NCBI RefSeq assembly: GCF_016653465.1
Contig: NZ_NHSQ01000084.1
Coordinates: forward strand, 1 to 64,000
Reading direction: 5' to 3'
DNA from: Thiocystis minor
Lineage (GTDB): Bacteria; Pseudomonadota; Gammaproteobacteria; Chromatiales; Chromatiaceae
Length of the DNA: 64,000 nt
In this document: piece by piece, positions 1 through 64,000 of the stretch
Position numbering within the stretch: position 1 is the stretch's first letter
Layout: each line of letters begins with the position of its first letter
Notes under the pieces: generated by a model
What the model was told of the DNA's origin: nothing
The model's database searches: none
The model's input: only the letters and a program-made list of their open reading frames with translations
Made by a program: the position numbers and the translations under genes

Positions 1-105
1 AGCATGAACCTGTTCGAACAGGAGGGGTCGGCGATCAGCTTGGCCAAGAAGCGCCGCAAGGCCGCGTGGAACGATGACTATCGCGCCAAGGTGGTGTTCG
101 GCTGA
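1..105 (+). pseudogene. C-terminal end of a DDE transposase (ISAs1/IS4-like)
   Basis: The reading frame is open from the window edge and stops with TGA at 103-105. About 34 residues are visible, including KKRRKAAWNDDYRAKVV. This basic stretch with a W-[ND]-D-x-[YF] motif near the stop resembles the C-terminus of ISAs1/IS4-type transposases as I remember it; no alignment was possible. Support comes from position: an inverted-repeat-like end follows directly at 106-127, and the DUF499 gene on the other strand is cut exactly there. The gene may be complete outside the window; only its tail is seen. It could also be the end of an unrelated convergent gene. Confidence 0.45.
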
Positions 106-127
106 GGATTTAAGCGCGCTCGCCCTG
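1..127 (+). mobile_element. Right end of an insertion sequence inserted in the DUF499 gene
   Basis: Directly after the transposase-like stop codon lies a short end whose reverse complement starts CAGGGCGAGCGCGCTTAA (106-127). This looks like a terminal inverted repeat. From 128 onward the minus-strand DUF499 frame resumes. The left end and the target duplication lie outside the window, so the element family and exact boundary are inference. Confidence 0.5.
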
Positions 128-1643
128 TGATCAGGGCCTGCTCCAGCTTGGGTGCGGGGATCTGTCTGGCATCATGCTCGATGCGCCGCCCCAGGTTCTC
201 GGTCTCCTTGAAGTAGAAGGCATCCCCTTCATGATGCAGATACCAGGCTTTGTGGGCGCCCTTGCGCAACTCTTCCAGGGCGACCAGAAATTCATCGGCC
301 TTGCGATAAGGGGCGGTGAGGTATTCGATGATCTCGGCCTGGGTCAGACCGGTGTGGGCGCCCACGGCGCGGGACAGCGACGCGGAAAGCAGGAGTCTGG
401 CCACCTGAGTGGCGGCATCGTGACCCAGGGTGTCGTCGATCTTCTCGGCGCGGGCTCTGCCATCGTCGGCGATGTCGTTGACCACCGCCGGGTGTAGCGC
501 GGGGTTCACGCGCTGGATCTCGTCGCGCACCGCCGGGTCGTTGAGGTCCAGATGCTGGGTGCCGATCAGGAAGACATCATTGGTCTCGCGGTTCCACACG
601 CTGCGCAGCAAGCGGGCCGTGAACTGCATGAGGCCGCGCGTCTGACGAAAGCCCTCGTTCTCCTTGAACAGGGCCACCAGGTTCTTGAATGACGGGTGAA
701 AGGGATAGGTCGTCCGGACTTCCTCGGCGACCTGCTCCATGGTCCTGGCGGTGATGTAACCACCGTCCTCGGCCGCCTTGACCTGCTCGGCGAAGGCTTC
801 CGCCACGGAGTCGATCAGCGCGTCTCCGGGTAACTCGACGAACAGGCGTTTTTTCAGGATCTCGTAGATCTCGTTGCCGGCAAGCTGGACCGGGGTGATG
901 GTCTGCGCCTGGCGTCGGGATTCCTGCTGAAGGTTGGACATGACCCGCGCCAGATCCCTGGTCTGGGCCTCGTAGCTCCCCGACAGGTTGGCGATGACCA
1001 CGCAGCAACGGGGCAGCTTCATCGCCGCCGTGAGGAGGTTGCCGATGCTGTAGGTCACCAGGTCCGCCAGCGTCCCGTTGCCGATGGGGCGGGCGTTGGC
1101 ATTGAGCAGATAGGGCGGTAACTCGTCGAGCAGGATGAGCGTCGGCTCGTCGCCGATGATCTCCACCCATTTTTTCTCGTCGATGGGTTTGGGGCCGTCG
1201 ATCCAGTGGGGCCGCACCAGGTCGGCCTTGCCCAACTGTTCGCCGATCTCGCCCCAGAGATAGTGCTCTGGATCGTTGTGGCCGTTGAAGGCGGCGATGC
1301 GGGCGGGGCCGAAGTCCAGACGCTCGGCCAAGTCAGCGGGCAGCACGCTGGAACGCAGGTGCGGATGTTTCGCGAGCAGACCAAGGGCCACCATCAGATG
1401 GGTTTTCCCACCGCCCATGGCCTGGGCCAGCTCAAAGGCGGCCTGGTCGGAAAACCCCGCCAGTCGTAGCAAACCCTCGCGAAACAGGGCGTCCATGCCC
1501 TGCGTGATGTAGTTGCGGGCGAAAAAGTCCCGGCCATCGCCTTCGCCGTTGATCAGGTCCGAGAGATTCTCGATCGCCTCTGTCATCCGGTAGTCGTGGA
1601 CCATCGGATGAATCCTGCAAGCGTCACGAACGGTTCCGAGCAC
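78..1643 (-). pseudogene. DUF499-family AAA ATPase, 3' part cut off by an insertion sequence
   Basis: The frame starts with GTG at 1643 behind an aaggagg site at 1649-1655. The N-terminus looks complete. A Walker A motif (AMGGGKTH, residues 75-82) and a Walker B strand (TLILLDE, about 168-174) are intact. DUF499 proteins are large P-loop ATPases of roughly 1000 residues, often beside DUF1156-type methylases and helicases in putative defence loci. Here only about 505 native residues remain. The last 16 or so codons, ending at 78, are read through the inserted DNA that begins near 127. The rest of the gene presumably lies left of the window. Whether the shortened protein is made or works cannot be judged. 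Confidence 0.75.
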
Positions 1644-1644
1644 G

Positions 1645-1782
1645 TTAACCTCCTTGAATTCCAGTCATACCAGGTCTCAATGCGGTGAGGCCACTCCGTC
1701 GGGATCTCCGATCGTTCGGATGATACTGATTGATAATGTCTCGCAGCAGATCCTGATGATCGTTCCAGTCGATCGCTTTCAT
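1645..1782 (-). CDS. Small 45-residue ORF just upstream of the DUF499 gene
   Basis: ATG at 1782 and TAA at 1645-1647 give 45 codons. The start overlaps the stop of the 29-residue ORF (ATGA), and the stop is one base before the GTG of the DUF499 gene. The DUF499 ribosome binding site lies inside its last codons. The product is polar (begins MKAIDWNDHQDLLRDI) and basic in the middle, with no recognised domain. The tight tandem arrangement suggests translational coupling. It could equally be a decayed piece of a longer gene. Confidence 0.35.
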   Translation of the reverse strand: MKAIDWNDHQDLLRDIINQYHPNDRRSRRSGLTALRPGMTGIQGG

Positions 1783-1868
1783 CGCGTGCGCTGGATGAAC
1801 TGACGCAGTACGGCTTTGATCACGGGCAGGATGCGGAAGATGACGCTTGCGGTCTTGACGGCAGCCAT
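1779..1868 (-). CDS. Tiny hydrophobic/basic peptide ORF (29 residues)
   Basis: ATG at 1868 follows an AGGGAG-like site at a normal distance and ends in TGA at 1779-1781. The 29-residue product has a hydrophobic core (ASVIFRILPVIKAVL) and a basic tail, so it would be an amphipathic or membrane-seeking peptide. It overlaps the next small ORF by ATGA. Such peptides resemble type I toxins or leader peptides in general character only; no family is recognised. Being so short, it could be chance. Confidence 0.3.
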   Translation of the reverse strand: MAAVKTASVIFRILPVIKAVLRQFIQRTR

Positions 1869-2136
1869 TCGATTCTGACTCCCTGTTGGCAAGACGGCGT
1901 CGGTGTTGCGACTATAACGCGCACATAAGACAGGCGCGAGCGGGGAAGCTTTGCCGAGCGGACCCAGCGGCGGCTCCCCCGCACCTGTGGATCAGAAGGG
2001 TTCCGGCCTGCCTGCGGGTCGATGAGAGTGTGTTGAACTACGCCCATCAAGACCGGATTCCTCGTGCTGAGGACGGGCGATCAACTCATGGAGGTCATGA
2101 ATCCACCTGGATTCGTACCGAAGCGGTGGTGAGCTT
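1869..2136. other. Gene-free spacer between the small ORFs and the IclR gene
   Basis: No convincing gene, RNA or repeat is seen. Frames open on either strand lack family similarity and good start sites. The promoter for the small ORF/DUF499 transcript, reading leftward, should lie near 1880-1960, but I cannot pick its boxes with confidence. Confidence 0.4.
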
Positions 2137-2916
2137 TCAGCGGTCGGCGGATGGCCGATATCCGAGCCGTGCGGAGAGCGTTCGTCCCGCCTCGATCAGA
2201 TCCGCGACCCAGTCGAGTCGCCGCCGTTCGATTGGCGCCGAGACCGACAGACCCGCGCTGACGTTGCCGGTGCTGTCATGGATCAGCACGCCGATGCAGC
2301 CGACATCGATTTCGGCCTCCTCGTTGTCCAGCGCGTAACCCCGCGCCAGCGATTCCGCGCATTCCGTCAGCAGGCGGGGCAGCGTGGTGAGGGTGTTGCG
2401 GGTGTAGGCGGGCAGATTGGTGCGCTGCACATAGGCGCGCATGGCGTCCTCCCCGGCCGCGCCCAGCATGAGCTTGCCGACGGCGGTGACATGCAGCGGC
2501 GCGCGCGAGCCGACCAGTTGCTGCACATGAATCATGCGGTTGGGCGTGGCCTTCTCGATATAGACCACTGAATCGCCCTCGCGGATGGTGAGATTGATGG
2601 TCTCGCCGAGCCGGTCGCGCAGTTCCTCCATAATCGGCCGGGCGATGGCGCGCACGTCCACATTGCCGTGCAGACGCACCCCGAGTTGGAGCAGCCGCAG
2701 TCCCAGCCGGTAATGGCCGGCACCGTCGCGCTCGACGAACTGATTCTGGATCAGCGAGGCGAGGATGCGATGCGCGGTCGAGGCGTGCAGTCCGGTTTCG
2801 GCGCCCAGGATCTTGAGACTGACCGGGTCCGAGTAGCGGGCGATGGCGTCGAGCAGGGCCGCCGCCCGGTCGATGACCTGGATGCGGGATGCGGTGGGGG
2901 TGTTTTCCTGGGTCAT
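2137..2916 (-). CDS. IclR-family transcriptional regulator
   Basis: This 259-residue protein has the family's length and layout. An N-terminal winged helix-turn-helix covers about residues 10-75, with recognition helix around TGLHASTAHRILASL (41-55). An IclR effector-binding domain of the GAF-like fold covers about 85-255 and includes LHVTAVGKLML. IclR proteins bind small carboxylates or aromatics and act as local repressors or activators. The gene lies 240 bp downstream of, and in line with, a GlcD-type hydroxyacid dehydrogenase, so a role in hydroxyacid use is plausible but inferred. No clear Shine-Dalgarno precedes the ATG at 2916. Confidence 0.9.
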   Translation of the reverse strand: MTQENTPTASRIQVIDRAAALLDAIARYSDPVSLKILGAETGLHASTAHRILASLIQNQFVERDGAGHYRLGLRLLQLGVRLHGNVDVRAIARPIMEELRDRLGETINLTIREGDSVVYIEKATPNRMIHVQQLVGSRAPLHVTAVGKLMLGAAGEDAMRAYVQRTNLPAYTRNTLTTLPRLLTECAESLARGYALDNEEAEIDVGCIGVLIHDSTGNVSAGLSVSAPIERRRLDWVADLIEAGRTLSARLGYRPSADR

Positions 2917-3156
2917 ATTGCGAGGATCGGAAATGGATTTCAGGATATGAAATCATGGTCCGGGTGATTTTGTCTTCTGATTCTTTTTGATTTGAGCCCG
3001 CTAGGATCTGGCTGTTTGAAACGGTTGCTCGCGGATCGGGGGCATCCTGACCCGTTGGTTCCGAGGTGACGAAGCGCCGGGCGAATGCCCGACCGGCTGA
3101 GGGGGTTGTCCGTGGCTTGGGGCTCCGTTGCATGGCGCAAGGGACTGCCGGCCAAT

Positions 3157-4566
3157 CTATCTGCAATCTGGCAGCCCCTTGCCAGGATTCAGAATCCCGG
3201 CGGGATCGAAGTCGCGTTTGATCTCGGACATCAGCCGCAGCGCGACCGGATCGATTTCACGGCCGACGTAATCGCGTTTTTCCAGCCCGACACCATGTTC
3301 GCCCGAGAGGGTTCCGCCCAGACGCAGCACCAGCGAAAACATGGCATCCAGACAACCACGGGCGCGCTCGACTTCCCCGGCATCGTCCGGGTCGATCAGC
3401 AGGTTGACATGGATATTGCCATTGCCGGCATGACCGAAGTTGACGATGCGAATGCCGGTCTCGTTTGACAGTCGTTCCAGTCCCTCGATGAATTCGCCCA
3501 TGCGCGAGACCGGGACGACCACGTCCTCGTTGATCTTTTTGGGGGCGATGTGACGCAGGGTCGGCGAGAGCGATTTGCGGGCCTTCCAGAGCGCGGCGAC
3601 CTCGGCGGCGGAGTCGGCGCGTCGCAGTTCGAGCAATCCCGCGACCTCGGCGGCGGCGGTCACGGCGTTCAGCGCCGCGTCGATGCAGGCGCGCGGGCCG
3701 TCGACTTCGATCATCAGCAGCGCCCCCACGTCCTCGGGCAGATCGATCTCGGTGAAGCGGCGCACGGTGGCGATGGCGGCGGCATCCATGAATTCGAGCG
3801 CGCAGGGGGTGACCGGCTGGGCCATGATGGCCGAGACGGCGGCGGCGGCGGCGTGGATGTCGGTATAGGCGGCGCGCAGCGTGCGCTTCGCTTCGGGCAG
3901 CGGGGTCAGATTCAGGGTGGCCTCGGTGATCAGCGCGAGGGTGCCCTCCGAGCCGATGAGGAGCCGCGTCAGATCGTAGCCGACCACGCCCTTGGTGGTC
4001 AGAACGCCGGTGCGAAAGGGCTCGCCGCGTCCATCGACGGCCCGCAGACCCAGGGTATTGTCACGCGGGGTGCCGTATTTGACCGCGCGCGGACCAGCGG
4101 AGTTGTAGGCGAGATTGCCGCCGATGGTGCAGGTCGCCGCGCTGGTGGGGTCCGGTGGCCAGAAGAAGCCGAGCGGCTCCAGTGCCTGTTGCAGGGTTGC
4201 GTTGAGCACGCCCGGCTGCACGACCGCCAGTCGGTCGGCGGGGACGAGACGAAGGATGCGGTCCATGCGTTCGAAGGAGAGGACGATGCCGCCCCGGTCC
4301 GGCACCGTGGCGCCGGTGGTGCCGGTGCCGCGCCCGCGCGCGATCAGCGGAACGCCAACCTCGGCGCAGAGTCCGACCAGCGCCGCGATCCGGGCCTCGT
4401 CGGTCGCGAACACGACCGCCTGCGGCAGCGCGTGGCGACGGCTGTTATCGTAACCGTAGGGCCAGCAGTCGGCCGGGTCGGTGAGCAGGTAGCCAACGCC
4501 CGCAATCCGGGCAAGCGAGCGTTGGAAACTAGCGGAAAACGCGACCCCGCGTGTGATCCTGTTCAA
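3157..4566 (-). CDS. FAD-linked 2-hydroxyacid dehydrogenase (GlcD / D-lactate dehydrogenase type)
   Basis: The 469-residue protein has a PCMH-type FAD domain (about 45-225) with RGRGTGTTG (77-85) and AATCTIGGNLAYNSAG (143-158). A C-terminal FAD-oxidase C domain follows, with NFGHAGNGNIHVN (about 376-388) and SGEHGVG (about 421-427). Such enzymes oxidise glycolate, D-lactate or related 2-hydroxyacids and pass electrons to quinone or cytochrome. Its length fits GlcD and single-subunit D-lactate dehydrogenases. No glcE or glcF neighbour is present, which leans towards a D-lactate-type or stand-alone enzyme. The substrate cannot be told from sequence. The gene is transcribed towards the IclR gene. 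Confidence 0.85.
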   Translation of the reverse strand: MNRITRGVAFSASFQRSLARIAGVGYLLTDPADCWPYGYDNSRRHALPQAVVFATDEARIAALVGLCAEVGVPLIARGRGTGTTGATVPDRGGIVLSFERMDRILRLVPADRLAVVQPGVLNATLQQALEPLGFFWPPDPTSAATCTIGGNLAYNSAGPRAVKYGTPRDNTLGLRAVDGRGEPFRTGVLTTKGVVGYDLTRLLIGSEGTLALITEATLNLTPLPEAKRTLRAAYTDIHAAAAAVSAIMAQPVTPCALEFMDAAAIATVRRFTEIDLPEDVGALLMIEVDGPRACIDAALNAVTAAAEVAGLLELRRADSAAEVAALWKARKSLSPTLRHIAPKKINEDVVVPVSRMGEFIEGLERLSNETGIRIVNFGHAGNGNIHVNLLIDPDDAGEVERARGCLDAMFSLVLRLGGTLSGEHGVGLEKRDYVGREIDPVALRLMSEIKRDFDPAGILNPGKGLPDCR

Positions 4567-4591
4567 TGAGTGAGCCCTTATTGTTCATTAT

Positions 4592-4676
4592 GTAAACCGC
4601 GTCGTGCCAATCGTCGCAGGTCATTGAGAGGCAGGAGTCGCCTGCGACAAGGCATGCCGTTCTGGACGCGGTTTAC
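4592..4676. repeat. Intergenic inverted-end repeat, copy A (85 bp)
   Basis: The element is bounded by a perfect 12-bp inverted repeat, GTAAACCGCGTC (4592-4603) and GACGCGGTTTAC (4665-4676). A second inner inverted pair, GTCGCAGG and CCTGCGAC, lies within it, so the whole can fold into a two-step hairpin. The right end contains the TAA stop codon of dolP (4673-4675). Three more copies lie near 46150, 55770 and 57259. Confidence 0.8.
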
Positions 4677-5272
4677 TGATACTCGAAGAGTTTGACCACA
4701 CGCTTGACGCCGGGGACATAGCGCACACTCTCAGTTGCCGCATCCGCTTCCGCCGGACTGACCAGTCCCAGGAGATAGACCACGCCGTTTTCGGTGACGA
4801 CCTTGATCCGGGTCGCGTTGAAATCCGGGAGATCGACCTCGGTCATCGCCAGTTTGGCGCGCGAGGTGATATAGACGTCCTCGGATTGACGCATCAGATC
4901 GGTATTGGGGCCGATGGTCAATTCATCGATGACGCGCTGAACCTTGGGGAGATGGCTCACATGATCGACCGCTTGGCGAACCACGTCCGCCGATTCCGCC
5001 TGGCCGGTCAGCAGGACCGTGCGATTGTAGCTGGTCACCGCGATTCTGGAGTGTCCCTGAATCGCGGGATCCTGGAGCAATTGATGGATGGCGGAGAGTT
5101 CGATCTGCTGATCTTCGACCACGACTTGTGCTGGACGGCGGTCATAGATGGCGGAAGCGCCGACCACGGCTCCCCCCACGACGAGGGGGGCGCAACCGGA
5201 CAGCGGGAACGTCAGCGCCAGACATCCTGTGAGGAATTTCAAATATCTATGAGGAATCGGCGGTAAAAGCAT
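4673..5272 (-). CDS. dolP: BON-domain outer-membrane lipoprotein DolP (YraP)
   Basis: Starting at the ATG at 5272 gives 199 residues with a lipoprotein signal ending LSGC (Cys27), followed by two BON domains (about 50-125 and 130-199). DolP (YraP) is an outer-membrane lipoprotein that helps keep the envelope intact and binds anionic phospholipid in E. coli. The frame is open 22 codons further upstream, but that would bury the signal peptide. The chosen start overlaps the end of yraN by 26 bp, typical of an operon. The lpoA-yraN-dolP order matches E. coli, except that diaA is absent between yraN and dolP. The stop codon lies inside repeat copy A. Confidence 0.85.
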   Translation of the reverse strand: MLLPPIPHRYLKFLTGCLALTFPLSGCAPLVVGGAVVGASAIYDRRPAQVVVEDQQIELSAIHQLLQDPAIQGHSRIAVTSYNRTVLLTGQAESADVVRQAVDHVSHLPKVQRVIDELTIGPNTDLMRQSEDVYITSRAKLAMTEVDLPDFNATRIKVVTENGVVYLLGLVSPAEADAATESVRYVPGVKRVVKLFEYQ

Positions 5273-5633
5273 GTTTAATCCACTGAATCTGATTCTGACC
5301 GCTGATGGCGACGACATCGAAGCGGCAGGGTAAGGCACTGGGATGCAACTGAAGATAGTGATTGGCGGTCGCGATCAGGCGTCGCTGCTTACGGGCGTCG
5401 ACCGTTTCCGCCGGGTTGCCGAAGCGTGTCGAGCGGCGAAAGCGAACCTCCACGAACACCAGCATCGCGGCCTCGCGCAGGATGAGATCGATTTCGCCGT
5501 ACCGGCAGCGGTGGTTACGCGCGATGCACCGCAGACCCTGGCGTGTTAGAAATGACTCGGCGAGACGTTCCATCTCCTCGCCGACCGATCCGGTGCTGGG
5601 CTTTGCTTCCTGACTAACCATGGTCATCTCCAT
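5247..5633 (-). CDS. yraN: YraN family (UPF0102) endonuclease-fold protein
   Basis: The 128-residue product carries the UPF0102 core: GEIDLI, then VFVEVRFR with the charged residues of a restriction-endonuclease-like fold. Members are small, widespread and of uncertain function, with predicted nuclease activity. It lies between lpoA and dolP on the same strand, the usual neighbourhood. Several in-frame ATGs near the start make the exact N-terminus uncertain by a few residues. Confidence 0.88.
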   Translation of the reverse strand: MEMTMVSQEAKPSTGSVGEEMERLAESFLTRQGLRCIARNHRCRYGEIDLILREAAMLVFVEVRFRRSTRFGNPAETVDARKQRRLIATANHYLQLHPSALPCRFDVVAISGQNQIQWIKHAFTADSS

Positions 5634-5717
5634 CCCGGATCGTTGAAGACTATCCGTTCATTGCGCTTGCCTTATTTGGATCTCGCGCCCTGTAAATAAT
5701 TCCTTGTCCCTTGCCCC

Positions 5718-7562
5718 TCAGCGCACCTCCGGTTTGCCCTTGTCCGCAGCGACATCGGCAAGGCCCGGGCCGGTTTCGGTAAAGCGTCCAAGCTCAAGTT
5801 GGCGCTGGATCCGTCCCAAACGATCGAGCGAGAGTCCGCCGGTCTGTCCTGGATAGTAGGCGCCAGGGTTCTTGGCAAGGTCCGCGAGGCGTGGCGCGAG
5901 TCGGTAGGCGTCGATGCCCATGGCATGCAGCCGGGCGAGCGGATCCGTGCTTTTGCTCAGGGCGCGGCGCGAGAGCGGTCCCGCGCCGCCGACATCGAGC
6001 ATCCAGGGAATATCGACGAAATAGAGTCCGACCAGTCCCGCGTCGCGTTTAGGGTCGAAGTCGCCCGCATAGACATGGGAGGTGGAGATGACGACGATGG
6101 GTTTGGTCGACGCGGCTTGCAGACTCGGGTGGAGTTTGCGCGCCATGTCCGCGGTCGCGACCAGGAACACCAGATCCGCGTCGGCCCCGCCGAGTAGCTT
6201 GGCCGCCACCCGGTCGGCCCCGGTCGGCTGGTAGCTTGACTGCCGCGTCAGAGTGCCTCCCTGATGACTCCACTGGCGCCGAAAGGCGCCTGCCAGTCGC
6301 TCGCCCCAGGCGCCCGCCGGGTAAAGCAGCAGCGCGCGTCTCAGACCCATGGCGTAGGCTTTGCTGGCAGCCTCGGCGGCTTCGTTCTCGGGCGAGAGCG
6401 AGAATTGAAAGAGGTTTTCGGCGCGTTTGTCGGTTCGGGTCGCCTCGTTGAGCGCCAGGGTCGGAACGCTGAGTAGCCGTTCGGCCGCCAGGGCGTCAAC
6501 GGCTTCCTTCTGTAAGGGGCCGATCACATAATCGGCGCCGTCCTGGATTGCCTTGGCATGCAGGCCCCGGGAGCGGTCGGCATTGGAGATATCCGTGAAA
6601 TGCAGGGTTGGCCGTTGGCCCGCCCGATCCGCGCGGCCGGCGGCCTCAATGCCGTCCTGCACGGCCTTGGCGGCGGCGGCGAAGCGACCGCTGCGCGGGA
6701 GCAGAATGCTGACCTGATCGCCGTTCGCATAACCGCCGGCAAGTGTTCCTATGTAGGCACTGGCCAGTTCGGGGAGCGCCGGGTGCCCTGAATGCCGTTG
6801 CTGCCATTGGCGGTAACGGGCCTCCAGCGGTTGCGGATCGGCGCCGGTGTTGCGCGTCAGCAGGGCGACTTCGGCCCAACCTTTCATCGTGCCGCTTCCT
6901 GTGCTCGTGAGATCCTGCAATCCCGTGTTGCCGATCAGGCTTAATGTCGAGATCAGCGAGACCTGATTCAGCAGGCGTTCGTCCTGTTGGTCGAGCAGTC
7001 GATCAAGATCGTTGAGGGTTTGAGCGGCGGCGAGGGGCGAGTTGGCAAGGCGTTGGGCGGAGGCAAGGGTTCCCAGCCGCTTGGCCTTCAGTTCCTTGGG
7101 TAAGGTCTGGATCTGCATGCGCTCCAGCAATCCGATGGCGTCCTTGGGATGGTTCGTCAGCAGTGCCAGATCGGCCTCGGTCAGCAGCAGCAGATCCCGT
7201 TGCGAGGGTGTCATGTCAGGACGGGAAATCGCGTCGACGGTTTTTTTCGCGGGCGCGGTTTGACCCGAGGCGAGATAGGCGCGGGCCGCTTTGATCTGGA
7301 GTTGAGCGCGCGCGGGCGGTTGTGCCTTGGCCGCGAGGTCGAGATAGCGTTCGGCGGCCTCCGATGCCTTGCCCTGGGCTTCCAGGGAGGTCGCGCGATT
7401 CAGTTCCGCGGCGGGGATGGGGGCGAGTACCCTGGCTTCCTCTTGGATTGGGTTGACCGCGCAGCCGGACAGGATGGCCGCCAGCAGCAGGGGGGGCAGC
7501 CGCCATGCGCGGGCCTGGCGTCTGGTGGACAAAAGGATGCGGTCAACGCGATTCTTGAGCAT
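5718..7562 (-). CDS. lpoA: Penicillin-binding protein activator LpoA
   Basis: From the ATG at 7562 the protein has 614 residues. A lipoprotein signal ends LSGC (Cys34). A TPR-like N-terminal domain follows, and then a periplasmic-binding-protein-like C-terminal domain with NGDQVSILLPRSGRFAAAA. LpoA is the outer-membrane lipoprotein that reaches through the periplasm to stimulate the bifunctional peptidoglycan synthase PBP1A. It is somewhat shorter than the E. coli protein (about 678). It is divergent from rsmI, with start codons 37 bp apart, as in E. coli. A longer frame to 7610 would overlap rsmI and spoil the signal peptide. Confidence 0.88.
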   Translation of the reverse strand: MLKNRVDRILLSTRRQARAWRLPPLLLAAILSGCAVNPIQEEARVLAPIPAAELNRATSLEAQGKASEAAERYLDLAAKAQPPARAQLQIKAARAYLASGQTAPAKKTVDAISRPDMTPSQRDLLLLTEADLALLTNHPKDAIGLLERMQIQTLPKELKAKRLGTLASAQRLANSPLAAAQTLNDLDRLLDQQDERLLNQVSLISTLSLIGNTGLQDLTSTGSGTMKGWAEVALLTRNTGADPQPLEARYRQWQQRHSGHPALPELASAYIGTLAGGYANGDQVSILLPRSGRFAAAAKAVQDGIEAAGRADRAGQRPTLHFTDISNADRSRGLHAKAIQDGADYVIGPLQKEAVDALAAERLLSVPTLALNEATRTDKRAENLFQFSLSPENEAAEAASKAYAMGLRRALLLYPAGAWGERLAGAFRRQWSHQGGTLTRQSSYQPTGADRVAAKLLGGADADLVFLVATADMARKLHPSLQAASTKPIVVISTSHVYAGDFDPKRDAGLVGLYFVDIPWMLDVGGAGPLSRRALSKSTDPLARLHAMGIDAYRLAPRLADLAKNPGAYYPGQTGGLSLDRLGRIQRQLELGRFTETGPGLADVAADKGKPEVR

Positions 7563-7598
7563 GTTCAGTTCCGTTTCAGAGTCTGTCGAGGACACAAG

Positions 7599-8459
7599 AT
7601 GCAGCAGCAACGAGGAATACTATACGTGGTCGCAACGCCGATCGGCAATCTTGCCGACATGACCGAGCGCGCGCGTAAGATCCTGTCCGAGGTCGCTTTG
7701 ATCGCCGCGGAGGATACCCGCGAGACGCTGCATCTCCTCAATCATTTCGGGATTGCGGCGACGCTGGTCGCCTATCACGACCACAATGAGTCGCGGGTCG
7801 CGCCGCGCTTGCTGGCGGACCTGGAGGCGGGGCGCGACGTGGCGCTGGTCTCGGATGCGGGCACGCCCTTGATCAACGATCCAGGCTATAGCCTGGTCGC
7901 GGCGGCGCGCGAACGGGGTCTGACGGTGGTGCCCGTGCCGGGCGCCAACGCAGCGATCTGCGCGCTCTCGGCGGCCGGTTTGCCGAGCGATCGGTTCCTG
8001 TTTCTCGGGTTTCCGCCACGCACCCGCAGTCAGCGTCGGACCTGGCTTGGAGAGGTTGCCGACGAGCCTGGCACCCTGATTCTGTACGAGAGCGCGAAAC
8101 GGGCGCTGGCGACGCTCGAAGACCTGGGCGCGGTGCTGGGCGAGCAGCGTCGCGTGGTGCTGGCGCGCGAACTCACCAAGCGCTTCGAGACCTTTCTGTC
8201 CGGTCAGCCTCGGGACTTGATCGCTCGGTTGGAGGCGGACCCAGAACAGCAGCTCGGCGAACTCGTCATCCTGGTCGAAGGTCGGAGCCTGAATCCGGAC
8301 GAGGGCGAGCGCATCGAGCAGGAGCGGGTGCTGCGGATCCTGGGCGAAGCGCTGCCGCTGCGTCAAGCGGTCGACCTGGCGGCCCGACTGACTGGCGCTC
8401 GGAAAAATACGCTCTATCGATTGGGTCTCGATCTGGGCCTGGGGGTGGCTGGCGATTGA
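7599..8459 (+). CDS. rsmI: 16S rRNA (cytidine1402-2'-O)-methyltransferase RsmI
   Basis: The 286-residue protein belongs to the tetrapyrrole methylase superfamily. It carries ATPIGNLADMTERA at the N-terminus, SDAGTPLINDPG and PGANAAICALSAAG, the SAM-binding motifs of RsmI. The enzyme methylates the ribose of C1402 in the ribosomal P site, using S-adenosylmethionine. ATG at 7599 has a gagg-like site upstream and removes a false upstream extension of the same frame that runs antisense to lpoA. The rsmI/lpoA divergent pair is the standard gammaproteobacterial arrangement. rnpB follows within about 55 bp. Confidence 0.93.
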   Translation: MQQQRGILYVVATPIGNLADMTERARKILSEVALIAAEDTRETLHLLNHFGIAATLVAYHDHNESRVAPRLLADLEAGRDVALVSDAGTPLINDPGYSLVAAARERGLTVVPVPGANAAICALSAAGLPSDRFLFLGFPPRTRSQRRTWLGEVADEPGTLILYESAKRALATLEDLGAVLGEQRRVVLARELTKRFETFLSGQPRDLIARLEADPEQQLGELVILVEGRSLNPDEGERIEQERVLRILGEALPLRQAVDLAARLTGARKNTLYRLGLDLGLGVAGD

Positions 8460-8498
8460 GGTTCGCGAATTCCAGCCACGGCATGACCGCTTTTTCGG

Positions 8499-8504
8499 TA
8501 TACT
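8499..8504 (+). promoter_or_regulatory. -10 box of the rnpB promoter
   Basis: TATACT lies about 8 bp before the predicted 5' end of RNase P RNA (around 8512). No strong -35 hexamer stands out 17 bp upstream. The match to the consensus and the position are seen; promoter activity is inferred. Confidence 0.55.
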
Positions 8505-8511
8505 CACCGGC

Positions 8512-8883
8512 TGGGAGTTGGCCAGGCAGTCGCTCGTTTCGTTCGCGACACGGGAGGAAAGTCCGGGCTCCAACGGGCAGGGTGCCAGGTAACGCCTGGG
8601 GGGCGCGAGCCCACGGAAAGTGCCGCAGAAAAGATACCGCCGATCCCGCGCCCGTCGCGGAAGGTAAGGGTGAAATGGTGCGGTAAGAGCGCACCGCGCC
8701 GGTGGCAACATCGGTGGCAGGGTAAACCCCACCCGGAGCAAGACCAAATAGGGGGACATGCGGTTTCGACCGCGACGCGCGGCCCGCGCGTGTTCCCGGG
8801 TAGGTCGCTTGAGGCGCATGGCGACATGCGTCCCAGATGAATGACTGTCCTCGACAGAACCCGGCTTATCGGCCAACTCCCTC
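8512..8883 (+). ncRNA. rnpB: RNase P RNA (bacterial class A)
   Basis: The catalytic RNA that matures tRNA 5' ends. Conserved blocks are plain: GAGGAAAGTCCGGGCTCC, then CAGGGTGCCAGGTAACGCC, GGTAAACCCCACCCGGAGCA, a central AGACCAAATAGGG-like region and the 3' block ATGACTGTCCTCGACAGAAC. The ends pair as P1: GGGAGTTGGCC near 8513 with GGCCAACTCCC near 8872-8882. The total of about 370 nt fits the class. It lies between rsmI and the dcw cluster. Confidence 0.93.
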
Positions 8884-9061
8884 CTCATGATCCCGCCTCC
8901 GCTCATCCGATAAGCATCCGCGACTTGCACGCTTTTATTTAAGTCGTTTCTAGATTAGTTGTCTCACCCGCCTGAAATCAAGCATCTTTTATGAGTTCGC
9001 GCCTATGCTGAACTATGGCGTGTAAGTCGCTGACTGCCAACACTAATAAGCAAGCGATTTC
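8884..9061. other. Spacer between rnpB and the dcw promoter
   Basis: The spacer is less GC-rich than its surroundings and has no convincing ORF. A weak inverted pair (CGACTT near 8920, AAGTCG near 8940) may end rnpB transcription, but no U-run follows it. Confidence 0.4.
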
Positions 9062-9090
9062 TTGACGATGTCTCTAGTGATCACTAAGAT
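9062..9090 (+). promoter_or_regulatory. Sigma70-type promoter of the dcw cluster (PmraZ)
   Basis: TTGACG (9062-9067) and TAAGAT (9085-9090) are separated by exactly 17 bp. The expected start of transcription (about 9097) is just before the MraZ boxes at 9101, so MraZ bound there would block RNA polymerase. Position and spacing make this the likely main promoter of the cluster. Confidence 0.65.
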
Positions 9091-9100
9091 GACGCTTAAG

Positions 9101-9125
9101 TGGGTGAGAGTGGGGAATTAGGGGG
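9101..9125 (+). promoter_or_regulatory. MraZ operator: three G-rich direct repeats with 10-bp period
   Basis: TGGGT at 9101, TGGGG at 9111 and GGGGG at 9121 follow each other every 10 bp. This is the known MraZ target layout (TGGGN repeats separated by 5 bp) in the 5' region of mraZ. The third box is imperfect (G for T at its first base). It supports autorepression of the dcw cluster by MraZ. Confidence 0.75.
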
Positions 9126-9160
9126 CACGACGCGATCGGTGGATCGCCAGGGGGACGTTG

Positions 9161-9616
9161 GTGTTTCGGGGGGTGGCCATCGTCAATCTGGATGCGAAAG
9201 GTCGTCTTGCGATTCCGTCCAGGTATCGTGATCGCTTGCAGGCATCCTGCGAGTCCCATCTGGTGATGACGGTAGACCGGGATCGCTGTCTCCTGCTGTA
9301 TCCAGAACCCGAATGGGAAGTGATCGAGCGTCAATTCGCCGCTCTCCCCGCCCTCGAATCCGCGGCGCGCTCTCTCTATCGGCTCTATGTCGGCAATGCA
9401 CAGGAAGTGGATATCGACGCCCAGGGCCGAATCCTTGTTCCTCAATATCTGCGCGATTTCGCCGCTTTGGATAAGCGGGTGGCGTTCGTGGGTCAGGGGA
9501 TTAAATTCGAGCTGTGGGATGAGGCGGCCTGGAATGCACGCAACGAGGCGGCCCTGAACGATTCGGCGATCGGCGAACTGGCCTTGTCCGCGGGCTTGGG
9601 TTCCTTGACGCTTTAA
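9161..9616 (+). CDS. mraZ: Transcriptional regulator MraZ
   Basis: The 151-residue protein has two SpoVT/AbrB-like MraZ domains: NLDAKGRLAIPSRYRDRL at the N-terminus and DIDAQGRILVPQYLRDF in the second half. MraZ forms a ring oligomer that binds the repeats before its own gene and represses the dcw operon. I chose the GTG at 9161 (V-F-R-G-V, matching the family's MFRGV start); a TTG one codon upstream is possible. A CCAGGGGG stretch about 8 bp before serves as ribosome binding site. It is the first gene of the cluster, 50 bp before rsmH. Confidence 0.93.
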   Translation: MFRGVAIVNLDAKGRLAIPSRYRDRLQASCESHLVMTVDRDRCLLLYPEPEWEVIERQFAALPALESAARSLYRLYVGNAQEVDIDAQGRILVPQYLRDFAALDKRVAFVGQGIKFELWDEAAWNARNEAALNDSAIGELALSAGLGSLTL

Positions 9617-9666
9617 GTCGCGCAGATATACATTTTTGAACTAACAACATGTAAAACAGATGCTTA

Positions 9667-10611
9667 ATGCATAAACCTGTCTTGCTGGAGGAAAGCGTGG
9701 CGGCACTGGCGGTGGATCCGGGCGGTCTCTATATCGACGCCACGTTCGGGCGTGGCGGGCACAGTCGCGCCATCCTGGAGCGCCTTGGCTCCGCGGGACG
9801 GCTGATTGCGCTTGACCGCGATCCGGATGCCGTCGCCGCCGCACGTTCCCTGGCTGCCGCGGATTCGCGCTTCTCCATTCTCCAGGGACGCTTTGGCGCG
9901 CTCGCCGAAGTCATGGCCCAAGCCGGTATCGGCGGTCAGGCGAAGGGGATTCTGCTCGATCTAGGCGTTTCTTCTCCCCAACTGGATACGCCGCGGCGCG
10001 GGTTCAGCTTTTCCGCGGACGGACCGCTCGATATGCGGATGGATCCGCACACCGGCGCATCGGCGGCACAGTGGCTTGCCCATGCCGATCAAGGCGAGAT
10101 CGTCACTGTGCTGCGCGATCTCGGGGAAGAGCGCTTCGCCAAGCGGATTGCCCATGCCATCATCGAGACCCGTTCCAGCGGCGAACTCGTGACCACCTCC
10201 CAGCTTGCCAACCTTGTGGCCCGCGCGGTGCCGACCCGGGAGCCGGGCAAGCATCCGGCAACCCGGACCTTTCAGGCGCTGCGGATCCACGTCAATGACG
10301 AGTTGAACGAGATCCAGCGCTGTCTTGGCCAAGTCACTGATCTGCTGGCGACTGCCGGGCGACTGGTCGTCATCAGTTTTCACTCTTTGGAGGACCGAAT
10401 CGTCAAGCGCTTCATCCGCCAGGAGTCACAAGGCCCCGTCTTTCCCAAGGGCGTTCCGGTCCGGGCGACCGCGACACATGGCCGTCTGCGTGCGATCGGC
10501 AAGCCGGTGCGTCCTTCGTCCGAGGAGTTGGCGGCGAATCCGCGGGCGCGCAGCGCGATCATGCGGATCGCCGAGCGGCTTGCCCCGAACGCGGTCGAGG
10601 TGCCTTCATGA
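9667..10611 (+). CDS. rsmH: 16S rRNA (cytosine1402-N4)-methyltransferase RsmH
   Basis: The 314-residue protein opens with HKPVLLEESV and has the SAM-binding DATFGRGGHSRAIL, then LDLGVSSPQLD, RTFQALRIHVNDEL and VVISFHSLEDRIVKRF. All are hallmarks of RsmH (MraW). It N4-methylates C1402 of 16S rRNA, the same nucleotide that RsmI, encoded nearby, methylates on the ribose. Its stop overlaps the ftsL start (ATGA). No obvious Shine-Dalgarno precedes the ATG, so translation may depend on mraZ. Confidence 0.95.
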   Translation: MHKPVLLEESVAALAVDPGGLYIDATFGRGGHSRAILERLGSAGRLIALDRDPDAVAAARSLAAADSRFSILQGRFGALAEVMAQAGIGGQAKGILLDLGVSSPQLDTPRRGFSFSADGPLDMRMDPHTGASAAQWLAHADQGEIVTVLRDLGEERFAKRIAHAIIETRSSGELVTTSQLANLVARAVPTREPGKHPATRTFQALRIHVNDELNEIQRCLGQVTDLLATAGRLVVISFHSLEDRIVKRFIRQESQGPVFPKGVPVRATATHGRLRAIGKPVRPSSEELAANPRARSAIMRIAERLAPNAVEVPS

Positions 10612-10898
10612 TCCGACGCGGCGTTTGGGTTCTTGCCGTCCTGGCGCTAGCCGTGATCCTGTCGGCGGTGGGGGTCGTGCATGCCAAATATCTGACACGG
10701 TTGCATTTCGGATATCTGCAGGATTTGCGTGCCCAGCGCGACGCGATCGATGTGGATTGGAACCGTCTGCGACTCGAGGAGGCCGCCCTTTCTACCTACG
10801 TACGGGTTGAACGCAAGGCACGTTATGAACTCGGTATGTTCGCCCCTCGGATGGGCGACGTACTCCTGATCGAGGAGACTGGTCATGGCCAGCCGTAA
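10608..10898 (+). CDS. ftsL: Cell division protein FtsL
   Basis: This 96-residue bitopic membrane protein has one N-terminal transmembrane helix (about residues 5-23) and a periplasmic coiled coil with leucine-rich heptads (RLHFGYLQDLRAQRDAIDV onward). Family sequence is poorly conserved, so the call rests on size, topology and position between rsmH and ftsI. FtsL forms the FtsQLB complex that activates FtsWI at the septum. It overlaps rsmH by 4 bp and ftsI by 14 bp. Confidence 0.85.
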   Translation: MIRRGVWVLAVLALAVILSAVGVVHAKYLTRLHFGYLQDLRAQRDAIDVDWNRLRLEEAALSTYVRVERKARYELGMFAPRMGDVLLIEETGHGQP

Positions 10899-12732
10899 TG
10901 ATCGTGCTCGGCGGGTGACCTCCCGGCGCGCCGAGGCGCCGCGCGCGAAGCCCAATTTGAAGTTGCGTCGTCGATTGCTGGTTGGGTTGCTCTCGGGCGC
11001 CTTCGTGCTGCTGTCCGGGGCGGTCTTTTATCGTCAGGTGATTGAAACCGACTTTCTGCGCAACGAGGGCGAGCGACGCTATTTGCGTATCGGCGAGATC
11101 GCGGCGCGGCGCGGCATGGTCACCGATCGGAACGGCGAACCCCTGGCCGTGAGCACGCCGGTCGAAACGGTGTGGGCGGATCCGCGCAAACTGGTTCAAA
11201 GTCCAAATGCTCTGCCGCCGCTAGCCGCCGCGCTGGGGATCGAGCCTGCCGCGCTGCGCGAAAAAATCGAGTCCAACCGCGAGCGTGGATTCCTCTATCT
11301 GAAGCGCCGGGTGAGTTTCGAGGAAGCGCGCGAGGTCAGGCTGGCGATTGACAAACACGACATCGAAGGCGTCGATTTCGAGACCGAATACCGGCGTTTT
11401 TATCCTGGCGCGGAGGTTTTCGGCCATGTCATGGGGTTCACGGACATCGAGGACCGCGGCCAGGAAGGGGTCGAGCTCGCCTATGATCACCATCTGAAAT
11501 CGGAGCCTGGCTTACGTCGCGTGATCCTGGACGGTCGTCGTCGCATCGTTCAGGAGGTCGAGCAGATCCGCCCGCCGCGTCAGGGTAAGGATCTGGTCCT
11601 GAGTCTCGACCGTCGGTTGCAATTTCTCGCCTATCGCGAACTCATGAAGGCGGTCAAGGAGCACAAGGCCAAGGGCGGCACCGTCGTGGTGCTGGACGTG
11701 AACACGGGCGAAGTCCTGGCGATGGTCAATCAGCCCGGTTACAACCCGAATGCCGACCGCGATAGCGGCAGCGATCGGCGTCGCAATCGCGCCCTGACCG
11801 ATGTCATGGAGCCGGGCTCCACGCTCAAACCCTTTGTCGTCGCGGCCGCCCTGGAGCGGGGCTTGGTGACGCCAACGACGCGAATCGCAACGGGGCCGGG
11901 AACGCTCAAGGTCGGCAGCAACGTGGTGAAAGATGTCCATAACTACGGCACGCTGGATGTGACCGGAATCATTACCAAGTCGAGTAACGTCGGCTCGGTC
12001 AAGATCGCGCAGAAGATGGATTATGCCAGCCTCTGGGGGCTCTACGATCAGCTTGGATTCGGCCATGCGACCGGCGTCGGCTTTCCCGGCGAGAGCGCCG
12101 GACGTTTGCGCCATTATTCGCGCTGGCGGCCCTTCGAGCATGCCACCATGGCTTTCGGTTACAGCCTCTCCGTCACCTCGCTCCAGCTTGCCCAGGCTTA
12201 CGGCGTGTTGGCGGCGGATGGGATCAAGCGTCCGGTCACCCTGATCAAGCGCGATCCCTCGTCTGCCCTCGCTTCGGCTGCTTTCGACTCCGCTCAGAAA
12301 AGACAGCTTCGCACGAGCGCGGCGACTCCCTTGGACTCGCCGCCCAACGAGATTCGGATCATGAGCGTCGATACCGCCCGTAAGGTACGGGCGATGATGG
12401 AAACCGTAGTCTCCGATCAAGGGACGGCCAAGCGGGCGCAGATTGCCGGCTATCGCGTCGGCGGCAAGACCGGTACCGCCAAGAAAGCGGGCCCCGGCGG
12501 TTATGGCGGCGGCCGCTATCAGTCGGTCTTCGCCGGCTTCGTTCCGGCCGGCAAGCCGCGTCTGGCGATGGTGGTCATGATTGACGAACCGGGCGGGAGT
12601 TCCTACTACGGCGGTCTGGTGGCGGCGCCGGTCTTCCAGAAAGTGATGGAGGGCGCGCTGCGGCTCTTCAATGTGCCGCCGGACGATCCAGTCCCCTCGA
12701 TGCTGCTTGCGCATCGGGAGCCGAAGCCATGA
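10885..12732 (+). CDS. ftsI: Peptidoglycan transpeptidase FtsI (PBP3)
   Basis: The 615-residue protein has a short cytoplasmic tail, one membrane helix (about 28-50), a PBP dimer domain (about 70-220) and a transpeptidase domain with the three active-site motifs: STLK (nucleophile Ser near 312), SSN (KSSNVGSVK) and KTG (KTGTAKK). It cross-links septal peptidoglycan as partner of FtsW. ATG at 10885 follows GAGGAG. In most gammaproteobacteria murE comes next; here murF overlaps the stop by 4 bp. Confidence 0.95.
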   Translation: MASRNDRARRVTSRRAEAPRAKPNLKLRRRLLVGLLSGAFVLLSGAVFYRQVIETDFLRNEGERRYLRIGEIAARRGMVTDRNGEPLAVSTPVETVWADPRKLVQSPNALPPLAAALGIEPAALREKIESNRERGFLYLKRRVSFEEAREVRLAIDKHDIEGVDFETEYRRFYPGAEVFGHVMGFTDIEDRGQEGVELAYDHHLKSEPGLRRVILDGRRRIVQEVEQIRPPRQGKDLVLSLDRRLQFLAYRELMKAVKEHKAKGGTVVVLDVNTGEVLAMVNQPGYNPNADRDSGSDRRRNRALTDVMEPGSTLKPFVVAAALERGLVTPTTRIATGPGTLKVGSNVVKDVHNYGTLDVTGIITKSSNVGSVKIAQKMDYASLWGLYDQLGFGHATGVGFPGESAGRLRHYSRWRPFEHATMAFGYSLSVTSLQLAQAYGVLAADGIKRPVTLIKRDPSSALASAAFDSAQKRQLRTSAATPLDSPPNEIRIMSVDTARKVRAMMETVVSDQGTAKRAQIAGYRVGGKTGTAKKAGPGGYGGGRYQSVFAGFVPAGKPRLAMVVMIDEPGGSSYYGGLVAAPVFQKVMEGALRLFNVPPDDPVPSMLLAHREPKP

Positions 12733-14102
12733 TGTGGACGCTGGCTCAAGCCGCTGCGCATGCGGGCGGATCCCTGCACGGTCAGGACCGGGCTTTCGCT
12801 GCTGTCGGCACCGACTCACGCGCGGATTGCGCCGGGCAACTCTTCATCGCCCTGCGCGGCGAGAATTTCGATGGCCATGATTATGTTGCCGCCGCCCAGG
12901 CGGCTGGCGCTGTCGCGGCCCTGGTGGATCGTCCGCTGTCGTTGGATCTGCCGCAATGGGTCGTCGACGACACCCGTCTCGGTCTCGGGCGTCTGGCGGC
13001 GGCCTGGCGCGAGCGCTTCCCCGGTCGGGTGATCGCCATTACGGGCAGTAACGGCAAGACCACCGTCAAGGAAATGCTCGCGGCCATCCTGGCGCGGGCT
13101 GGGCGGGTGCGGGCCACGCAGGGCAATCTCAACAACGACATCGGCATGCCGCTGACCCTCCTGGGGGCGCGCGACGAGGATTTCCTGGTGCTTGAAATGG
13201 GCGCCAATCACTCGGGCGAGATCGGCTACATGACCGAGATTGCCCGCCCGGATCTGGCACTCATCACCAATGCCGGACGTGCCCATCTGGAAGGGTTCGG
13301 CAGTCTCGATGGGGTGGCCCGCGCCAAGGGCGAAATCGCGCGAGGACTCTCCCCGGAGGGGCTGTTTCTGGTCGCTGGCGATTCGCCGCATCTGGGTCTG
13401 TGGCGCGAGTTGTCCGCTGGCCGACGCCTACTGACCTTCTCTCTCGACGACGGCGCGGCGGAAGGCGCTGACGTGACTGCCCGCTCCGATGACATTCGGG
13501 TCGCCTGGGACGATGACGGTTTTCGCACCGAGTTTTCGGCGCGCGTCGACGCGCGCGAGATTCCGCTCAGTCTGCGTCTGGCGGGTCGTCACAACGTCCG
13601 CAACGCCCTGGCGGCAACCGCCGCCGCCTTGGCGCTCGGCATCGACGAATGCCTCATCCGCGATGGTCTGGCGGGGCTGCAACCGGTCAAGGGCCGTTTG
13701 TGCCCGCGCCGCTGCGGTGACGTGGGCGTCATTGACGACACCTACAACGCCAACCCGGATTCCATCGCTGCGGCGATCGACGTGCTGGCCGGACTGTCCG
13801 GGCGGCGCTGGTTGGTGCTCGGCGATCTCGGCGAACTGGGTCCGGATGCGCCACGACTGCACGCGGAGGTTGGCGCGGTCGCGCGCGCGGCTGGGATCGA
13901 TCGCCTGATCACGGCCGGCACGCTGAGCGAGTCGGCCAGCCGCGCCTTCGGCGAGGGCGGGCGGCATTTCGCGGATCGGCAGACGCTGGCCGACTGGCTA
14001 CCCGCCGAACTGGCCGCGGGTGATCGGGTGTTGGTGAAGGGTTCGCGTCTGGCGCGGATGGAATTGATCGTGAATGCGCTGTGCGCTGAGTCGGGACTTT
14101 AG
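12729..14102 (+). CDS. murF: UDP-MurNAc-tripeptide--D-Ala-D-Ala ligase MurF
   Basis: The 457-residue Mur ligase has a substrate domain with [21 protein letters not shown], the ATP loop [12 protein letters not shown] (about 106-117), [11 protein letters not shown] and [10 protein letters not shown]. The last two distinguish MurF from MurE. It adds D-Ala-D-Ala to the wall precursor in the cytoplasm. It overlaps ftsI by 4 bp and ends one base before mraY. No MurE-like frame lies in between or elsewhere in the window. Confidence 0.95.
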
Positions 14103-14103
14103 A

Positions 14104-15186
14104 ATGCTTCTCTATCTCACTGAATGGCTTGCTGAATTTTATAGCGGCTTCAATGTCTTCCGCTATCTGACTCTGCGCGCGATCCTCGGCGTCATGACCG
14201 CTCTCGGGATCGCCCTGCTGGTTGGCCGCCCCATGATCCAGCGCTTGCGGGCCTTCAAAATCGGTCAGACGATCCGCGACGACGGCCCGCAGAGTCACCT
14301 GTCCAAGTCCGGCACGCCCACCATGGGTGGCGCGCTCATTCTGGTGGCCGTCGGCATCAGTACCCTGCTGTGGGCCGACCTGGGGAACCGCTATGTCTGG
14401 ATCGTGCTGCTCACGACCCTAGCCTTCGGCGCGATCGGGCTGGTGGACGATTACAAGAAGCTGGTGATGCGTGATCCGCGCGGACTTGCCGCGCGCTGGA
14501 AGTATTTCTGGCAGACCCTCGCCGGATTCGCTGCCGCCATCGCGCTTTATGCGTCCGCCGTTTCGCCGGCCGAGACCGCGCTGCTGATCCCCTATTCCAA
14601 GAATGTCGCGATCCAGCTTGGCCCCTGGTTCATTCTGTTGACCTACTTCGTCATCGTCGGGGCCAGCAACGCGGTCAATCTGACCGATGGGCTCGACGGC
14701 CTGGCGATCATGCCGACCGTGCTGGTGGCCGGCGCCCTGGCGATCTTCGTCTATGCGGCGGGTCATGCGCAGATCGCCAATTACCTCCTGATTCCCTTTC
14801 TCCCCGAGGTTGGCGAGCTGGTTATTTTCTGCGCCGCTTTAGTGGGCGCCGGCCTGGGCTTTCTCTGGTTCAACGCCTACCCGGCCCAGGTCTTCATGGG
14901 CGACGTGGGCGCGCTCGCCCTGGGGGCGGCCCTGGGCGTGGTCGCGGTCGCGGCCCGTCAGGAACTGGTGCTCTTCATCATGGGCGGCGTCTTCGTGGTG
15001 GAGACGATCTCGGTGATGATGCAGGTGATCTCTTTCAAGCTCACCGGAAAACGGATTTTCCGGATGGCGCCGCTGCATCATCATTTTGAGCTCAAGGGCT
15101 GGCCGGAACCGCGCGTCATCGTGCGCTTCTGGATCGTGACCGTGGTGCTGGTCCTGGTCGGGCTGGCGAGCCTGAAGATCCGGTGA
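14104..15186 (+). CDS. mraY: Phospho-MurNAc-pentapeptide transferase MraY
   Basis: From the ATG at 14104, one base after the murF stop, the product has 360 residues and about ten membrane helices. Family motifs include [45 protein letters not shown] and [10 protein letters not shown]. MraY links the pentapeptide precursor to undecaprenyl phosphate to make lipid I. An upstream in-frame ATG at 14074 lies within murF and is unlikely. Its stop overlaps the murD GTG. Confidence 0.95.
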
Positions 15187-16652
15187 GCGCCATGGCCCAT
15201 TCACCGCCACTCAATTCCTGTGGGCTTGCCCTTACTTCGACTCCCTTCGACGCCGCTCAGGGCGAGTCGCTCAGCACGAGGAGCAAAATCGAAGGGGCAA
15301 ACTGTGCGGATGCAAAAACGCTGATCGTCGGTCTCGGTAAGACCGGCCTGTCCTGCGCGCGCTATCTGCGTGCCCAGGGCGTGTGGGTGGCCGTCACCGA
15401 TTCGCGCGCCCAGCCGCCCGGCCTCGATGCCCTGCGGGAAGAACTGCCCGAGGTCGCGGTCTTTGTCGGCGGCTTCGAGCCCGAGGTCTTTGCGCTCGCG
15501 ACGCAGTTGGTGGTGAGTCCGGGGGTGCCGATGGCCGAGCCCCTGATCCAGGCGGCACTGGACCGGGGCGTGCCCGTGATCGGCGATGTGGAACTCTTCG
15601 CGCGCGCGGCGCGCGCGCCGATCTGCGCCATCACCGGCTCCAACGGTAAGAGCACGGTGACGACCCTGGTTGGCCTGATGGCCCGGCAGGCGGGACGGCG
15701 GGTGGCGGTCGGCGGCAATCTCGGCGAGCCGGTCCTGGATTTGCTCGCCGACGACATTGATCTTTACGTGGTCGAATTGTCGAGTTTCCAATTGGAGACG
15801 ACACCTGGATTGCGGGCCGCCGCGGCGGTGGTGCTCAATATCGCAGCCGATCATCTGGACCGCTATCCGGATCTCGCGGCCTATGCCGAAACCAAGGCGG
15901 GCATCTATCGGAATGCACGGGTGGCGGTGGTCAATCGCGACGATCCGCGGGTGGTTGCCATGCCGCGCGCGGGGGCGGTTGAGATCGGTTTTACGTTGGG
16001 CGAGCCGGACGCGGGCGATTTCGGGTTGCGGTTTTGCAATGGCGCGCTGTGGATTTGTCGTGGGGACGAGACTTTGATTCCGGCGTCCGAGGTGGCGATT
16101 CCGGGGCGGCATAATCTGGCGAATGCCTTGGCGGCGCTGGCGTTGTGCGCGGCATGCGGGCTGGGGGACGATGGGTTTCGCTGCGCTCTACCCATCCTAC
16201 GGACTTTTCCCGGTCTGCCGCATCGTAGCGAATTGGTGGCCGAGCGGGATGGGGTGCGCTGGTACGACGATTCCAAGGGCACCAATCCGGGGGCGACGGT
16301 GGCGGCGCTGGAGGGGCTGGTGCCCGACGGTTCGGAGGGGCGGGCCGTGCTGATCGCCGGGGGTGACGGCAAGGGCGCCGATTTCGCGCCGCTGCTGCCT
16401 GCCGTGACGCGCGCGGCGCGCGCGGTGGTGCTGATCGGGCGCGATGCGCCCCTGATCGAACGCGAACTGGCAGGATGCGTGCCCCTGGTCCATGCCTCGG
16501 ACATGCCGGATGCGGTTCGTCAGGCCGCCGGTCTGGCGCGACCGGGGGATTGCGTTCTGTTGTCTCCTGCCTGCGCCAGCTTCGATATGTTCGACAACTA
16601 TGAGCATCGCGGCCGGGTCTTTGCCGAGGCCGCGCGGAGGCTTGCGTCATGA
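15183..16652 (+). CDS. murD: UDP-MurNAc-L-alanine--D-glutamate ligase MurD
   Basis: The 489-residue protein contains the MurD domains: NAD-like N-terminal fold ([17 protein letters not shown], about 46-62), ATP loop [24 protein letters not shown], then [18 protein letters not shown] and [19 protein letters not shown]. It adds D-glutamate to UDP-MurNAc-L-Ala. Two features are odd. An N-terminal extension of about 25 residues (17-39, [12 protein letters not shown]) is a translated dispersed repeat. A second repeat near 16170-16202 (DGFRCALPI) replaces normal sequence just before the substrate-binding [11 protein letters not shown] at 15183 overlaps the mraY stop; ATG at 15192 is an alternative start. 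Confidence 0.93.
15231..15299. repeat. Dispersed repeat inside the 5' end of murD
   Basis: The segment contains CCTTCGACGCCGCTCAGGG and, on the other strand, GCTCCTCGTGCTGAGCGA. It begins and ends with TTCGA/TCGAAGG-type inverted ends. A related segment lies in the Nudix-ThiE gene (34662-34742). It is in frame here and supplies residues 17-39 of MurD, a stretch absent from ordinary MurD proteins. Confidence 0.7.
16170..16202. repeat. Short palindromic repeat inside murD
   Basis: GATGGGT (16170-16176) and ACCCATC (16190-16196) form a 7-bp stem around TTTCGCTGCGCTC-like sequence, followed by CTACGG. This resembles a dispersed palindrome I know from many proteobacterial genomes (GGGTTTCGCTGCGCTCTACC). 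It lies in frame and encodes GFRCALPI, just before the conserved TFPGLPHR of MurD. Confidence 0.6.
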
Positions 16653-17893
16653 CCGCGGCCGTTCGCTCGACTCATCCTGGCCAGCGTCGGCGCGAACGCG
16701 TTCCGGCGCTGGATTATCCGTTGCTGGTCTGTGCCCTGGGGCTGCTGGCGTTCGGTTTGATCATGGTCTCCTCGGCATCCATGTCGATCGCCGAAAAATG
16801 CTGCAACGATCCCTTCTATTACACTATCCGGCATGTGATCGCGCTGGGTCTTGCGCTGACCGCGGGTCTGCTCGCGTTTAACGTGTCGGTGGACCGCTGG
16901 GAGCGTTCGGGAACCTGGCTGTTCCTGCTGGGCGTTCTGGTGCTGATCCTCGTTTTGACGCCGGGGATCGGACGCACGGTCAATGGCGCGACGCGCTGGA
17001 TCCCGCTTGGCCCGCTGAATCTTCAGCCCTCCGAATTCGTCAAACTGTTCGCGATCGTCTATGTCGCCGGCTATCTGGTGCGCCACGCGGATGCCGTCGC
17101 CAATCGGTTGTCTGGCTTCATCCGACCCATGATCCTGATCGGGATCGCGGCGGCGCTGATCCTGATGCAGCCGGACTTCGGGACCACGGCGGTCATGCTG
17201 GCGACCGTGATGGGTCTGCTGTTCCTGGGCGGAGTGAGTCTCCTCCCGTTCGCGTTTCTGCTTGGAGTGGTCGGGGTGGGATTGGTGGCGCTGGTCTTCC
17301 TGTCGCCCTATCGGATGCAGCGCGTCATCTCCTTCCTGGATCCCTGGCAGGATCCCTTCAACACGGGTTATCAGCTCAGTCAGGCGCTCATCGCCTTCGG
17401 GCGTGGCGAATGGCTGGGGGTCGGACTCGGCAACGGGATCCAGAAACAGTTCTTTCTGCCGGAGGCCCACACCGATTTTCTGGCCTCGGTGATCGGCGAG
17501 GAATTCGGTCTGGTCGGCATCCTGGCGCTGATCGCGGCCTTCGCCTTTCTCTGCTGGCGTGCCTTCTCGATCGGCGCCCGCGCCGAGGCGGCGGAGCAGC
17601 CGTTCGCGGCCTACGTGGCCCAGGGCATCGCGCTGTGGCTCGGTCTGCAAGCGTTCGTCAATCTCGGCGTCAACGTTGGTTTTCTGCCCACCAAGGGGCT
17701 GACTCTGCCTTTCCTGAGTTATGGGAGCAACAGTCTGATCGTTGGCTGCATGGCGGTCGCCATCTTGCTGCGCATCGATCTCACCACTCGTCAACTGGAG
17801 TCCGACGCCGGACCCAGGCGGCGGCCAACCACGACGACTTCGCGGGGCGCGAAGAGTGGCGTCGAAGGGGGATCGCCATGGGCACGTGCATAG
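16649..17893 (+). CDS. ftsW: Septal peptidoglycan glycosyltransferase FtsW
   Basis: This 414-residue SEDS-family protein has about ten membrane helices. Motifs include GIGRTVNGATRWIPLGPLN, LQPSEFVKL, MQPDFGTTAV, EAHTDFLASVIGEEFGLVG and TKGLTLPFLSYGSNSL. It polymerises lipid II at the septum with FtsI. The C-terminal 40 residues are basic and threonine-rich and extend into the cytoplasm. It overlaps murD by 4 bp and murG by 16 bp. Confidence 0.95.
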   Translation: MTAAVRSTHPGQRRRERVPALDYPLLVCALGLLAFGLIMVSSASMSIAEKCCNDPFYYTIRHVIALGLALTAGLLAFNVSVDRWERSGTWLFLLGVLVLILVLTPGIGRTVNGATRWIPLGPLNLQPSEFVKLFAIVYVAGYLVRHADAVANRLSGFIRPMILIGIAAALILMQPDFGTTAVMLATVMGLLFLGGVSLLPFAFLLGVVGVGLVALVFLSPYRMQRVISFLDPWQDPFNTGYQLSQALIAFGRGEWLGVGLGNGIQKQFFLPEAHTDFLASVIGEEFGLVGILALIAAFAFLCWRAFSIGARAEAAEQPFAAYVAQGIALWLGLQAFVNLGVNVGFLPTKGLTLPFLSYGSNSLIVGCMAVAILLRIDLTTRQLESDAGPRRRPTTTTSRGAKSGVEGGSPWARA

Positions 17894-18981
17894 GCGTCAT
17901 GGCCGGCGGTACCGGCGGTCATGTGTTTCCGGCGCTCGCGGTCGCTGAGAGGCTGCGGGCGAGCGGGGCGGAGGTCTTCTGGATCGGCACGCGGCAGGGG
18001 ATGGAGTCGCGACTGGTCCCTGAGCATGGCTTCGAGATCGAATGGATCCGCATCGAGGGCTTGCGCGGCAAGGGGCTCGCTCAACGGCTACGCGCGCCAT
18101 TCAAACTGGCGGGCGCGCTCTGGCAGGCGCGCGCCATCCTGCGGCGGCGGCGGCCTTCGCTGGTGCTCGGCATGGGCGGATTCGCCTCGGGTCCGGGCGG
18201 TCTGGCGGCGCGCGCGATGGGGTTGCCGTTGGTGATCCATGAACAGAATTTTGTCCCCGGCATGACCAATCAATGGCTGGCGCGGGTCGCCACGGCGGTC
18301 TTCGAGGCCTTTCCGGGGAGTTTCCCGGACGGGCGCGGCGCGGTGGCGACGGGGAATCCGGTGCGTCAAAGCATCCTCGACCTGCCGCCGCCGCGCGAGC
18401 GATTGAGCAGTCGGTCCGGCGCACCGCGTCTGCTGGTGCTGGGCGGTTCGCTGGGGGCACAAATTCTGAACGAAATGCTACCCGCCGCGCTCGCGGCGAT
18501 GCCAGCGGGCGCGCGCCCCGAGGTGCGCCATCAGGCGGGCGAGCGCACCCTGGAGACCGCCCGCAATGCCTATCGTCTGGCCGGTGTCGCGACCGAGGTC
18601 ACGCCCTTCATCGGCGACATGGCGGAGGCGTATGCCTGGGCCGATCTGGTCGTGTGTCGGGCCGGCGCCTTGACGGTGTCCGAACTGGCCGCCGCCGGGG
18701 TGGCGTCGGTGCTGGTGCCCTATCCCTTCGCGGTCGATGACCATCAGGTTGGCAACGCCCGCTATCTGTCTGATGCGGGTGCCGCACGTCTGGCCATCCA
18801 GCGCGATCTGGACCAGGTCGGTTTGACGGCGCTGTTGACCGAACTGCTGGGCGATCGCGCAAGCCTGCTGGCCATGGCCGAGCGCGCGCGCGGTCTGGCG
18901 CAACCCGATGCCGCGGCGCGGATCGCGGCCTCCTGCCTGGAGCTTGCGCTGGGCGAAACCCTGGGAGTCGTGACGCAATGA
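17878..18981 (+). CDS. murG: UDP-GlcNAc:lipid I N-acetylglucosaminyltransferase MurG
   Basis: From the ATG at 17878, preceded by AAGGGGG, the product has 367 residues. It is a GT-B transferase with [17 protein letters not shown] near the start, [40 protein letters not shown] and [14 protein letters not shown]. MurG makes lipid II at the inner face of the membrane. A longer frame upstream is only the shifted shadow of ftsW. Its stop overlaps the murC start (ATGA). Confidence 0.95.
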
Positions 18982-20405
18982 ACGCCCATCTTCAGCATAC
19001 GGCGGCCCGCATGGGGCGGGTGCGTCGACTCCATTTCATCGGTATCGGCGGTTCCGGCATGAGCGGAATCGCGGAACTCATGGCGAATCTGGGCTACGAG
19101 GTGGCCGGATCGGACCTGCGCGAGAGCGAGACGACGCGTCGGTTGCGGGGGCTTGGCATCGAGGTCTTCATCGGCCATCGGGCGGAACAGGTCACGGACG
19201 CCGACGCCGTGGTGGTCTCCACCGCCATCGACGAAGCCAATCCCGAGATTCAAGCCGCCCGCGCCGCGCGCATTCCGATCGTGCGTCGCGCCGAGATGCT
19301 GGCCGAACTCATGCGCTTCTACTATGGCGTCGCGGTGGCCGGCACCCACGGCAAAACCACCACGACCAGTCTGGTGGCGAGCATCCTCGCCGAGGGCGGT
19401 CTCGATCCCACCTTCGTCATCGGCGGGCGGCTCACCAGTGCTGGGGCCAATGCCAAGCTGGGCACGACCAAATATCTGGTGGCCGAGGCCGACGAGAGCG
19501 ATGCCTCCTTTCTCTATCTCCAGCCCATGATCTCGATCGTCACCAATATCGACGCCGACCACATGCGCACCTACGGCAACGATTTCAATCGGTTACGTAG
19601 TACCTTCATGGAGTTCCTGCATCATCTGCCGTTCTATGGATTGGCGGTGCTTTGTCTCGATGACGACGAGGTCCGCTCGCTGATTCCCATGGTGCCGCGC
19701 TCGGTGCGGACCTATGGCACCCGGCCCGAGGCTGATGTGCGGGCGACCGATCTGCATCAGGAGGGCATGTACACCTCCTTTCTAGTCCATAGTGCCGACT
19801 TTCGGCGTCCCTTGCGGGTCACCCTCAACCTACCGGGCCGGCACAATGTGCTGAACGCGCTGGCCGCGATCTGCGTGGCGCTGGAACTTGGGGTCGATGA
19901 AGAGGCGATCGGCCGGGCGCTGTCCAAATTCGAGGGGGTCGGACGGCGATTCGTGGTCAATGAAGTCACCGACGCACAGGGGCGCAACCTGTTGCTGGTG
20001 GACGATTACGGCCATCATCCGCGCGAACTGGCCGCCACTCTGGAGGCGGCGCGGGCCGGTTGGCCGGGCCGGCGTCTGGTGCTGGTTTTTCAGCCTCATC
20101 GGTACAGCCGGACCCAGGAGCAGTTCGAGGACTTCGTGGCGGTACTCTCCAGCGCCGATGCGCTGGTGTTGTGCGATGTCTATCCGGCGGGCGAGGCGCC
20201 CATCCCCGGTGCCGACGGACGCGCGCTCAGCCGTGCGATTCGGATGCGCGGCGATCTCGATCCGATCTTCGCGCAGACGGTCGACGAGGTGCCCGATCTC
20301 CTGCCGAACCTGCTCGTGGATGGCGATATCGTGCTGGTCTCGGGCGCCGGCGACATCGGCGCCCTAGCGGCGCGGCTGCCGCAACTGCTCGCGCGGGGGC
20401 TCTGA
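18978..20405 (+). CDS. murC: UDP-N-acetylmuramate--L-alanine ligase MurC
   Basis: The 475-residue protein has [17 protein letters not shown] at the N-terminus, the ATP loop [47 protein letters not shown] and [14 protein letters not shown]. It catalyses the first amino-acid addition (L-Ala) to UDP-MurNAc. It overlaps murG by 4 bp, and murB starts at the next base after its stop. Confidence 0.96.
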
Positions 20406-21305
20406 ATGTCCAGCGCCGATTTGACATCCCCGCGCGGCGAGATGCGACTCAACGAGCCGCTTGCGCGACACACGAGCTGGCGGGTCGGCGGTCCGGCGCG
20501 GCGGTTCTATCGACCGGTGGACGCCGAGGATCTATCGGTCTTTCTGGGACGGCTGGATCCGGACGAGCCGCTTCTGTGGCTGGGGCTTGGCAGCAATCTG
20601 CTGATCGCCGACCAGGGCTTCGCCGGTACCGTGATCCAGACTCAGGGTTGCCTGACGGGTCTTGAACGACGTGGCGAGACTGGCATCTGGGCCGAGTCGG
20701 GTACCGCGTGCGCCAAGCTCGCGCGTTTTGCCGCTCGGCTCGATCTGGTCGGTGTCGAATTTCTGGCCGGTATTCCCGGCACCATGGGTGGCGCGCTGGC
20801 CATGAACGCGGGCGCCTGGGGCGGCGAGACCTGGCCCCATGTGCGCCGCGTGCGGACCATCGACCGGAGCGGGACGATCCGGGAGCGTGGCGCTGGAGAT
20901 TTCACGCCGGGCTACCGCGAGGTCAAGGGGCCGGAGGACGAGTGGTTTCTGGATGTCGAGCTGGAGCTGACGCCGGGAGACGGCGCGGCGGGTCTGGCGC
21001 GTATGCGCGAACTGCTCGACCGGCGCGCCGCGACCCAGCCCATCGGTCTGCCGAGCTGCGGTTCGGTCTTCCGCAATCCGCCGGGCGATCACGCGGCACG
21101 TCTGATCGAATCGCTGGGGCTTAAAGGTTATCGGATGGGAGGCGCTCAGGTGTCTGAAAAACACGCCAATTTTATTATCAATACCGGCACGGCGACGGCG
21201 ACGGAGATTGCCGGCCTGATCGATTACGTGAGGAACGTCGTCGAGCAGCGCACGGGGATCAGCTTGATTCCCGAGGTGCGTCGCGTCGCGGGAGGGCGCC
21301 CATGA
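20406..21305 (+). CDS. murB: UDP-N-acetylenolpyruvoylglucosamine reductase MurB
   Basis: This 299-residue flavoprotein has NEPLARHTSWRVGGPA, LGLGSNLLIADQGF, PGTMGGALAMNAGAWGGE, GYREVKG and SCGSVFRNPPGDHAARLIE. The catalytic Ser lies in SCGSVFRNP. It reduces the enolpyruvyl group to UDP-MurNAc using NADPH and FAD. It follows murC directly and overlaps ddl by 4 bp. It is shorter than E. coli MurB and fits the more compact variant found in many other bacteria. Confidence 0.95.
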   Translation: MSSADLTSPRGEMRLNEPLARHTSWRVGGPARRFYRPVDAEDLSVFLGRLDPDEPLLWLGLGSNLLIADQGFAGTVIQTQGCLTGLERRGETGIWAESGTACAKLARFAARLDLVGVEFLAGIPGTMGGALAMNAGAWGGETWPHVRRVRTIDRSGTIRERGAGDFTPGYREVKGPEDEWFLDVELELTPGDGAAGLARMRELLDRRAATQPIGLPSCGSVFRNPPGDHAARLIESLGLKGYRMGGAQVSEKHANFIINTGTATATEIAGLIDYVRNVVEQRTGISLIPEVRRVAGGRP

Positions 21306-22258
21306 CCATCGAGACGACCCTATCCGTGACTGCGACAACCGACCGGATTCGCGCCTTCGGCAAGGTTGCGGTGCTCCTCGGCGGGCGTGCGGCGGAGCGC
21401 GAGATTTCGCTCAAGAGCGGTCGCGCGGTCCTCGCGGCGTTGCAGCGGCAGGGGGTTGACGCCCATCCGCTGGATCCGGACGCAACCGTGCTGGCGCAAT
21501 TGCGCGCGGGCGGTTACGACCGCGCCTTCATCGTGCTGCACGGGCGCGGCGGCGAGGACGGTCAGATCCAGGGCGCGCTAGAAACCATGGGTCTTCCCTA
21601 TACGGGCTCCGGCGTGCTCGGTTCGGCGCTGGGGATGGACAAATACCGCTGTAAGCTGGCCTGGGCGGGTTGCGGGCTGCCAACGGCGGAGTCCGTCCTG
21701 CTGCGCGGCGAGGCGGACCTGCCCGCGGCGGCGGCGCTCGGATTTCCGCTCATGATCAAACCGGTTCACGAAGGGTCGAGCATCGGCATGGCGCGCGTGA
21801 AGACGGTCGAGGCACTCGAACAGGCCTGGCGGAGCGCCTCCGAATACGATGATCTGGTACTCGCCGAGCGCTGGATCCAGGGCGCCGAATACACCTGCGC
21901 CATTCTGGGCCGGGAGGCATTGCCCCTGATCCGGCTGGAGACGCCGAATGCCTTTTACGATTTCGAGGCGAAATATCAGGCCAACAGCACCCTCTACCAT
22001 TGTCCGTGCGGTCTCGACGCGACGGCGGAGTCCAGACTGCGGCAGTTGTCCCTGGATGCCTTCGAGGCTGTCGGGGCCAGCGGCTGGGGCCGGGTCGATC
22101 TGATGCTGGACGGGGCTGGCCGATCCTTTTTGCTGGAGATCAATACCGTTCCGGGCATGACCGACCATAGCCTGGTGCCCATGGCCGCGCGTGCCGCCGG
22201 GATCGATTTTGACGAGCTGGCGCTGCGCATTCTGGACACGAGTCTACGTCGTGGCTGA
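21302..22258 (+). CDS. ddl: D-alanine--D-alanine ligase
   Basis: The 318-residue ATP-grasp enzyme has VAVLLGGRAAEREISLKSG, the ATP-binding PLMIKPVHEGSSIGMARV, YTCAILGRE and FLLEINTVPGMTDHSLVP. It joins two D-Ala residues for MurF to use. Compared with typical DdlB, the N-terminus is about 18 residues longer; an internal start cannot be excluded. The stop overlaps the ftsQ GTG by 8 bp. Confidence 0.95.
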   Translation: MTIETTLSVTATTDRIRAFGKVAVLLGGRAAEREISLKSGRAVLAALQRQGVDAHPLDPDATVLAQLRAGGYDRAFIVLHGRGGEDGQIQGALETMGLPYTGSGVLGSALGMDKYRCKLAWAGCGLPTAESVLLRGEADLPAAAALGFPLMIKPVHEGSSIGMARVKTVEALEQAWRSASEYDDLVLAERWIQGAEYTCAILGREALPLIRLETPNAFYDFEAKYQANSTLYHCPCGLDATAESRLRQLSLDAFEAVGASGWGRVDLMLDGAGRSFLLEINTVPGMTDHSLVPMAARAAGIDFDELALRILDTSLRRG

Positions 22259-23045
22259 GTCCAAACCTGACATTGAGCAATCGTCGAGCGAGTCGCCGTC
22301 GCTGCGGTCGCGTTTGCGCACATCGATCGGTTTGGCATTGTTGCTATCCACGGTTGCGGCGGCCTGGCTATTCAGTTACTGGGAGCCGCGTCTGTGGCCG
22401 ATCCGCGTGATCGAGGTGGAGGGCGAACTCCATCATCATTCGTCACGCTTGCTTGAGAAAACCATCGGCGAGCGTCTGCGTGGCGGAATTCTGACCGCCG
22501 ATCTCGTCGATCTCAAGGCCGCGGCCGAGGAGCTTTCCTGGGTCGGTCGCGCGAGTCTGCAACGGATCTGGCCGGATCGGTTACAGGTGCGGGTCGAGGA
22601 ACATCGACCGATCGCTCGCTGGAACGCCGACAGTCTGGTGACCGCGGAGGGCGTCGTGTTCCATCCGGGGAGCGGGACGATCCCCGCCGGTTTGCCTGTG
22701 CTCGAAGGCGACGACAAACGGGCGCCCGAGTTGGTCAAGCAGTATCTGAAGTGGCGCGACGACCTGATGCTGGTGGGGCATTTGATTCAGGTTCTTTCGG
22801 TCGATCCACGCGGCGATTGGCGTCTTGAGTTGGTTATGGGCACCGAACTGCGACTGGGCACCGGCGCCATCGAGGAACGTCTCGCGCGCTTCATCGCTAG
22901 TGCGCCGCAACTTGAGGCGGCGGGTCAGCCGTTGGAGGTGGACCTGCGTTACAGCAACGGCTTCGCCGTGAAATGGGCGCCGAGCGCGGAGTCGCCGGTC
23001 CCCGCGAACACGGGTCGCTCCAAGCGATCCGGCAATCGAGGATAA
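22251..23045 (+). CDS. ftsQ: Cell division protein FtsQ
   Basis: From the GTG at 22251 the product has 264 residues: a short cytoplasmic region, one transmembrane helix (about 25-45), a POTRA domain (IRVIEVEGELHHHSS onward) and the FtsQ beta domain with SWVGRASLQRIWPDRLQVRVEEHRP-type sequence. FtsQ recruits FtsL and FtsB to the divisome. The frame is open upstream into ddl, but the GTG overlapping the ddl stop is the natural start. ftsA begins 4 bp after its stop. Confidence 0.9.
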   Translation: MAESKPDIEQSSSESPSLRSRLRTSIGLALLLSTVAAAWLFSYWEPRLWPIRVIEVEGELHHHSSRLLEKTIGERLRGGILTADLVDLKAAAEELSWVGRASLQRIWPDRLQVRVEEHRPIARWNADSLVTAEGVVFHPGSGTIPAGLPVLEGDDKRAPELVKQYLKWRDDLMLVGHLIQVLSVDPRGDWRLELVMGTELRLGTGAIEERLARFIASAPQLEAAGQPLEVDLRYSNGFAVKWAPSAESPVPANTGRSKRSGNRG

Positions 23046-23049
23046 CTGG

Positions 23050-24285
23050 ATGTCGCGACGTAACGACAAAAATCTGTTGGTTGGACTGGATATCGGCACC
23101 TCGAAGATCGCCTGCCTAGTGGGCGAGCTCAAGGACGACGATCAAATCGAGATCATCGGTATCGGTATCCATCCGTCGCGGGGTTTGAAGAAGGGCGTGG
23201 TCGTGGATATCGAATCCACCGTCCAGTCGATCCAGCGGGCGGTCGAGGAAGCGGAGTTGATGGCCGGTTGCGAGATCAACTCGGTCCATGCCGGCATCGC
23301 CGGAAGTCATGTGCGCAGCCTCAATTCGCATGGGATCACCGCGATCAAGGAGATCGAGGTCTCGCAGGCCGACGTCGATCGCGTCATCGACGCGGCGCGG
23401 GCGGTGGCGATTCCGGCGGATCAGAAGATCCTGCACATCCTGCCGCAGGAATTCATCATCGACAATCAGGAGGGCATCCGCGAACCTATCGGGATGTGCG
23501 GGGTCCGTCTGGAGGCGCGGGTGCACATGGTGACGGGGGCGGTCAGCGCGGCCCAGAACATCATCAAATGCATACGACGCTGCGGGTTGGAAGTCGACGA
23601 TCTGGTGCTCGCCCAGTTGAGTTCCAGTTACGCGGTGCTCAGCGAGGATGAAAAAGAGCTTGGTGTCTGCGTCGTGGACATCGGTGGCGGTACCACCGAT
23701 CTGGCGGTCTTCACCGATGGCGCCATCCGGCACACGGCGGTCATTCCGATCGCGGGAGACCAGGTCACCAACGACATCGCGGTGGCGCTGCGCACGCCAA
23801 CGCAACATGCCGAATTGATCAAGATCCAGCACGCCTGCGCTCTGACTCAGCTCGCCGGAAATAGCGAGACCATCGAGGTGCCGAGTATTGGCGATCGCCC
23901 GCCACGGCAACTGTCGCGGCAGACTCTGGCCGAGGTGGTTGAGCCACGCTACGAGGAACTTCTGACGCTGCTGCACAACGAATTGCGCCGCAGCGGCTTT
24001 GAGGATCTGGTCGCGGGCGGTGTGGTGTTGACTGGCGGGAGCGCGAAGATGCAGGGCCTGATCGAGTTGGCCGAGGAAGTCTTTCATATGCCAGTGCGCT
24101 TGGGCCTGCCGCAACATGTGATTGGGATGGATGAAGTCGTGAACAACCCGATCCACTCCACCGGTGTGGGGTTGTTGATGTACGCGCGACAGCATCGCTT
24201 CTCGCGGAGCGCTGAACTATCCGAAAACCTTGGCCTTAAAGGGGCTTGGTCACGTATGCGTAGTTGGTTCCAAGGCAATTTTTAA
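23050..24285 (+). CDS. ftsA: Cell division protein FtsA
   Basis: This 411-residue actin-like protein begins with NLLVGLDIGTSKIACLVGE (phosphate 1 loop) and carries the SHS2/1C insertion, VVDIGGGTTDLAVFTDGAI and VVLTGGSAKMQGL. Its C-terminal amphipathic helix (GAWSRMRSWFQGNF) is the membrane target sequence. FtsA tethers FtsZ to the membrane. It lies 4 bp after ftsQ and 169 bp before ftsZ. Confidence 0.96.
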   Translation: MSRRNDKNLLVGLDIGTSKIACLVGELKDDDQIEIIGIGIHPSRGLKKGVVVDIESTVQSIQRAVEEAELMAGCEINSVHAGIAGSHVRSLNSHGITAIKEIEVSQADVDRVIDAARAVAIPADQKILHILPQEFIIDNQEGIREPIGMCGVRLEARVHMVTGAVSAAQNIIKCIRRCGLEVDDLVLAQLSSSYAVLSEDEKELGVCVVDIGGGTTDLAVFTDGAIRHTAVIPIAGDQVTNDIAVALRTPTQHAELIKIQHACALTQLAGNSETIEVPSIGDRPPRQLSRQTLAEVVEPRYEELLTLLHNELRRSGFEDLVAGGVVLTGGSAKMQGLIELAEEVFHMPVRLGLPQHVIGMDEVVNNPIHSTGVGLLMYARQHRFSRSAELSENLGLKGAWSRMRSWFQGNF

Positions 24286-24454
24286 CAGATGGGGGTTATA
24301 TTTCTGCCCCTAATGGTCAATGGACCGCGGCCTGCGGTCTCGGGTCAGTGCACTTCGAGTGTGCGCTGGCCATGTCGGGGGGTGGTCGCGCGCCTGGCGC
24401 GCGGCTGAACGAGGTTTCAGGTATTGCTAAGCGTTCAATATAGGGGATAAATCA
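24286..24454 (+). promoter_or_regulatory. Structured ftsA-ftsZ spacer with consecutive hairpins
   Basis: GACCGC/GCGGTC (24323-24339, 5-nt loop), a TCG-loop hairpin near 24350-24362 and a CGCGCGC/GCGCGCG pair with a 3-nt loop (24387-24403) follow each other. The spacer is unusually long for this tightly packed cluster. It probably holds an ftsZ promoter or RNA leader. The ftsZ ribosome binding site (TAGGGGATAA) is at its end. Confidence 0.45.
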
Positions 24455-25624
24455 ATGTTCGAGCTCATGGATACCCATAGTCAGAATGCCGTCATCAAAG
24501 TCATCGGTGTCGGCGGCGGTGGGAACAACGCTGTCAACCATATGGTGGCGTCGACCATCGAAGGCGTGGATTTTATCTGTGCCAATACCGATGCCCAAGC
24601 ACTGAAAAACACCAATGCCAAGACCATCCTGCAACTGGGCGCTGGCATTACCAAGGGCCTCGGAGCCGGCGCGGACCCGGATGTGGGCCGGCATTCGGCA
24701 ATCGAGGATCGCGATCGCATCCAGGAAGCGCTGGAAGGCGCCGATATGGTTTTCATCACCGCTGGCATGGGCGGCGGGACCGGAACGGGCGCGGCGCCGG
24801 TGGTGGCGCAAGTGGCGAAGGAACTCGGGATCCTGACCGTGGCGGTGGTGACCAAGCCGTTTCCGTTTGAGGGCGCTAAGCGGCGGCGGATTGCCGAGGA
24901 AGGGATTGCCGAACTCGCTAAATCGGTTGACTCGCTGATCACCATCCCCAACGAAAAACTGCTGGCCGTGCTTGGCAAGGACATGAGCCTGCTCGACGCC
25001 TTCAAGGCGGCGAACGATGTCCTGCTCAACGCGACTCAGGGCATCGCCGAACTCATCACTTGCCGCGGACTGATCAACGTTGACTTTGCCGACGTCAAAA
25101 CGGTCATGTCCAACATGGGTGTCGCCATGATGGGGACTGGCTCCGCGCGGGGTGCGAATCGCGCGCGCGAGGCCGCCGAGGCTGCGATCAAGAGCCCCCT
25201 GCTGGAAGATATCGATCTTGCCGGGGCGAAGGGCATTCTGGTCAATATCACGGCGGGTCCGAGTCTGACCATCGGCGAGTTCGACGAGGTCGGTAACACC
25301 GTGCGCGACTTTGCCGACGACGAGGCGACGGTCGTGGTGGGCACGGTCGTCGATATGGAACTGGAGGACGAACTGCGCGTCACCGTCGTGGCGACTGGAC
25401 TGGGCGAACGCCGTCTCGTCATGAATAAGCGCGCGGGTGGCGAGTCTTCCATTCGGTTGGTCACCGGAGGCGAGTTCAACGACGGTCAGCCGGACTATCG
25501 GGAAATGGAGCGTCGACCGGCGATCTATCGGAAAGCGGGTGGGGCGGCCGTGGCTGAAGCGGTCGACGAAAAGGATATGGACTATCTGGATATCCCGGCG
25601 TTTCTGCGGCGTCAGGCCGACTGA
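24455..25624 (+). CDS. ftsZ: Cell division GTPase FtsZ
   Basis: The 389-residue tubulin homologue has the GTP-binding signature GMGGGTGTGAAPVVAQVAKE, the T7 loop region (NVDFADVKTVMSNMG) and the C-terminal peptide DYLDIPAFLRRQAD that binds FtsA and ZipA. It polymerises into the Z ring. The central GTPase core is typical; the C-terminal linker (about 320-375) is variable. Confidence 0.97.
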   Translation: MFELMDTHSQNAVIKVIGVGGGGNNAVNHMVASTIEGVDFICANTDAQALKNTNAKTILQLGAGITKGLGAGADPDVGRHSAIEDRDRIQEALEGADMVFITAGMGGGTGTGAAPVVAQVAKELGILTVAVVTKPFPFEGAKRRRIAEEGIAELAKSVDSLITIPNEKLLAVLGKDMSLLDAFKAANDVLLNATQGIAELITCRGLINVDFADVKTVMSNMGVAMMGTGSARGANRAREAAEAAIKSPLLEDIDLAGAKGILVNITAGPSLTIGEFDEVGNTVRDFADDEATVVVGTVVDMELEDELRVTVVATGLGERRLVMNKRAGGESSIRLVTGGEFNDGQPDYREMERRPAIYRKAGGAAVAEAVDEKDMDYLDIPAFLRRQAD

Positions 25625-25866
25625 TCAGGGGTTTCCCTTCGACAGAATGTCGATAAAAAACAAAGGCATTTTATCGTATCCAACATTGAACTTGAAATAA
25701 GTTCGGGAAAACCCTAAGCTAACGGTAGAGCGCTCCAGTGTGGAGCGCGTAACGCGATGGCGAGCAGGCATGAGCGGCTGAACCGACAGGAATCGTTGGT
25801 TCAAACGCTTCTGTCCATGAGTAAGAAGCCGTCAGCCGCCGTGGACCGCGATGGGAGACCCGACCG
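25625..25866 (+). other. ftsZ-lpxC spacer
   Basis: The 242-bp region has no gene. It contains small inverted repeats TCGACA-GAA-TGTCGA (25639-25653) and GAACTT-GAAAT-AAGTTC (25688-25704). It probably holds the lpxC promoter, since lpxC is usually transcribed separately, but I cannot assign clear boxes. A GGGAG site precedes the lpxC ATG. Confidence 0.4.
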
Positions 25867-26778
25867 ATGCTCAGGCAACGTACCTTGAAGAATGTGATCC
25901 GTGCGACTGGGATTGGTTTGCACACGGGCGAAAAAATCGAGTTGACGCTACGGCCCGCGGCACCCGACTCAGGGATCGTGTTTCGGCGGATGGATCTCGA
26001 TCCGTCAGTGGAGATCAAGGCGACGCCGTTCAACGTGACCGATACGCGTCTGTCCACGACGCTGGCGAGCGGCGACGTCAAAGTCTCGACGGTCGAGCAT
26101 CTGCTTTCCGCTTTTGCGGGGTTGGGGATCGATAATGCCTGCGTGGATGTTGGCGCCGCCGAGGTACCCATCATGGATGGCAGCGCCGCGCCGTTCGTTT
26201 TCCTGCTTCAGTCGGCGGGCGTTCTGGAACAGAATCGTCCCAAGCGATTCATCCGGATCAAACGCCCGGTTGAGGTTCGCGATGGCGATAAGGTCGCGTG
26301 TTTCACGCCCTACAATGGATTTAAAGTCGATTTTTCGATCGACTTCGATCACCCCGCGTTCAATGCGCGCGCGAACCGTGCCACGGTGGATTTTTCCACT
26401 TCGTCATTCGTGCGAGAGGTGAGCCGCGCACGCACATTCGGTTTTTTGCGTGAGATTGAAGCCTTGCGTCAGAACAATCTGGCCTTGGGCGGTAGCCTGG
26501 ATAATGCGGTCGTCGTCGACGAATATCGCGTCCTGAATGAAGAGGGCTTGCGCTTCGAGGACGAATTCGTCAAACACAAGATCCTCGACGCCATCGGCGA
26601 TCTTTATCTGCTTGGGCACACCCTGATTGGCGCCTTCAACGCGCATAAATCCGGGCATGCGTTGAACAACGCCTTGTTGCGCGCGCTGGTCGCGAATGAG
26701 GCCGCTTGGGAGGAGGTGGTCTTCGAGGACTCGGCGGAGGCGCCAATCTGCTATGCGCAGCCGGTTGCGGCTGTCTAG
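25867..26778 (+). CDS. lpxC: UDP-3-O-acyl-GlcNAc deacetylase LpxC
   Basis: The 303-residue zinc hydrolase has [34 protein letters not shown] (first zinc His), [10 protein letters not shown] and [15 protein letters not shown] (second zinc His and Asp). It catalyses the first committed step of lipid A synthesis, showing a lipopolysaccharide-bearing Gram-negative. Its stop overlaps the stop of the convergent DUF721 gene by 4 bp. Confidence 0.96.
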
Positions 26779-27233
26779 CCTTTCTCCGTTGGGGGGAGAA
26801 GATGGCGGCTGGCGAAGCGCTTAAGTACGTCCCTTAATTCTGGGTCACGCAGATTGTCCGCTGCTTCAAGCAGATGTTTCGCCGTGTCGACCGTCAATCT
26901 TCGCCTGGAAACCTGTGTTTGGGACGGGCAGGCGATGTCGTCGCAATTCACTCTGACTTGAATGCGGATGTCGGTGATTTGCTGCTTGCCCAGCGATGTG
27001 ACGATGTCTTCAGTCAAAAAGCGCGCCCGAGTCGTCCAAGCTGGAGAATCGAAATAGAGCGTGAGCTGATGACCGGCGACGGCGGCATCCAGGCAATGCG
27101 CTCTCATCGATTCAGGCAGTAGGGAGTGCGTATGCCGAAGCAGTGCGAGTTCCCGCTGACGCTGTTCGAGAAGATTCCGGGCGGATTTGTTGACCCGCAG
27201 CAGATCGCGGATGTGAGAAAGCCTGGCGTTCAT
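26775..27233 (-). CDS. DUF721 (DciA-like) protein
   Basis: The 152-residue protein has a DUF721 domain (about 10-100: [52 protein letters not shown]) and a variable helical tail. DUF721 includes DciA, which helps load the replicative helicase DnaB in bacteria without DnaC. In gammaproteobacteria such as Pseudomonas a DUF721 gene occupies this same place between lpxC and an M23 peptidase. Direct evidence for DciA function here is lacking. Confidence 0.8.
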
Positions 27234-27342
27234 CTGAGTTCGTTCCTGTGATCTGATCTCATCTCATTCCGGATTTATGGGCTGGTCAGTGCTTCCGTCA
27301 TTGACGAACGCTTTTCATAAAGACCTCAAGCAGAGATAAACG

Positions 27343-28281
27343 ATGTACCACCACGATCGAATCAAACACGTTCGCGGACAGGCCGTTGTAGTGCTTTTGG
27401 CCGTGCTGTCCTTTACCTTCGCGGGCGCGGGGCTGGGATTCTGGATTGCGCAATACGCAACTCCCGATGTCGTGGCCGATGCCTCGTATCCAGTGCCGGA
27501 TTTCACCCAAACAAGGCCGCGAACAAACACGGAAGAGGTTTCGCCGCCGGTTGCTCAAGAGGACGTGAATGCCATTGCTGCGCATCTGGGCGAGATGCAG
27601 GCGGAACTCATGAGGCTCAATGCGCTGGGAGAACGACTGGTCGGGATGTCCGGTCTCGATCCTGAAGAATTCGATTTTGACAACCCGCCCCCCCAAGGTG
27701 GTCCGGAACTGGGACCAGTCAACGATTATACGATTAAGGAGATCGCCAGCGAGCTTGGAGGGGTGGCGGAGATGATTCAGGATCGTCAACGCAAACTCGA
27801 CGTGATCGGAGATGTCATCGTCAACAAGGATCTGACCGCGCGGGAAACCCCCTCGAGTTGGCCAGTGCGCTCGGGTTATATTACCTCCCGCTTCGGTTTC
27901 CGGATTCATCCAACCAAAAAAGTGCGTATCTTCCACGAAGGTGTCGATATCGCGAGTCCACGAGGTACCCCGATCCTTTCGGCGGCGGATGGTGTCGTGA
28001 CCTTTAGCGGTCGTCGGAATGGCTACGGACAGGTGATCGATATCCGTCACAGGGATGGTCTCGTGACCCGTTACGCCCACAATCACAAAAACTTGGTCCA
28101 GGGAGGTCAGAGGGTCCGCCAGGGTCAGAAGATCGCGACCGTCGGATCAACCGGTGTCGCAACAGGGCCGCATCTTCATTTCGAGGTTCTAAAGGGTGGC
28201 AAGGCGGTCAACCCAATGTCTTATCTCGGCGATACGCCAGCACGCACGCTGGCAGACAAGACCGATCGGTCGGCAGGCTGA
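27343..28281 (+). CDS. M23-family peptidoglycan endopeptidase, membrane-anchored
   Basis: The 312-residue protein has an N-terminal membrane helix (about 14-36), a periplasmic helical stretch (70-165) and a LytM/M23 domain (about 173-300). The zinc ligands are visible: H198 and D202 in FHEGVD, and HLH (277-279) in PHLHFEV. An intact metal site points to an active endopeptidase, not an EnvC/NlpD-like activator. It is divergent from the DUF721 gene and about 100 bp before secA. This order is conserved in Pseudomonas and relatives. Confidence 0.9.
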   Translation: MYHHDRIKHVRGQAVVVLLAVLSFTFAGAGLGFWIAQYATPDVVADASYPVPDFTQTRPRTNTEEVSPPVAQEDVNAIAAHLGEMQAELMRLNALGERLVGMSGLDPEEFDFDNPPPQGGPELGPVNDYTIKEIASELGGVAEMIQDRQRKLDVIGDVIVNKDLTARETPSSWPVRSGYITSRFGFRIHPTKKVRIFHEGVDIASPRGTPILSAADGVVTFSGRRNGYGQVIDIRHRDGLVTRYAHNHKNLVQGGQRVRQGQKIATVGSTGVATGPHLHFEVLKGGKAVNPMSYLGDTPARTLADKTDRSAG

Positions 28282-28380
28282 TTTCTATCCGTCTAGGCAA
28301 GTCATCCGATGATCCACACCTTCGTTCATCGAATTCCGGTATTATTCGCCGATTTATCCGACAGGTCTTAAATTTACCCG

Positions 28381-31212
<2,832 letters not shown>

Positions 31213-31216
31213 CGCG

Positions 31217-32428
31217 ATGACGCCATCGGAGCTCTTCTTTCACCCCGTCGCCGGTCTGCGGCTGGCGGCGGGCGCGGCCGGCATCCGCTATCCAGGGCGC
31301 GATGACCTGGCGCTGTTCGCGTTGCCGCCGAGCAGTACCTGCGCGGCGGTCTTCACCCGTAACGCCTTCCGGGCGGCGCCGGTCACCCTGGCACGGCGTC
31401 ATCTGGACAGCGTCGCGCCGCGTTATCTTCTCATCAACTCCGGGAATGCCAATGCCGGAACCGGACGGCGCGGACTGGAGGATGCGCGCGCCTCCTGCGC
31501 GGCACTGGCCGAGCGGACCGGCTGCCAGCCCGAGGAGGTTCTGCCTTTTTCGACCGGCGTGATCGGTGAGCACCTGCCCGTGGAACGTCTCGCGGCGGCC
31601 CTGCCCGATCTCCTGGCGCGGCTCGATCCGGCGGGCTGGCCGTCCGTCGCGCGCGCCATCATGACCACCGATACGGTGCCCAAGCTGGTGTCATGCCAGT
31701 TCGCGCTGAACGGCCAGACCGCCACCGTGACCGGGATCGCCAAGGGCGCCGGCATGATTCGCCCGGACATGGCGACCATGCTCGCCTTCATCGCCACCGA
31801 TGCCGCCGTTGCGCCCGCCATGCTTCAGGTCTGTCTCCAGCAGGCCGTGGCGCCGTCGTTCAACGCCATCACCATCGATGGCGACACCTCGACCAACGAT
31901 TCCTGCGTGCTGATCGCTACTGGCGGGCTGGGGAATCCGCGGATCGAGGCGGCCGACACGCCGGACTTTGCGGCGCTGCAGGCTGCCGTCAGCGCGGTCT
32001 GTCTGGACCTGGCCACGGCCATCGTCCGCGATGGCGAGGGCGCCACTAAACTGGTCACCGTCCAGGTCGAGCACGCCGCTGATACGGACGAGGCGCGTCG
32101 AGTCGCCGATACCATCGCCCATTCGCCGCTGGTCAAGACCGCGCTCTTCGCCTCCGACCCGAACTGGGGCCGGATTTTGGCCGCGGTCGGACGCGCCGGT
32201 CTCCAGGATCTGGACATCGAACGGGTGCGGATCTCTTTGGGCGAGGTACTGATCGTCGCGGACGGCGGACGCGCGCCGGATTACACCGAGGACGCGGGGG
32301 CCGCCGTCATGGCCGAACCCGAGATCCTGATCCGCGTGGCGCTGGGCCGGGGCGACGCCCAGGCACGGGTGCTGACCTGCGATTTCTCCTATGACTATGT
32401 CCGCATCAATGCCGAGTATCGGAGTTAA
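31217..32428 (+). CDS. argJ: Bifunctional ornithine acetyltransferase / N-acetylglutamate synthase ArgJ
   Basis: From the ATG at 31217, 4 bp after secA, the product has 403 residues. It contains [31 protein letters not shown] and [16 protein letters not shown], where autocleavage occurs before the Thr of ATML, then GDTSTNDSC and the C-terminal AEYRS. It moves acetyl groups between N-acetylornithine and glutamate in the cyclic arginine pathway. The secA-argJ pair is usual in this group. Upstream frame extension into secA is a shadow. Confidence 0.95.
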
Positions 32429-32460
32429 GCCGAATTGCGCCACCGGCGTTCTGCCCACCG

Positions 32461-33657
32461 TTACCCCTTCACGCACACCACCTGCTTCAAGGTATGCACC
32501 ACCTCGACCAGATCCGACTGGTTGGCCATCACCCGGTCGATGTCCTTGTAGGCGCCCGGAATCTCGTCGAGCACGCCCTTATCCTTGCGGCAGATGACCC
32601 CCTCGGTCTGAGCCGCCAGATCCGCGGCGGTAAACTGCTTCTCGGCGGCGGTGCGGCTCATGCGCCGCCCGGCGCCGTGGGCGCTGGAACAGAAACTCTC
32701 CGGGTTGCCGCGCCCGCGCACGATGTAGCTGCGCGCGCCCATGCTGCCGGGGATGATGCCCCAATCGCCCTCGCGCGCCCGGATCGCCCCCTTGCGGGTG
32801 ACCCAGACATCGGCGCGGTAGTGATGCTCGCGCTCCACATAGTTGTGATGACAGTTGACCACCTCCGTGGTCACCGTGAAGGCCGGCAGATGACGGGCGA
32901 GGGCGGCCAGCACTAGCGCCATCATCTGATCGCGGTTCTCGCGGGCATAAGTCTGCGCCCAGGAGACAGCGGCGACATAGTCGTCGAAGTGCTCCGTCCC
33001 CTCCGGAAAGTAAGCCAGGTCGCGGTTGGGAAGTTGGATCATCCAACGCTCCATGTCGCGCCGCGCCAGTTCGATGAAGTAATTCCCGATGGCGTTGCCG
33101 ATCCCGCGGCTGCCCGAGTGCAGCATGACCCAGACCTGACCGGATTCGTCGAGACAGACCTCAATAAAGTGGTTGCCTCCGCCCAGGGTGCCCATCTGAT
33201 TGACCCAGTTGGAGAAGCGCCCGAACGCCTTGAGCAGTTGCGGGTGCTTGTCGGTCATGCTCGCGAGCGGGGCGGCGAAGGGTTTGGCGGCCTCCGCCAG
33301 TGCGCGGTCGTCACGATGCTGGGCGCGCCCGACCGGCACATCCCGGCTGATCTGGTCGAAGACCTTTTTCAAGCTGCGCTCGTCGATCTGCCCGGCGGTC
33401 AGCGAGGTGCGCGCGGCGGCCATGCCGCAACCGATGTCCACCCCCACCGCGGCGGGAATGATGGCCTGGTGGGTGGCGATGACCGTGCCGATGGTGGCGC
33501 CGATGCCGGCATGCACATCGGGCATGGCGGCGACATGATGATGGATGAAGGGCAGTTTGGAGAGATCGACCAGCTGCTCGCGCGAGCGTGGATCGAGCTC
33601 GTCGGTCCAGATCTTGACCGGCCGTTCGCCCTCGGTGATCACCTGTTGAATGGGCAT
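32461..33657 (-). CDS. rtcB: RNA 3'-phosphate/5'-OH ligase RtcB
   Basis: The 398-residue protein has the RtcB metal site: GVDIGCGM (Asp74, Cys77), GTLGGGNHFIEV, MLHSGSRGIGN, NCHHNYVEREHH and the guanylylated His region SSAHGAGRRMSR. It joins broken RNA ends using GTP and Mn2+. A strong GGGAGGAAT ribosome site precedes the ATG at 33657. No rtcA, rtcR or prfH lies nearby. It is convergent with argJ and divergent from the toxin-antitoxin pair, and with that pair it separates argJ from its usual Nudix neighbour. Confidence 0.93.
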   Translation of the reverse strand: MPIQQVITEGERPVKIWTDELDPRSREQLVDLSKLPFIHHHVAAMPDVHAGIGATIGTVIATHQAIIPAAVGVDIGCGMAAARTSLTAGQIDERSLKKVFDQISRDVPVGRAQHRDDRALAEAAKPFAAPLASMTDKHPQLLKAFGRFSNWVNQMGTLGGGNHFIEVCLDESGQVWVMLHSGSRGIGNAIGNYFIELARRDMERWMIQLPNRDLAYFPEGTEHFDDYVAAVSWAQTYARENRDQMMALVLAALARHLPAFTVTTEVVNCHHNYVEREHHYRADVWVTRKGAIRAREGDWGIIPGSMGARSYIVRGRGNPESFCSSAHGAGRRMSRTAAEKQFTAADLAAQTEGVICRKDKGVLDEIPGAYKDIDRVMANQSDLVEVVHTLKQVVCVKG

Positions 33658-33801
33658 GATTCCTCCCGGCGCACACTGGCGCGTTGTGGCGTGACCGACA
33701 GCGGTGCGGAGCTGGAGATAGGGCGAGTTTAGCTTGACGCTGCCGCGACTGTTGTCATAATTGCCAACACGCCCGCCGAACTCATCACCTGTTTCAAGGA
33801 C

Positions 33802-34056
33802 GTGACGCCCGAGGGCGGACTGATCGAGTTCGTGGTTTGGCGGTTACCCGCGCCGGTCCCGCCCTGCGGGCATCCCTTCAAATACCGATTGGTCTTCGTC
33901 GTGGACGGACAGCGTGCGCTTGGCTTCGACAACGAGCGCGGCAAGGGCGACCACTGGCATCGGGACGGCGTTGAGAGGCTCTATGCCTTTGTCGATGTCG
34001 ATCGCTTGATCGAGGATTTTATTGCAGAGGCGGAGCGATGGCGAGCAGAACACTGA
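33802..34056 (+). CDS. Toxin of the TumE family (DUF6516)
   Basis: The product has LIEFVVWRLPAP, FKYRLVF, GFDNERGKGDH and a C-terminal helix FIAEAERWRAEH, the layout of TumE-type toxins encoded before HTH antitoxins. The start is uncertain. GTG at 33802 gives 84 residues, but family-like sequence (AELITCFKD) continues upstream in the same open frame back to about 33733, where no ATG, GTG or TTG lies in frame. A non-standard start (ATT at 33760) or a small lesion is possible. The target is not known to me for this subgroup. It overlaps the antitoxin gene by 19 bp. Confidence 0.7.
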   Translation: MTPEGGLIEFVVWRLPAPVPPCGHPFKYRLVFVVDGQRALGFDNERGKGDHWHRDGVERLYAFVDVDRLIEDFIAEAERWRAEH

Positions 34057-34394
34057 CGATCACGCTAACACCCGATTGGCGCGGAGCCTTGCGTGCGGCG
34101 GGGCAGGCCGCGCAAGCGGATCGCTATCAAGGCGAGACGCTGAACTTCGAGACGCCGGCGGCCTTCTTCGGGCGGTTGACGGAACGGCGCTGGATGCTGG
34201 TGCAAACCCTGCTTGGGTCCGGCGAACTCAGTGTGCGCGAACTGGCGCGGCGGGTCGGACGCGACGTGAAACGGGTGCATGAGGACACGAGCGTCCTCGC
34301 CGAATTGGGCTTGGTCGAACGCTCGGAGCGCGGCGGGGTGTGGTGTCCGTTCGAGGACATCCATGTCGATCTGCGGTTGCGGCGAGCAGCTTAG
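34038..34394 (+). CDS. HTH antitoxin, HVO_A0114-like DNA-binding protein
   Basis: This 118-residue protein has a winged helix-turn-helix in the second half: RRWMLVQTLLGSGELSVREL, ARRVGRDVKRVHEDTSVLAE and LGLVERSERGGVWCPF. Proteins of this type follow TumE-like toxins and are their likely antitoxins and autorepressors. GGAGCG precedes the ATG inside the toxin gene. The next gene starts 3 bp after its stop, so the pair may be read together with the Nudix-ThiE gene. Confidence 0.75.
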   Translation: MASRTLTITLTPDWRGALRAAGQAAQADRYQGETLNFETPAAFFGRLTERRWMLVQTLLGSGELSVRELARRVGRDVKRVHEDTSVLAELGLVERSERGGVWCPFEDIHVDLRLRRAA

Positions 34395-34397
34395 ACG

Positions 34398-35453
34398 ATG
34401 AAACGCGGAAATCCACGACGGACAGAACCAAGTCGAGACAGGGTCCATGTGATGGTGGGCGTCATCGCGGACGATGCTGGTCGCATCCTGGTGTCCAGGC
34501 GTCCCGATCACGTCCATCAAGGCGGACTCTGGGAATTCCCGGGCGGGAAGCTGGAGTCTGGCGAGTCGCCCGAGCAGGGTCTGGCCCGTGAGTTGAGCGA
34601 AGAATTGGGCATCCAGGTGCAATCCAGCCGTCCGCTGATTCGGGTACACCATCATTATGCCGCCACTTCGACGCCGCTCCTCGTGCCGAGCGAAGCCGAA
34701 GAAAGTGCAAGCCCTGGCCCGACGCCGCTCGATTCTGGTCGCCATGTCCTGCTCGATGTGCGCCGGGTGGAGGTTTACTCAGGAATCCCCGAGGGTCGCG
34801 AGGGGCAGCCGATCGACTGGCTGGAACCGGAGGCCATGGATCCCAGCGTCTTTCCGGCGGCTGACCGACCCATCATCAATACGCTGCGACTGCCGTCCCT
34901 GTTCATGATTACCGGGGACGATCCCCGGCGGACGGAAGAATTCCTGGAACGTGTCGAACATGCACTCGATCAGGGCATCCGGCTGGTCCAACTGCGCGCT
35001 CATGACTTGGACGATCATGCCTATCATCGCCTTGCCAGCGCGGTTTATGCGGTCTGCGACACGCGCCGGGCACGTCTGCTGCTCAATCGGGAACCGCGAC
35101 AGGTCGCCGATGTCCCCCGTCACGGACTGCATCTGACGGCCCGGATGCTTGTGAATCTGAGCGCGCGACCCGGTCGGCCGCATGAGCTGATCGGCGCCTC
35201 CTGCCACGATGCCGCGCAACTGGAACAGGCCGCGCGACTTGGCCTCGATTATGCCTTACTCTCTCCAGTGAAGCCGACCCTGACCCATCCGGACGCCCTT
35301 CCGCTCGGCTGGCGGGGCTTCGCCGACCGCGTGGAACCGATCCCCTTGCCAGTCTATGCGCTGGGCGGTTTGGGGCCGATAGATCTCCGGGATGCCATCG
35401 CGCACGGCGCGCAGGGGATCGCCGCGATCCGGGGGCTGTGGCCGGACGTTTGA
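34398..35453 (+). CDS. Nudix hydrolase fused to a ThiE/TenI-like domain
   Basis: The 351-residue fusion has an N-terminal MutT-like Nudix domain with an intact Nudix box (residues 49-71, GGKLESGE through RELSEELG). A thiamine-phosphate-synthase-like barrel follows (about 165-351: LFMITGD, LVQLRAHDL, GASCHDAAQLEQAARLGLDYALLSPV, YALGGLGP). Such fusions follow argJ in Pseudomonas and are thought to clean oxidised nucleotides; the barrel's role is unclear. Oddly, residues 88-115 are a translated dispersed repeat related to the one in murD, inserted between two core Nudix strands. Confidence 0.88.
   Translation: MKRGNPRRTEPSRDRVHVMVGVIADDAGRILVSRRPDHVHQGGLWEFPGGKLESGESPEQGLARELSEELGIQVQSSRPLIRVHHHYAATSTPLLVPSEAEESASPGPTPLDSGRHVLLDVRRVEVYSGIPEGREGQPIDWLEPEAMDPSVFPAADRPIINTLRLPSLFMITGDDPRRTEEFLERVEHALDQGIRLVQLRAHDLDDHAYHRLASAVYAVCDTRRARLLLNREPRQVADVPRHGLHLTARMLVNLSARPGRPHELIGASCHDAAQLEQAARLGLDYALLSPVKPTLTHPDALPLGWRGFADRVEPIPLPVYALGGLGPIDLRDAIAHGAQGIAAIRGLWPDV
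34662..34742. repeat. Dispersed repeat inserted in the Nudix domain
   Basis: It shares CTTCGACGCCGCTC with the murD repeat and GCTCCTCGTGC-GAGCGA with its opposite strand. It keeps the reading frame and adds about 27 residues (TPLLVPSEAEESASPGP) between HHHYA and RHVLLDVRRVEVYSG, which are adjacent in ordinary MutT proteins. Confidence 0.7.
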
Positions 35454-35498
35454 TGCCGTTTCGCATCAAGTTCGTCGTTCAACACCAGGAGTTGAGCA

Positions 35499-36341
35499 AT
35501 GCAGATTCGCTTCGGCTACGAGTTGGTCTATGCGTGCCCGCAACGCACGCCCATGATCCTGACCCTGAACGTACACTACAGCCGGGTCTCGGATCTGCTC
35601 GTTCCCGATCATCTCGTCACCCAGCCGGCGGTGCCGATCACCGCCTATCGCGATGGCTTCGGCAACTGGTGCAGCCGTCTGGTCGCCCCGCCGGGCGAGA
35701 TCCGCCTCTCCACCGACGCGGTGATCAATGACTCGGGTCAACCCGATGCGACGGATCCCGACGCCGCGCAGTTCGCGGTGGAGGCGCTGCCCAGCGAGAC
35801 CCTGGTGTACCTGCAAGGAAGCCGCTACTGCGAGACCGACCGTCTCTCCGAGATTGCCTGGTCGTTGTTCGAGAAAACGCCTCCGGGCTGGCGCCGGGTG
35901 CAGGCGATCAGCGACTTTGTGCATGGTCATCTCACCTTCGGTTATCAGTACGCCCGCGCCACCAAGACCGCGCTCGAAGCCTTCAACGAGAAGCAGGGAG
36001 TCTGTCGCGACTACACGCATCTCGCCATCGCCTTCTGTCGCTGCATGAACATTCCCGCACGCTACTGTACCGGCTACCTGGGCGATATTGGCGTGCCGCC
36101 GTCCGCGGCGCCCATGGACTTCTCCGCCTGGTTCGAGGCCTATCTGGGCGGGCGCTGGCATATCTTCGATCCACGCAACCGGGTGCCCCGTATCGGACGG
36201 GTGCTGATTGCCCAGGGGCGCGATGCCGCCGACGTGCCGCTCAGCAATGTCTTCGGTCCCACGACCTTGAAGCAATTCAAGGTCTGGACCGACGAGGCGC
36301 CAGCGTCGGCCCCGAGCGCCGGGGACGGAGTGCCGCGATGA
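35499..36341 (+). CDS. Transglutaminase-like family protein
   Basis: The 280-residue protein has an N-terminal beta domain and a transglutaminase-like core (about 140-235). The nucleophilic Cys is in KQGVCRDYTHLAIAFCR. The position that usually carries the catalytic His (HAW) reads FSAWFEAYLGGRWHIFDPRN here, so Ser replaces His. I recall the same change in close relatives, which suggests a subfamily feature. The activity, protease or amide exchange, is unknown. No signal peptide is seen. CCAGGAG precedes the ATG. The stop overlaps the MFS gene start. Confidence 0.8.
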   Translation: MQIRFGYELVYACPQRTPMILTLNVHYSRVSDLLVPDHLVTQPAVPITAYRDGFGNWCSRLVAPPGEIRLSTDAVINDSGQPDATDPDAAQFAVEALPSETLVYLQGSRYCETDRLSEIAWSLFEKTPPGWRRVQAISDFVHGHLTFGYQYARATKTALEAFNEKQGVCRDYTHLAIAFCRCMNIPARYCTGYLGDIGVPPSAAPMDFSAWFEAYLGGRWHIFDPRNRVPRIGRVLIAQGRDAADVPLSNVFGPTTLKQFKVWTDEAPASAPSAGDGVPR

Positions 36342-37537
36342 ACGAGACCGGAATCCGTCAACCCGCCAGCGCATTGACTGGTCTGGCGATCTATCTTGGG
36401 TTCGTGCAGTTTTTCCTGCTGGCGACCTGGACCCTCTATGCCATTTTTCTGCCGGGATTGCTGGAGTCCGTCGGTGTCGAGAAACGCTGGGCGGGCTGGG
36501 TGCTGCTGGCCGATCAGGTGCTCTTTGCCTGTTTCGATATCGCGGCGGGTTTCGCGGCGGATCGCGCCTTCCGGCTCTATGCGCGGATCGGTTATGTCGT
36601 CATGGCGGTCAGCGCGCTCTCCTGCCTTGCCTTTCTGTTGCTGCCCTGGCTGCCGGGGCTCGGTGCCGGGCCGGGGGTCTTCCTGAGCATCACCGCGCTG
36701 TGGGTGGTGACTTCGTCCGCACTGCGCTCGCCGCTCTTCGGGCTGCTCGCCCGCCATGCCGCCAAACCGGCGGCACCGCGACTGGCCGGACTCGCCCTGG
36801 TCGGCCTGGGCCTCGCGGCGGCGGTCTCGCCCTATCTCGGCACCCTGATGACCGGCATCGATCCGCGTCTGCCCTTTGCAGTATCGAGCCTAACGCTCCT
36901 GTTGGTCGCCGCCGCCCTGGTGCTCGCCGAGCGGAGGGTGGGACCGATCCCCGCCGTCCCACGCGAGACCGTGCCGCCGACGGTTTCCGCCTGGGGATTT
37001 CTGCCTCTGCTTCTGCTGGCCGCCAGCGCCTTTCAGATCGCGGTGTTTCTCAATGCCGGTCCGCGTTTTCTCCGGGAAATCGATGCGGCGTGGCTGCCCT
37101 GGCTGTTGCCCGTGTTCTGGATCGGCTTCAGTCTCGCGGTCTTTAACGCGGGTGCGATCAGCCAGCGCTGGGGCGTGGCGCGGGTCTTCGCGATCGGCTG
37201 TCTGGTCGGCGGAGTCGGGCTGGGCGTGAGCGGTCTGCCGGGGATCGAGGTGGCCATCGCCGGTTATGCGATCGCCGGATTGGGTTGGGGCGCGGTCCTC
37301 GCGAGCGCCTTCGGTCTGGCCGCGGACTGCGGACGGCCGGGCCGGGTAGCGACCTACACCGGCATCCTCTTTGCAACGCTAGCCGCCGCGGCCTTCCTGC
37401 GCATTGGCGTCAATCTGGCAGGCTGGCCCAAGCAAGTGGAGTTTGTTCCGATCCTGACCTGGGCGCCCATCACCGGCTGGCTGCTGGTCGGCCTATTGAT
37501 GTTGCGACTGGCCAAGCGAAGTCCAAAATTAAACTGA
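36338..37537 (+). CDS. MFS transporter
   Basis: The 399-residue protein has about twelve hydrophobic segments and a basic loop between helices 2 and 3 (AADRAFRLYARIG), fitting the major facilitator superfamily. Substrate is not evident. It overlaps the transglutaminase-like gene by 4 bp (ATGA), so the two are probably co-expressed. The TGA stop lies within the first unit of a heptanucleotide tandem repeat, so copy-number change should not alter the protein. Confidence 0.82.
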   Translation: MNETGIRQPASALTGLAIYLGFVQFFLLATWTLYAIFLPGLLESVGVEKRWAGWVLLADQVLFACFDIAAGFAADRAFRLYARIGYVVMAVSALSCLAFLLLPWLPGLGAGPGVFLSITALWVVTSSALRSPLFGLLARHAAKPAAPRLAGLALVGLGLAAAVSPYLGTLMTGIDPRLPFAVSSLTLLLVAAALVLAERRVGPIPAVPRETVPPTVSAWGFLPLLLLAASAFQIAVFLNAGPRFLREIDAAWLPWLLPVFWIGFSLAVFNAGAISQRWGVARVFAIGCLVGGVGLGVSGLPGIEVAIAGYAIAGLGWGAVLASAFGLAADCGRPGRVATYTGILFATLAAAAFLRIGVNLAGWPKQVEFVPILTWAPITGWLLVGLLMLRLAKRSPKLN

Positions 37538-37627
37538 CAACTGACAACTGACAACTGACAACTGACAACTGACAACTGACAACTGACAACTGACAACTGA
37601 CAACTGACAACTGACAACTGACAACTG
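37534..37627. repeat. Tandem heptanucleotide repeat (CTGACAA), about 13.4 copies
   Basis: Thirteen perfect CTGACAA units run without interruption from 37534 to 37624, plus CTG. The array fills almost the whole gap between the convergent MFS and pppA genes. Similar GTTGTCA heptamer arrays are known as short tandem repeats in cyanobacteria and elsewhere. The units are perfect, so the array is recent or kept uniform. Confidence 0.95.
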
Positions 37628-37636
37628 GAACGACTC

Positions 37637-38374
37637 TCACGAACAGCGGTAATCCATCACCACCGCCGTGACATTATCGCGCCCGCCCGCCTCGCAGGCC
37701 GCTTGGACCAGAGACTGGGCCGCTTCCCGAGGATCGGGTTGTTCAAGTATCCGTGCGATCCTGTCTTCTGTCAGTTCCTTGAGCAGCCCGTCGCTGCAAA
37801 GCAGATAGCGGTCGCCGTTCAGCAGCGCTTCGATGCGCCGGTCGACCTCCAGTTCGACATCGCCGCCGACCGCGCGGACCAGGACATTGGAGAGCGGGTG
37901 AAGATCCGCCTGCGCGCGTGTCAGCAAGCCCTGTTCGACCATTTCCTGGACCTGAGTGTGGTCGAGCGTGAGTTGGAGGAGTTCACCTTTGCGCAGCCGA
38001 TAGGCACGGCTGTCGCCGGCCCAGAGGATGGCGCAGTGATCGCCGACCGCAAGCACGGCGACGATGGTGCTGCCGATGATCTCGTCGCCTTGCCTGGCCG
38101 CTTCATCGACCAGGTGGCGGTTGGCGTCCTCGATGATCTTGCAGACGGTCTCGACGGTGGTGCCAAGCAGTTGCGGATAAGCGAGCCGGCCGAGCCGCTC
38201 GACGAGCAGACGGCTTGCCAGAGCGCCGTCGCGGTGACCGCCCATGCCGTCGGCGACGGCCCACAGCCCCAGATCCGGTCGCTCCAGATAGGCATCCTGG
38301 TTGACCTTGCGGATTCTACCGGTATCGGTCGCTCCGCCCGAGGCCCAGTGGCATTTGGGTACTCGCAACTTCAT
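37637..38374 (-). CDS. pppA: Type VI secretion PP2C-type phosphatase PppA
   Basis: From the ATG at 38374 the product has 245 residues with PP2C motifs: VNQDAYL, AVADGMGGH (metal Asp42), GSTIVAVL, WAGDSRAYR, LCSDGLLKEL and GGRDNVTAVV. PppA removes the phosphate that PpkA places on the FHA protein, switching secretion off. It is the last gene of the T6SS run and overlaps tagF by 4 bp. A longer upstream frame is only the shadow of tagF. Confidence 0.9.
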   Translation of the reverse strand: MKLRVPKCHWASGGATDTGRIRKVNQDAYLERPDLGLWAVADGMGGHRDGALASRLLVERLGRLAYPQLLGTTVETVCKIIEDANRHLVDEAARQGDEIIGSTIVAVLAVGDHCAILWAGDSRAYRLRKGELLQLTLDHTQVQEMVEQGLLTRAQADLHPLSNVLVRAVGGDVELEVDRRIEALLNGDRYLLCSDGLLKELTEDRIARILEQPDPREAAQSLVQAACEAGGRDNVTAVVMDYRCS

Positions 38375-39177
38375 GGCGCCTCCTGATCGAGAGGGTTGGA
38401 CGGAACCTCGCGCTTTTGGCGTTGTTCGTCGTGCCGAGTGGGACCGACGTCGGAACGCGCAAACTCCCACCAGCCCCCATTGCTCCAGTCGCCCCCGAGC
38501 AGTGCGCCGAAGCCATCCGGTGGCGGCAAACCCTGGCAGGTCAGAAAGGACGGCGCGACTCGATCCGAGCCACTCGACCACCAGAGGCTGTAAGCGCAGA
38601 ACATCTGATCGAGTGCCCGCGCAAGCAGGTTCGGGCAGGCAAGACGCACTTCCGCGGGCGAGGCTGCGGGCAGTCGCCAGGCGTTGGAGCGGGACGCGGC
38701 GACCGACGTTTGCCCGCCGCTGGCGAGGACAATGCCGTCCGGCGCGCCTAGCGCCATGGCCTCGGCATCGAAGGTTTCGACGGTGCAGTTGCCTTCGAGC
38801 CCGGTCAGCGCGAGCATCTCCGCGCGCTCGAACCAGGATGGTTCGCAGAGGAGGCCGAGAAGGTTGGTACCGGCGCTCAGCGGGCAGGCGAGGGTGAGCG
38901 GAAAATAGCGCCCGACGCGATCGACGCTCGGCATCAGCACGCCGGCCCAGGCATTCTGCCCGACGATTCCAGGGGTGAGGACGAAACGCCACAACGGACT
39001 GGTCAGGTAGATATCCAGCCAGTCATCGCCGAGTTGGGCCTGACTGTTCGCCAGGGATTCGCGCAGCCAAAGATCCCAGGGTTGGACGAATTCGGCCGGC
39101 AGACGACGGGTCAGGAAATCGCCGTGCTCCGGCAGCTTGCCGTAAAAACCTGGAGTGCCTTGAGCCTTGTCGTTCAC
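38371..39177 (-). CDS. tagF: Type VI secretion accessory protein TagF
   Basis: This 268-residue protein matches the TagF/DUF2094 family: PGFYGKLPEHGDFLTRRLP at the start, WDLWLRESL, YLTSPLWRFVL, VDRVGRYFPLTLA and SLWWSSGSD. In Pseudomonas TagF holds back T6SS activity after translation, acting through the FHA protein. Overlaps of 4 bp on both sides (tssM and pppA) show tight co-expression. Confidence 0.9.
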   Translation of the reverse strand: MNDKAQGTPGFYGKLPEHGDFLTRRLPAEFVQPWDLWLRESLANSQAQLGDDWLDIYLTSPLWRFVLTPGIVGQNAWAGVLMPSVDRVGRYFPLTLACPLSAGTNLLGLLCEPSWFERAEMLALTGLEGNCTVETFDAEAMALGAPDGIVLASGGQTSVAASRSNAWRLPAASPAEVRLACPNLLARALDQMFCAYSLWWSSGSDRVAPSFLTCQGLPPPDGFGALLGGDWSNGGWWEFARSDVGPTRHDEQRQKREVPSNPLDQEAP

Positions 39178-42100
39178 AACCGCTCCGGACAGCGAAACGC
39201 GCGCAATTCGCCGAGTTTGAAAGGATTGCGGACGCTGACCGCGCGCAGTTCAAAACGCGCGGATAGCCCGGCCAGCGAGAAGGTGACCTGGAATTTCTCC
39301 GGTTGACTGGTCGACTTCAGCGAGGACCGATCCAGCACCCGGAACCAGGCCCATGGACCTTCCTCGGTCAGGCTGGGGCCGCTTCCGGTCTCGTCGGCGA
39401 AGACCAGACGGACCCGCGCCGGACCGTCCGGAGCTGGCCATTGCAAGCGCTGACTGCGCGGCGGACCCTGGCGGTAATCGAGGATCTGCCCGCCGAGATC
39501 CAGAATAAACTGAGTCACGCGTGCATCCATGCTTTGGGGCTGGAGCTCGAATTCGACCGCCGGTGTCTTGCCGCCACCCATGAAGAAGGCTTCGCGGATC
39601 ACGGCCGCGCGCTGGAACTGCGCCAGCACCTCGTCCGGGATCCCGAGGTTGGCGTCGACCCAGCGCCATTTCGAGCGCGAGGTATTGGCGATCGGGGCCA
39701 GATTCTTCTTGAAAAAGGCATCGATCATGCCATCCGGGCCAAATAGACGACCAAAATCGAAGAGTGTCGTCTCGCGCGTGCTGCCCGGCGCGAAGGGATA
39801 GCGGTCGTTGATCGCCTCGCGGCAGAAGGGCAGAACCTCGGCGGTCCAGAGGCTGTTGAGTTGCGCGCGTAGGCCGCCGGCCGCGAGATTGGCGCTATCC
39901 TGCGCCAGGGTGCCGACCCATCCGCTGAGCGGCGCGGGAAGCTTGCTGGCGAGCGCCTTGGTTTCCTGGATCTCGGACATTTCTCCGGCGACCAGCAGAT
40001 CCCGCCCCGACACCACGGCGGCGGTCACGGAGGTCAGATGGAGTTCGAGCTTGCTCAGTGACGCCAGCACCTGGTCGATGGGCGCCTGGCCTTGTTCATT
40101 GGTCCGCACCAGATCATGCAGCCAGGTAAAGCGCCGCGTGACATAGGCCTCCGGTGCCTCTTCGACGGGAGCCTCTTGGGGCGTGTCGCCAAAATAACGC
40201 TCGATACGCTGACGAAAGCCGTCCTGCCGCGTTTCCGTTTGACCGGCTGCCGCGTCATCCGGCGCCGGTTTGCGATCGAGTTCGGTTTGCCGAGCGGCAT
40301 CGATCAGCAGACGGCGTAGCGGTGACTTGGCCGGATCGGCCAGCGTATTCGCCAGCAGGGCGGCCTGCTGCAGGTCGCGTGCCGCAACCAGTTCGATATC
40401 CTCAAGCAGACCCTGCCACTCGCTCACATAGTCGCGCAGATAGCGCTCGCGTACCTCTTCGAACAACTGGCGGGCTTCCGCGGATCCGGGCTGCAATCGG
40501 GCCGCCGGCCCAAGGATCCAGCTCTCCGCGGCGGCGGCCTCGATCAGACGGTTGCTCGTGCCCGCAAAGCCGCGATGATAGCCGTCGAACGTATAAAGCG
40601 CCGGGATGCCCTGGTTGAGCGGACGGCCGCTGCGACGGACGAAGACCAGCTTCGCGTATTCCCCGCCGGCGGCGCTGATGGTGAACTCAGCGCTGGCATC
40701 ACCCACGCCTTCGCGCTTGAGACGTTCATAGACGCGTGCGGCCAGTGGCGCGCGATTCAGAATCTCACGGGCATCCTGAATCAAAGCGCTATCGAGTTCG
40801 AGCGGCAGCGGAACCGGGCGCCGGTCGAGCAGCGACGCTAGATGTTCGCGCAGCGCTTCCTGTTGCTCGGTCGTGGTTTCGCGCGGCAGTCGGCTTTGCC
40901 AATCGCGCTCGACCCAGAGCTGAACCGCGGCCGGATCATAGCGTTCGTCGCTCCCCAGCATCAGATAGACGCGCAGTGCGTCATAGAGATAATCCGGCTC
41001 GCCGACGGCTTGGCGGATCTGTTCCTCAAGCCGCAGGATGACGCGCGGCAGCAGTGCTTTATTGAGGATGCGGCGATAGGCGCGCGCGGCCTGGGAGCCC
41101 AGCTTTTCGCCCTGATAAAGTCCGAATCCCAGGCTGAGCGGGACAGGATCGGAGCGTTCGGCGAAGCCGCGCGGAAGCGTCCGGGCGGCATCGAGCAGCG
41201 GCAGCACGCCGAGCGGATTGCGCTCCTCGGGCGCGAGCGCATCGATGCGGGTTTCGAGGTCGGCCACGCGCTCGGCCACCGCGTCGAGATAGGCGCGGTT
41301 GCCCGAATAGCTGGTGGCCCAGGCGGCTGCTGCCAGCAGAAAGACCGCCGCCGCGCCGGCATAGGCGCCGCGTCGCCGCCAGAGGCGGCGACGTTCCAGT
41401 CGGGGGTTGAGCCCGGCAAGCCCGGCCTCGCGAAAGATCACCTCGCGCAGCAGGCGGGTGATGAAAAAACTCTTGCCCGTCCCCTTAAAGGGCAACGGAC
41501 CCTGCCGGCCGAGACCGAAGTTGGCCGCGAAAGCGCTCAGAATGCGGTCGATCGGGGTTCCGGTCTGGGTTCCGCTCGTCAAATAGACGCCGCGCACCAG
41601 CGGTCGGATCTCGAAACGGGAGGGTGCGAAGGCATCGTTCAGGAAGCCTTCGAGCACCTCTCCGAGCGCCCCGAACTGGCGTGGAAAGCTGAACAGGAGC
41701 GTGCGTTTGCGCGGTTCGCGTTCCTGCTCCATCCGCGCCAGCAAGCGTTGATCGAGTCGTTCGGACAAACGCTTCATCTCGTCCGTAAAAGCCGCGATCG
41801 GGGTCGGCCCGTCCTCGCTCGGCGCGAATTCGAAGGTCATCCCCCAGACCTGCTCGCGTCCCTCCTGGCCAAGATCGGCAAAAAACTCGCTGAATCCGGC
41901 CACCAGATCCGCCTTCATGAACAGGACGTAGACGGGCACGGCGATCTGGAATGACTGGCACAGCTCCTGGACGCGCTGACGGATCGCTTGAGCATGGGCG
42001 CCGCGCTCCGACGGCGTTTGCTGCATCAGATCGGACAGGCTCACGGCCACCAGCACGCCATTGATGGGGCGGCGCGGACGATGCTTTTTCAGCAGATCGA

Positions 42101-42725
42101 GAAAATTCCGCCAGGCGGCCTTATCCACCTGCTCATAGCTGTCCTGAGTGGTGTAGCGCCCGGCGGTATCGATCAGCACCGCCTCGTCGGTGAACCACCA
42201 GTCGCAGTTGCGGGTACCGCCAATCCCCTGGATCGCGTTCTGACCCAGGCGTTCGGCGAGCGGGAAGCGGAGTCCCGAATGGATCAGCGCGGTCGTCTTG
42301 CCGCAACCGGGCGGCCCGATGATGAGATACCAGGGAAGCTGGTAGACCCAGCGCCCGCCCAGTTTGTTCTTGCCCTCGGATTGCTTGAGCGCGGCCAGGG
42401 CCTGATCGAAGCGTTCGCGGAGCGCGAGCAATTCTTCCTCGGAGGCCGCTTTGGCGGGATCGGGCGCTGGCTCGGGACCGGCGGCAAGCTGCTCCATCAG
42501 TTGGCGGTTGCGGATGCGCGCCCGCACCGCCGAGCCAATCTGGACCAGACCCCAGAGGCCGAACAGCGTTCCGATGACCATCCAGCGACGGAATGCGGGG
42601 GCCAGCGGTTCGACGCCGGCAATGCCGATGAGGGGGCCGACGAACCAGATTAGCAGCGCCAGCGCGACGATTCCGATCAGGGTCAGGAAGCGGCGTGAAA
42701 TGAAAAATCTCAGAAAGGATTTCAT
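39174..42725 (-). CDS. tssM: Type VI secretion membrane-complex protein TssM (IcmF)
   Basis: The 1183-residue protein has two N-terminal membrane helices (about 12-30 and 48-66), a cytoplasmic NTPase domain with Walker A GPPGCGKTT (137-145), a third helix (about 445-468) and a long periplasmic region. TssM spans the envelope and meets TssJ and TssL. The intact Walker A suggests it binds nucleotide. Length and order fit the family. Confidence 0.95.
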   Translation of the reverse strand: MKSFLRFFISRRFLTLIGIVALALLIWFVGPLIGIAGVEPLAPAFRRWMVIGTLFGLWGLVQIGSAVRARIRNRQLMEQLAAGPEPAPDPAKAASEEELLALRERFDQALAALKQSEGKNKLGGRWVYQLPWYLIIGPPGCGKTTALIHSGLRFPLAERLGQNAIQGIGGTRNCDWWFTDEAVLIDTAGRYTTQDSYEQVDKAAWRNFLDLLKKHRPRRPINGVLVAVSLSDLMQQTPSERGAHAQAIRQRVQELCQSFQIAVPVYVLFMKADLVAGFSEFFADLGQEGREQVWGMTFEFAPSEDGPTPIAAFTDEMKRLSERLDQRLLARMEQEREPRKRTLLFSFPRQFGALGEVLEGFLNDAFAPSRFEIRPLVRGVYLTSGTQTGTPIDRILSAFAANFGLGRQGPLPFKGTGKSFFITRLLREVIFREAGLAGLNPRLERRRLWRRRGAYAGAAAVFLLAAAAWATSYSGNRAYLDAVAERVADLETRIDALAPEERNPLGVLPLLDAARTLPRGFAERSDPVPLSLGFGLYQGEKLGSQAARAYRRILNKALLPRVILRLEEQIRQAVGEPDYLYDALRVYLMLGSDERYDPAAVQLWVERDWQSRLPRETTTEQQEALREHLASLLDRRPVPLPLELDSALIQDAREILNRAPLAARVYERLKREGVGDASAEFTISAAGGEYAKLVFVRRSGRPLNQGIPALYTFDGYHRGFAGTSNRLIEAAAAESWILGPAARLQPGSAEARQLFEEVRERYLRDYVSEWQGLLEDIELVAARDLQQAALLANTLADPAKSPLRRLLIDAARQTELDRKPAPDDAAAGQTETRQDGFRQRIERYFGDTPQEAPVEEAPEAYVTRRFTWLHDLVRTNEQGQAPIDQVLASLSKLELHLTSVTAAVVSGRDLLVAGEMSEIQETKALASKLPAPLSGWVGTLAQDSANLAAGGLRAQLNSLWTAEVLPFCREAINDRYPFAPGSTRETTLFDFGRLFGPDGMIDAFFKKNLAPIANTSRSKWRWVDANLGIPDEVLAQFQRAAVIREAFFMGGGKTPAVEFELQPQSMDARVTQFILDLGGQILDYRQGPPRSQRLQWPAPDGPARVRLVFADETGSGPSLTEEGPWAWFRVLDRSSLKSTSQPEKFQVTFSLAGLSARFELRAVSVRNPFKLGELRAFRCPERL

Positions 42726-44107
42726 CGGCCAATCCCCGCGATCGCGCCGACTTCGCCCTGACGGTGCGCCGGTGTCATCAGCATGACCTCCACCCGGCGG
42801 TTGCGGGCGTCCCTGGGGTTTTCCGGAACCAGCGGCTCGGTATCGGCGTGCCCCTCGGCCGTGAACCGTGCCGGGTTGCCCGTCACCTCAGCCAGCAGGT
42901 CGCGGACATGGAGCGCGCGTTCCTGCGAAAGGTGCCAGTTCGAGGGAAAACGCAACGTCTTGATGGGAACGCTGTCGGTGTGCCCGGTCACCAGCACCGC
43001 GCCCGGCAGTTGCGCCAGGGATTCGGCGATGCGCCGCAGCAGGGGAACGTAATCGGTTCTGATCAGACTGCTCCCGGAGGCGAACAGATCATCGCCACGG
43101 ACGATGACGGTCTGCCCCTGGGGCCGGTCGAGAACCTCCAGACGGCGCGCCGCGATGTCGTCGGCGAGCAGGATGCGCAGTGTCAGTGGCGTAGTCGCCT
43201 GGGGCCGATCCGGCGGTGTCGGCGCCTCGGCCAGGGGAATGCGGGGCCGGTCGGTCACCGCGGCCAGACCCGTGTCGAGGCTGCTCAGAGAGCGATAGAC
43301 GGGATCCGAGTCGCGGTTGAGCGCGAAGGTAAAATAGGTGAAGAGCCCCAGCAGAAGCAGCGCGCACACGGCTGAAAACACCCAGAGCGGGAGCCGATGG
43401 ACCAGCGGATCGCGCGATTCGGCGACACCTTTCCAGTGGGGCGAGAGTTCCGGCTCCGGATCTCCGCGCTGTACGCGGATGGTCTGAAAGAGTTGTTCGC
43501 GTACCCGATCGAGCTGGCTCCGGCCGTCCTCGCGCACCCGGTAGCGCCCCTCGAAGCCCAGCGCGAGACAAAGATACATGAGTTCCAGAAGATCAAGATT
43601 GCCGCTGGGATACGCCAGCAGACGGTCCAGCGCGGTGAAGAATTTTTCCCCGCCCCAGGCCTCGTTGTGGAAGCTGATCAACAGCCCGCGATTGCTCCAG
43701 ACGCTCTGACTGCCCCAGGGGGTGTCCAGCACGGATTCATCGATCAATGAACACAGGACATAACGCGCGGGCAGTACCACGGCATCCGCCAGACCTTTCG
43801 CGCGCGCGCAGGATTCGAACTCGCGCACCTGGCGGATTAGCCCATCGCGCAGACCCTCGGGATCCGGATGGGAGGGGGCGCCGCGCACTTGGGCCGCGAC
43901 GGTCAGGAGTCCGGTCGCGCATCCCGCGAGGGGGTTGTTCATGCACACCGGCAGCGCGTCGAGGCGCCCGTTCGCTGGGATGCTGGACAATGCCGGAGAG
44001 ACCGGAGGCGGCGGCGCTTGACCAGGACCGCGACGGCCGCCGGGGATGGGGCGGATGACCGTGGGTCCGGCGTCGCCGGGTATCAGAAAAGGATCCTCGT
44101 CGGTCAT
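42722..44107 (-). CDS. tssL: Type VI secretion protein TssL with C-terminal OmpA-like domain
   Basis: The 461-residue protein has a DotU/TssL domain (about 55-235: LPARYVLCSLIDESVL, FFTALDRLL, YLCLALGFEGRYR), one membrane helix (239-263) and an OmpA-like peptidoglycan-binding domain (about 335-445: VTGHTDSVPI, LSQERALHVRDLL, NRRVEVML). This evolved form anchors the complex to the wall itself. It overlaps tssM by 4 bp. Confidence 0.95.
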   Translation of the reverse strand: MTDEDPFLIPGDAGPTVIRPIPGGRRGPGQAPPPPVSPALSSIPANGRLDALPVCMNNPLAGCATGLLTVAAQVRGAPSHPDPEGLRDGLIRQVREFESCARAKGLADAVVLPARYVLCSLIDESVLDTPWGSQSVWSNRGLLISFHNEAWGGEKFFTALDRLLAYPSGNLDLLELMYLCLALGFEGRYRVREDGRSQLDRVREQLFQTIRVQRGDPEPELSPHWKGVAESRDPLVHRLPLWVFSAVCALLLLGLFTYFTFALNRDSDPVYRSLSSLDTGLAAVTDRPRIPLAEAPTPPDRPQATTPLTLRILLADDIAARRLEVLDRPQGQTVIVRGDDLFASGSSLIRTDYVPLLRRIAESLAQLPGAVLVTGHTDSVPIKTLRFPSNWHLSQERALHVRDLLAEVTGNPARFTAEGHADTEPLVPENPRDARNRRVEVMLMTPAHRQGEVGAIAGIGR

Positions 44108-44110
44108 GAC

Positions 44111-45445
44111 TTACTCGCGAATCGCCCAGAGTTCCAATTCGAGCGCGGGGAACTCTCCGCCGATGTGCAGGCCGAAACCGCCACCCGTCACCAGTTGTTT
44201 CCAATACTCGCTGTTGCGGTCCAGTTCGAAATAATCGCAACCCGCATGAAAGGGAATCTCCAGCGGGGCGGTCGGCATCGGACGCAGCGCGATTCCGGGC
44301 AGGGCCAGTTTGACCAGCTCCTGGATCTTTTCCACCGGTCCGACCTTGGTCTGCGTGGGGAGGCGATTGCGCAGCGTCTGCGAGTCCAGATTGGCCCGGG
44401 CGGCGAGCACGAATCGAGAACCGGCGAGCAGCGATCGATCATCCACCAGCGCGATGCGGAAGCCGAATTGACGCTCCTGGATCGGGATGGCGATGGCGCG
44501 CTCGACATATTCGCGATTGAGGTATTCGCGCAGTCGCCCGATCAGCGGCGTGTAACTGGCATCCAAATCCTCATGCCGATAGGGCGGAAACTCCGGGGGC
44601 CGCTTGGTCTCGCTGGCAAAGGTCGCGAGTTCGCCGGCCAAACCGAGCAGGGTGCGATAGACGGCCTCCGGATGCAGACCGCTGACCTGGGTCAAATGCA
44701 GGACAACGGGTTCGGCCCGATTCATTAATTGGAGCAGTAGAAAATCGGACCAGTCGGCCACCCCGCCATGACCGACGCCACGCACCCGCCCGGCGCGCGC
44801 TTCGGCCTGACGATGGAGCAGGCCGGCCAGTTCCTCGATAAAATCGGCCAGCCGTCGCGACACCTGGAGATCGACACACGGCGGAATATAGGATGCGTCG
44901 AGTGTCACCTGCCGATCCGCCCGGCATTCGAGCACCCGGCCGACGCCGCAACAGGCATAGCCTTCGCGGGACTGACGCTCCAGCAGGAGGCGCAGATCGA
45001 GCCGCCCGATCGCGAGCGGGGTTTCGGTGTCCGAGCCTAGCGTATTGTCGCGCACCGTCAATTCGCCGGAGCGATAGCGCAGGATGGTCTCGGTCTCGCC
45101 GGGACCGCCGCTCTCGGCGGCCCCAGGGCGGCGCAGCGGCAGGGCGAGATAGATGGTTTGGGGGGCGATGTTCTCGTCGAAATCCAGCGGCTGGGGCAGC
45201 GGGTCGCTCGCCGGGGCGTCGAAGGGCGTGCCGTCGGGTAACGTGCCCGCGACCTCGCTGAGCGCGAACTTCCCGAAGGCGAGCAGTTCCCCGTCGATGC
45301 GCAGACGCCGCAAACCCCAGGCGAAAGGGACGCCGAGACCCGATTTGGCCCCGACCAGACGCTCGATGTAACGGTCGTGCTGCTGGAAATGTTGTGGCTG
45401 AAGGAAGAGACCCTCGGACCACAGCACCTTGTTGTCCCAAGCCAC
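44111..45445 (-). CDS. tssK: Type VI secretion baseplate protein TssK
   Basis: This 444-residue protein opens with VLWSEGLFLQPQHFQQHDRY, the family's signature. TssK is a trimer that joins the baseplate to the TssJLM membrane complex. It lies 3 bp before tssL and about 10 bp after tssJ. It is the only baseplate subunit encoded in this window. Confidence 0.95.
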   Translation of the reverse strand: MAWDNKVLWSEGLFLQPQHFQQHDRYIERLVGAKSGLGVPFAWGLRRLRIDGELLAFGKFALSEVAGTLPDGTPFDAPASDPLPQPLDFDENIAPQTIYLALPLRRPGAAESGGPGETETILRYRSGELTVRDNTLGSDTETPLAIGRLDLRLLLERQSREGYACCGVGRVLECRADRQVTLDASYIPPCVDLQVSRRLADFIEELAGLLHRQAEARAGRVRGVGHGGVADWSDFLLLQLMNRAEPVVLHLTQVSGLHPEAVYRTLLGLAGELATFASETKRPPEFPPYRHEDLDASYTPLIGRLREYLNREYVERAIAIPIQERQFGFRIALVDDRSLLAGSRFVLAARANLDSQTLRNRLPTQTKVGPVEKIQELVKLALPGIALRPMPTAPLEIPFHAGCDYFELDRNSEYWKQLVTGGGFGLHIGGEFPALELELWAIRE

Positions 45446-45455
45446 GGCGCGCTCC

Positions 45456-45941
45456 TTATTGGTGACGGATCGAGATGGCGCGGGCGCCGACCTCGACCAG
45501 AAGTGTGTTGTCCACCGCGGGATTCAGACGCATCAGATCGCGCCAACGCGCGCGGTCAAGATCGCGGAAGGCCGCGATGACGCCGATATAGGTGGCTTCT
45601 GGATTGAGCGGGCGAGCGATCGGCAGAAACTGACCGGGGGCCAGGGTGACCTCGTCGCGGGCAATCAGATCGCCTCCCAGCACTTCTTGGTCGCGATCGT
45701 AGAGACTGAAAAAATCCGCCTTGGAAAAGACGCCGTGGCTTTTGAGTTCGTAGAGGCGCACCACCACGGCCAATGCCCTGCCGCCCGGACCTCGATTGGC
45801 ATCGGCTGACGCGACGATCTGGAGACTCAGTTGCGGCGGCGGTTTCGCGTCCTTCGGCTCCGGCGCTTGAGGTTTGCTCCCGCAGCCCGGAAGGGCGGCG
45901 AGGGCGAAGACAAGAATCGACAGGACGAGAGGCGCACTCAT
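45456..45941 (-). CDS. tssJ: Type VI secretion lipoprotein TssJ
   Basis: From the ATG at 45941 the product has 161 residues with a lipoprotein signal (lipobox LPGC, Cys20). A transthyretin-like TssJ domain follows: LSLQIVASADANRGPGGRAL, VVRLYELKSHGVFSKADFFSLYDR and LLVEVGARAISI. It anchors TssM at the outer membrane. An in-frame extension to 46022 would destroy the signal peptide. Confidence 0.92.
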   Translation of the reverse strand: MSAPLVLSILVFALAALPGCGSKPQAPEPKDAKPPPQLSLQIVASADANRGPGGRALAVVVRLYELKSHGVFSKADFFSLYDRDQEVLGGDLIARDEVTLAPGQFLPIARPLNPEATYIGVIAAFRDLDRARWRDLMRLNPAVDNTLLVEVGARAISIRHQ

Positions 45942-46232
45942 GATCGACCCAAGTCTGTCGCTGAAACGGTTGTCCAATGCAAAATCCTCTCGTGTCCGGA
46001 CCCGTGGCTGAGTATGGCCCAAAATCGTCCGCCAGTAGCGGCCAAAGCGCGCCCAGAGCGATAAACGTCGTTTCGTGGCTCTTCAACTCCCTTTTCGTCA
46101 TGACAGACGTTTGGCGGGGGGCGGTTTAAGGATTCAAAAAATAAATGATTTAAACCGCGTCGACGCCGATGTTGCAAAGGGATGCCAAACTGGCTGACAA
46201 CTGAAAACGATGCATGCCGTGACAGACGCGGT
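45942..46232 (-). other. Spacer between tagH and tssJ carrying repeat copy B
   Basis: The 291-bp gap holds no gene. A single half-end GGGGCGGTTTAAGG lies near 46119-46132, and the complete inverted-end repeat is at 46150-46236. A promoter for tssJ onward may lie between 45942 and 46110, since the rest of the run has overlapping genes. Confidence 0.45.
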
Positions 46233-46236
46233 TTAA
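46150..46236. repeat. Intergenic inverted-end repeat, copy B (87 bp)
   Basis: It is bounded by TTAAACCGCGTC (46150-46161) and GACGCGGTTTAA (46225-46236), a perfect 12-bp inverted repeat. The inner right side CATGCCG resembles copy A. The right end supplies the TAA stop of tagH (46233-46235), as copy A does for dolP. Confidence 0.8.
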
Positions 46237-47714
46237 TCCTGATGGGAGGCGCGCAGCTCGGCGAGGTGCCGGATCTGCTCCCGGTAGGCGCGCGCGAAGG
46301 CGTCGTCGAAAAGCTGCATGAAGTCCTCGGAGGCATCGGCGGCAACCTGTTCGTAGGTCTCGGTGAAGAGATCCCAGTATCTGGCCTTGCGCGCCATCGG
46401 CAGCACCTGATCGAGCCCCGAGCGACGGCTGAGACGGCGTTCGAGCTGGTCCGGCTCGAAGCGGGCAAAGAGTGCGCGCAGGGCGGCCTGCAAACCCGCC
46501 GTCATCGCCATTTCGTGCGCCTGGATATCGTCGAATGCCTCTCTCGCCGCTGTGAGCGCCGGCAGATAACCCGGACTTGGGCGAAGCAGGAGACGTTCCA
46601 GCAGATCGGTCGTATCGACGGAAAATTTGAACGGGTTGTTTTCCGCGGCACGAATCGTCGTGACGCCCAGGCGCAATTCGCTCTTGAATTGGGCGCGCGT
46701 CATCATGGTCTGAGTGAGCCCGGTGGCGAGGACGCGCAGCAATTCGCCGGCCTGACGGAGCAACCCCTCCGGGTCTTCGACATCGGCGGATTTGCCCACG
46801 CCGAGGCCGGCCAGAAAGGCATCCAATTCTCCAGTCGCCGGCGCCTGTTGGTGGAGCATGGGCTTGGGGCGCGGGGGCGCGGGCCGTCGTGGCGGAGCGG
46901 CATCGAATGGCGTGTCCTCGGGAGCGGGCGAGGGCCGCTCCTGGGCGTCGAGGACCGCTGGGCGCGGCGGCTCGGGACTCGCTGGAGCGGCTTCGGGGTG
47001 TGCCGGCTCCGCCGTGTCGCCCGGACTGCCCCAGGCATCGTTCAGCAGATCGTAATCGTCAGGCACGGGTAGGCGATCGGCCGGACGATAAAACACATGC
47101 TCGACGGGCGTCTGTCGATGCGGCACCTCCGGAGCCGACGCCTCCGGCGCGGGACCGGACAGCGCGTCATCGAGCGGCGAGGCATCGGCGAACAGGTCAT
47201 CGGCCAGATGGCGTTCGACCGGTCGCCGCGGCTCTTTCGGCGCTGATCCGGCTGGGTTGTCGCCGGAGCGTCCGTCGGGAGCGAGCAGGTCCAGGATATC
47301 GGTCGTAGCGCCGACCTGGTCCAGTCCCGGCAGGTCTTCCGAGTCCAGGCTTGCGAAAGGATCGGCGTCGAGCCTCGCGGGCGGCGCGGCGCTTGAGCCG
47401 ATCGTGACGATGATTTCGAAGGGGCCGATGGTTAGTCGGTCGCCGTCATACAGCGCCATGGATTGATGCGATGGCAATGGCTCGACAGCATGGTTCAGAT
47501 AGGTCCCGTTGCGGCTGGTATCGGTGATCCAGACACCGCCATCGCGCGCGTCGATGCGCGCGTGCTGACCCGAGATCACCCGCTCCGGGTCTTCGAGGCA
47601 CAGATCGTTGGTGGGGCTGCGTCCGATGGTGACGCCGCCCTCGGCCAGATTCCGATGAACGTCCCACTCGGGCGGCTGGGCCTGGCGGTTGACGAGATGA
47701 AGGTCGATCTCCAT
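46233..47714 (-). CDS. tagH: FHA-domain type VI secretion protein TagH (Fha)
   Basis: The 493-residue protein has an N-terminal FHA domain (about 27-95: VTIGRSPTNDLCLEDP, VISGQHARI, TSRNGTYLN), a long proline- and aspartate-rich linker (about 115-300) and a conserved C-terminal T6SS-FHA domain (about 310-485: LLRQAGELLRVLATGL, RAQFKSELRLGVTTIRAAENNPFKF). The FHA domain reads phosphothreonine set by the kinase encoded divergently. Its stop codon lies inside repeat copy B. Confidence 0.92.
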   Translation of the reverse strand: MEIDLHLVNRQAQPPEWDVHRNLAEGGVTIGRSPTNDLCLEDPERVISGQHARIDARDGGVWITDTSRNGTYLNHAVEPLPSHQSMALYDGDRLTIGPFEIIVTIGSSAAPPARLDADPFASLDSEDLPGLDQVGATTDILDLLAPDGRSGDNPAGSAPKEPRRPVERHLADDLFADASPLDDALSGPAPEASAPEVPHRQTPVEHVFYRPADRLPVPDDYDLLNDAWGSPGDTAEPAHPEAAPASPEPPRPAVLDAQERPSPAPEDTPFDAAPPRRPAPPRPKPMLHQQAPATGELDAFLAGLGVGKSADVEDPEGLLRQAGELLRVLATGLTQTMMTRAQFKSELRLGVTTIRAAENNPFKFSVDTTDLLERLLLRPSPGYLPALTAAREAFDDIQAHEMAMTAGLQAALRALFARFEPDQLERRLSRRSGLDQVLPMARKARYWDLFTETYEQVAADASEDFMQLFDDAFARAYREQIRHLAELRASHQD

Positions 47715-47874
47715 GCATTGGCTCCCCGAACCAAAACCGCTCTGATCGAGCGCATCATACGAGAGATCCGCGACTGGATGCGACCGTGCTTGAAGGCGGC
47801 ATTATGGGAAAGTATAACCGAGCCGGCCTCCAACCCAAGAATCGCGGTTGCTCCCCAGTGACGGCGTGGCTAGG

Positions 47875-50800
47875 ATGCAGCGGGTCAGCCCCGACCTTTC
47901 ATGCCTTTATCCCGCGGACATCAGCGACTCAGTGAAGATCCCCGGCTATACGATTATTCGCGAGCTTGGCAGCGGCGGGATGGCGACGGTCTATCTGGCG
48001 CGTCAGGATCGGCTGTCGCGCGATGTTGCCTTAAAGGTGATGAAACCGCTGGCCATCGCGGGCGACGATTTCACCTCCCGCTTCATCAAGGAAGGGCAGA
48101 TCATTGCCCAACTCCAGCACCCCCAGATCGTCACCATCTTCGATTTCGACTCGACCGACGGCTACCATTATTTCTCCATGGAATATCTTCCGGGGGGGAC
48201 GCTGGCGGACGAGATCGGCAAAGGGCTGTCGACCGCGCGCGCGATCGCGATTACGAAAAAAATCGCCGAGGCGCTCGCGGTCGCCCATGCGCGGGGCGTC
48301 ATCCATCGGGATGTCAAACCGCAGAATATCCTGTTCCGCGCCGATGGCACCCCGGTTCTGACCGATTTCGGCATCGCGAGGGCAGTGAAAAGCAACGCCG
48401 ATTCGATGCAGTTGACCAGTTATGGGATGGTCATCGGCAGTCCCCGCTACATGAGTCCGGAGCAGAGTACCGGCCAACCGCTCGATGCGCGCTCGGATCT
48501 GTACAGTCTGGGCGTGGTGTTCTACGAGATGCTGACGAATCAACTGCCGTATCAGGCGGACGATGTCGTGAGTCTCGCCATGAAGCATTGCTCCGATCCG
48601 ATTCCCCGCCTGCCCGATCACCTGGCAGTCTACCAGCCCATCCTCGACAAACTGATCGCTAAGAAACCGCAGGACCGCTTCGCCAGTGCCGGTCAGCTCA
48701 TTCGCGCGCTGGAGGTTTCCGAGAGCGAAACCCGCGCCACTGGCGCGAATGACGAGGCCACCCGACTGGTCGTCCGGGGCGCCGAGGAGCGGACAAAGAC
48801 CGCGAGCCAGGGCCGAAGTCATGCCGATCGGACGGGTTTGCGACTCCTGGGAGCTGTCCTGGTGCTGATGTCGCTCGCGGGAGTCGGCCTCTATCTCGTG
48901 CTGCGGACGCAGGACGATCTGCCCGCCGAGCCCAGCATCGCCGAGCGGCTGCCCGCGGCCCGCGCGGACCGCGCGGAGACCGCCACTCAATATGAAAAAC
49001 TCGCCATCGAACATGTCCAGAAGGCGCAATACGAACAAGGCATGGAACTCGTCAGGCTGGGACTCTCGATGACGCCGGACGATACCCGGCTGGGCGCCTT
49101 GAAATCACTGATTCAGGATCGGATCGAGGTCGAGAAACAGCTCGGCGCGGCGCGGGAATTGTTGCGTGAAAACCTGCTCGACGAGAGCCTGGCGCTGGTC
49201 GAATCCGGTTTGCAGCGCGTTCCTGACCATCCTGATCTGATCGCGCTGCGCACCGAGCTTCAGGAGCGTCTCGCTCGGCGTACGCGCAGTCAGGCCGACG
49301 CCCTGCTCGCGCGCGCCCGCTCCAGCGTCGAGACCGGACAGTTCGACGACGCTCTAGCTCGGGTGCGCGAAGGACTCGGGCTGGTGCCGGACCACCCTGG
49401 ACTCCTACAACTGCAAACGCTGGCGCAGCGCGCCATGGAACGGCGCGAGGCCATCCAGGAATCGATTCGTCAGGCGACCAGTCTGCTGGCATCGGAAACC
49501 CTGGCCGAGAGCATTGCGTTCATCGACCGCGCGCTGGAAGCGGCGCCCCATGAGACGCAGTTGCTGGATCTGCGCGCGACGGCGGAAAAACAGTTGCAAA
49601 GACAACGCGAGAAGACGGTGGCCGAGCTGTTCGAACAGGCGCGGGGATTGATGTCGGAGGGGGATTTTCAGCGCTCGCGCTCGCTCATCGAGGAAGGCTT
49701 GCGGATCGACCCCGACCATCTCCAATTGAAGACCCTGCGCGATGAGGTCGGCGCCGCGCAGGCGCGGCGGCTTCAGCGGCAGGCGGACGAACTCTTGGGC
49801 AAGGCGCAACGCCTGTTTGAGAAGCAAGAGTATGACGCCGCGCTCGATCTCATTGGCGAAGGCCTGAGTCTCGCGCCGGAGCATGCGGGTCTGGCTGGAC
49901 TGCGCGCTCGGATCGCCGCGGTGCATCAGGCCGAGAACCGCATCGCTCAAGTCTTGCAAGACTGCGAGCGGCAATTCCCGCTCACCGAACGCTCGGCGGA
50001 GACCGGCGCGCTCGCCGCGAAGTGTTACCTTCAGATCCTGACACTCGATCCAACCAATGCGCAGGCTCTGGAGCATCTCCAGAAGATCGCGGATCTGATC
50101 GCGGAGCAAGTCGAATCCTTATTGCAGTCCCATCGGCTCGACGATGCAGAGCGCGCCCTGGAACAATTGCAATCGCTCGCTCCAGCGCACCCGACACTGA
50201 CCGCACTGCGGGATGATTTGAAGAAGCGCCGAGAATTATCTCCGACGATGATCGACATCGCGGGCGGTTGTTTCGAGATGGGCAGTCCTCCCACGGAAGC
50301 GGGACGCGAGGACGACGAGCGTCAGCATCAGGTCTGCGTCAAGGCTTTTCGGCTCGGTCAATTCGAGCTCTCGGTCGCCGAATTCAAACGGTTTACCAAG
50401 GCGAGCGGCTATCAGACCGACGCGGAGCAGGACGTTGGCGGTTGGGATGGCTGCTGGGCGCTGGATCAGGAGCAGACCACGGCCTGGGGCTATCAGCCCT
50501 GGGCCAGTTGGCTGAAGCCGAACAAATATCAAACGGTGCGGGATCAGGATCCAATCAGTTGCGTCAGTTGGAACGATGCTCAAGCCTATCTGCGATGGCT
50601 GAATCAGGAGACCGGCGGCGCCTTTCGTTTGCCGACCGAGGCGGAATGGGAGTACGCGGCGCGCGCGGGTTCGACGACATCGCGTTTTTGGGGCGACGCA
50701 ATCGACGCGAGCGCCTGCCGCTATGCGAATACCGCCGACGCCGGGCATGGCTGGGCGGACGGCTTTCCCTGCAACGATCAGCAGGAATGGGTCGCCCCGA

Positions 50801-51078
50801 TCGGGAGTTTTGAACCCAATGCCTGGGGCTTGAACGATCTGCTCGGCAATCTCTGGGAGTGGACCTGCTCGGAGTATGACGCCGCCTACAACGGGACCGA
50901 ACGGGTCTGTGCGCCCAGCGCCTCGGATGCCGCCCGCATTCTGCGCGGCGGCGCCTGGAACAGCGGGCCGGGTCCGGTGCGCTCCGCCTACCGCAACCGG
51001 AACTTTCCCGAGTCGCGCTATAACTTCGTTGGCTTCCGGCTTGCCCATGACGCCCCCGCCGCGCCCGAGGCGCGCTGA
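47875..51078 (+). CDS. Membrane Ser/Thr protein kinase (PpkA-like) with TPR-like repeats and SUMF1-like domain
   Basis: The product has about 1067 residues. A Hanks-type kinase domain (about 25-285) carries GSGGMATVYL, ALKVMK, HRDVKPQN (144-151) and DFG (164-166), so it should be active. One membrane helix (about 322-343) is followed by six or seven TPR-like helical repeats of about 62-65 residues (360-780, each with an EGL-x-P-x-H core). A C-terminal SUMF1/FGE-like domain covers about 790-1055. The latter lacks the catalytic cysteines of formylglycine-generating enzyme (WNSGPGPVRSAYRN), so it is probably a binding domain. Location beside tagH and pppA makes it the T6SS activating kinase. The start is uncertain; GTG at 47932 fits the family equally. 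Confidence 0.88.
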   Translation: MQRVSPDLSCLYPADISDSVKIPGYTIIRELGSGGMATVYLARQDRLSRDVALKVMKPLAIAGDDFTSRFIKEGQIIAQLQHPQIVTIFDFDSTDGYHYFSMEYLPGGTLADEIGKGLSTARAIAITKKIAEALAVAHARGVIHRDVKPQNILFRADGTPVLTDFGIARAVKSNADSMQLTSYGMVIGSPRYMSPEQSTGQPLDARSDLYSLGVVFYEMLTNQLPYQADDVVSLAMKHCSDPIPRLPDHLAVYQPILDKLIAKKPQDRFASAGQLIRALEVSESETRATGANDEATRLVVRGAEERTKTASQGRSHADRTGLRLLGAVLVLMSLAGVGLYLVLRTQDDLPAEPSIAERLPAARADRAETATQYEKLAIEHVQKAQYEQGMELVRLGLSMTPDDTRLGALKSLIQDRIEVEKQLGAARELLRENLLDESLALVESGLQRVPDHPDLIALRTELQERLARRTRSQADALLARARSSVETGQFDDALARVREGLGLVPDHPGLLQLQTLAQRAMERREAIQESIRQATSLLASETLAESIAFIDRALEAAPHETQLLDLRATAEKQLQRQREKTVAELFEQARGLMSEGDFQRSRSLIEEGLRIDPDHLQLKTLRDEVGAAQARRLQRQADELLGKAQRLFEKQEYDAALDLIGEGLSLAPEHAGLAGLRARIAAVHQAENRIAQVLQDCERQFPLTERSAETGALAAKCYLQILTLDPTNAQALEHLQKIADLIAEQVESLLQSHRLDDAERALEQLQSLAPAHPTLTALRDDLKKRRELSPTMIDIAGGCFEMGSPPTEAGREDDERQHQVCVKAFRLGQFELSVAEFKRFTKASGYQTDAEQDVGGWDGCWALDQEQTTAWGYQPWASWLKPNKYQTVRDQDPISCVSWNDAQAYLRWLNQETGGAFRLPTEAEWEYAARAGSTTSRFWGDAIDASACRYANTADAGHGWADGFPCNDQQEWVAPIGSFEPNAWGLNDLLGNLWEWTCSEYDAAYNGTERVCAPSASDAARILRGGAWNSGPGPVRSAYRNRNFPESRYNFVGFRLAHDAPAAPEAR

Positions 51079-51094
51079 GGGCGTCGCTGCTCCG

Positions 51095-52060
51095 CTACTG
51101 GGCCTGGGTCAGTTGGCGCGAGGTATCCAGCAAGGCGCGGTATTGCTCGTTCCTTGTCAGTTCCAGCTTGCCCAGTTGCGCGGTCTTGCCCGGGTCGCTG
51201 GATTTCCCCCCGGCGGACTCGCTCTGCTTGAGCTGTTGTATCGCATGCACTTCCCGGCGCACCCGGTCGGCCTCGCTCGCGGCATCGCGACGCTGACTCT
51301 CGGCCTGGCGTTGCAGGGCGGCCTGATCCGGGCCGGGGGCGGCCGGGGCGGTTGCGGGGCGGCTCGGCTGGCTGGCCGAGGCTTTTCGTAATTGCTGACG
51401 CAGCGACGCGGCGACCTGATTCCGCAGCGCGAGCTCACGCTTGAATGCCGCCTGCTGGGCCTTGAGCGTCGATTCGAAAATGAGCCGATCAGACGTCAAA
51501 CCCGCCGCCCGTCGATACCAATCCAGCGACTGCGTCTTGTCCTGCGGCACGCCCAGCCCGCGCTCATACAGCGATCCCAGATTCGTCTGCGCCGGCGCGT
51601 GGTTCTGCTCGGCCGCCTTGCGATACCAATTGGCGGCGCTTGCATAATCGGGAACGGCCAGCCCCAGACCTTTTTCGTAAATCTCGCCCACGTAGGTCTG
51701 CGCGACCGGATCTCCGCCCTGGGCCTTGGGGAGCAGGGTCTGAAGCGCACTGCTGTAATCGGAGCGATCGAACAGCACGAATTCGCCGCCGCGGATCGCG
51801 CAATCGGACTTGGTCGACTTGACCGACCGACGCGGCGCCAGATAGGTCATCCGCGTTCCAAGTTGGCGGATCTGACCGGGCAGGAGACAATCGACGAGGA
51901 CGAAATCATCGATTCCCTTGCCGGGCGCGATGGGAGTGATGGCAGCTTGTCCGGTTTCCAGGTCGCCACTCCCGGGCGCGCTGGCGCACCCCAGCAGGCT
52001 CAGGAGGAGCGGGATCGTGATGACGGTCAGAACCGATCGCATTGACTTGTCTTGTGTCAT
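51095..52060 (-). CDS. Sel1-repeat lipoprotein
   Basis: The 321-residue protein has a lipoprotein signal (LSLLGC), two Sel1-like repeats (about 115-185: AQTYVGEIYEKGLGLAVPDYASAANWYRKAAEQ and its successor, shown in part) and a long charged, probably coiled-coil C-terminus (200-321). Sel1 repeats bind proteins. It converges on the kinase gene, 16 bp from its stop, so a link to the T6SS is possible but unproven. No catalytic domain is seen. Confidence 0.75.
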   Translation of the reverse strand: MTQDKSMRSVLTVITIPLLLSLLGCASAPGSGDLETGQAAITPIAPGKGIDDFVLVDCLLPGQIRQLGTRMTYLAPRRSVKSTKSDCAIRGGEFVLFDRSDYSSALQTLLPKAQGGDPVAQTYVGEIYEKGLGLAVPDYASAANWYRKAAEQNHAPAQTNLGSLYERGLGVPQDKTQSLDWYRRAAGLTSDRLIFESTLKAQQAAFKRELALRNQVAASLRQQLRKASASQPSRPATAPAAPGPDQAALQRQAESQRRDAASEADRVRREVHAIQQLKQSESAGGKSSDPGKTAQLGKLELTRNEQYRALLDTSRQLTQAQ

Positions 52061-52459
52061 GACAAACGCCCTTGAAGATTCCCAAGGTAGAGTCTAAACC
52101 ACGTACTGAGCGAAGCGCGTCGTTTTTGCGTCGTGCCTGTTCGTCGGCGATCGCCAACGATTGGTGGGTCGAACGCTAAAAAGTCTCTTCGAATGACCGT
52201 GCGGAATCCCGCTCGAACAGGGGTTGACAATGTCCGCCCGCCTGTGGAATTGTCCTGAAAAGGCGACGTGCCATCCATGCCTCATCCGCTCCGGCGTCGC
52301 GCATGAAGATTTTCGAAAGCAGAGACATTTCAATTTTCGCGATCGTTTGATCCGGAAGATTTCTCTCCACGCAACGTGGGGGCATTGTGTGCCATGGTGC
52401 TGAAAAAACACATTCCAATTGGGGTCATGGCATTGGGTCTGACTTACCTGGGGGCTCAC
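52061..52459 (+). promoter_or_regulatory. Regulatory spacer upstream of the autotransporter-like gene
   Basis: This 399-bp gap contains a near-perfect 20-bp palindrome centred on GGCGATCGCC (52142-52161). It also has TTGACA (52224-52229) with TGGAAT at 52245-52250, a weak promoter with a short 15-bp spacer. The frame of the next gene is open from 52376, but codon use is unlike that of the gene until about 52460, so I treat this as untranslated. Confidence 0.4.
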
Positions 52460-55069
52460 ATGATTGCAGTCGCAAAGGGTGGCGAAATCGACACCCGCCT
52501 TCCCGCTCGAAGATGGCTGTTTTCCGTTTTCATCCTTGTCGCCGGTCTGTTCATGGCGTCCGCGCAGGCCGCCCCGACGTTCGATCCGAACGCGCCCGAG
52601 GTTGAATTGGCGCCCGGCGCCAGCCTGCCGATTCGCATTGCTCCGGGATCCTCGTCGCCCACGACGGGGTTCACCGAGAGCCTCGTCGGTGCGGAGTGGA
52701 CCGAGGGCGGCGGAACCGTCGAGCGTTCCAAGGAACTGATCGCAACTGGCGATACCGTCGACTATCAAGTTCCCGCCGACATCCCGCATTGCACCAGGTT
52801 TTCCGACGTGCTCGCGGTGGATTGGCAGACTTGCGGCGACGGTTGCTTCGATGGGAACCCGGTCAGAACCGACATCAGTGTCACGGTGATCGACCCTCTC
52901 ATGGCGAATCCGGCCAGTGGAACCCTCAGGGGCGCGCCTGGAAGTGTCCATACCTTAAGCCTCGCGCTCTCTGGCGGACGCACGCCCTATCAGGCGCCAA
53001 CCAGCGCGAGCAATGCGGATGTCAGCTTCTCGAATGGAACCTTGACGTACAGGATTCCCGCGGATGCCACGGGAGACTATACCGATACCGTCACCATCAA
53101 TGGCGCCAGCGCGGGCGACGAGTGCGGCGCCAATTCCGTCAGCGTGACTATCTCTATTTCTGTCCCCTCGGAAACCCTGCTCATCAGCCCGTCGTCGTCG
53201 AATCGCGGCGAGGTTCAACCCGGTGCCATGGTCGAAGCCCGGTTCGCGGTCTCCGGCGGGATCCCGGCCTATACCGCCGAGGTCGTTTCCGGTCCAGCGG
53301 GCGCCAGGTTGAGCGGCCCATCCGTGAGCGACGGAGCGCTGACCTTCAGCTACAGCGTCCCCTTGGATGCGCCGTCAGGAGCCAATACCTTTACGATCAG
53401 GGTACTCGACAGCGGGGCAGGCGCGGCCCAGCAGAGTGCCACCGCTACGGTCAGCTTCACGGTCGCCGCGGCGGCGGGGTCGACGCTGAGCGCGAATCCG
53501 ACAGACATCTCGCTCAGCGCGATTTCGCTGGTCGATCTCGACAATGAGGTCGGCGAAACGTTCGAGGTGAGCGGCGGCGTGCCGCCCTACCTGCTCAGTG
53601 TCGCGGGGATCAGCGGCGGCATCGTCGGACGGGTCGAGCCATCCCAACTCGCGGCCCCCGGCCGTGTTGCCTATGCCGTGGACATCCCCGCCAACGCCCA
53701 ATCCGATCTGGCGTTCGAAAATCGGATTCAGATCACCGACTCCACCGGCGCATCGGTCAGTGTGTCGGTGCAAGCGAACGTGAACGCGTCCAATACGCTG
53801 TCGAGCCAGTCTGGCCTCACTCCGAATCAACGCAATGTCGCTCAGGCGATCGAAACCGTCTGTCCGAAGCTGGCGACCCTGTCTCAGCGTTCCGCCGAGC
53901 AGGAAGACCTCTTCAACCAATGTTCCAACATGCTGGCCAATCCGCGTGCGGAAGGCATCCCGAATACCCTGGATCAGATCACCAGCGAGAAGGCCAACGC
54001 GGCGAAGAGCGCGGGCATCGAAACCGGAACCCAGCAATTGGCGAATATCGGCTCCCGTCTCGCCGCCCTGCGATCCGGATCCAAGGGGATCGATATCGGC
54101 GCACTCGCGGTGAATCTTGGTGGTGAAAGCCTGTCGGGCAATCAACTTGCCACCCTGGCCGCCATGGGACTGTCGGGAGGCGGCGCCAGCGCGGATAGCA
54201 CCTTCGGCAACTGGGGTTTCTTCCTGAACGGCGCCGTCAATCTCGGCGATCGCGACACGACCGAAAATGAAACCGGTTTCGATTACAACATGATCGGCAT
54301 CACGGTTGGTGCCGACTACCGCTTTAGCGATCGCTTCGTCGCGGGCGGTGCGTTCGGATACGCGAAGAACGATGTCGACTTCGATTCGAATGACGGTGGT
54401 CTGGATACCGAAACCTGGCATCTCGCGGCCTACGCCACCCATTCATTGACCGATCGTCTTTATCTCGACGCCATCGTCGAATACGGTTGGAACGACTACG
54501 AATCCAAACGCAACCTCAGCTACCAAATCACGCCAGGGCTCGACCCCGTCAGCCGCCAAGCCAGTGCCGATTATGATGGCAATCAACTCGGCGCCAGCCT
54601 GGGTGCCGGGTACGATCTGAACGAGGGGCCATTCGCCTATGGCGTCTATGGCCGGGTCGCTTACCTTCAGGTGGAGGTCGACGATTTTCTCGAACAGGGC
54701 GCGGGCGGACTCAATCTTGCCATGGACGGTTTCGATGCCACCTCGTTGACGAGCGTGCTGGGCGCGCGTCTCTCGCGGGTATTCAATACTTCCACGGCGG
54801 TCCTGGTGCCCCAGGCGCGCTTCGAATGGGAGCATGAATACGACAATGACGGGGACATCCTGACGGCTCGTTTTGCCGCCGACCCGACGGGTACCAGCTT
54901 CCGCATCCTGACCGACGAGCCTGACCGGGACTACTTCCGGCTCGGTCTCGGGCTCTCGGCGGTCTTCCCGCATGGTCTCTCGACCTTTGTGAACTATGAC
55001 ACTCTGCTCGACAAGCGGGACTGGAGCGATCACATGATCGATGCGGGAGTGCGTTGGGAGTTTTACTGA
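52460..55069 (+). CDS. Autotransporter-barrel outer-membrane protein with Ig-like passenger
   Basis: From the ATG at 52460 (GGGGG site upstream) the product has 869 residues. A long signal peptide ends ASAQA-AP. Three or four repeated beta-sandwich segments follow (about 40-470, with G-G-x-P-x-Y repeats such as VSGGIPAYTAEV and VSGGVPPYLLSV). A helical, Gln/Asn-rich linker (about 480-570) leads to a C-terminal 12-strand autotransporter barrel (about 583-869) ending WEFY, the aromatic end needed for BAM insertion. It is probably exposed on the cell surface. Alternative starts at 52376 and 52394 exist. The passenger is not recognised as any known adhesin. Confidence 0.82.
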   Translation: MIAVAKGGEIDTRLPARRWLFSVFILVAGLFMASAQAAPTFDPNAPEVELAPGASLPIRIAPGSSSPTTGFTESLVGAEWTEGGGTVERSKELIATGDTVDYQVPADIPHCTRFSDVLAVDWQTCGDGCFDGNPVRTDISVTVIDPLMANPASGTLRGAPGSVHTLSLALSGGRTPYQAPTSASNADVSFSNGTLTYRIPADATGDYTDTVTINGASAGDECGANSVSVTISISVPSETLLISPSSSNRGEVQPGAMVEARFAVSGGIPAYTAEVVSGPAGARLSGPSVSDGALTFSYSVPLDAPSGANTFTIRVLDSGAGAAQQSATATVSFTVAAAAGSTLSANPTDISLSAISLVDLDNEVGETFEVSGGVPPYLLSVAGISGGIVGRVEPSQLAAPGRVAYAVDIPANAQSDLAFENRIQITDSTGASVSVSVQANVNASNTLSSQSGLTPNQRNVAQAIETVCPKLATLSQRSAEQEDLFNQCSNMLANPRAEGIPNTLDQITSEKANAAKSAGIETGTQQLANIGSRLAALRSGSKGIDIGALAVNLGGESLSGNQLATLAAMGLSGGGASADSTFGNWGFFLNGAVNLGDRDTTENETGFDYNMIGITVGADYRFSDRFVAGGAFGYAKNDVDFDSNDGGLDTETWHLAAYATHSLTDRLYLDAIVEYGWNDYESKRNLSYQITPGLDPVSRQASADYDGNQLGASLGAGYDLNEGPFAYGVYGRVAYLQVEVDDFLEQGAGGLNLAMDGFDATSLTSVLGARLSRVFNTSTAVLVPQARFEWEHEYDNDGDILTARFAADPTGTSFRILTDEPDRDYFRLGLGLSAVFPHGLSTFVNYDTLLDKRDWSDHMIDAGVRWEFY

Positions 55070-55186
55070 GGCAGCGTCTGGCGCATCCGAAGACGAGTTC
55101 TTGACCGCTCGCGGCGCTGGCTCCGATTGCCTGATGTGGGAGTCGCCCGAGCTTTCCGGAAGCCCGGGATGCGAATGGCCTTGGCG

Positions 55187-55215
55187 CAAGGGGCGGGTTG
55201 CAACCCCGCCCCTTG
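55187..55215. terminator. Strong hairpin between the convergent autotransporter and phaR genes
   Basis: CAAGGGGCGGGTT and AACCCCGCCCCTTG form a GC-rich stem of about 13 bp with a 2-nt loop and one bulge, followed by TCCGTTTA. It probably ends transcription from the left and perhaps from phaR on the right. Confidence 0.7.
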
Positions 55216-55289
55216 TCCGTTTATCGCGTGCAATGGCGCTAGGTGATGTGAAGCCTTGGGCTTGGGTATGAAGTTTCCCGGAAATCGCC

Positions 55290-55763
55290 TTAAACCGCAT
55301 CGTCCTTTTTCTTGCGTTCGCCGCCGAACTCGAAGCGGGCCGCGCGCAGGAAATCCTTTTGGAGGTCGGCCCAGATCTCGACATTTTTCTGGGTCATGCG
55401 GCTCATGGCCTCGAAGGGGTTTTCGGTCCAGGATTGGGTCATCTCCTGCTGCTGTTTGGCGAAGAGATCGAGCGAGGTTTCCAGGTAGCGGGCGAACATG
55501 CCCTGGAGAGTGCCGCCATAGAAGCGGATGATTTGGGCGAGCATGGTGGCGCTGAAGAGCGGTTCGCCGCCGGTTTCTTCTTCAAGCATGATCTGGAGCA
55601 GGATGGAGCGGGTGATGTCGCTGTCGTTGGCCGTATCGACGACCTTGATGCTGGTGCAGTTCATCACGAGTGCGCGGACATCGGAAAGGGTGATGTAGCG
55701 ACTGACCTCGGTGTCATAGAGACGGCGGTTCGGGTACTTCTTGATGAGACGCTCGCTGTTCAT
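55290..55763 (-). CDS. phaR: Polyhydroxyalkanoate synthesis regulator PhaR
   Basis: From the ATG at 55763 the product has 157 residues. The conserved N-terminal DNA-binding domain begins RLIKKYPNRRLYDTEVSRYI, and PHB-binding accumulation-regulator domains follow (about 10-110). PhaR binds both PHA granules and DNA and represses phasin and synthesis genes until polymer appears. A GTG two codons earlier is possible. Repeat copy C ends 7 bp upstream of the ATG, and no Shine-Dalgarno is visible. Its own stop lies in GCGGTTTAA, the same motif as the repeat ends. Confidence 0.92.
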   Translation of the reverse strand: MNSERLIKKYPNRRLYDTEVSRYITLSDVRALVMNCTSIKVVDTANDSDITRSILLQIMLEEETGGEPLFSATMLAQIIRFYGGTLQGMFARYLETSLDLFAKQQQEMTQSWTENPFEAMSRMTQKNVEIWADLQKDFLRAARFEFGGERKKKDDAV

Positions 55764-55769
55764 GGTCAC

Positions 55770-55858
55770 TTAAACCGCGTTCGGCATGGTCTGCAAAATG
55801 TTGTGCATGGCTTATTGACTCGTCCGCGCCAACTTGCGTCGGCGCTAACGCGGTTTAA
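55770..55858. repeat. Intergenic inverted-end repeat, copy C (89 bp)
   Basis: TTAAACCGCGTT (55770-55781) and AACGCGGTTTAA (55847-55858) form a perfect 12-bp inverted repeat, differing from other copies by a paired C-to-T/G-to-A change. It lies directly upstream of phaR. A further half-end TTTAAACCGC is at 55869-55878. Confidence 0.8.
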
Positions 55859-55924
55859 ATTTTCATCATTTAAACCGCAATCACCAGGGGAAACTCGCGA
55901 CAGCGGATTCCCCCGGACTTCGCG

Positions 55925-57109
<1,185 letters not shown>

Positions 57110-57258
57110 GGTGTGGATGTCCTCTTGGATTTTAGTGGCGAACGTGAACTCTAAACCGAGTCCGCGATGACATGCCTTCTGTCGGGCGAGTTGGCGAACT
57201 CGCACAAACCGACCGCCGTCGCGGAAAAATCGGTCAAGTCATTAAAATTTTTAATCAT

Positions 57259-57346
57259 TTAAAGCGCGTCGACGCCGACGTTCGGAGGGTCTGCAAACCC
57301 CGCTGATCGCTCGAAACGCCCCCGGTCACTCCATGACGCGCTTTAA
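57259..57346. repeat. Intergenic inverted-end repeat, copy D (88 bp), with compensatory change
   Basis: TTAAAGCGCGTC (57259-57270) and GACGCGCTTTAA (57335-57346) keep a perfect 12-bp inverted repeat, although both arms differ from the TTAAACCGCGTC form at the matching position (C to G and G to C). Paired change implies that base pairing, or end symmetry, is maintained. It lies in the phaA-phaE divergent spacer. Confidence 0.8.
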
Positions 57347-57357
57347 TTCTACGCACC

Positions 57358-57390
57358 TTTGTTGCAGTGCACAAATCCGCGTGTTAAGTT
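57358..57390 (+). promoter_or_regulatory. Candidate phaE-phaC promoter with overlapping dyad
   Basis: TTTGTTGCAGTGCACAAA (57358-57375) is a near-dyad with TTTGT/ACAAA arms around GCA-G-TGC. TTGCAG (57362) and TAAGTT (57385) are 17 bp apart and could be -35 and -10. TGCA-rich dyads of this kind are known PhaR targets in other bacteria, so PhaR control of phaEC is a reasonable inference. Confidence 0.45.
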
Positions 57391-57421
57391 TCGCCCCATA
57401 CGAAACCGGGAGGACAGGAAC

Positions 57422-58495
57422 ATGTCGAACGAAACCTTTTTCAACAACGATTGGTTTGCGCTGCAGCGCAAGTATTGGGATAACTGGACAGAGATGAGCA
57501 GCAAGGCGATGGGCATGGAAGGCGCCAAGCTGACCACGCCCTGGGAAGGCGCGCTCGATCATTGGTGGCAGGCCATGTCCCCCGCCGCGCCGGATGCCTC
57601 CAAGGCATTCATGGAAAAGATGATGGAGCAGGGCAAGGCGTTCTTCCGCCTGGCGGAGACCTTCGGCGCACGCACGGGCGATGACAACGCCACCAATGGC
57701 CTGGCCTTTTGGACCAAGGCGATCGAGGATATGCAGAAGCGCTTCACCGGTTCGGTGGACGACGGCGGCAACGCGGCGCAGCGCATGATGTCGTTCTGGG
57801 AACTACCGCTCGACAACTGGCAGCGCATGATGTCCTCGATGTCGCCCATGCCCGGCGACTTTTTGCGCAACATGCCGCACGATCAATTCAAGGGCAATCT
57901 GGACCGCGTGCTCTCCGCGCCCGGGCTGGGCTATACCCGCGAGGAGCAGGGCCAGTATCAGGAATTGATGCGCCGCGCCGCGGACTATCAAACCGCGCTG
58001 CAGGAATACACCAGCTTCTACAACCGGCTCGGGATGAAGTCGGTGGAACGCATGGGCGGCTACCTTCAGGAAGTCATCGACAGCGGCAAGAGCATCGATT
58101 CGGCCCGCGCGCTCTATGACAACTGGGTGAACTGCTGCGAGACCGTCTATGCCGCCGAGGTCGCCACGCCGGAATACGCCCAGATCCACGGTCGCCTGAT
58201 CAATGCGCAGATGGCCCTGAAAAAACGCATGTCGATCATGGTCGACGAACAGCTCGGCGCGATGAACATGCCAAGCCGCAGCGAAATGCGCACGGTGCAG
58301 GATCGTCTGCAGGAGAGCCGCCGCGAGAACAAGCAGTTGCGCAATCGACTGCATGCGCTGGAGAAGCAGGTCGCGGCACTGGCTGGCGAAACTCCGTCCA
58401 GTCCGCCGACCGCCTTGAAGGCCGCCGCACCCGTCGTCGCCACACCTGCCGCCAAGGCGCCAGTGCGCCGCAAGCCCGTCGCCAAGCCAGAGTAA
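57422..58495 (+). CDS. phaE: Class III PHA synthase subunit PhaE
   Basis: From the ATG at 57422 (GGGAGGACAGGAAC upstream) the product has 357 residues. It has the PhaE family pattern: FNNDWFALQRKYWDNW at the start, PLDNWQRMMSSMSPMPGDFLRN, LGYTREEQGQYQELMRR, a C-terminal helical, leucine-zipper-like segment (SRRENKQLRNRLHALEKQV) and an Ala/Pro/Lys-rich tail. PhaE has no catalytic residues but is essential for PhaC activity. The phaE-phaC order is that of Allochromatium vinosum. Confidence 0.95.
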   Translation: MSNETFFNNDWFALQRKYWDNWTEMSSKAMGMEGAKLTTPWEGALDHWWQAMSPAAPDASKAFMEKMMEQGKAFFRLAETFGARTGDDNATNGLAFWTKAIEDMQKRFTGSVDDGGNAAQRMMSFWELPLDNWQRMMSSMSPMPGDFLRNMPHDQFKGNLDRVLSAPGLGYTREEQGQYQELMRRAADYQTALQEYTSFYNRLGMKSVERMGGYLQEVIDSGKSIDSARALYDNWVNCCETVYAAEVATPEYAQIHGRLINAQMALKKRMSIMVDEQLGAMNMPSRSEMRTVQDRLQESRRENKQLRNRLHALEKQVAALAGETPSSPPTALKAAAPVVATPAAKAPVRRKPVAKPE

Positions 58496-58552
58496 ACCGG
58501 CCGGCATCTCCATGGCGCTGCGTCACCAACGAACACCGCGAGGCAAAACATC

Positions 58553-59620
58553 ATGATCCCGATCGACATCCGACCAGACAAACTCGCCCAGGAAATGCTC
58601 GACTACAGCCGCAAGCTGGGTCAGGGCATGGAAAACCTGCTCAACGCCGAGGCCATCGACACCGGCGTCAGCCCGAAACAACCGGTCTACAAGGAAGACA
58701 AGCTGGTGCTCTATCGTTACGACACCCCCGAGGGCGTCACCCCGAGCGCCGTGCCGCTGCTGATCGTCTATGCGCTGGTCAACCGGCCCTACATGACCGA
58801 CATCCAGGAGGATCGCTCGACCATCAAGGGTCTGCTCGCCACCGGACAGGATGTCTATCTGATCGACTGGGGCTATCCGGATCAAGCCGATCGCGCCATC
58901 AATCTGGACGACTACATCAACGGCTACATCGATAGTTGCGTGGACCATCTGCGCGAACAGCTTGGCGTCGACAAGGTCAACCTGCTCGGCATCTGCCAGG
59001 GCGGCGTCTTCAGTCTCATGTATGCCTCGATGCATCCGGATAAGGTCAACAACCTGGTGACCATGGTCACGCCGGTTGACTTCAAGACTCCGGACAATCT
59101 GCTGTCCGCCTGGATCCAGAACGTCGATGTCGATCTGGCCGTCGACACCATCGGCAACATTCCCGGCGAGCTGCTGAACTGGACCTTCCTCACCCTCAAG
59201 CCCTACAGCCTGATGGGACAGAAATACATCAACATGGTCGACATGCTCGACGATCCGGCCAAGGTCAAGAATTTCCTGCGCATGGAAAAGTGGATCTTCG
59301 ACAGCCCGGACCAGGCCGGCGAGACCTTCCGCCAATTCACCAAGGACTTCTACCAGCGCAACGGCTTCATCAATGGCGGCGTCATGCTGGGCGAGCGCGA
59401 GGTGGACTTGAAGAATGTCACCTGCCCGGTGTTGAACATCTACGCCCTGCAGGACCATCTGGTTCCGCCGGATGCGTCACGCCCGATGAAGGGTCTGGTG
59501 GGCAGCGAGGATTACACCGAACTCGCCTTCCCTGGCGGGCATATCGGCATCTATGTCAGCGGCAAGGCGCAGAAGGAAGTCACGCCCGCCATCGGCAAGT
59601 GGTTGAACGAACGGTCGTAA
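58553..59620 (+). CDS. phaC: Class III PHA synthase catalytic subunit PhaC
   Basis: The 355-residue alpha/beta hydrolase-type enzyme begins IPIDIRPDKLAQEMLDYSRK. The lipase-like box GICQGG holds the nucleophile Cys at about 148 (Cys149 in A. vinosum). The acid is in ALQDHLVPP and the base His in FPGGHIGIY. It polymerises 3-hydroxybutyryl-CoA with PhaE. The length equals the class III standard, 57 bp after phaE. Confidence 0.97.
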   Translation: MIPIDIRPDKLAQEMLDYSRKLGQGMENLLNAEAIDTGVSPKQPVYKEDKLVLYRYDTPEGVTPSAVPLLIVYALVNRPYMTDIQEDRSTIKGLLATGQDVYLIDWGYPDQADRAINLDDYINGYIDSCVDHLREQLGVDKVNLLGICQGGVFSLMYASMHPDKVNNLVTMVTPVDFKTPDNLLSAWIQNVDVDLAVDTIGNIPGELLNWTFLTLKPYSLMGQKYINMVDMLDDPAKVKNFLRMEKWIFDSPDQAGETFRQFTKDFYQRNGFINGGVMLGEREVDLKNVTCPVLNIYALQDHLVPPDASRPMKGLVGSEDYTELAFPGGHIGIYVSGKAQKEVTPAIGKWLNERS

Positions 59621-59640
59621 GCGGGATTTCCGGAGCGGGG

Positions 59641-59664
59641 GGCTTGCGGGGTGACCCGCAAGCC
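59641..59664 (+). terminator. Hairpin downstream of phaC
   Basis: GGCTTGCGGG and CCCGCAAGCC form a perfect 10-bp stem with a GTGA loop, 20 bp after the phaC stop. No U-run follows, so it may stabilise the mRNA end or act as a weak terminator. Confidence 0.6.
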
Positions 59665-59691
59665 GTGCGGAACCAGGACGTCATTGTCATT

Positions 59692-59743
59692 TAAGCGAAG
59701 CCGTTCATGGTTTCGACAAGTTCACCACGAACGGCTTCGCTTA
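59692..59743. repeat. Inverted repeat downstream of phaC (15-bp arms)
   Basis: TAAGCGAAGCCGTTC (59692-59706) and GAACGGCTTCGCTTA (59729-59743) are perfect complements, with extra imperfect pairing in the 22-nt centre (TGGTTTCGACAAGTTCACCA). The centre resembles the TTCGACAAG-type dispersed palindromes common in proteobacteria. It may also serve as a two-way terminator between phaC and the small minus-strand ORF. Confidence 0.65.
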
Positions 59744-59798
59744 GGCGATTTCCGGGGAAGCTTTTACCGGAATCAACGCTTCAAATCAGCGCGCGACT

Positions 59799-59903
59799 TC
59801 AGGAACCGCCGCGCAGTGCGTAGGGGATCAGCGGGACAAGGCAAATCGCAACCATTAACCAGAAGGCTTTGCGCTCGTTTTTACGCGTCACTTCTTGAGT
59901 CAT
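59799..59903 (-). CDS. Small single-helix membrane protein (34 residues)
   Basis: ATG at 59903, preceded by ACAGGTGA, and TGA at 59799-59801 give a 34-residue peptide. It has a charged N-terminus (MTQEVTRKNERKAF) and one hydrophobic helix (WLMVAICLVPLIPYAL) ending RGGS. Positive charges before the helix predict a cytoplasmic N-terminus. Good ribosome site, clean topology and isolation between two transcription units argue for a real gene. No family is recognised. Confidence 0.5.
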   Translation of the reverse strand: MTQEVTRKNERKAFWLMVAICLVPLIPYALRGGS

Positions 59904-60151
59904 GACATTCACCTGTGTGCATGTTGTCGATTGAGAGACTGGGCAGGCTGCCCACGCAATCGAGAATAGCTATAACAAAGTAAAAGACAAGGAATACCAC
60001 GTACAGGCCGTGGAGATTTCCTGGTTGGCAGCTCGGTTAAATGGATCGTGCGCGTTCGCCAGCGGACGCTTTTCCGCTCATGCTGACGACACGGCGGGGC
60101 GTATGATCGCCACTCTAACCCGCCCGCCAATCTGTCCAGGATGCGTCCGTT
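59904..60151. other. Divergent spacer before the AEC transporter
   Basis: No gene or repeat is seen in these 248 bp. It should contain the promoters of the small membrane ORF (leftward) and of the transporter (rightward); the region 59945-60000 is less GC-rich, but no clear boxes are picked. Confidence 0.35.
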
Positions 60152-61087
60152 TTGCCCGCCATCGTCTCCGTCACCTCGCCCATCTTCCTTCTGATCGCAC
60201 TTGGATTCGCGGCGGTGCGGGCGGGCTGGATCCCGCGCGAAGGCGCGCTCGCCATGGGCCGCTACGCGCTCTCCTTCGCCCTGCCTGCACTGCTCTTCAA
60301 TACGCTTGCCCAGCGCCCCCTGGACCAGCTCATCGTTCCCGCGTTTCTGCTCGCCTATGTCGGCGGTTCGCTGATCGCCTACGCGATCGGGCTGACGGTA
60401 GCCGCCGTCGCGCGGCGCACGCATCCGCTGGACAATGGCTTTTTCGGCATGGGTGTCTCGATGTCGAACAGCGGCTATCTGGGCTATGCGCTGGTCTCGC
60501 AAATTTTGGGTGCCGAGGCACTGATCGCGGTCGCTATGACGATCCTGACCGAGGTTCTGCTGATTCTGCCGCTGACCCTGATCCTGGCGGAGTTGCATGA
60601 CAGCCGGGGCCGCCATGGTCTGGCGCGGACTCTGGGCAAGGTGGTGCTCCAGGTCGCCCGCAATCCGATCGTGCTGGCGATCGCCGCCGGGTTGCTGTTC
60701 GCCGCACTTGGCTGGCGGCTGCCCGCCCTGCTCGGGCGCACGGTCGACATGCTGGCCGGCTCCGCAGCGGCGGTGGCGCTGTTCGCGATCGGCGGAACTC
60801 TGGCCGGACAACGGCTCCAGCATGGGCTGGGCCCGGCCCTGGCCATCGCCGCCGGCAAGCTCCTGATCCACCCCGCCGCAGTGCTTCTGATGCTGTTTCT
60901 GGTTCCGGCCTTCGATCCCACGCTCACCCAGGCAGCGCTGATCCTGTCCGGGCTGCCGATGGTCACCATCTTCCCCTTGCTCGCCCAGCGCTATGGGCTG
61001 GGCGAGCTGGGCGCCTCCGCCCTGCTGATCACGACTCTGCTGTCTTTCTTCACCCTGAACCTGGGGCTCTGGATCTTCGGTCTGTAA
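60152..61087 (+). CDS. AEC (auxin efflux carrier) family transporter
   Basis: The 311-residue membrane protein has ten predicted helices in two halves. Family features are SPIFLLIALGFAAVRAGWIP at the start, NSGYLGYAL in helix 4, ARNPIVLAIAAGLLF in the middle and GLPMVTIFPLLAQRYG near the end. AEC proteins move organic acids such as malate or malonate across the inner membrane. Start is TTG at 60152; no in-frame ATG fits. A long minus-strand frame across the same DNA is a shadow. Confidence 0.85.
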   Translation: MPAIVSVTSPIFLLIALGFAAVRAGWIPREGALAMGRYALSFALPALLFNTLAQRPLDQLIVPAFLLAYVGGSLIAYAIGLTVAAVARRTHPLDNGFFGMGVSMSNSGYLGYALVSQILGAEALIAVAMTILTEVLLILPLTLILAELHDSRGRHGLARTLGKVVLQVARNPIVLAIAAGLLFAALGWRLPALLGRTVDMLAGSAAAVALFAIGGTLAGQRLQHGLGPALAIAAGKLLIHPAAVLLMLFLVPAFDPTLTQAALILSGLPMVTIFPLLAQRYGLGELGASALLITTLLSFFTLNLGLWIFGL

Positions 61088-61125
61088 CGGCAGCAAAAGA
61101 TGGCCAAAGTGTCCTCATCACCGGC

Positions 61126-61280
61126 ATGCGCGAGGTGCTGACCATCCTGAATGCGATGCTGCGCGATCAGGTGCATTGGGTTGAACCTCATGGCAAAACC
61201 GCTTGACCTGAAACACAGTTGCCACCCCGGGCGGCGGTTCCCGCCCACTGCGGCTAAATACCTTTCAAAATAAATACCAT
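61126..61280 (+). pseudogene. IS110-type transposase remnant and element end
   Basis: A 26-codon piece (61126-61206) reads REVLTILNAMLRDQVHW, the C-terminal pattern of IS110/IS116-family transposases. It is followed by CTGAAACACAGTTGCC and a GGGCGG/CCGCCC hairpin typical of the DNA after such genes. No other transposase part is found, so this is a relic. Confidence 0.6.
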
Positions 61281-61289
61281 CCTTTAGAT

Positions 61290-61728
61290 TGAGACGGGTA
61301 CGCCTCCGCCGCCAGCGCCTTTCTCGTCTTTTTCATTCGTTCCGTTTGCGCGTGGATGCGGCGGGGCTGAAGCAGGTGCTGGTCTCGCCGGCGGTGGCCA
61401 GTGTGGCGCTGCCCAGCCTGCCCGAGAGGCAGCGGATCGCGGCTGGAAACGTTCACAGCCTGGCGATCAAGACCGACGGTCGTCTCTGGGCCTGGGGGCG
61501 AACGGGACTGGCCAGCTCGGCGACGGCACCACCACGGATCGCTGGAGCCCGGTCCGGGTTTTGGGGTTTGGTTCCATCGCGCCCCCGCCCGCCGCGCCCT
61601 CGAACCTCACCGCCAAGACCCTCGCCGCGACGCGGGTCAGGTTGACCTGGCGGGATAACAGCGCCAACGAGACGGGCTTCCGGATCGAACGCAAGACTTT
61701 GGGATCCAAGAATCTATGCAGACTGTGA
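61290..61728 (+). pseudogene. Frameshifted fragment of an RCC1-repeat / fibronectin-III protein
   Basis: One frame reads RIAAGNVHSLAIKTDGRLWAWG (an RCC1-type blade). The next frame continues GANGTGQLGDGTTTDRWSPV and then a fibronectin-III piece, LTAKTLAATRVRLTWRDN to ETGFRIERK. The switch occurs at a run of five G near 61494-61500, where one missing G would restore the frame. The 5' and 3' ends are lost. Such proteins are usually large, secreted and repeat-rich. It sits between IS relics, so decay after transfer is likely. Confidence 0.65.
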
Positions 61729-62179
61729 CACAATACGCTGGCTTTGACGTGGACGCCCAGCAACCGTTTCAACGCCAGTGCCGATACCCCTTCCTCGCTT
61801 GTGTCAGATGATAGGTCGCCTGAAACAGACCCACGCGGTCATTCCGCTCGAACTCTCGATGAATCAGGGGGAGTCGGTGGAAGAGCTGTTATCGGTGGCC
61901 ATGGGTAGCTCCATGGATCAGGCGATCAAGCAACATTCTGGGCAAGTGGGCATCTCGCCTCGGCACCGGGATTCGGCCCTGGCGTCAGCACTGATACGGC
62001 CGCCAGCGGAATCGATGCGAAATCCCATGACAAAGTACATGCGTTGTGCTCATTCTCCAGCCCCCGCGGGCAAAGACTCTGCCAGTTTGGTTTCTTGATC
62101 CTGTGCAGTTCCTGTATTTCGATCATCGGTCGAAATACGCCGACTCCGCCAGAGCATCCATATTCAGGACGGCATCGAC
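61729..62179. other. Gene-poor stretch before the potassium channel
   Basis: Only one mid-sized frame (61778-62098, plus) is open. Its product has no recognisable family, low hydrophobic order and no good start site, so I do not call it. The region looks like eroded accessory DNA. Confidence 0.4.
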
Positions 62180-62542
62180 ATGCGTGATTTCCTGCTTTTC
62201 ATGCATAACTTGAAAAAAATATCGTATTTCGTCAGATATATTTTTGGTTTTCTGGTTTTGATCCTGATCCTGATGCTGTTGGCGCTCACGCTGGCCTGGG
62301 TGGAAGATCTGACCTTGGGAGATGCCATCTATTTCACTTTCATTACGGGGTTGACCGTGGGCTATGGAGACATTACGCCCGTGACTCGTCTCGGCAAGAT
62401 TGTCAGCGTCGCGATGGCCTTCGTCGGTGTCGTCACGACCGGTATCTATGTCGCGGTCGCAAGCAAGGCGGTTCAAGCATCGATCCATGGTATACGTCTC
62501 AGTCGCGGCGAATTTCTGCCTGGACAACCCGATCGTGAATAG
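62180..62542 (+). CDS. Two-helix potassium channel
   Basis: The 120-residue protein has a membrane helix (about 18-40), a pore helix and selectivity filter TVGYGD (59-64) and a second helix (72-96), then a 20-residue polar tail. This is the minimal K+ channel layout. There is no RCK or cyclic-nucleotide domain, so gating is unclear. It is isolated, with a GATCGTGAATAG end and no obvious partner gene. Confidence 0.87.
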   Translation: MRDFLLFMHNLKKISYFVRYIFGFLVLILILMLLALTLAWVEDLTLGDAIYFTFITGLTVGYGDITPVTRLGKIVSVAMAFVGVVTTGIYVAVASKAVQASIHGIRLSRGEFLPGQPDRE

Positions 62543-62658
62543 AGCCGCGTCGCACCGATGGAGCGGTCGTCAGCCGTCTAATGATGACGCCACTCATCTT
62601 CGCCATCCCGTTCGTTCGCGCTCCCGAAGAGCAGGGGGCAGATCAGGAGTGAATTCGC

Positions 62659-64000
62659 ATGAGTGACATCCCAATGCGCGACTGGCTTGGCGGCTACCAG
62701 AAGGGCTGGCTGCGTCTGGATCTCATCGCCGGCCTGACCACGGCGGCGGTGGTCATCCCCAAGGCCATGGCCTATGCCACCATTGCCGGGCTGCCGGTGG
62801 AGGTGGGGCTCTACACCGCCTTCGTCCCCCTGGTGATCTATGCGCTCCTCGGCACCTCGCGCCCGCTCAGCGTCACCACCACCACGACCCTGGCGATCCT
62901 CACCGGCACCCAGCTCGCGCTGGTGGTGCCGAGCGGCGATCCGGCGGCGCTGCTGACGGCCTCGGCGACGCTCGCGGTCCTGGTCGGGGTGATGCTGATC
63001 CTGGCCGCGGTCCTGCGGCTCGGGGTCGTCGCCAGCTTCATCTCGGAGCCGGTGCTGACCGGATTCAAGGCGGGCATCGGGCTGGTCATCATCCTGGATC
63101 AGGTGCCCAAGCTGCTCGGGATCCACTTCGAGAAGAGCGGTTTTCTGCGCGACATCCTCGCCATTTTTGCGCACCTGCCCGAGACCTCGCTCGCGACCCT
63201 GGCGGTCGGCGTCGCCATGCTGGCCATCCTGCTCGGGATCGAGCGCCTGGCCCCGCGCGCCCCGGCGCCGCTGGTCGCGGTCGCGCTCGGCATCGCCGTC
63301 TCCGGGCTGCTCGCGCTGCAGGACCAGGGCGTGGCGATCGTCGGTCATATCCCTCAGGGCCTGCCGGCGCTGAGCCTGCCCAATCTGGATCTGGTGGCGC
63401 AGCTCTGGCCCGGCGCGCTCGGCATTGCGCTGATGAGCTTCACCGAGTCCATCGCCGCCGCGCGGGCCTTCGCTGGACGGGGCGAGCCGCGCCCGGTGCC
63501 CAACCAGGAGCTGGTGGCGACCGGACTCGGCAACCTCGTCGGCGGCCTGTTCGGCGCCATGCCGGGCGGCGGCGGCACCTCGCAGACGGCGGTGAACCGG
63601 AGCGCCGGCGCCCGCACCCAGGTCGCCGGTCTGGTGACGGCCGCCGCCGCCGTCGCGACCCTGCTCCTGCTCGCGCCCCTGATGGGCCTGATGCCGCAGG
63701 CGACCCTGGCGGCCGTGGTCATCGTCTATTCGATCGGACTGATTCAGCCGGCCGAGCTGCTCGCCATCCTGAAGATCCGGCGCATGGAGTTTCTTTGGGC
63801 GCTGGCCGCCTTTGCGGGCGTCGTCCTGCTCGGGACGCTCAAGGGGATCCTGGTGGCCATCATCGTCTCACTGGTGTCGCTGGCCTATCAGACCGCGCAT
63901 CCGCGGCTCTATGTCCTCGGGCGCAAGCCGGGCACCGATGTCTTTCGCCCGAGAACGGACGAGCACCCGGAGGACGAGACCGTCCCCGGACTGCTGATGG
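62659..64000 (+). CDS. SulP-family anion transporter (3' end outside the window)
   Basis: ATG at 62659 with CAGGAG upstream opens a frame running to the window edge, 447 codons so far. It reads DLIAGLTTAAVVIPKAMAYATIAGLPVEVGLYTAFVPL, SulP signature sequence given here in short: PKAMAYATIAGLP, SEPVLTGFKAGIGL, PGGGGTSQTAVNRSAG. SulP proteins carry sulfate, bicarbonate or other anions; the substrate is not evident. The C-terminal STAS domain would lie past the edge. A minus-strand frame over this region is a shadow. Confidence 0.9.
   Translation, partial: MSDIPMRDWLGGYQKGWLRLDLIAGLTTAAVVIPKAMAYATIAGLPVEVGLYTAFVPLVIYALLGTSRPLSVTTTTTLAILTGTQLALVVPSGDPAALLTASATLAVLVGVMLILAAVLRLGVVASFISEPVLTGFKAGIGLVIILDQVPKLLGIHFEKSGFLRDILAIFAHLPETSLATLAVGVAMLAILLGIERLAPRAPAPLVAVALGIAVSGLLALQDQGVAIVGHIPQGLPALSLPNLDLVAQLWPGALGIALMSFTESIAAARAFAGRGEPRPVPNQELVATGLGNLVGGLFGAMPGGGGTSQTAVNRSAGARTQVAGLVTAAAAVATLLLLAPLMGLMPQATLAAVVIVYSIGLIQPAELLAILKIRRMEFLWALAAFAGVVLLGTLKGILVAIIVSLVSLAYQTAHPRLYVLGRKPGTDVFRPRTDEHPEDETVPGLLM

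Follow-up and report, generated by a model that had tools for sequence, protein, structure and literature searches.

PpkA of the Pseudomonas aeruginosa H1-T6SS is a Ser/Thr kinase with a periplasmic part that belongs to the threonine-phosphorylation pathway and works with an FHA protein and PppA (PMC6082577, PMC12607579); it possesses a vWA domain (PMC1262709). PpkA is activated by TagR, a protein that acts upstream of it in the periplasm, probably via direct contact with the PpkA periplasmic domain (PMC6082577), and PA0071 (tagR1) carries the annotation of an FGE-sulfatase domain protein (PMC7253367). The periplasmic domain of Serratia marcescens PpkA is distinct, so a vWA domain is not universal in PpkA-type kinases (PMC6082577). 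Known inputs to T6SS kinases are the TagQRST system of P. aeruginosa and the RtkS protein of Serratia (PMC6082577, PMC10482370), RtkS being a periplasmic input to PpkA in a species without TagQRST (PMC6082577), and other inputs have been described for A. citrulli and S. marcescens (PMC12607579, PMC6082577; see also PMC2660368, PMC3608642 and PMC6838775). A kinase and an FGE domain are also combined in one chain, without a known T6SS link, in a Chlamydia kinase with a DUF323/NirV domain (PMC1262709) and in cyanobacterial and other fusions (plasmid records H31, H32, H34 and H35, which cover 36–51 % of the kinase described below). No title found in the open-licence literature described a T6SS kinase with an FGE domain.

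The window analysed here, a stretch of 64 000 nt from Thiocystis minor, contains a gene in which a Ser/Thr kinase and an FGE/SUMF1-like cap are fused beside a T6SS cluster. By analogy with TagR activating PpkA, we think it rather likely that the product is a PpkA-like kinase of T6SS threonine phosphorylation to which a TagR-like sensor, a pseudoenzyme, has been joined in cis. The locus is a variation on a known control switch and not a new kind of system; the new details are the cis FGE cap, its family-specific cysteines, the exchange of a kinase domain and a Sel1-repeat neighbour.

The kinase gene and its T6SS locus

One frame encodes the kinase domain, a hydrophobic segment, a TPR-like stalk and the FGE/SUMF1-like cap (Table 1). 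Reading the sequence showed the kinase domain to have the glycine loop and the Lys, HRD and DFG motifs. Where translation starts is uncertain: three related proteins (L052, L055 and L057) start at, or directly beside, the counterpart of an alternative start, GTG 47932. A reading of this DNA made from the letters and open reading frames (the sequence-only reading) had described a kinase with a SUMF1-like end, and the Pfam matches at the two ends of the frame bear this out. It had also set the protein apart from known PpkA kinases by its lack of a vWA domain; none was present among the Pfam matches, so that a TPR-like stalk and an FGE-like cap stand where P. aeruginosa PpkA has a vWA domain (PMC1262709). 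The closest NCBIfam match of the kinase half was the PknB/Stk1 family, at 298 bits against a cut-off of 450. No plasmid record covered at least 80 % of the kinase, and no Rfam families were found in positions 36000–56000.

Table 1. Features of the kinase gene and the adjoining T6SS cluster in the window
Feature	Position	Strand	Evidence or remark
pppA-like PP2C phosphatase	37637..38386	-	PP2C match; upstream start not fixed
tagF	38371..39177	-	
tssM	39174..42725	-	
tssL, OmpA-like end	42722..44107	-	
tssK	44111..45445	-	
tssJ lipoprotein	45456..46022	-	
tagH/Fha, FHA-domain T6SS protein	46233..47714	-	TIGR03354, E 2e-92
Ser/Thr kinase–membrane helix–TPR-like stalk–FGE/SUMF1-like cap	47875..51078	+	Single 1067-aa frame, uninterrupted
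Protein kinase domain, residues 25-270	47947..48684	+	Pfam Pkinase, E 2e-48
Predicted single membrane helix, residues ~321-343	48835..48903	+	One strong hydrophobic segment
TPR-like stalk, predicted periplasmic	48955..50235	+	Pfam TPR families, structure model, self-comparison
FGE/SUMF1-like cap, residues 790-1057	50242..51045	+	Pfam FGE-sulfatase, E 2e-54
Position of two FGE catalytic cysteines	50962..50979	+	S1030 and V1035 instead
Sel1-repeat lipoprotein	51095..52060	-	Lipobox LLGC; convergent with the kinase

The cluster has the order pppA-tagF-tssM-tssL-tssK-tssJ-tagH, followed by the kinase gene, which is divergent from tagH at a distance of 160 bases. ClpV of the same genome is encoded on a different contig, and, as regards tagQ, tagS and tagT, no ABC-transporter match was obtained among the neighbouring frames scanned. 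With its FHA protein, PP2C phosphatase, TagF and T6SS core genes, the locus resembles that of PpkA-type kinases, and TagH is the likely substrate or reader of the kinase. In the PpkA-like reading, the probable target of the cytoplasmic kinase domain is TagH (or TssL), from which PppA would strip the phosphate, and TagF would oppose assembly. The predicted topology would place the stalk and cap, which lie C-terminal to the helix, in the periplasm, where they would replace a vWA domain and a separate TagR as the kinase's own input. Two kinases would pair, and thereby be switched on, once the stalk or the cap had bound a ligand or a partner, for which the adjoining Sel1-repeat lipoprotein is a possible candidate. 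The sequence-only reading had suggested that the periplasmic part may sense wall or surface ligands and trigger secretion; no ligand was indicated by any of the present results.

The stalk and the FGE/SUMF1-like cap

The structure prediction suggested as a check by the sequence-only reading returned TPR-like repeats and an FGE fold. The AlphaFold model of the stalk and cap (9 rows) was of moderate confidence, with a mean pLDDT of 75. It showed six clear repeats, followed by more degenerate helices up to about residue 787; the repeat helices start at residues 386, 435, 490, 543, 598 and 653 (model renumbered by +346), and each repeat comprises one 14-residue helix and one of roughly 30 residues. 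The repeat of about 63 residues proposed earlier was not recovered. Self-comparison of residues 361–690 gave instead a period of about 55 aa, with peaks at lags 55 (0.33) and 108 (0.16; 1000 shuffles, best of any lag about 0.00), and lag 63 ranked 71st of 110. Lags 53–55 or 108 were within the best four in all six relatives compared, ranking fourth in L054, the shuffle control being that of the window kinase only. When the whole stalk-and-cap model was searched with VIA-align, FGE chains ranked first (Z up to 13.5) and TPR rows appeared at Z of only about 10 with large rmsd; the label ‘TPR-like’ is therefore drawn from Pfam and Foldseek.

Modelled alone (48 rows), the cap had a pLDDT of 94.4. 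VIA-align matched it to the FGE entry 2aii (Z 30.7, 2.8 Å, 252 residues), to a PvdO structure (Z 30.6) and to 1y4j, Sulfatase modifying factor 2, a paralogue of human FGE (Z 29.3). The fold is thus common to the cap, SUMF1 (formylglycine-generating enzyme) and the 1y4j paralogue, but SUMF1 has a catalytic Cys pair, whereas the cap lacks the pair and is part of a membrane kinase. The absence of the catalytic cysteines had been anticipated from the sequence, and no active-site Cys pair was found in the cap. The description of the domain as ‘cysteine-less’ was, however, wrong, as it contains eight cysteines (residues 799, 821, 860, 896, 948, 966, 998 and 1012), each of which was kept in all eight family rows of a 48-row FGE alignment and, by position, in one to seven of the 40 other rows. 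These cysteines may form disulfides. The catalytic pair was absent from all eight family rows and present in seven of the 40 others; since it was missing in 41 of the 48 rows, losing it says little by itself. Judged by the missing pair, the cap appears to be a catalytically dead FGE/SUMF1-like pseudoenzyme.

Two other functions were considered for this part of the protein. The cap could be an active enzyme of another chemistry that, like PvdO, modifies a periplasmic substrate, given that PvdO, named as a dihydropyoverdine dehydrogenase, ties with its best structural matches. We regard this as very improbable, because the match to the PvdO model was far under the curated cut-off (129.8 versus 500 bits) and the FGE catalytic cysteines are absent. 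The stalk and cap might, secondly, serve as a scaffold rather than a switchable sensor and hold in place, at the membrane complex, a kinase that is constitutively active, as could be suggested by the protein length, which varies from 879 to 1247 aa (with assumed starts). This is also improbable, although less so, since the cap keeps many positions, including the eight cysteines, that a mere spacer would not need, and since the separate activator of PpkA in P. aeruginosa is itself an FGE-domain protein (PMC6082577, PMC7253367).

By analogy, TagR would be the closest parallel to the cap; neither TagR nor the Sel1-repeat neighbour figures in the sequence-only reading. The likeness of the two FGE-sulfatase domains is one of annotation (PMC7253367), and TagR is a separate protein, whereas the FGE domain of the window is fused to the kinase. 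In a search for a fluorescent Pseudomonas that could supply TagR, none of 369 genomes passed the cut-off of the PvdO model. No PDB chain named TagR was listed when the family profile or the separate FGE frame of L086 served as query. Another separate FGE protein, L147, had no T6SS cluster within 20.8 kb, with one weak tssL-like match in its flanks. If the PpkA-like reading holds, the built-in TagR-type fold would let the T6SS sensing step be tested on a single protein.

FGE domains serve as DGR targets in Thiohalocapsa (PMC10907252), and on reading the sequence the C-terminal stretch of the cap looks like a DGR variable repeat. A role as DGR target was rejected, as no template copy was found elsewhere in the genome (a 219-base query matched only itself at length, the next best match being 23 bases, E 0.08) and the stretch was strongly conserved among seven aligned sequences rather than hypervariable.

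Distribution of the kinase family, PppA and the Sel1 neighbour

The family was assembled from a search of 54 genomes, from fetched regions and from a named scan (best 80 of 552). It has nine members: the window kinase, L051 (genome G004), L052 (G005), L053 (G024), L054 (G032), L055 (G025), L056 (G029), L057 (G021) and L120 (G399, an uncultured Chromatiaceae MAG). L053 ends at a contig end before the cap, and L120 was the sole locus to join the family among the best 80 of 552 in the named scan.

T6SS core genes adjoin the kinase in four of the nine members (the window, L051, L053 and L056), and in four members, among them L056 with its replaced kinase domain (see below), the kinase is divergent beside tagH. 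Six of the nine genomes contain a T6SS. The cluster of G005 lies more than 2 Mb from the kinase and that of G021 is on another contig; both hold tagH, tssJ, tssK, tssL, tssM, tagF and pppA, and no kinase frame was present in the stretches fetched. tssM was undetected in G025, G032 and G399. tssK was absent too in G025 and G032 (each 99 % complete); for G399, of unknown completeness, the result concerns tssM, and an FHA gene is still divergent from the kinase in this MAG. Given these three genomes in which no tssM was detected, the family cannot be called T6SS-only, and its dedication to T6SS is incomplete. The T6SS link claimed by the sequence-only reading therefore stands for four of nine members by position and six of nine by genome, and is not seen in the three genomes without detectable tssM; the order kinase-TPR-SUMF1 beside tagH, which it proposed to look for in other genomes, recurred in L051 and L056 but not in all members. 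That reading had named a Cys pair in the cap or no T6SS link as grounds for its refutation; the former was not found and the link was not lost in full.

PppA orthologues with 56–100 % identity were found in all six T6SS-bearing family genomes. A seventh genome, G018, has a PppA orthologue at 49 % and a T6SS cluster that holds a related kinase, the frame of which stopped at 408 aa and gave no FGE match. The main PP2C match was just 35–40 % in G025, G032 and G399, and also in G003 and G006, two genomes of the same genus with T6SS clusters in which pppA is not beside tagF and in which the window kinase had, as its top match, a mere kinase domain at 39 %. The G003 assembly, with a completeness of 88 % and a contamination of 14 %, also carries a 49-residue piece matching PP2C at 49 %. 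The pattern, from few genomes and one family, fits a kinase and PppA that act together on the T6SS where a T6SS exists.

A Sel1-repeat lipoprotein gene is convergent to the kinase in six of the eight members with a visible downstream flank (the window, L051, L052, L054, L056 and L057; L053 was left out), and a lipobox is visible in all six. The neighbour is kept in L054, from a genome without T6SS, and no Sel1 match was found near the kinase at L055 and L120. The lipoprotein is a possible envelope partner of the kinase, and a precedent for a Sel1 protein acting on a membrane sensor is ExoR, which binds ChvG and affects T6SS in Agrobacterium (PMC3460628).

These distributions can also be read as those of a Ser/Thr kinase with a general role in envelope sensing in this bacterial family, partnered by the Sel1 lipoprotein, in which case adjacency to tagH would be secondary and T6SS at most one output. 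Such a kinase could be retained without tssM, as in G025, G032 and G399, its Sel1 neighbour would be expected to persist in the T6SS-free G032 as in the other five members, and its kinase half would resemble PknB/Stk1, which is the best match here, albeit below the cut-off. We nevertheless consider this explanation rather unlikely, because the PppA orthologue and the T6SS occur together in every one of the six T6SS-bearing family genomes, because four members remain divergent beside tagH, one of them with a replaced kinase domain, and because two members have no Sel1 match near the kinase. The three members without tssM, and the T6SS clusters remote from the kinase in G005 and G021, also count against the PpkA-like reading.

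Kinase exchange and a second set of fusions

The kinase of G029 (L056) is encoded by one open frame of 1206 aa, in which the cap is of the family type (64 % identity) and the kinase domain matches at 29 %. In a kinase tree of 40 rows this kinase domain fell into a five-member group (100/100, starred), which it shared with L096 (the kinase of a T6SS region), a non-T6SS kinase-FGE protein and two further kinases from the genome of the window, and was apart from the family kinase clade (97/88, starred). The cap stayed within the family (97/83, starred; inner fork 98/86, starred) in an FGE tree of 63 rows, which used 35 of 79 ‘other’ rows (the first 22 and 13 random ones) and had long branches for L004 and one L123 row and odd composition in three rows of the second set described below. 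By these trees, the kinase domain has been swapped in G029 and the stalk and cap retained. A stalk and cap that are kept while the kinase is replaced, in a gene still beside tagH, are as would be expected of a portable sensor. Kinase domains exchanged under a constant stalk and cap also provide a natural experiment on which traits the sensor by itself specifies.

Among the 369 genomes searched in the class, 48 contained tagF, which occurred at 51 places. Of these regions 40 were fetched, the other eleven being that of the window itself and ten weaker matches. A kinase frame was present in 20 of the 40, in some cases not close to the cluster and in two cut by the region edge. In nine regions (L086–L089, L092, L095, L097, L101 and L102, some of them near relatives of each other) the same kinase frame ends in an FGE match, which was partial by Pfam in the members scanned, and at L082 the FGE match lies in the next, overlapping frame. 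This second set shares with the window kinase a kinase, a hydrophobic segment and an FGE-like end near pppA-tagF-tssM, but belongs to different kinase and FGE groups, and its kinase lies after pppA and is not divergent from tagH. In both trees it fell outside the window family, with support of 92/94 (not starred) in the FGE tree, so that, by this evidence, an FGE end would have been joined to T6SS kinases more than once; alternatively, a single ancient kinase-FGE origin may have been followed by kinase replacement.

A broader proposal, which we put forward tentatively and at less than even confidence, is that the FGE-fold pseudoenzyme serves the T6SS threonine-phosphorylation pathway generally as a portable input, acting in trans as TagR in P. 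aeruginosa and in cis on unrelated kinases at least twice in other lineages, where one kinase has been exchanged beneath it. If so, the role of recognising a lipoprotein partner or envelope damage would fall to the cap.

Two further observations from the kinase comparisons count against the PpkA-like reading: the kinase domain is no near relative of those in the second T6SS set, and no FGE match was obtained for L058 and L059, the nearest kinases beyond the family. At L059, and also at L062, the Sel1 protein next to the kinase carries a fused caspase-like domain.

Motifs and possible sensor domains of other kinases in or near T6SS clusters

Repeated DKTRI-like motifs were read from the sequence N-terminal to the kinase domain in three of the second-set kinases, those of regions L087, L101 and L102, and are candidate phosphothreonine sites for an FHA reader. 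A single Cache domain together with a HAMP domain, possibly another sensor type, was carried by two kinases, one inside a T6SS cluster (L091) and the other about 8 kb from one (L080).

Caspase-like domains

Two Sel1-repeat proteins fused to a Peptidase_C14 (caspase-like) domain both adjoined kinases related to the window kinase, and one of them (L059) sat within a T6SS cluster. The kinase frames of L084 and L085 lay about 4 kb from a T6SS-cluster pppA; L084, the one of the pair scanned with Pfam, had a C-terminal caspase-like domain. Caspase-like, PEGA and FGE domains were combined in a single protein of an Aeromonadales MAG (L121).

Coordinates of the features in the window and in other regions
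Region	Positions	Strand	Feature
L059	10076-12433		Sel1/Peptidase_C14 fusion
L062	2081-4855		Sel1/Peptidase_C14 fusion
L080	690-2474		Cache/HAMP kinase
L084	2306-4888		Kinase frame
L085	2347-4932		Kinase frame
L091	13588-15309		Cache/HAMP kinase
L121	6438-8456		Caspase-like/PEGA/FGE protein
Window	52376-55069	+	Autotransporter-type frame

Other genes of the window genome

Immediately past the Sel1 lipoprotein gene, the window has an 897 aa frame in which Pfam identifies an autotransporter beta-domain at E 6e-66. Reverse transcriptase (RVT_1) matches were present at nine places in the same genome (L111-L119).
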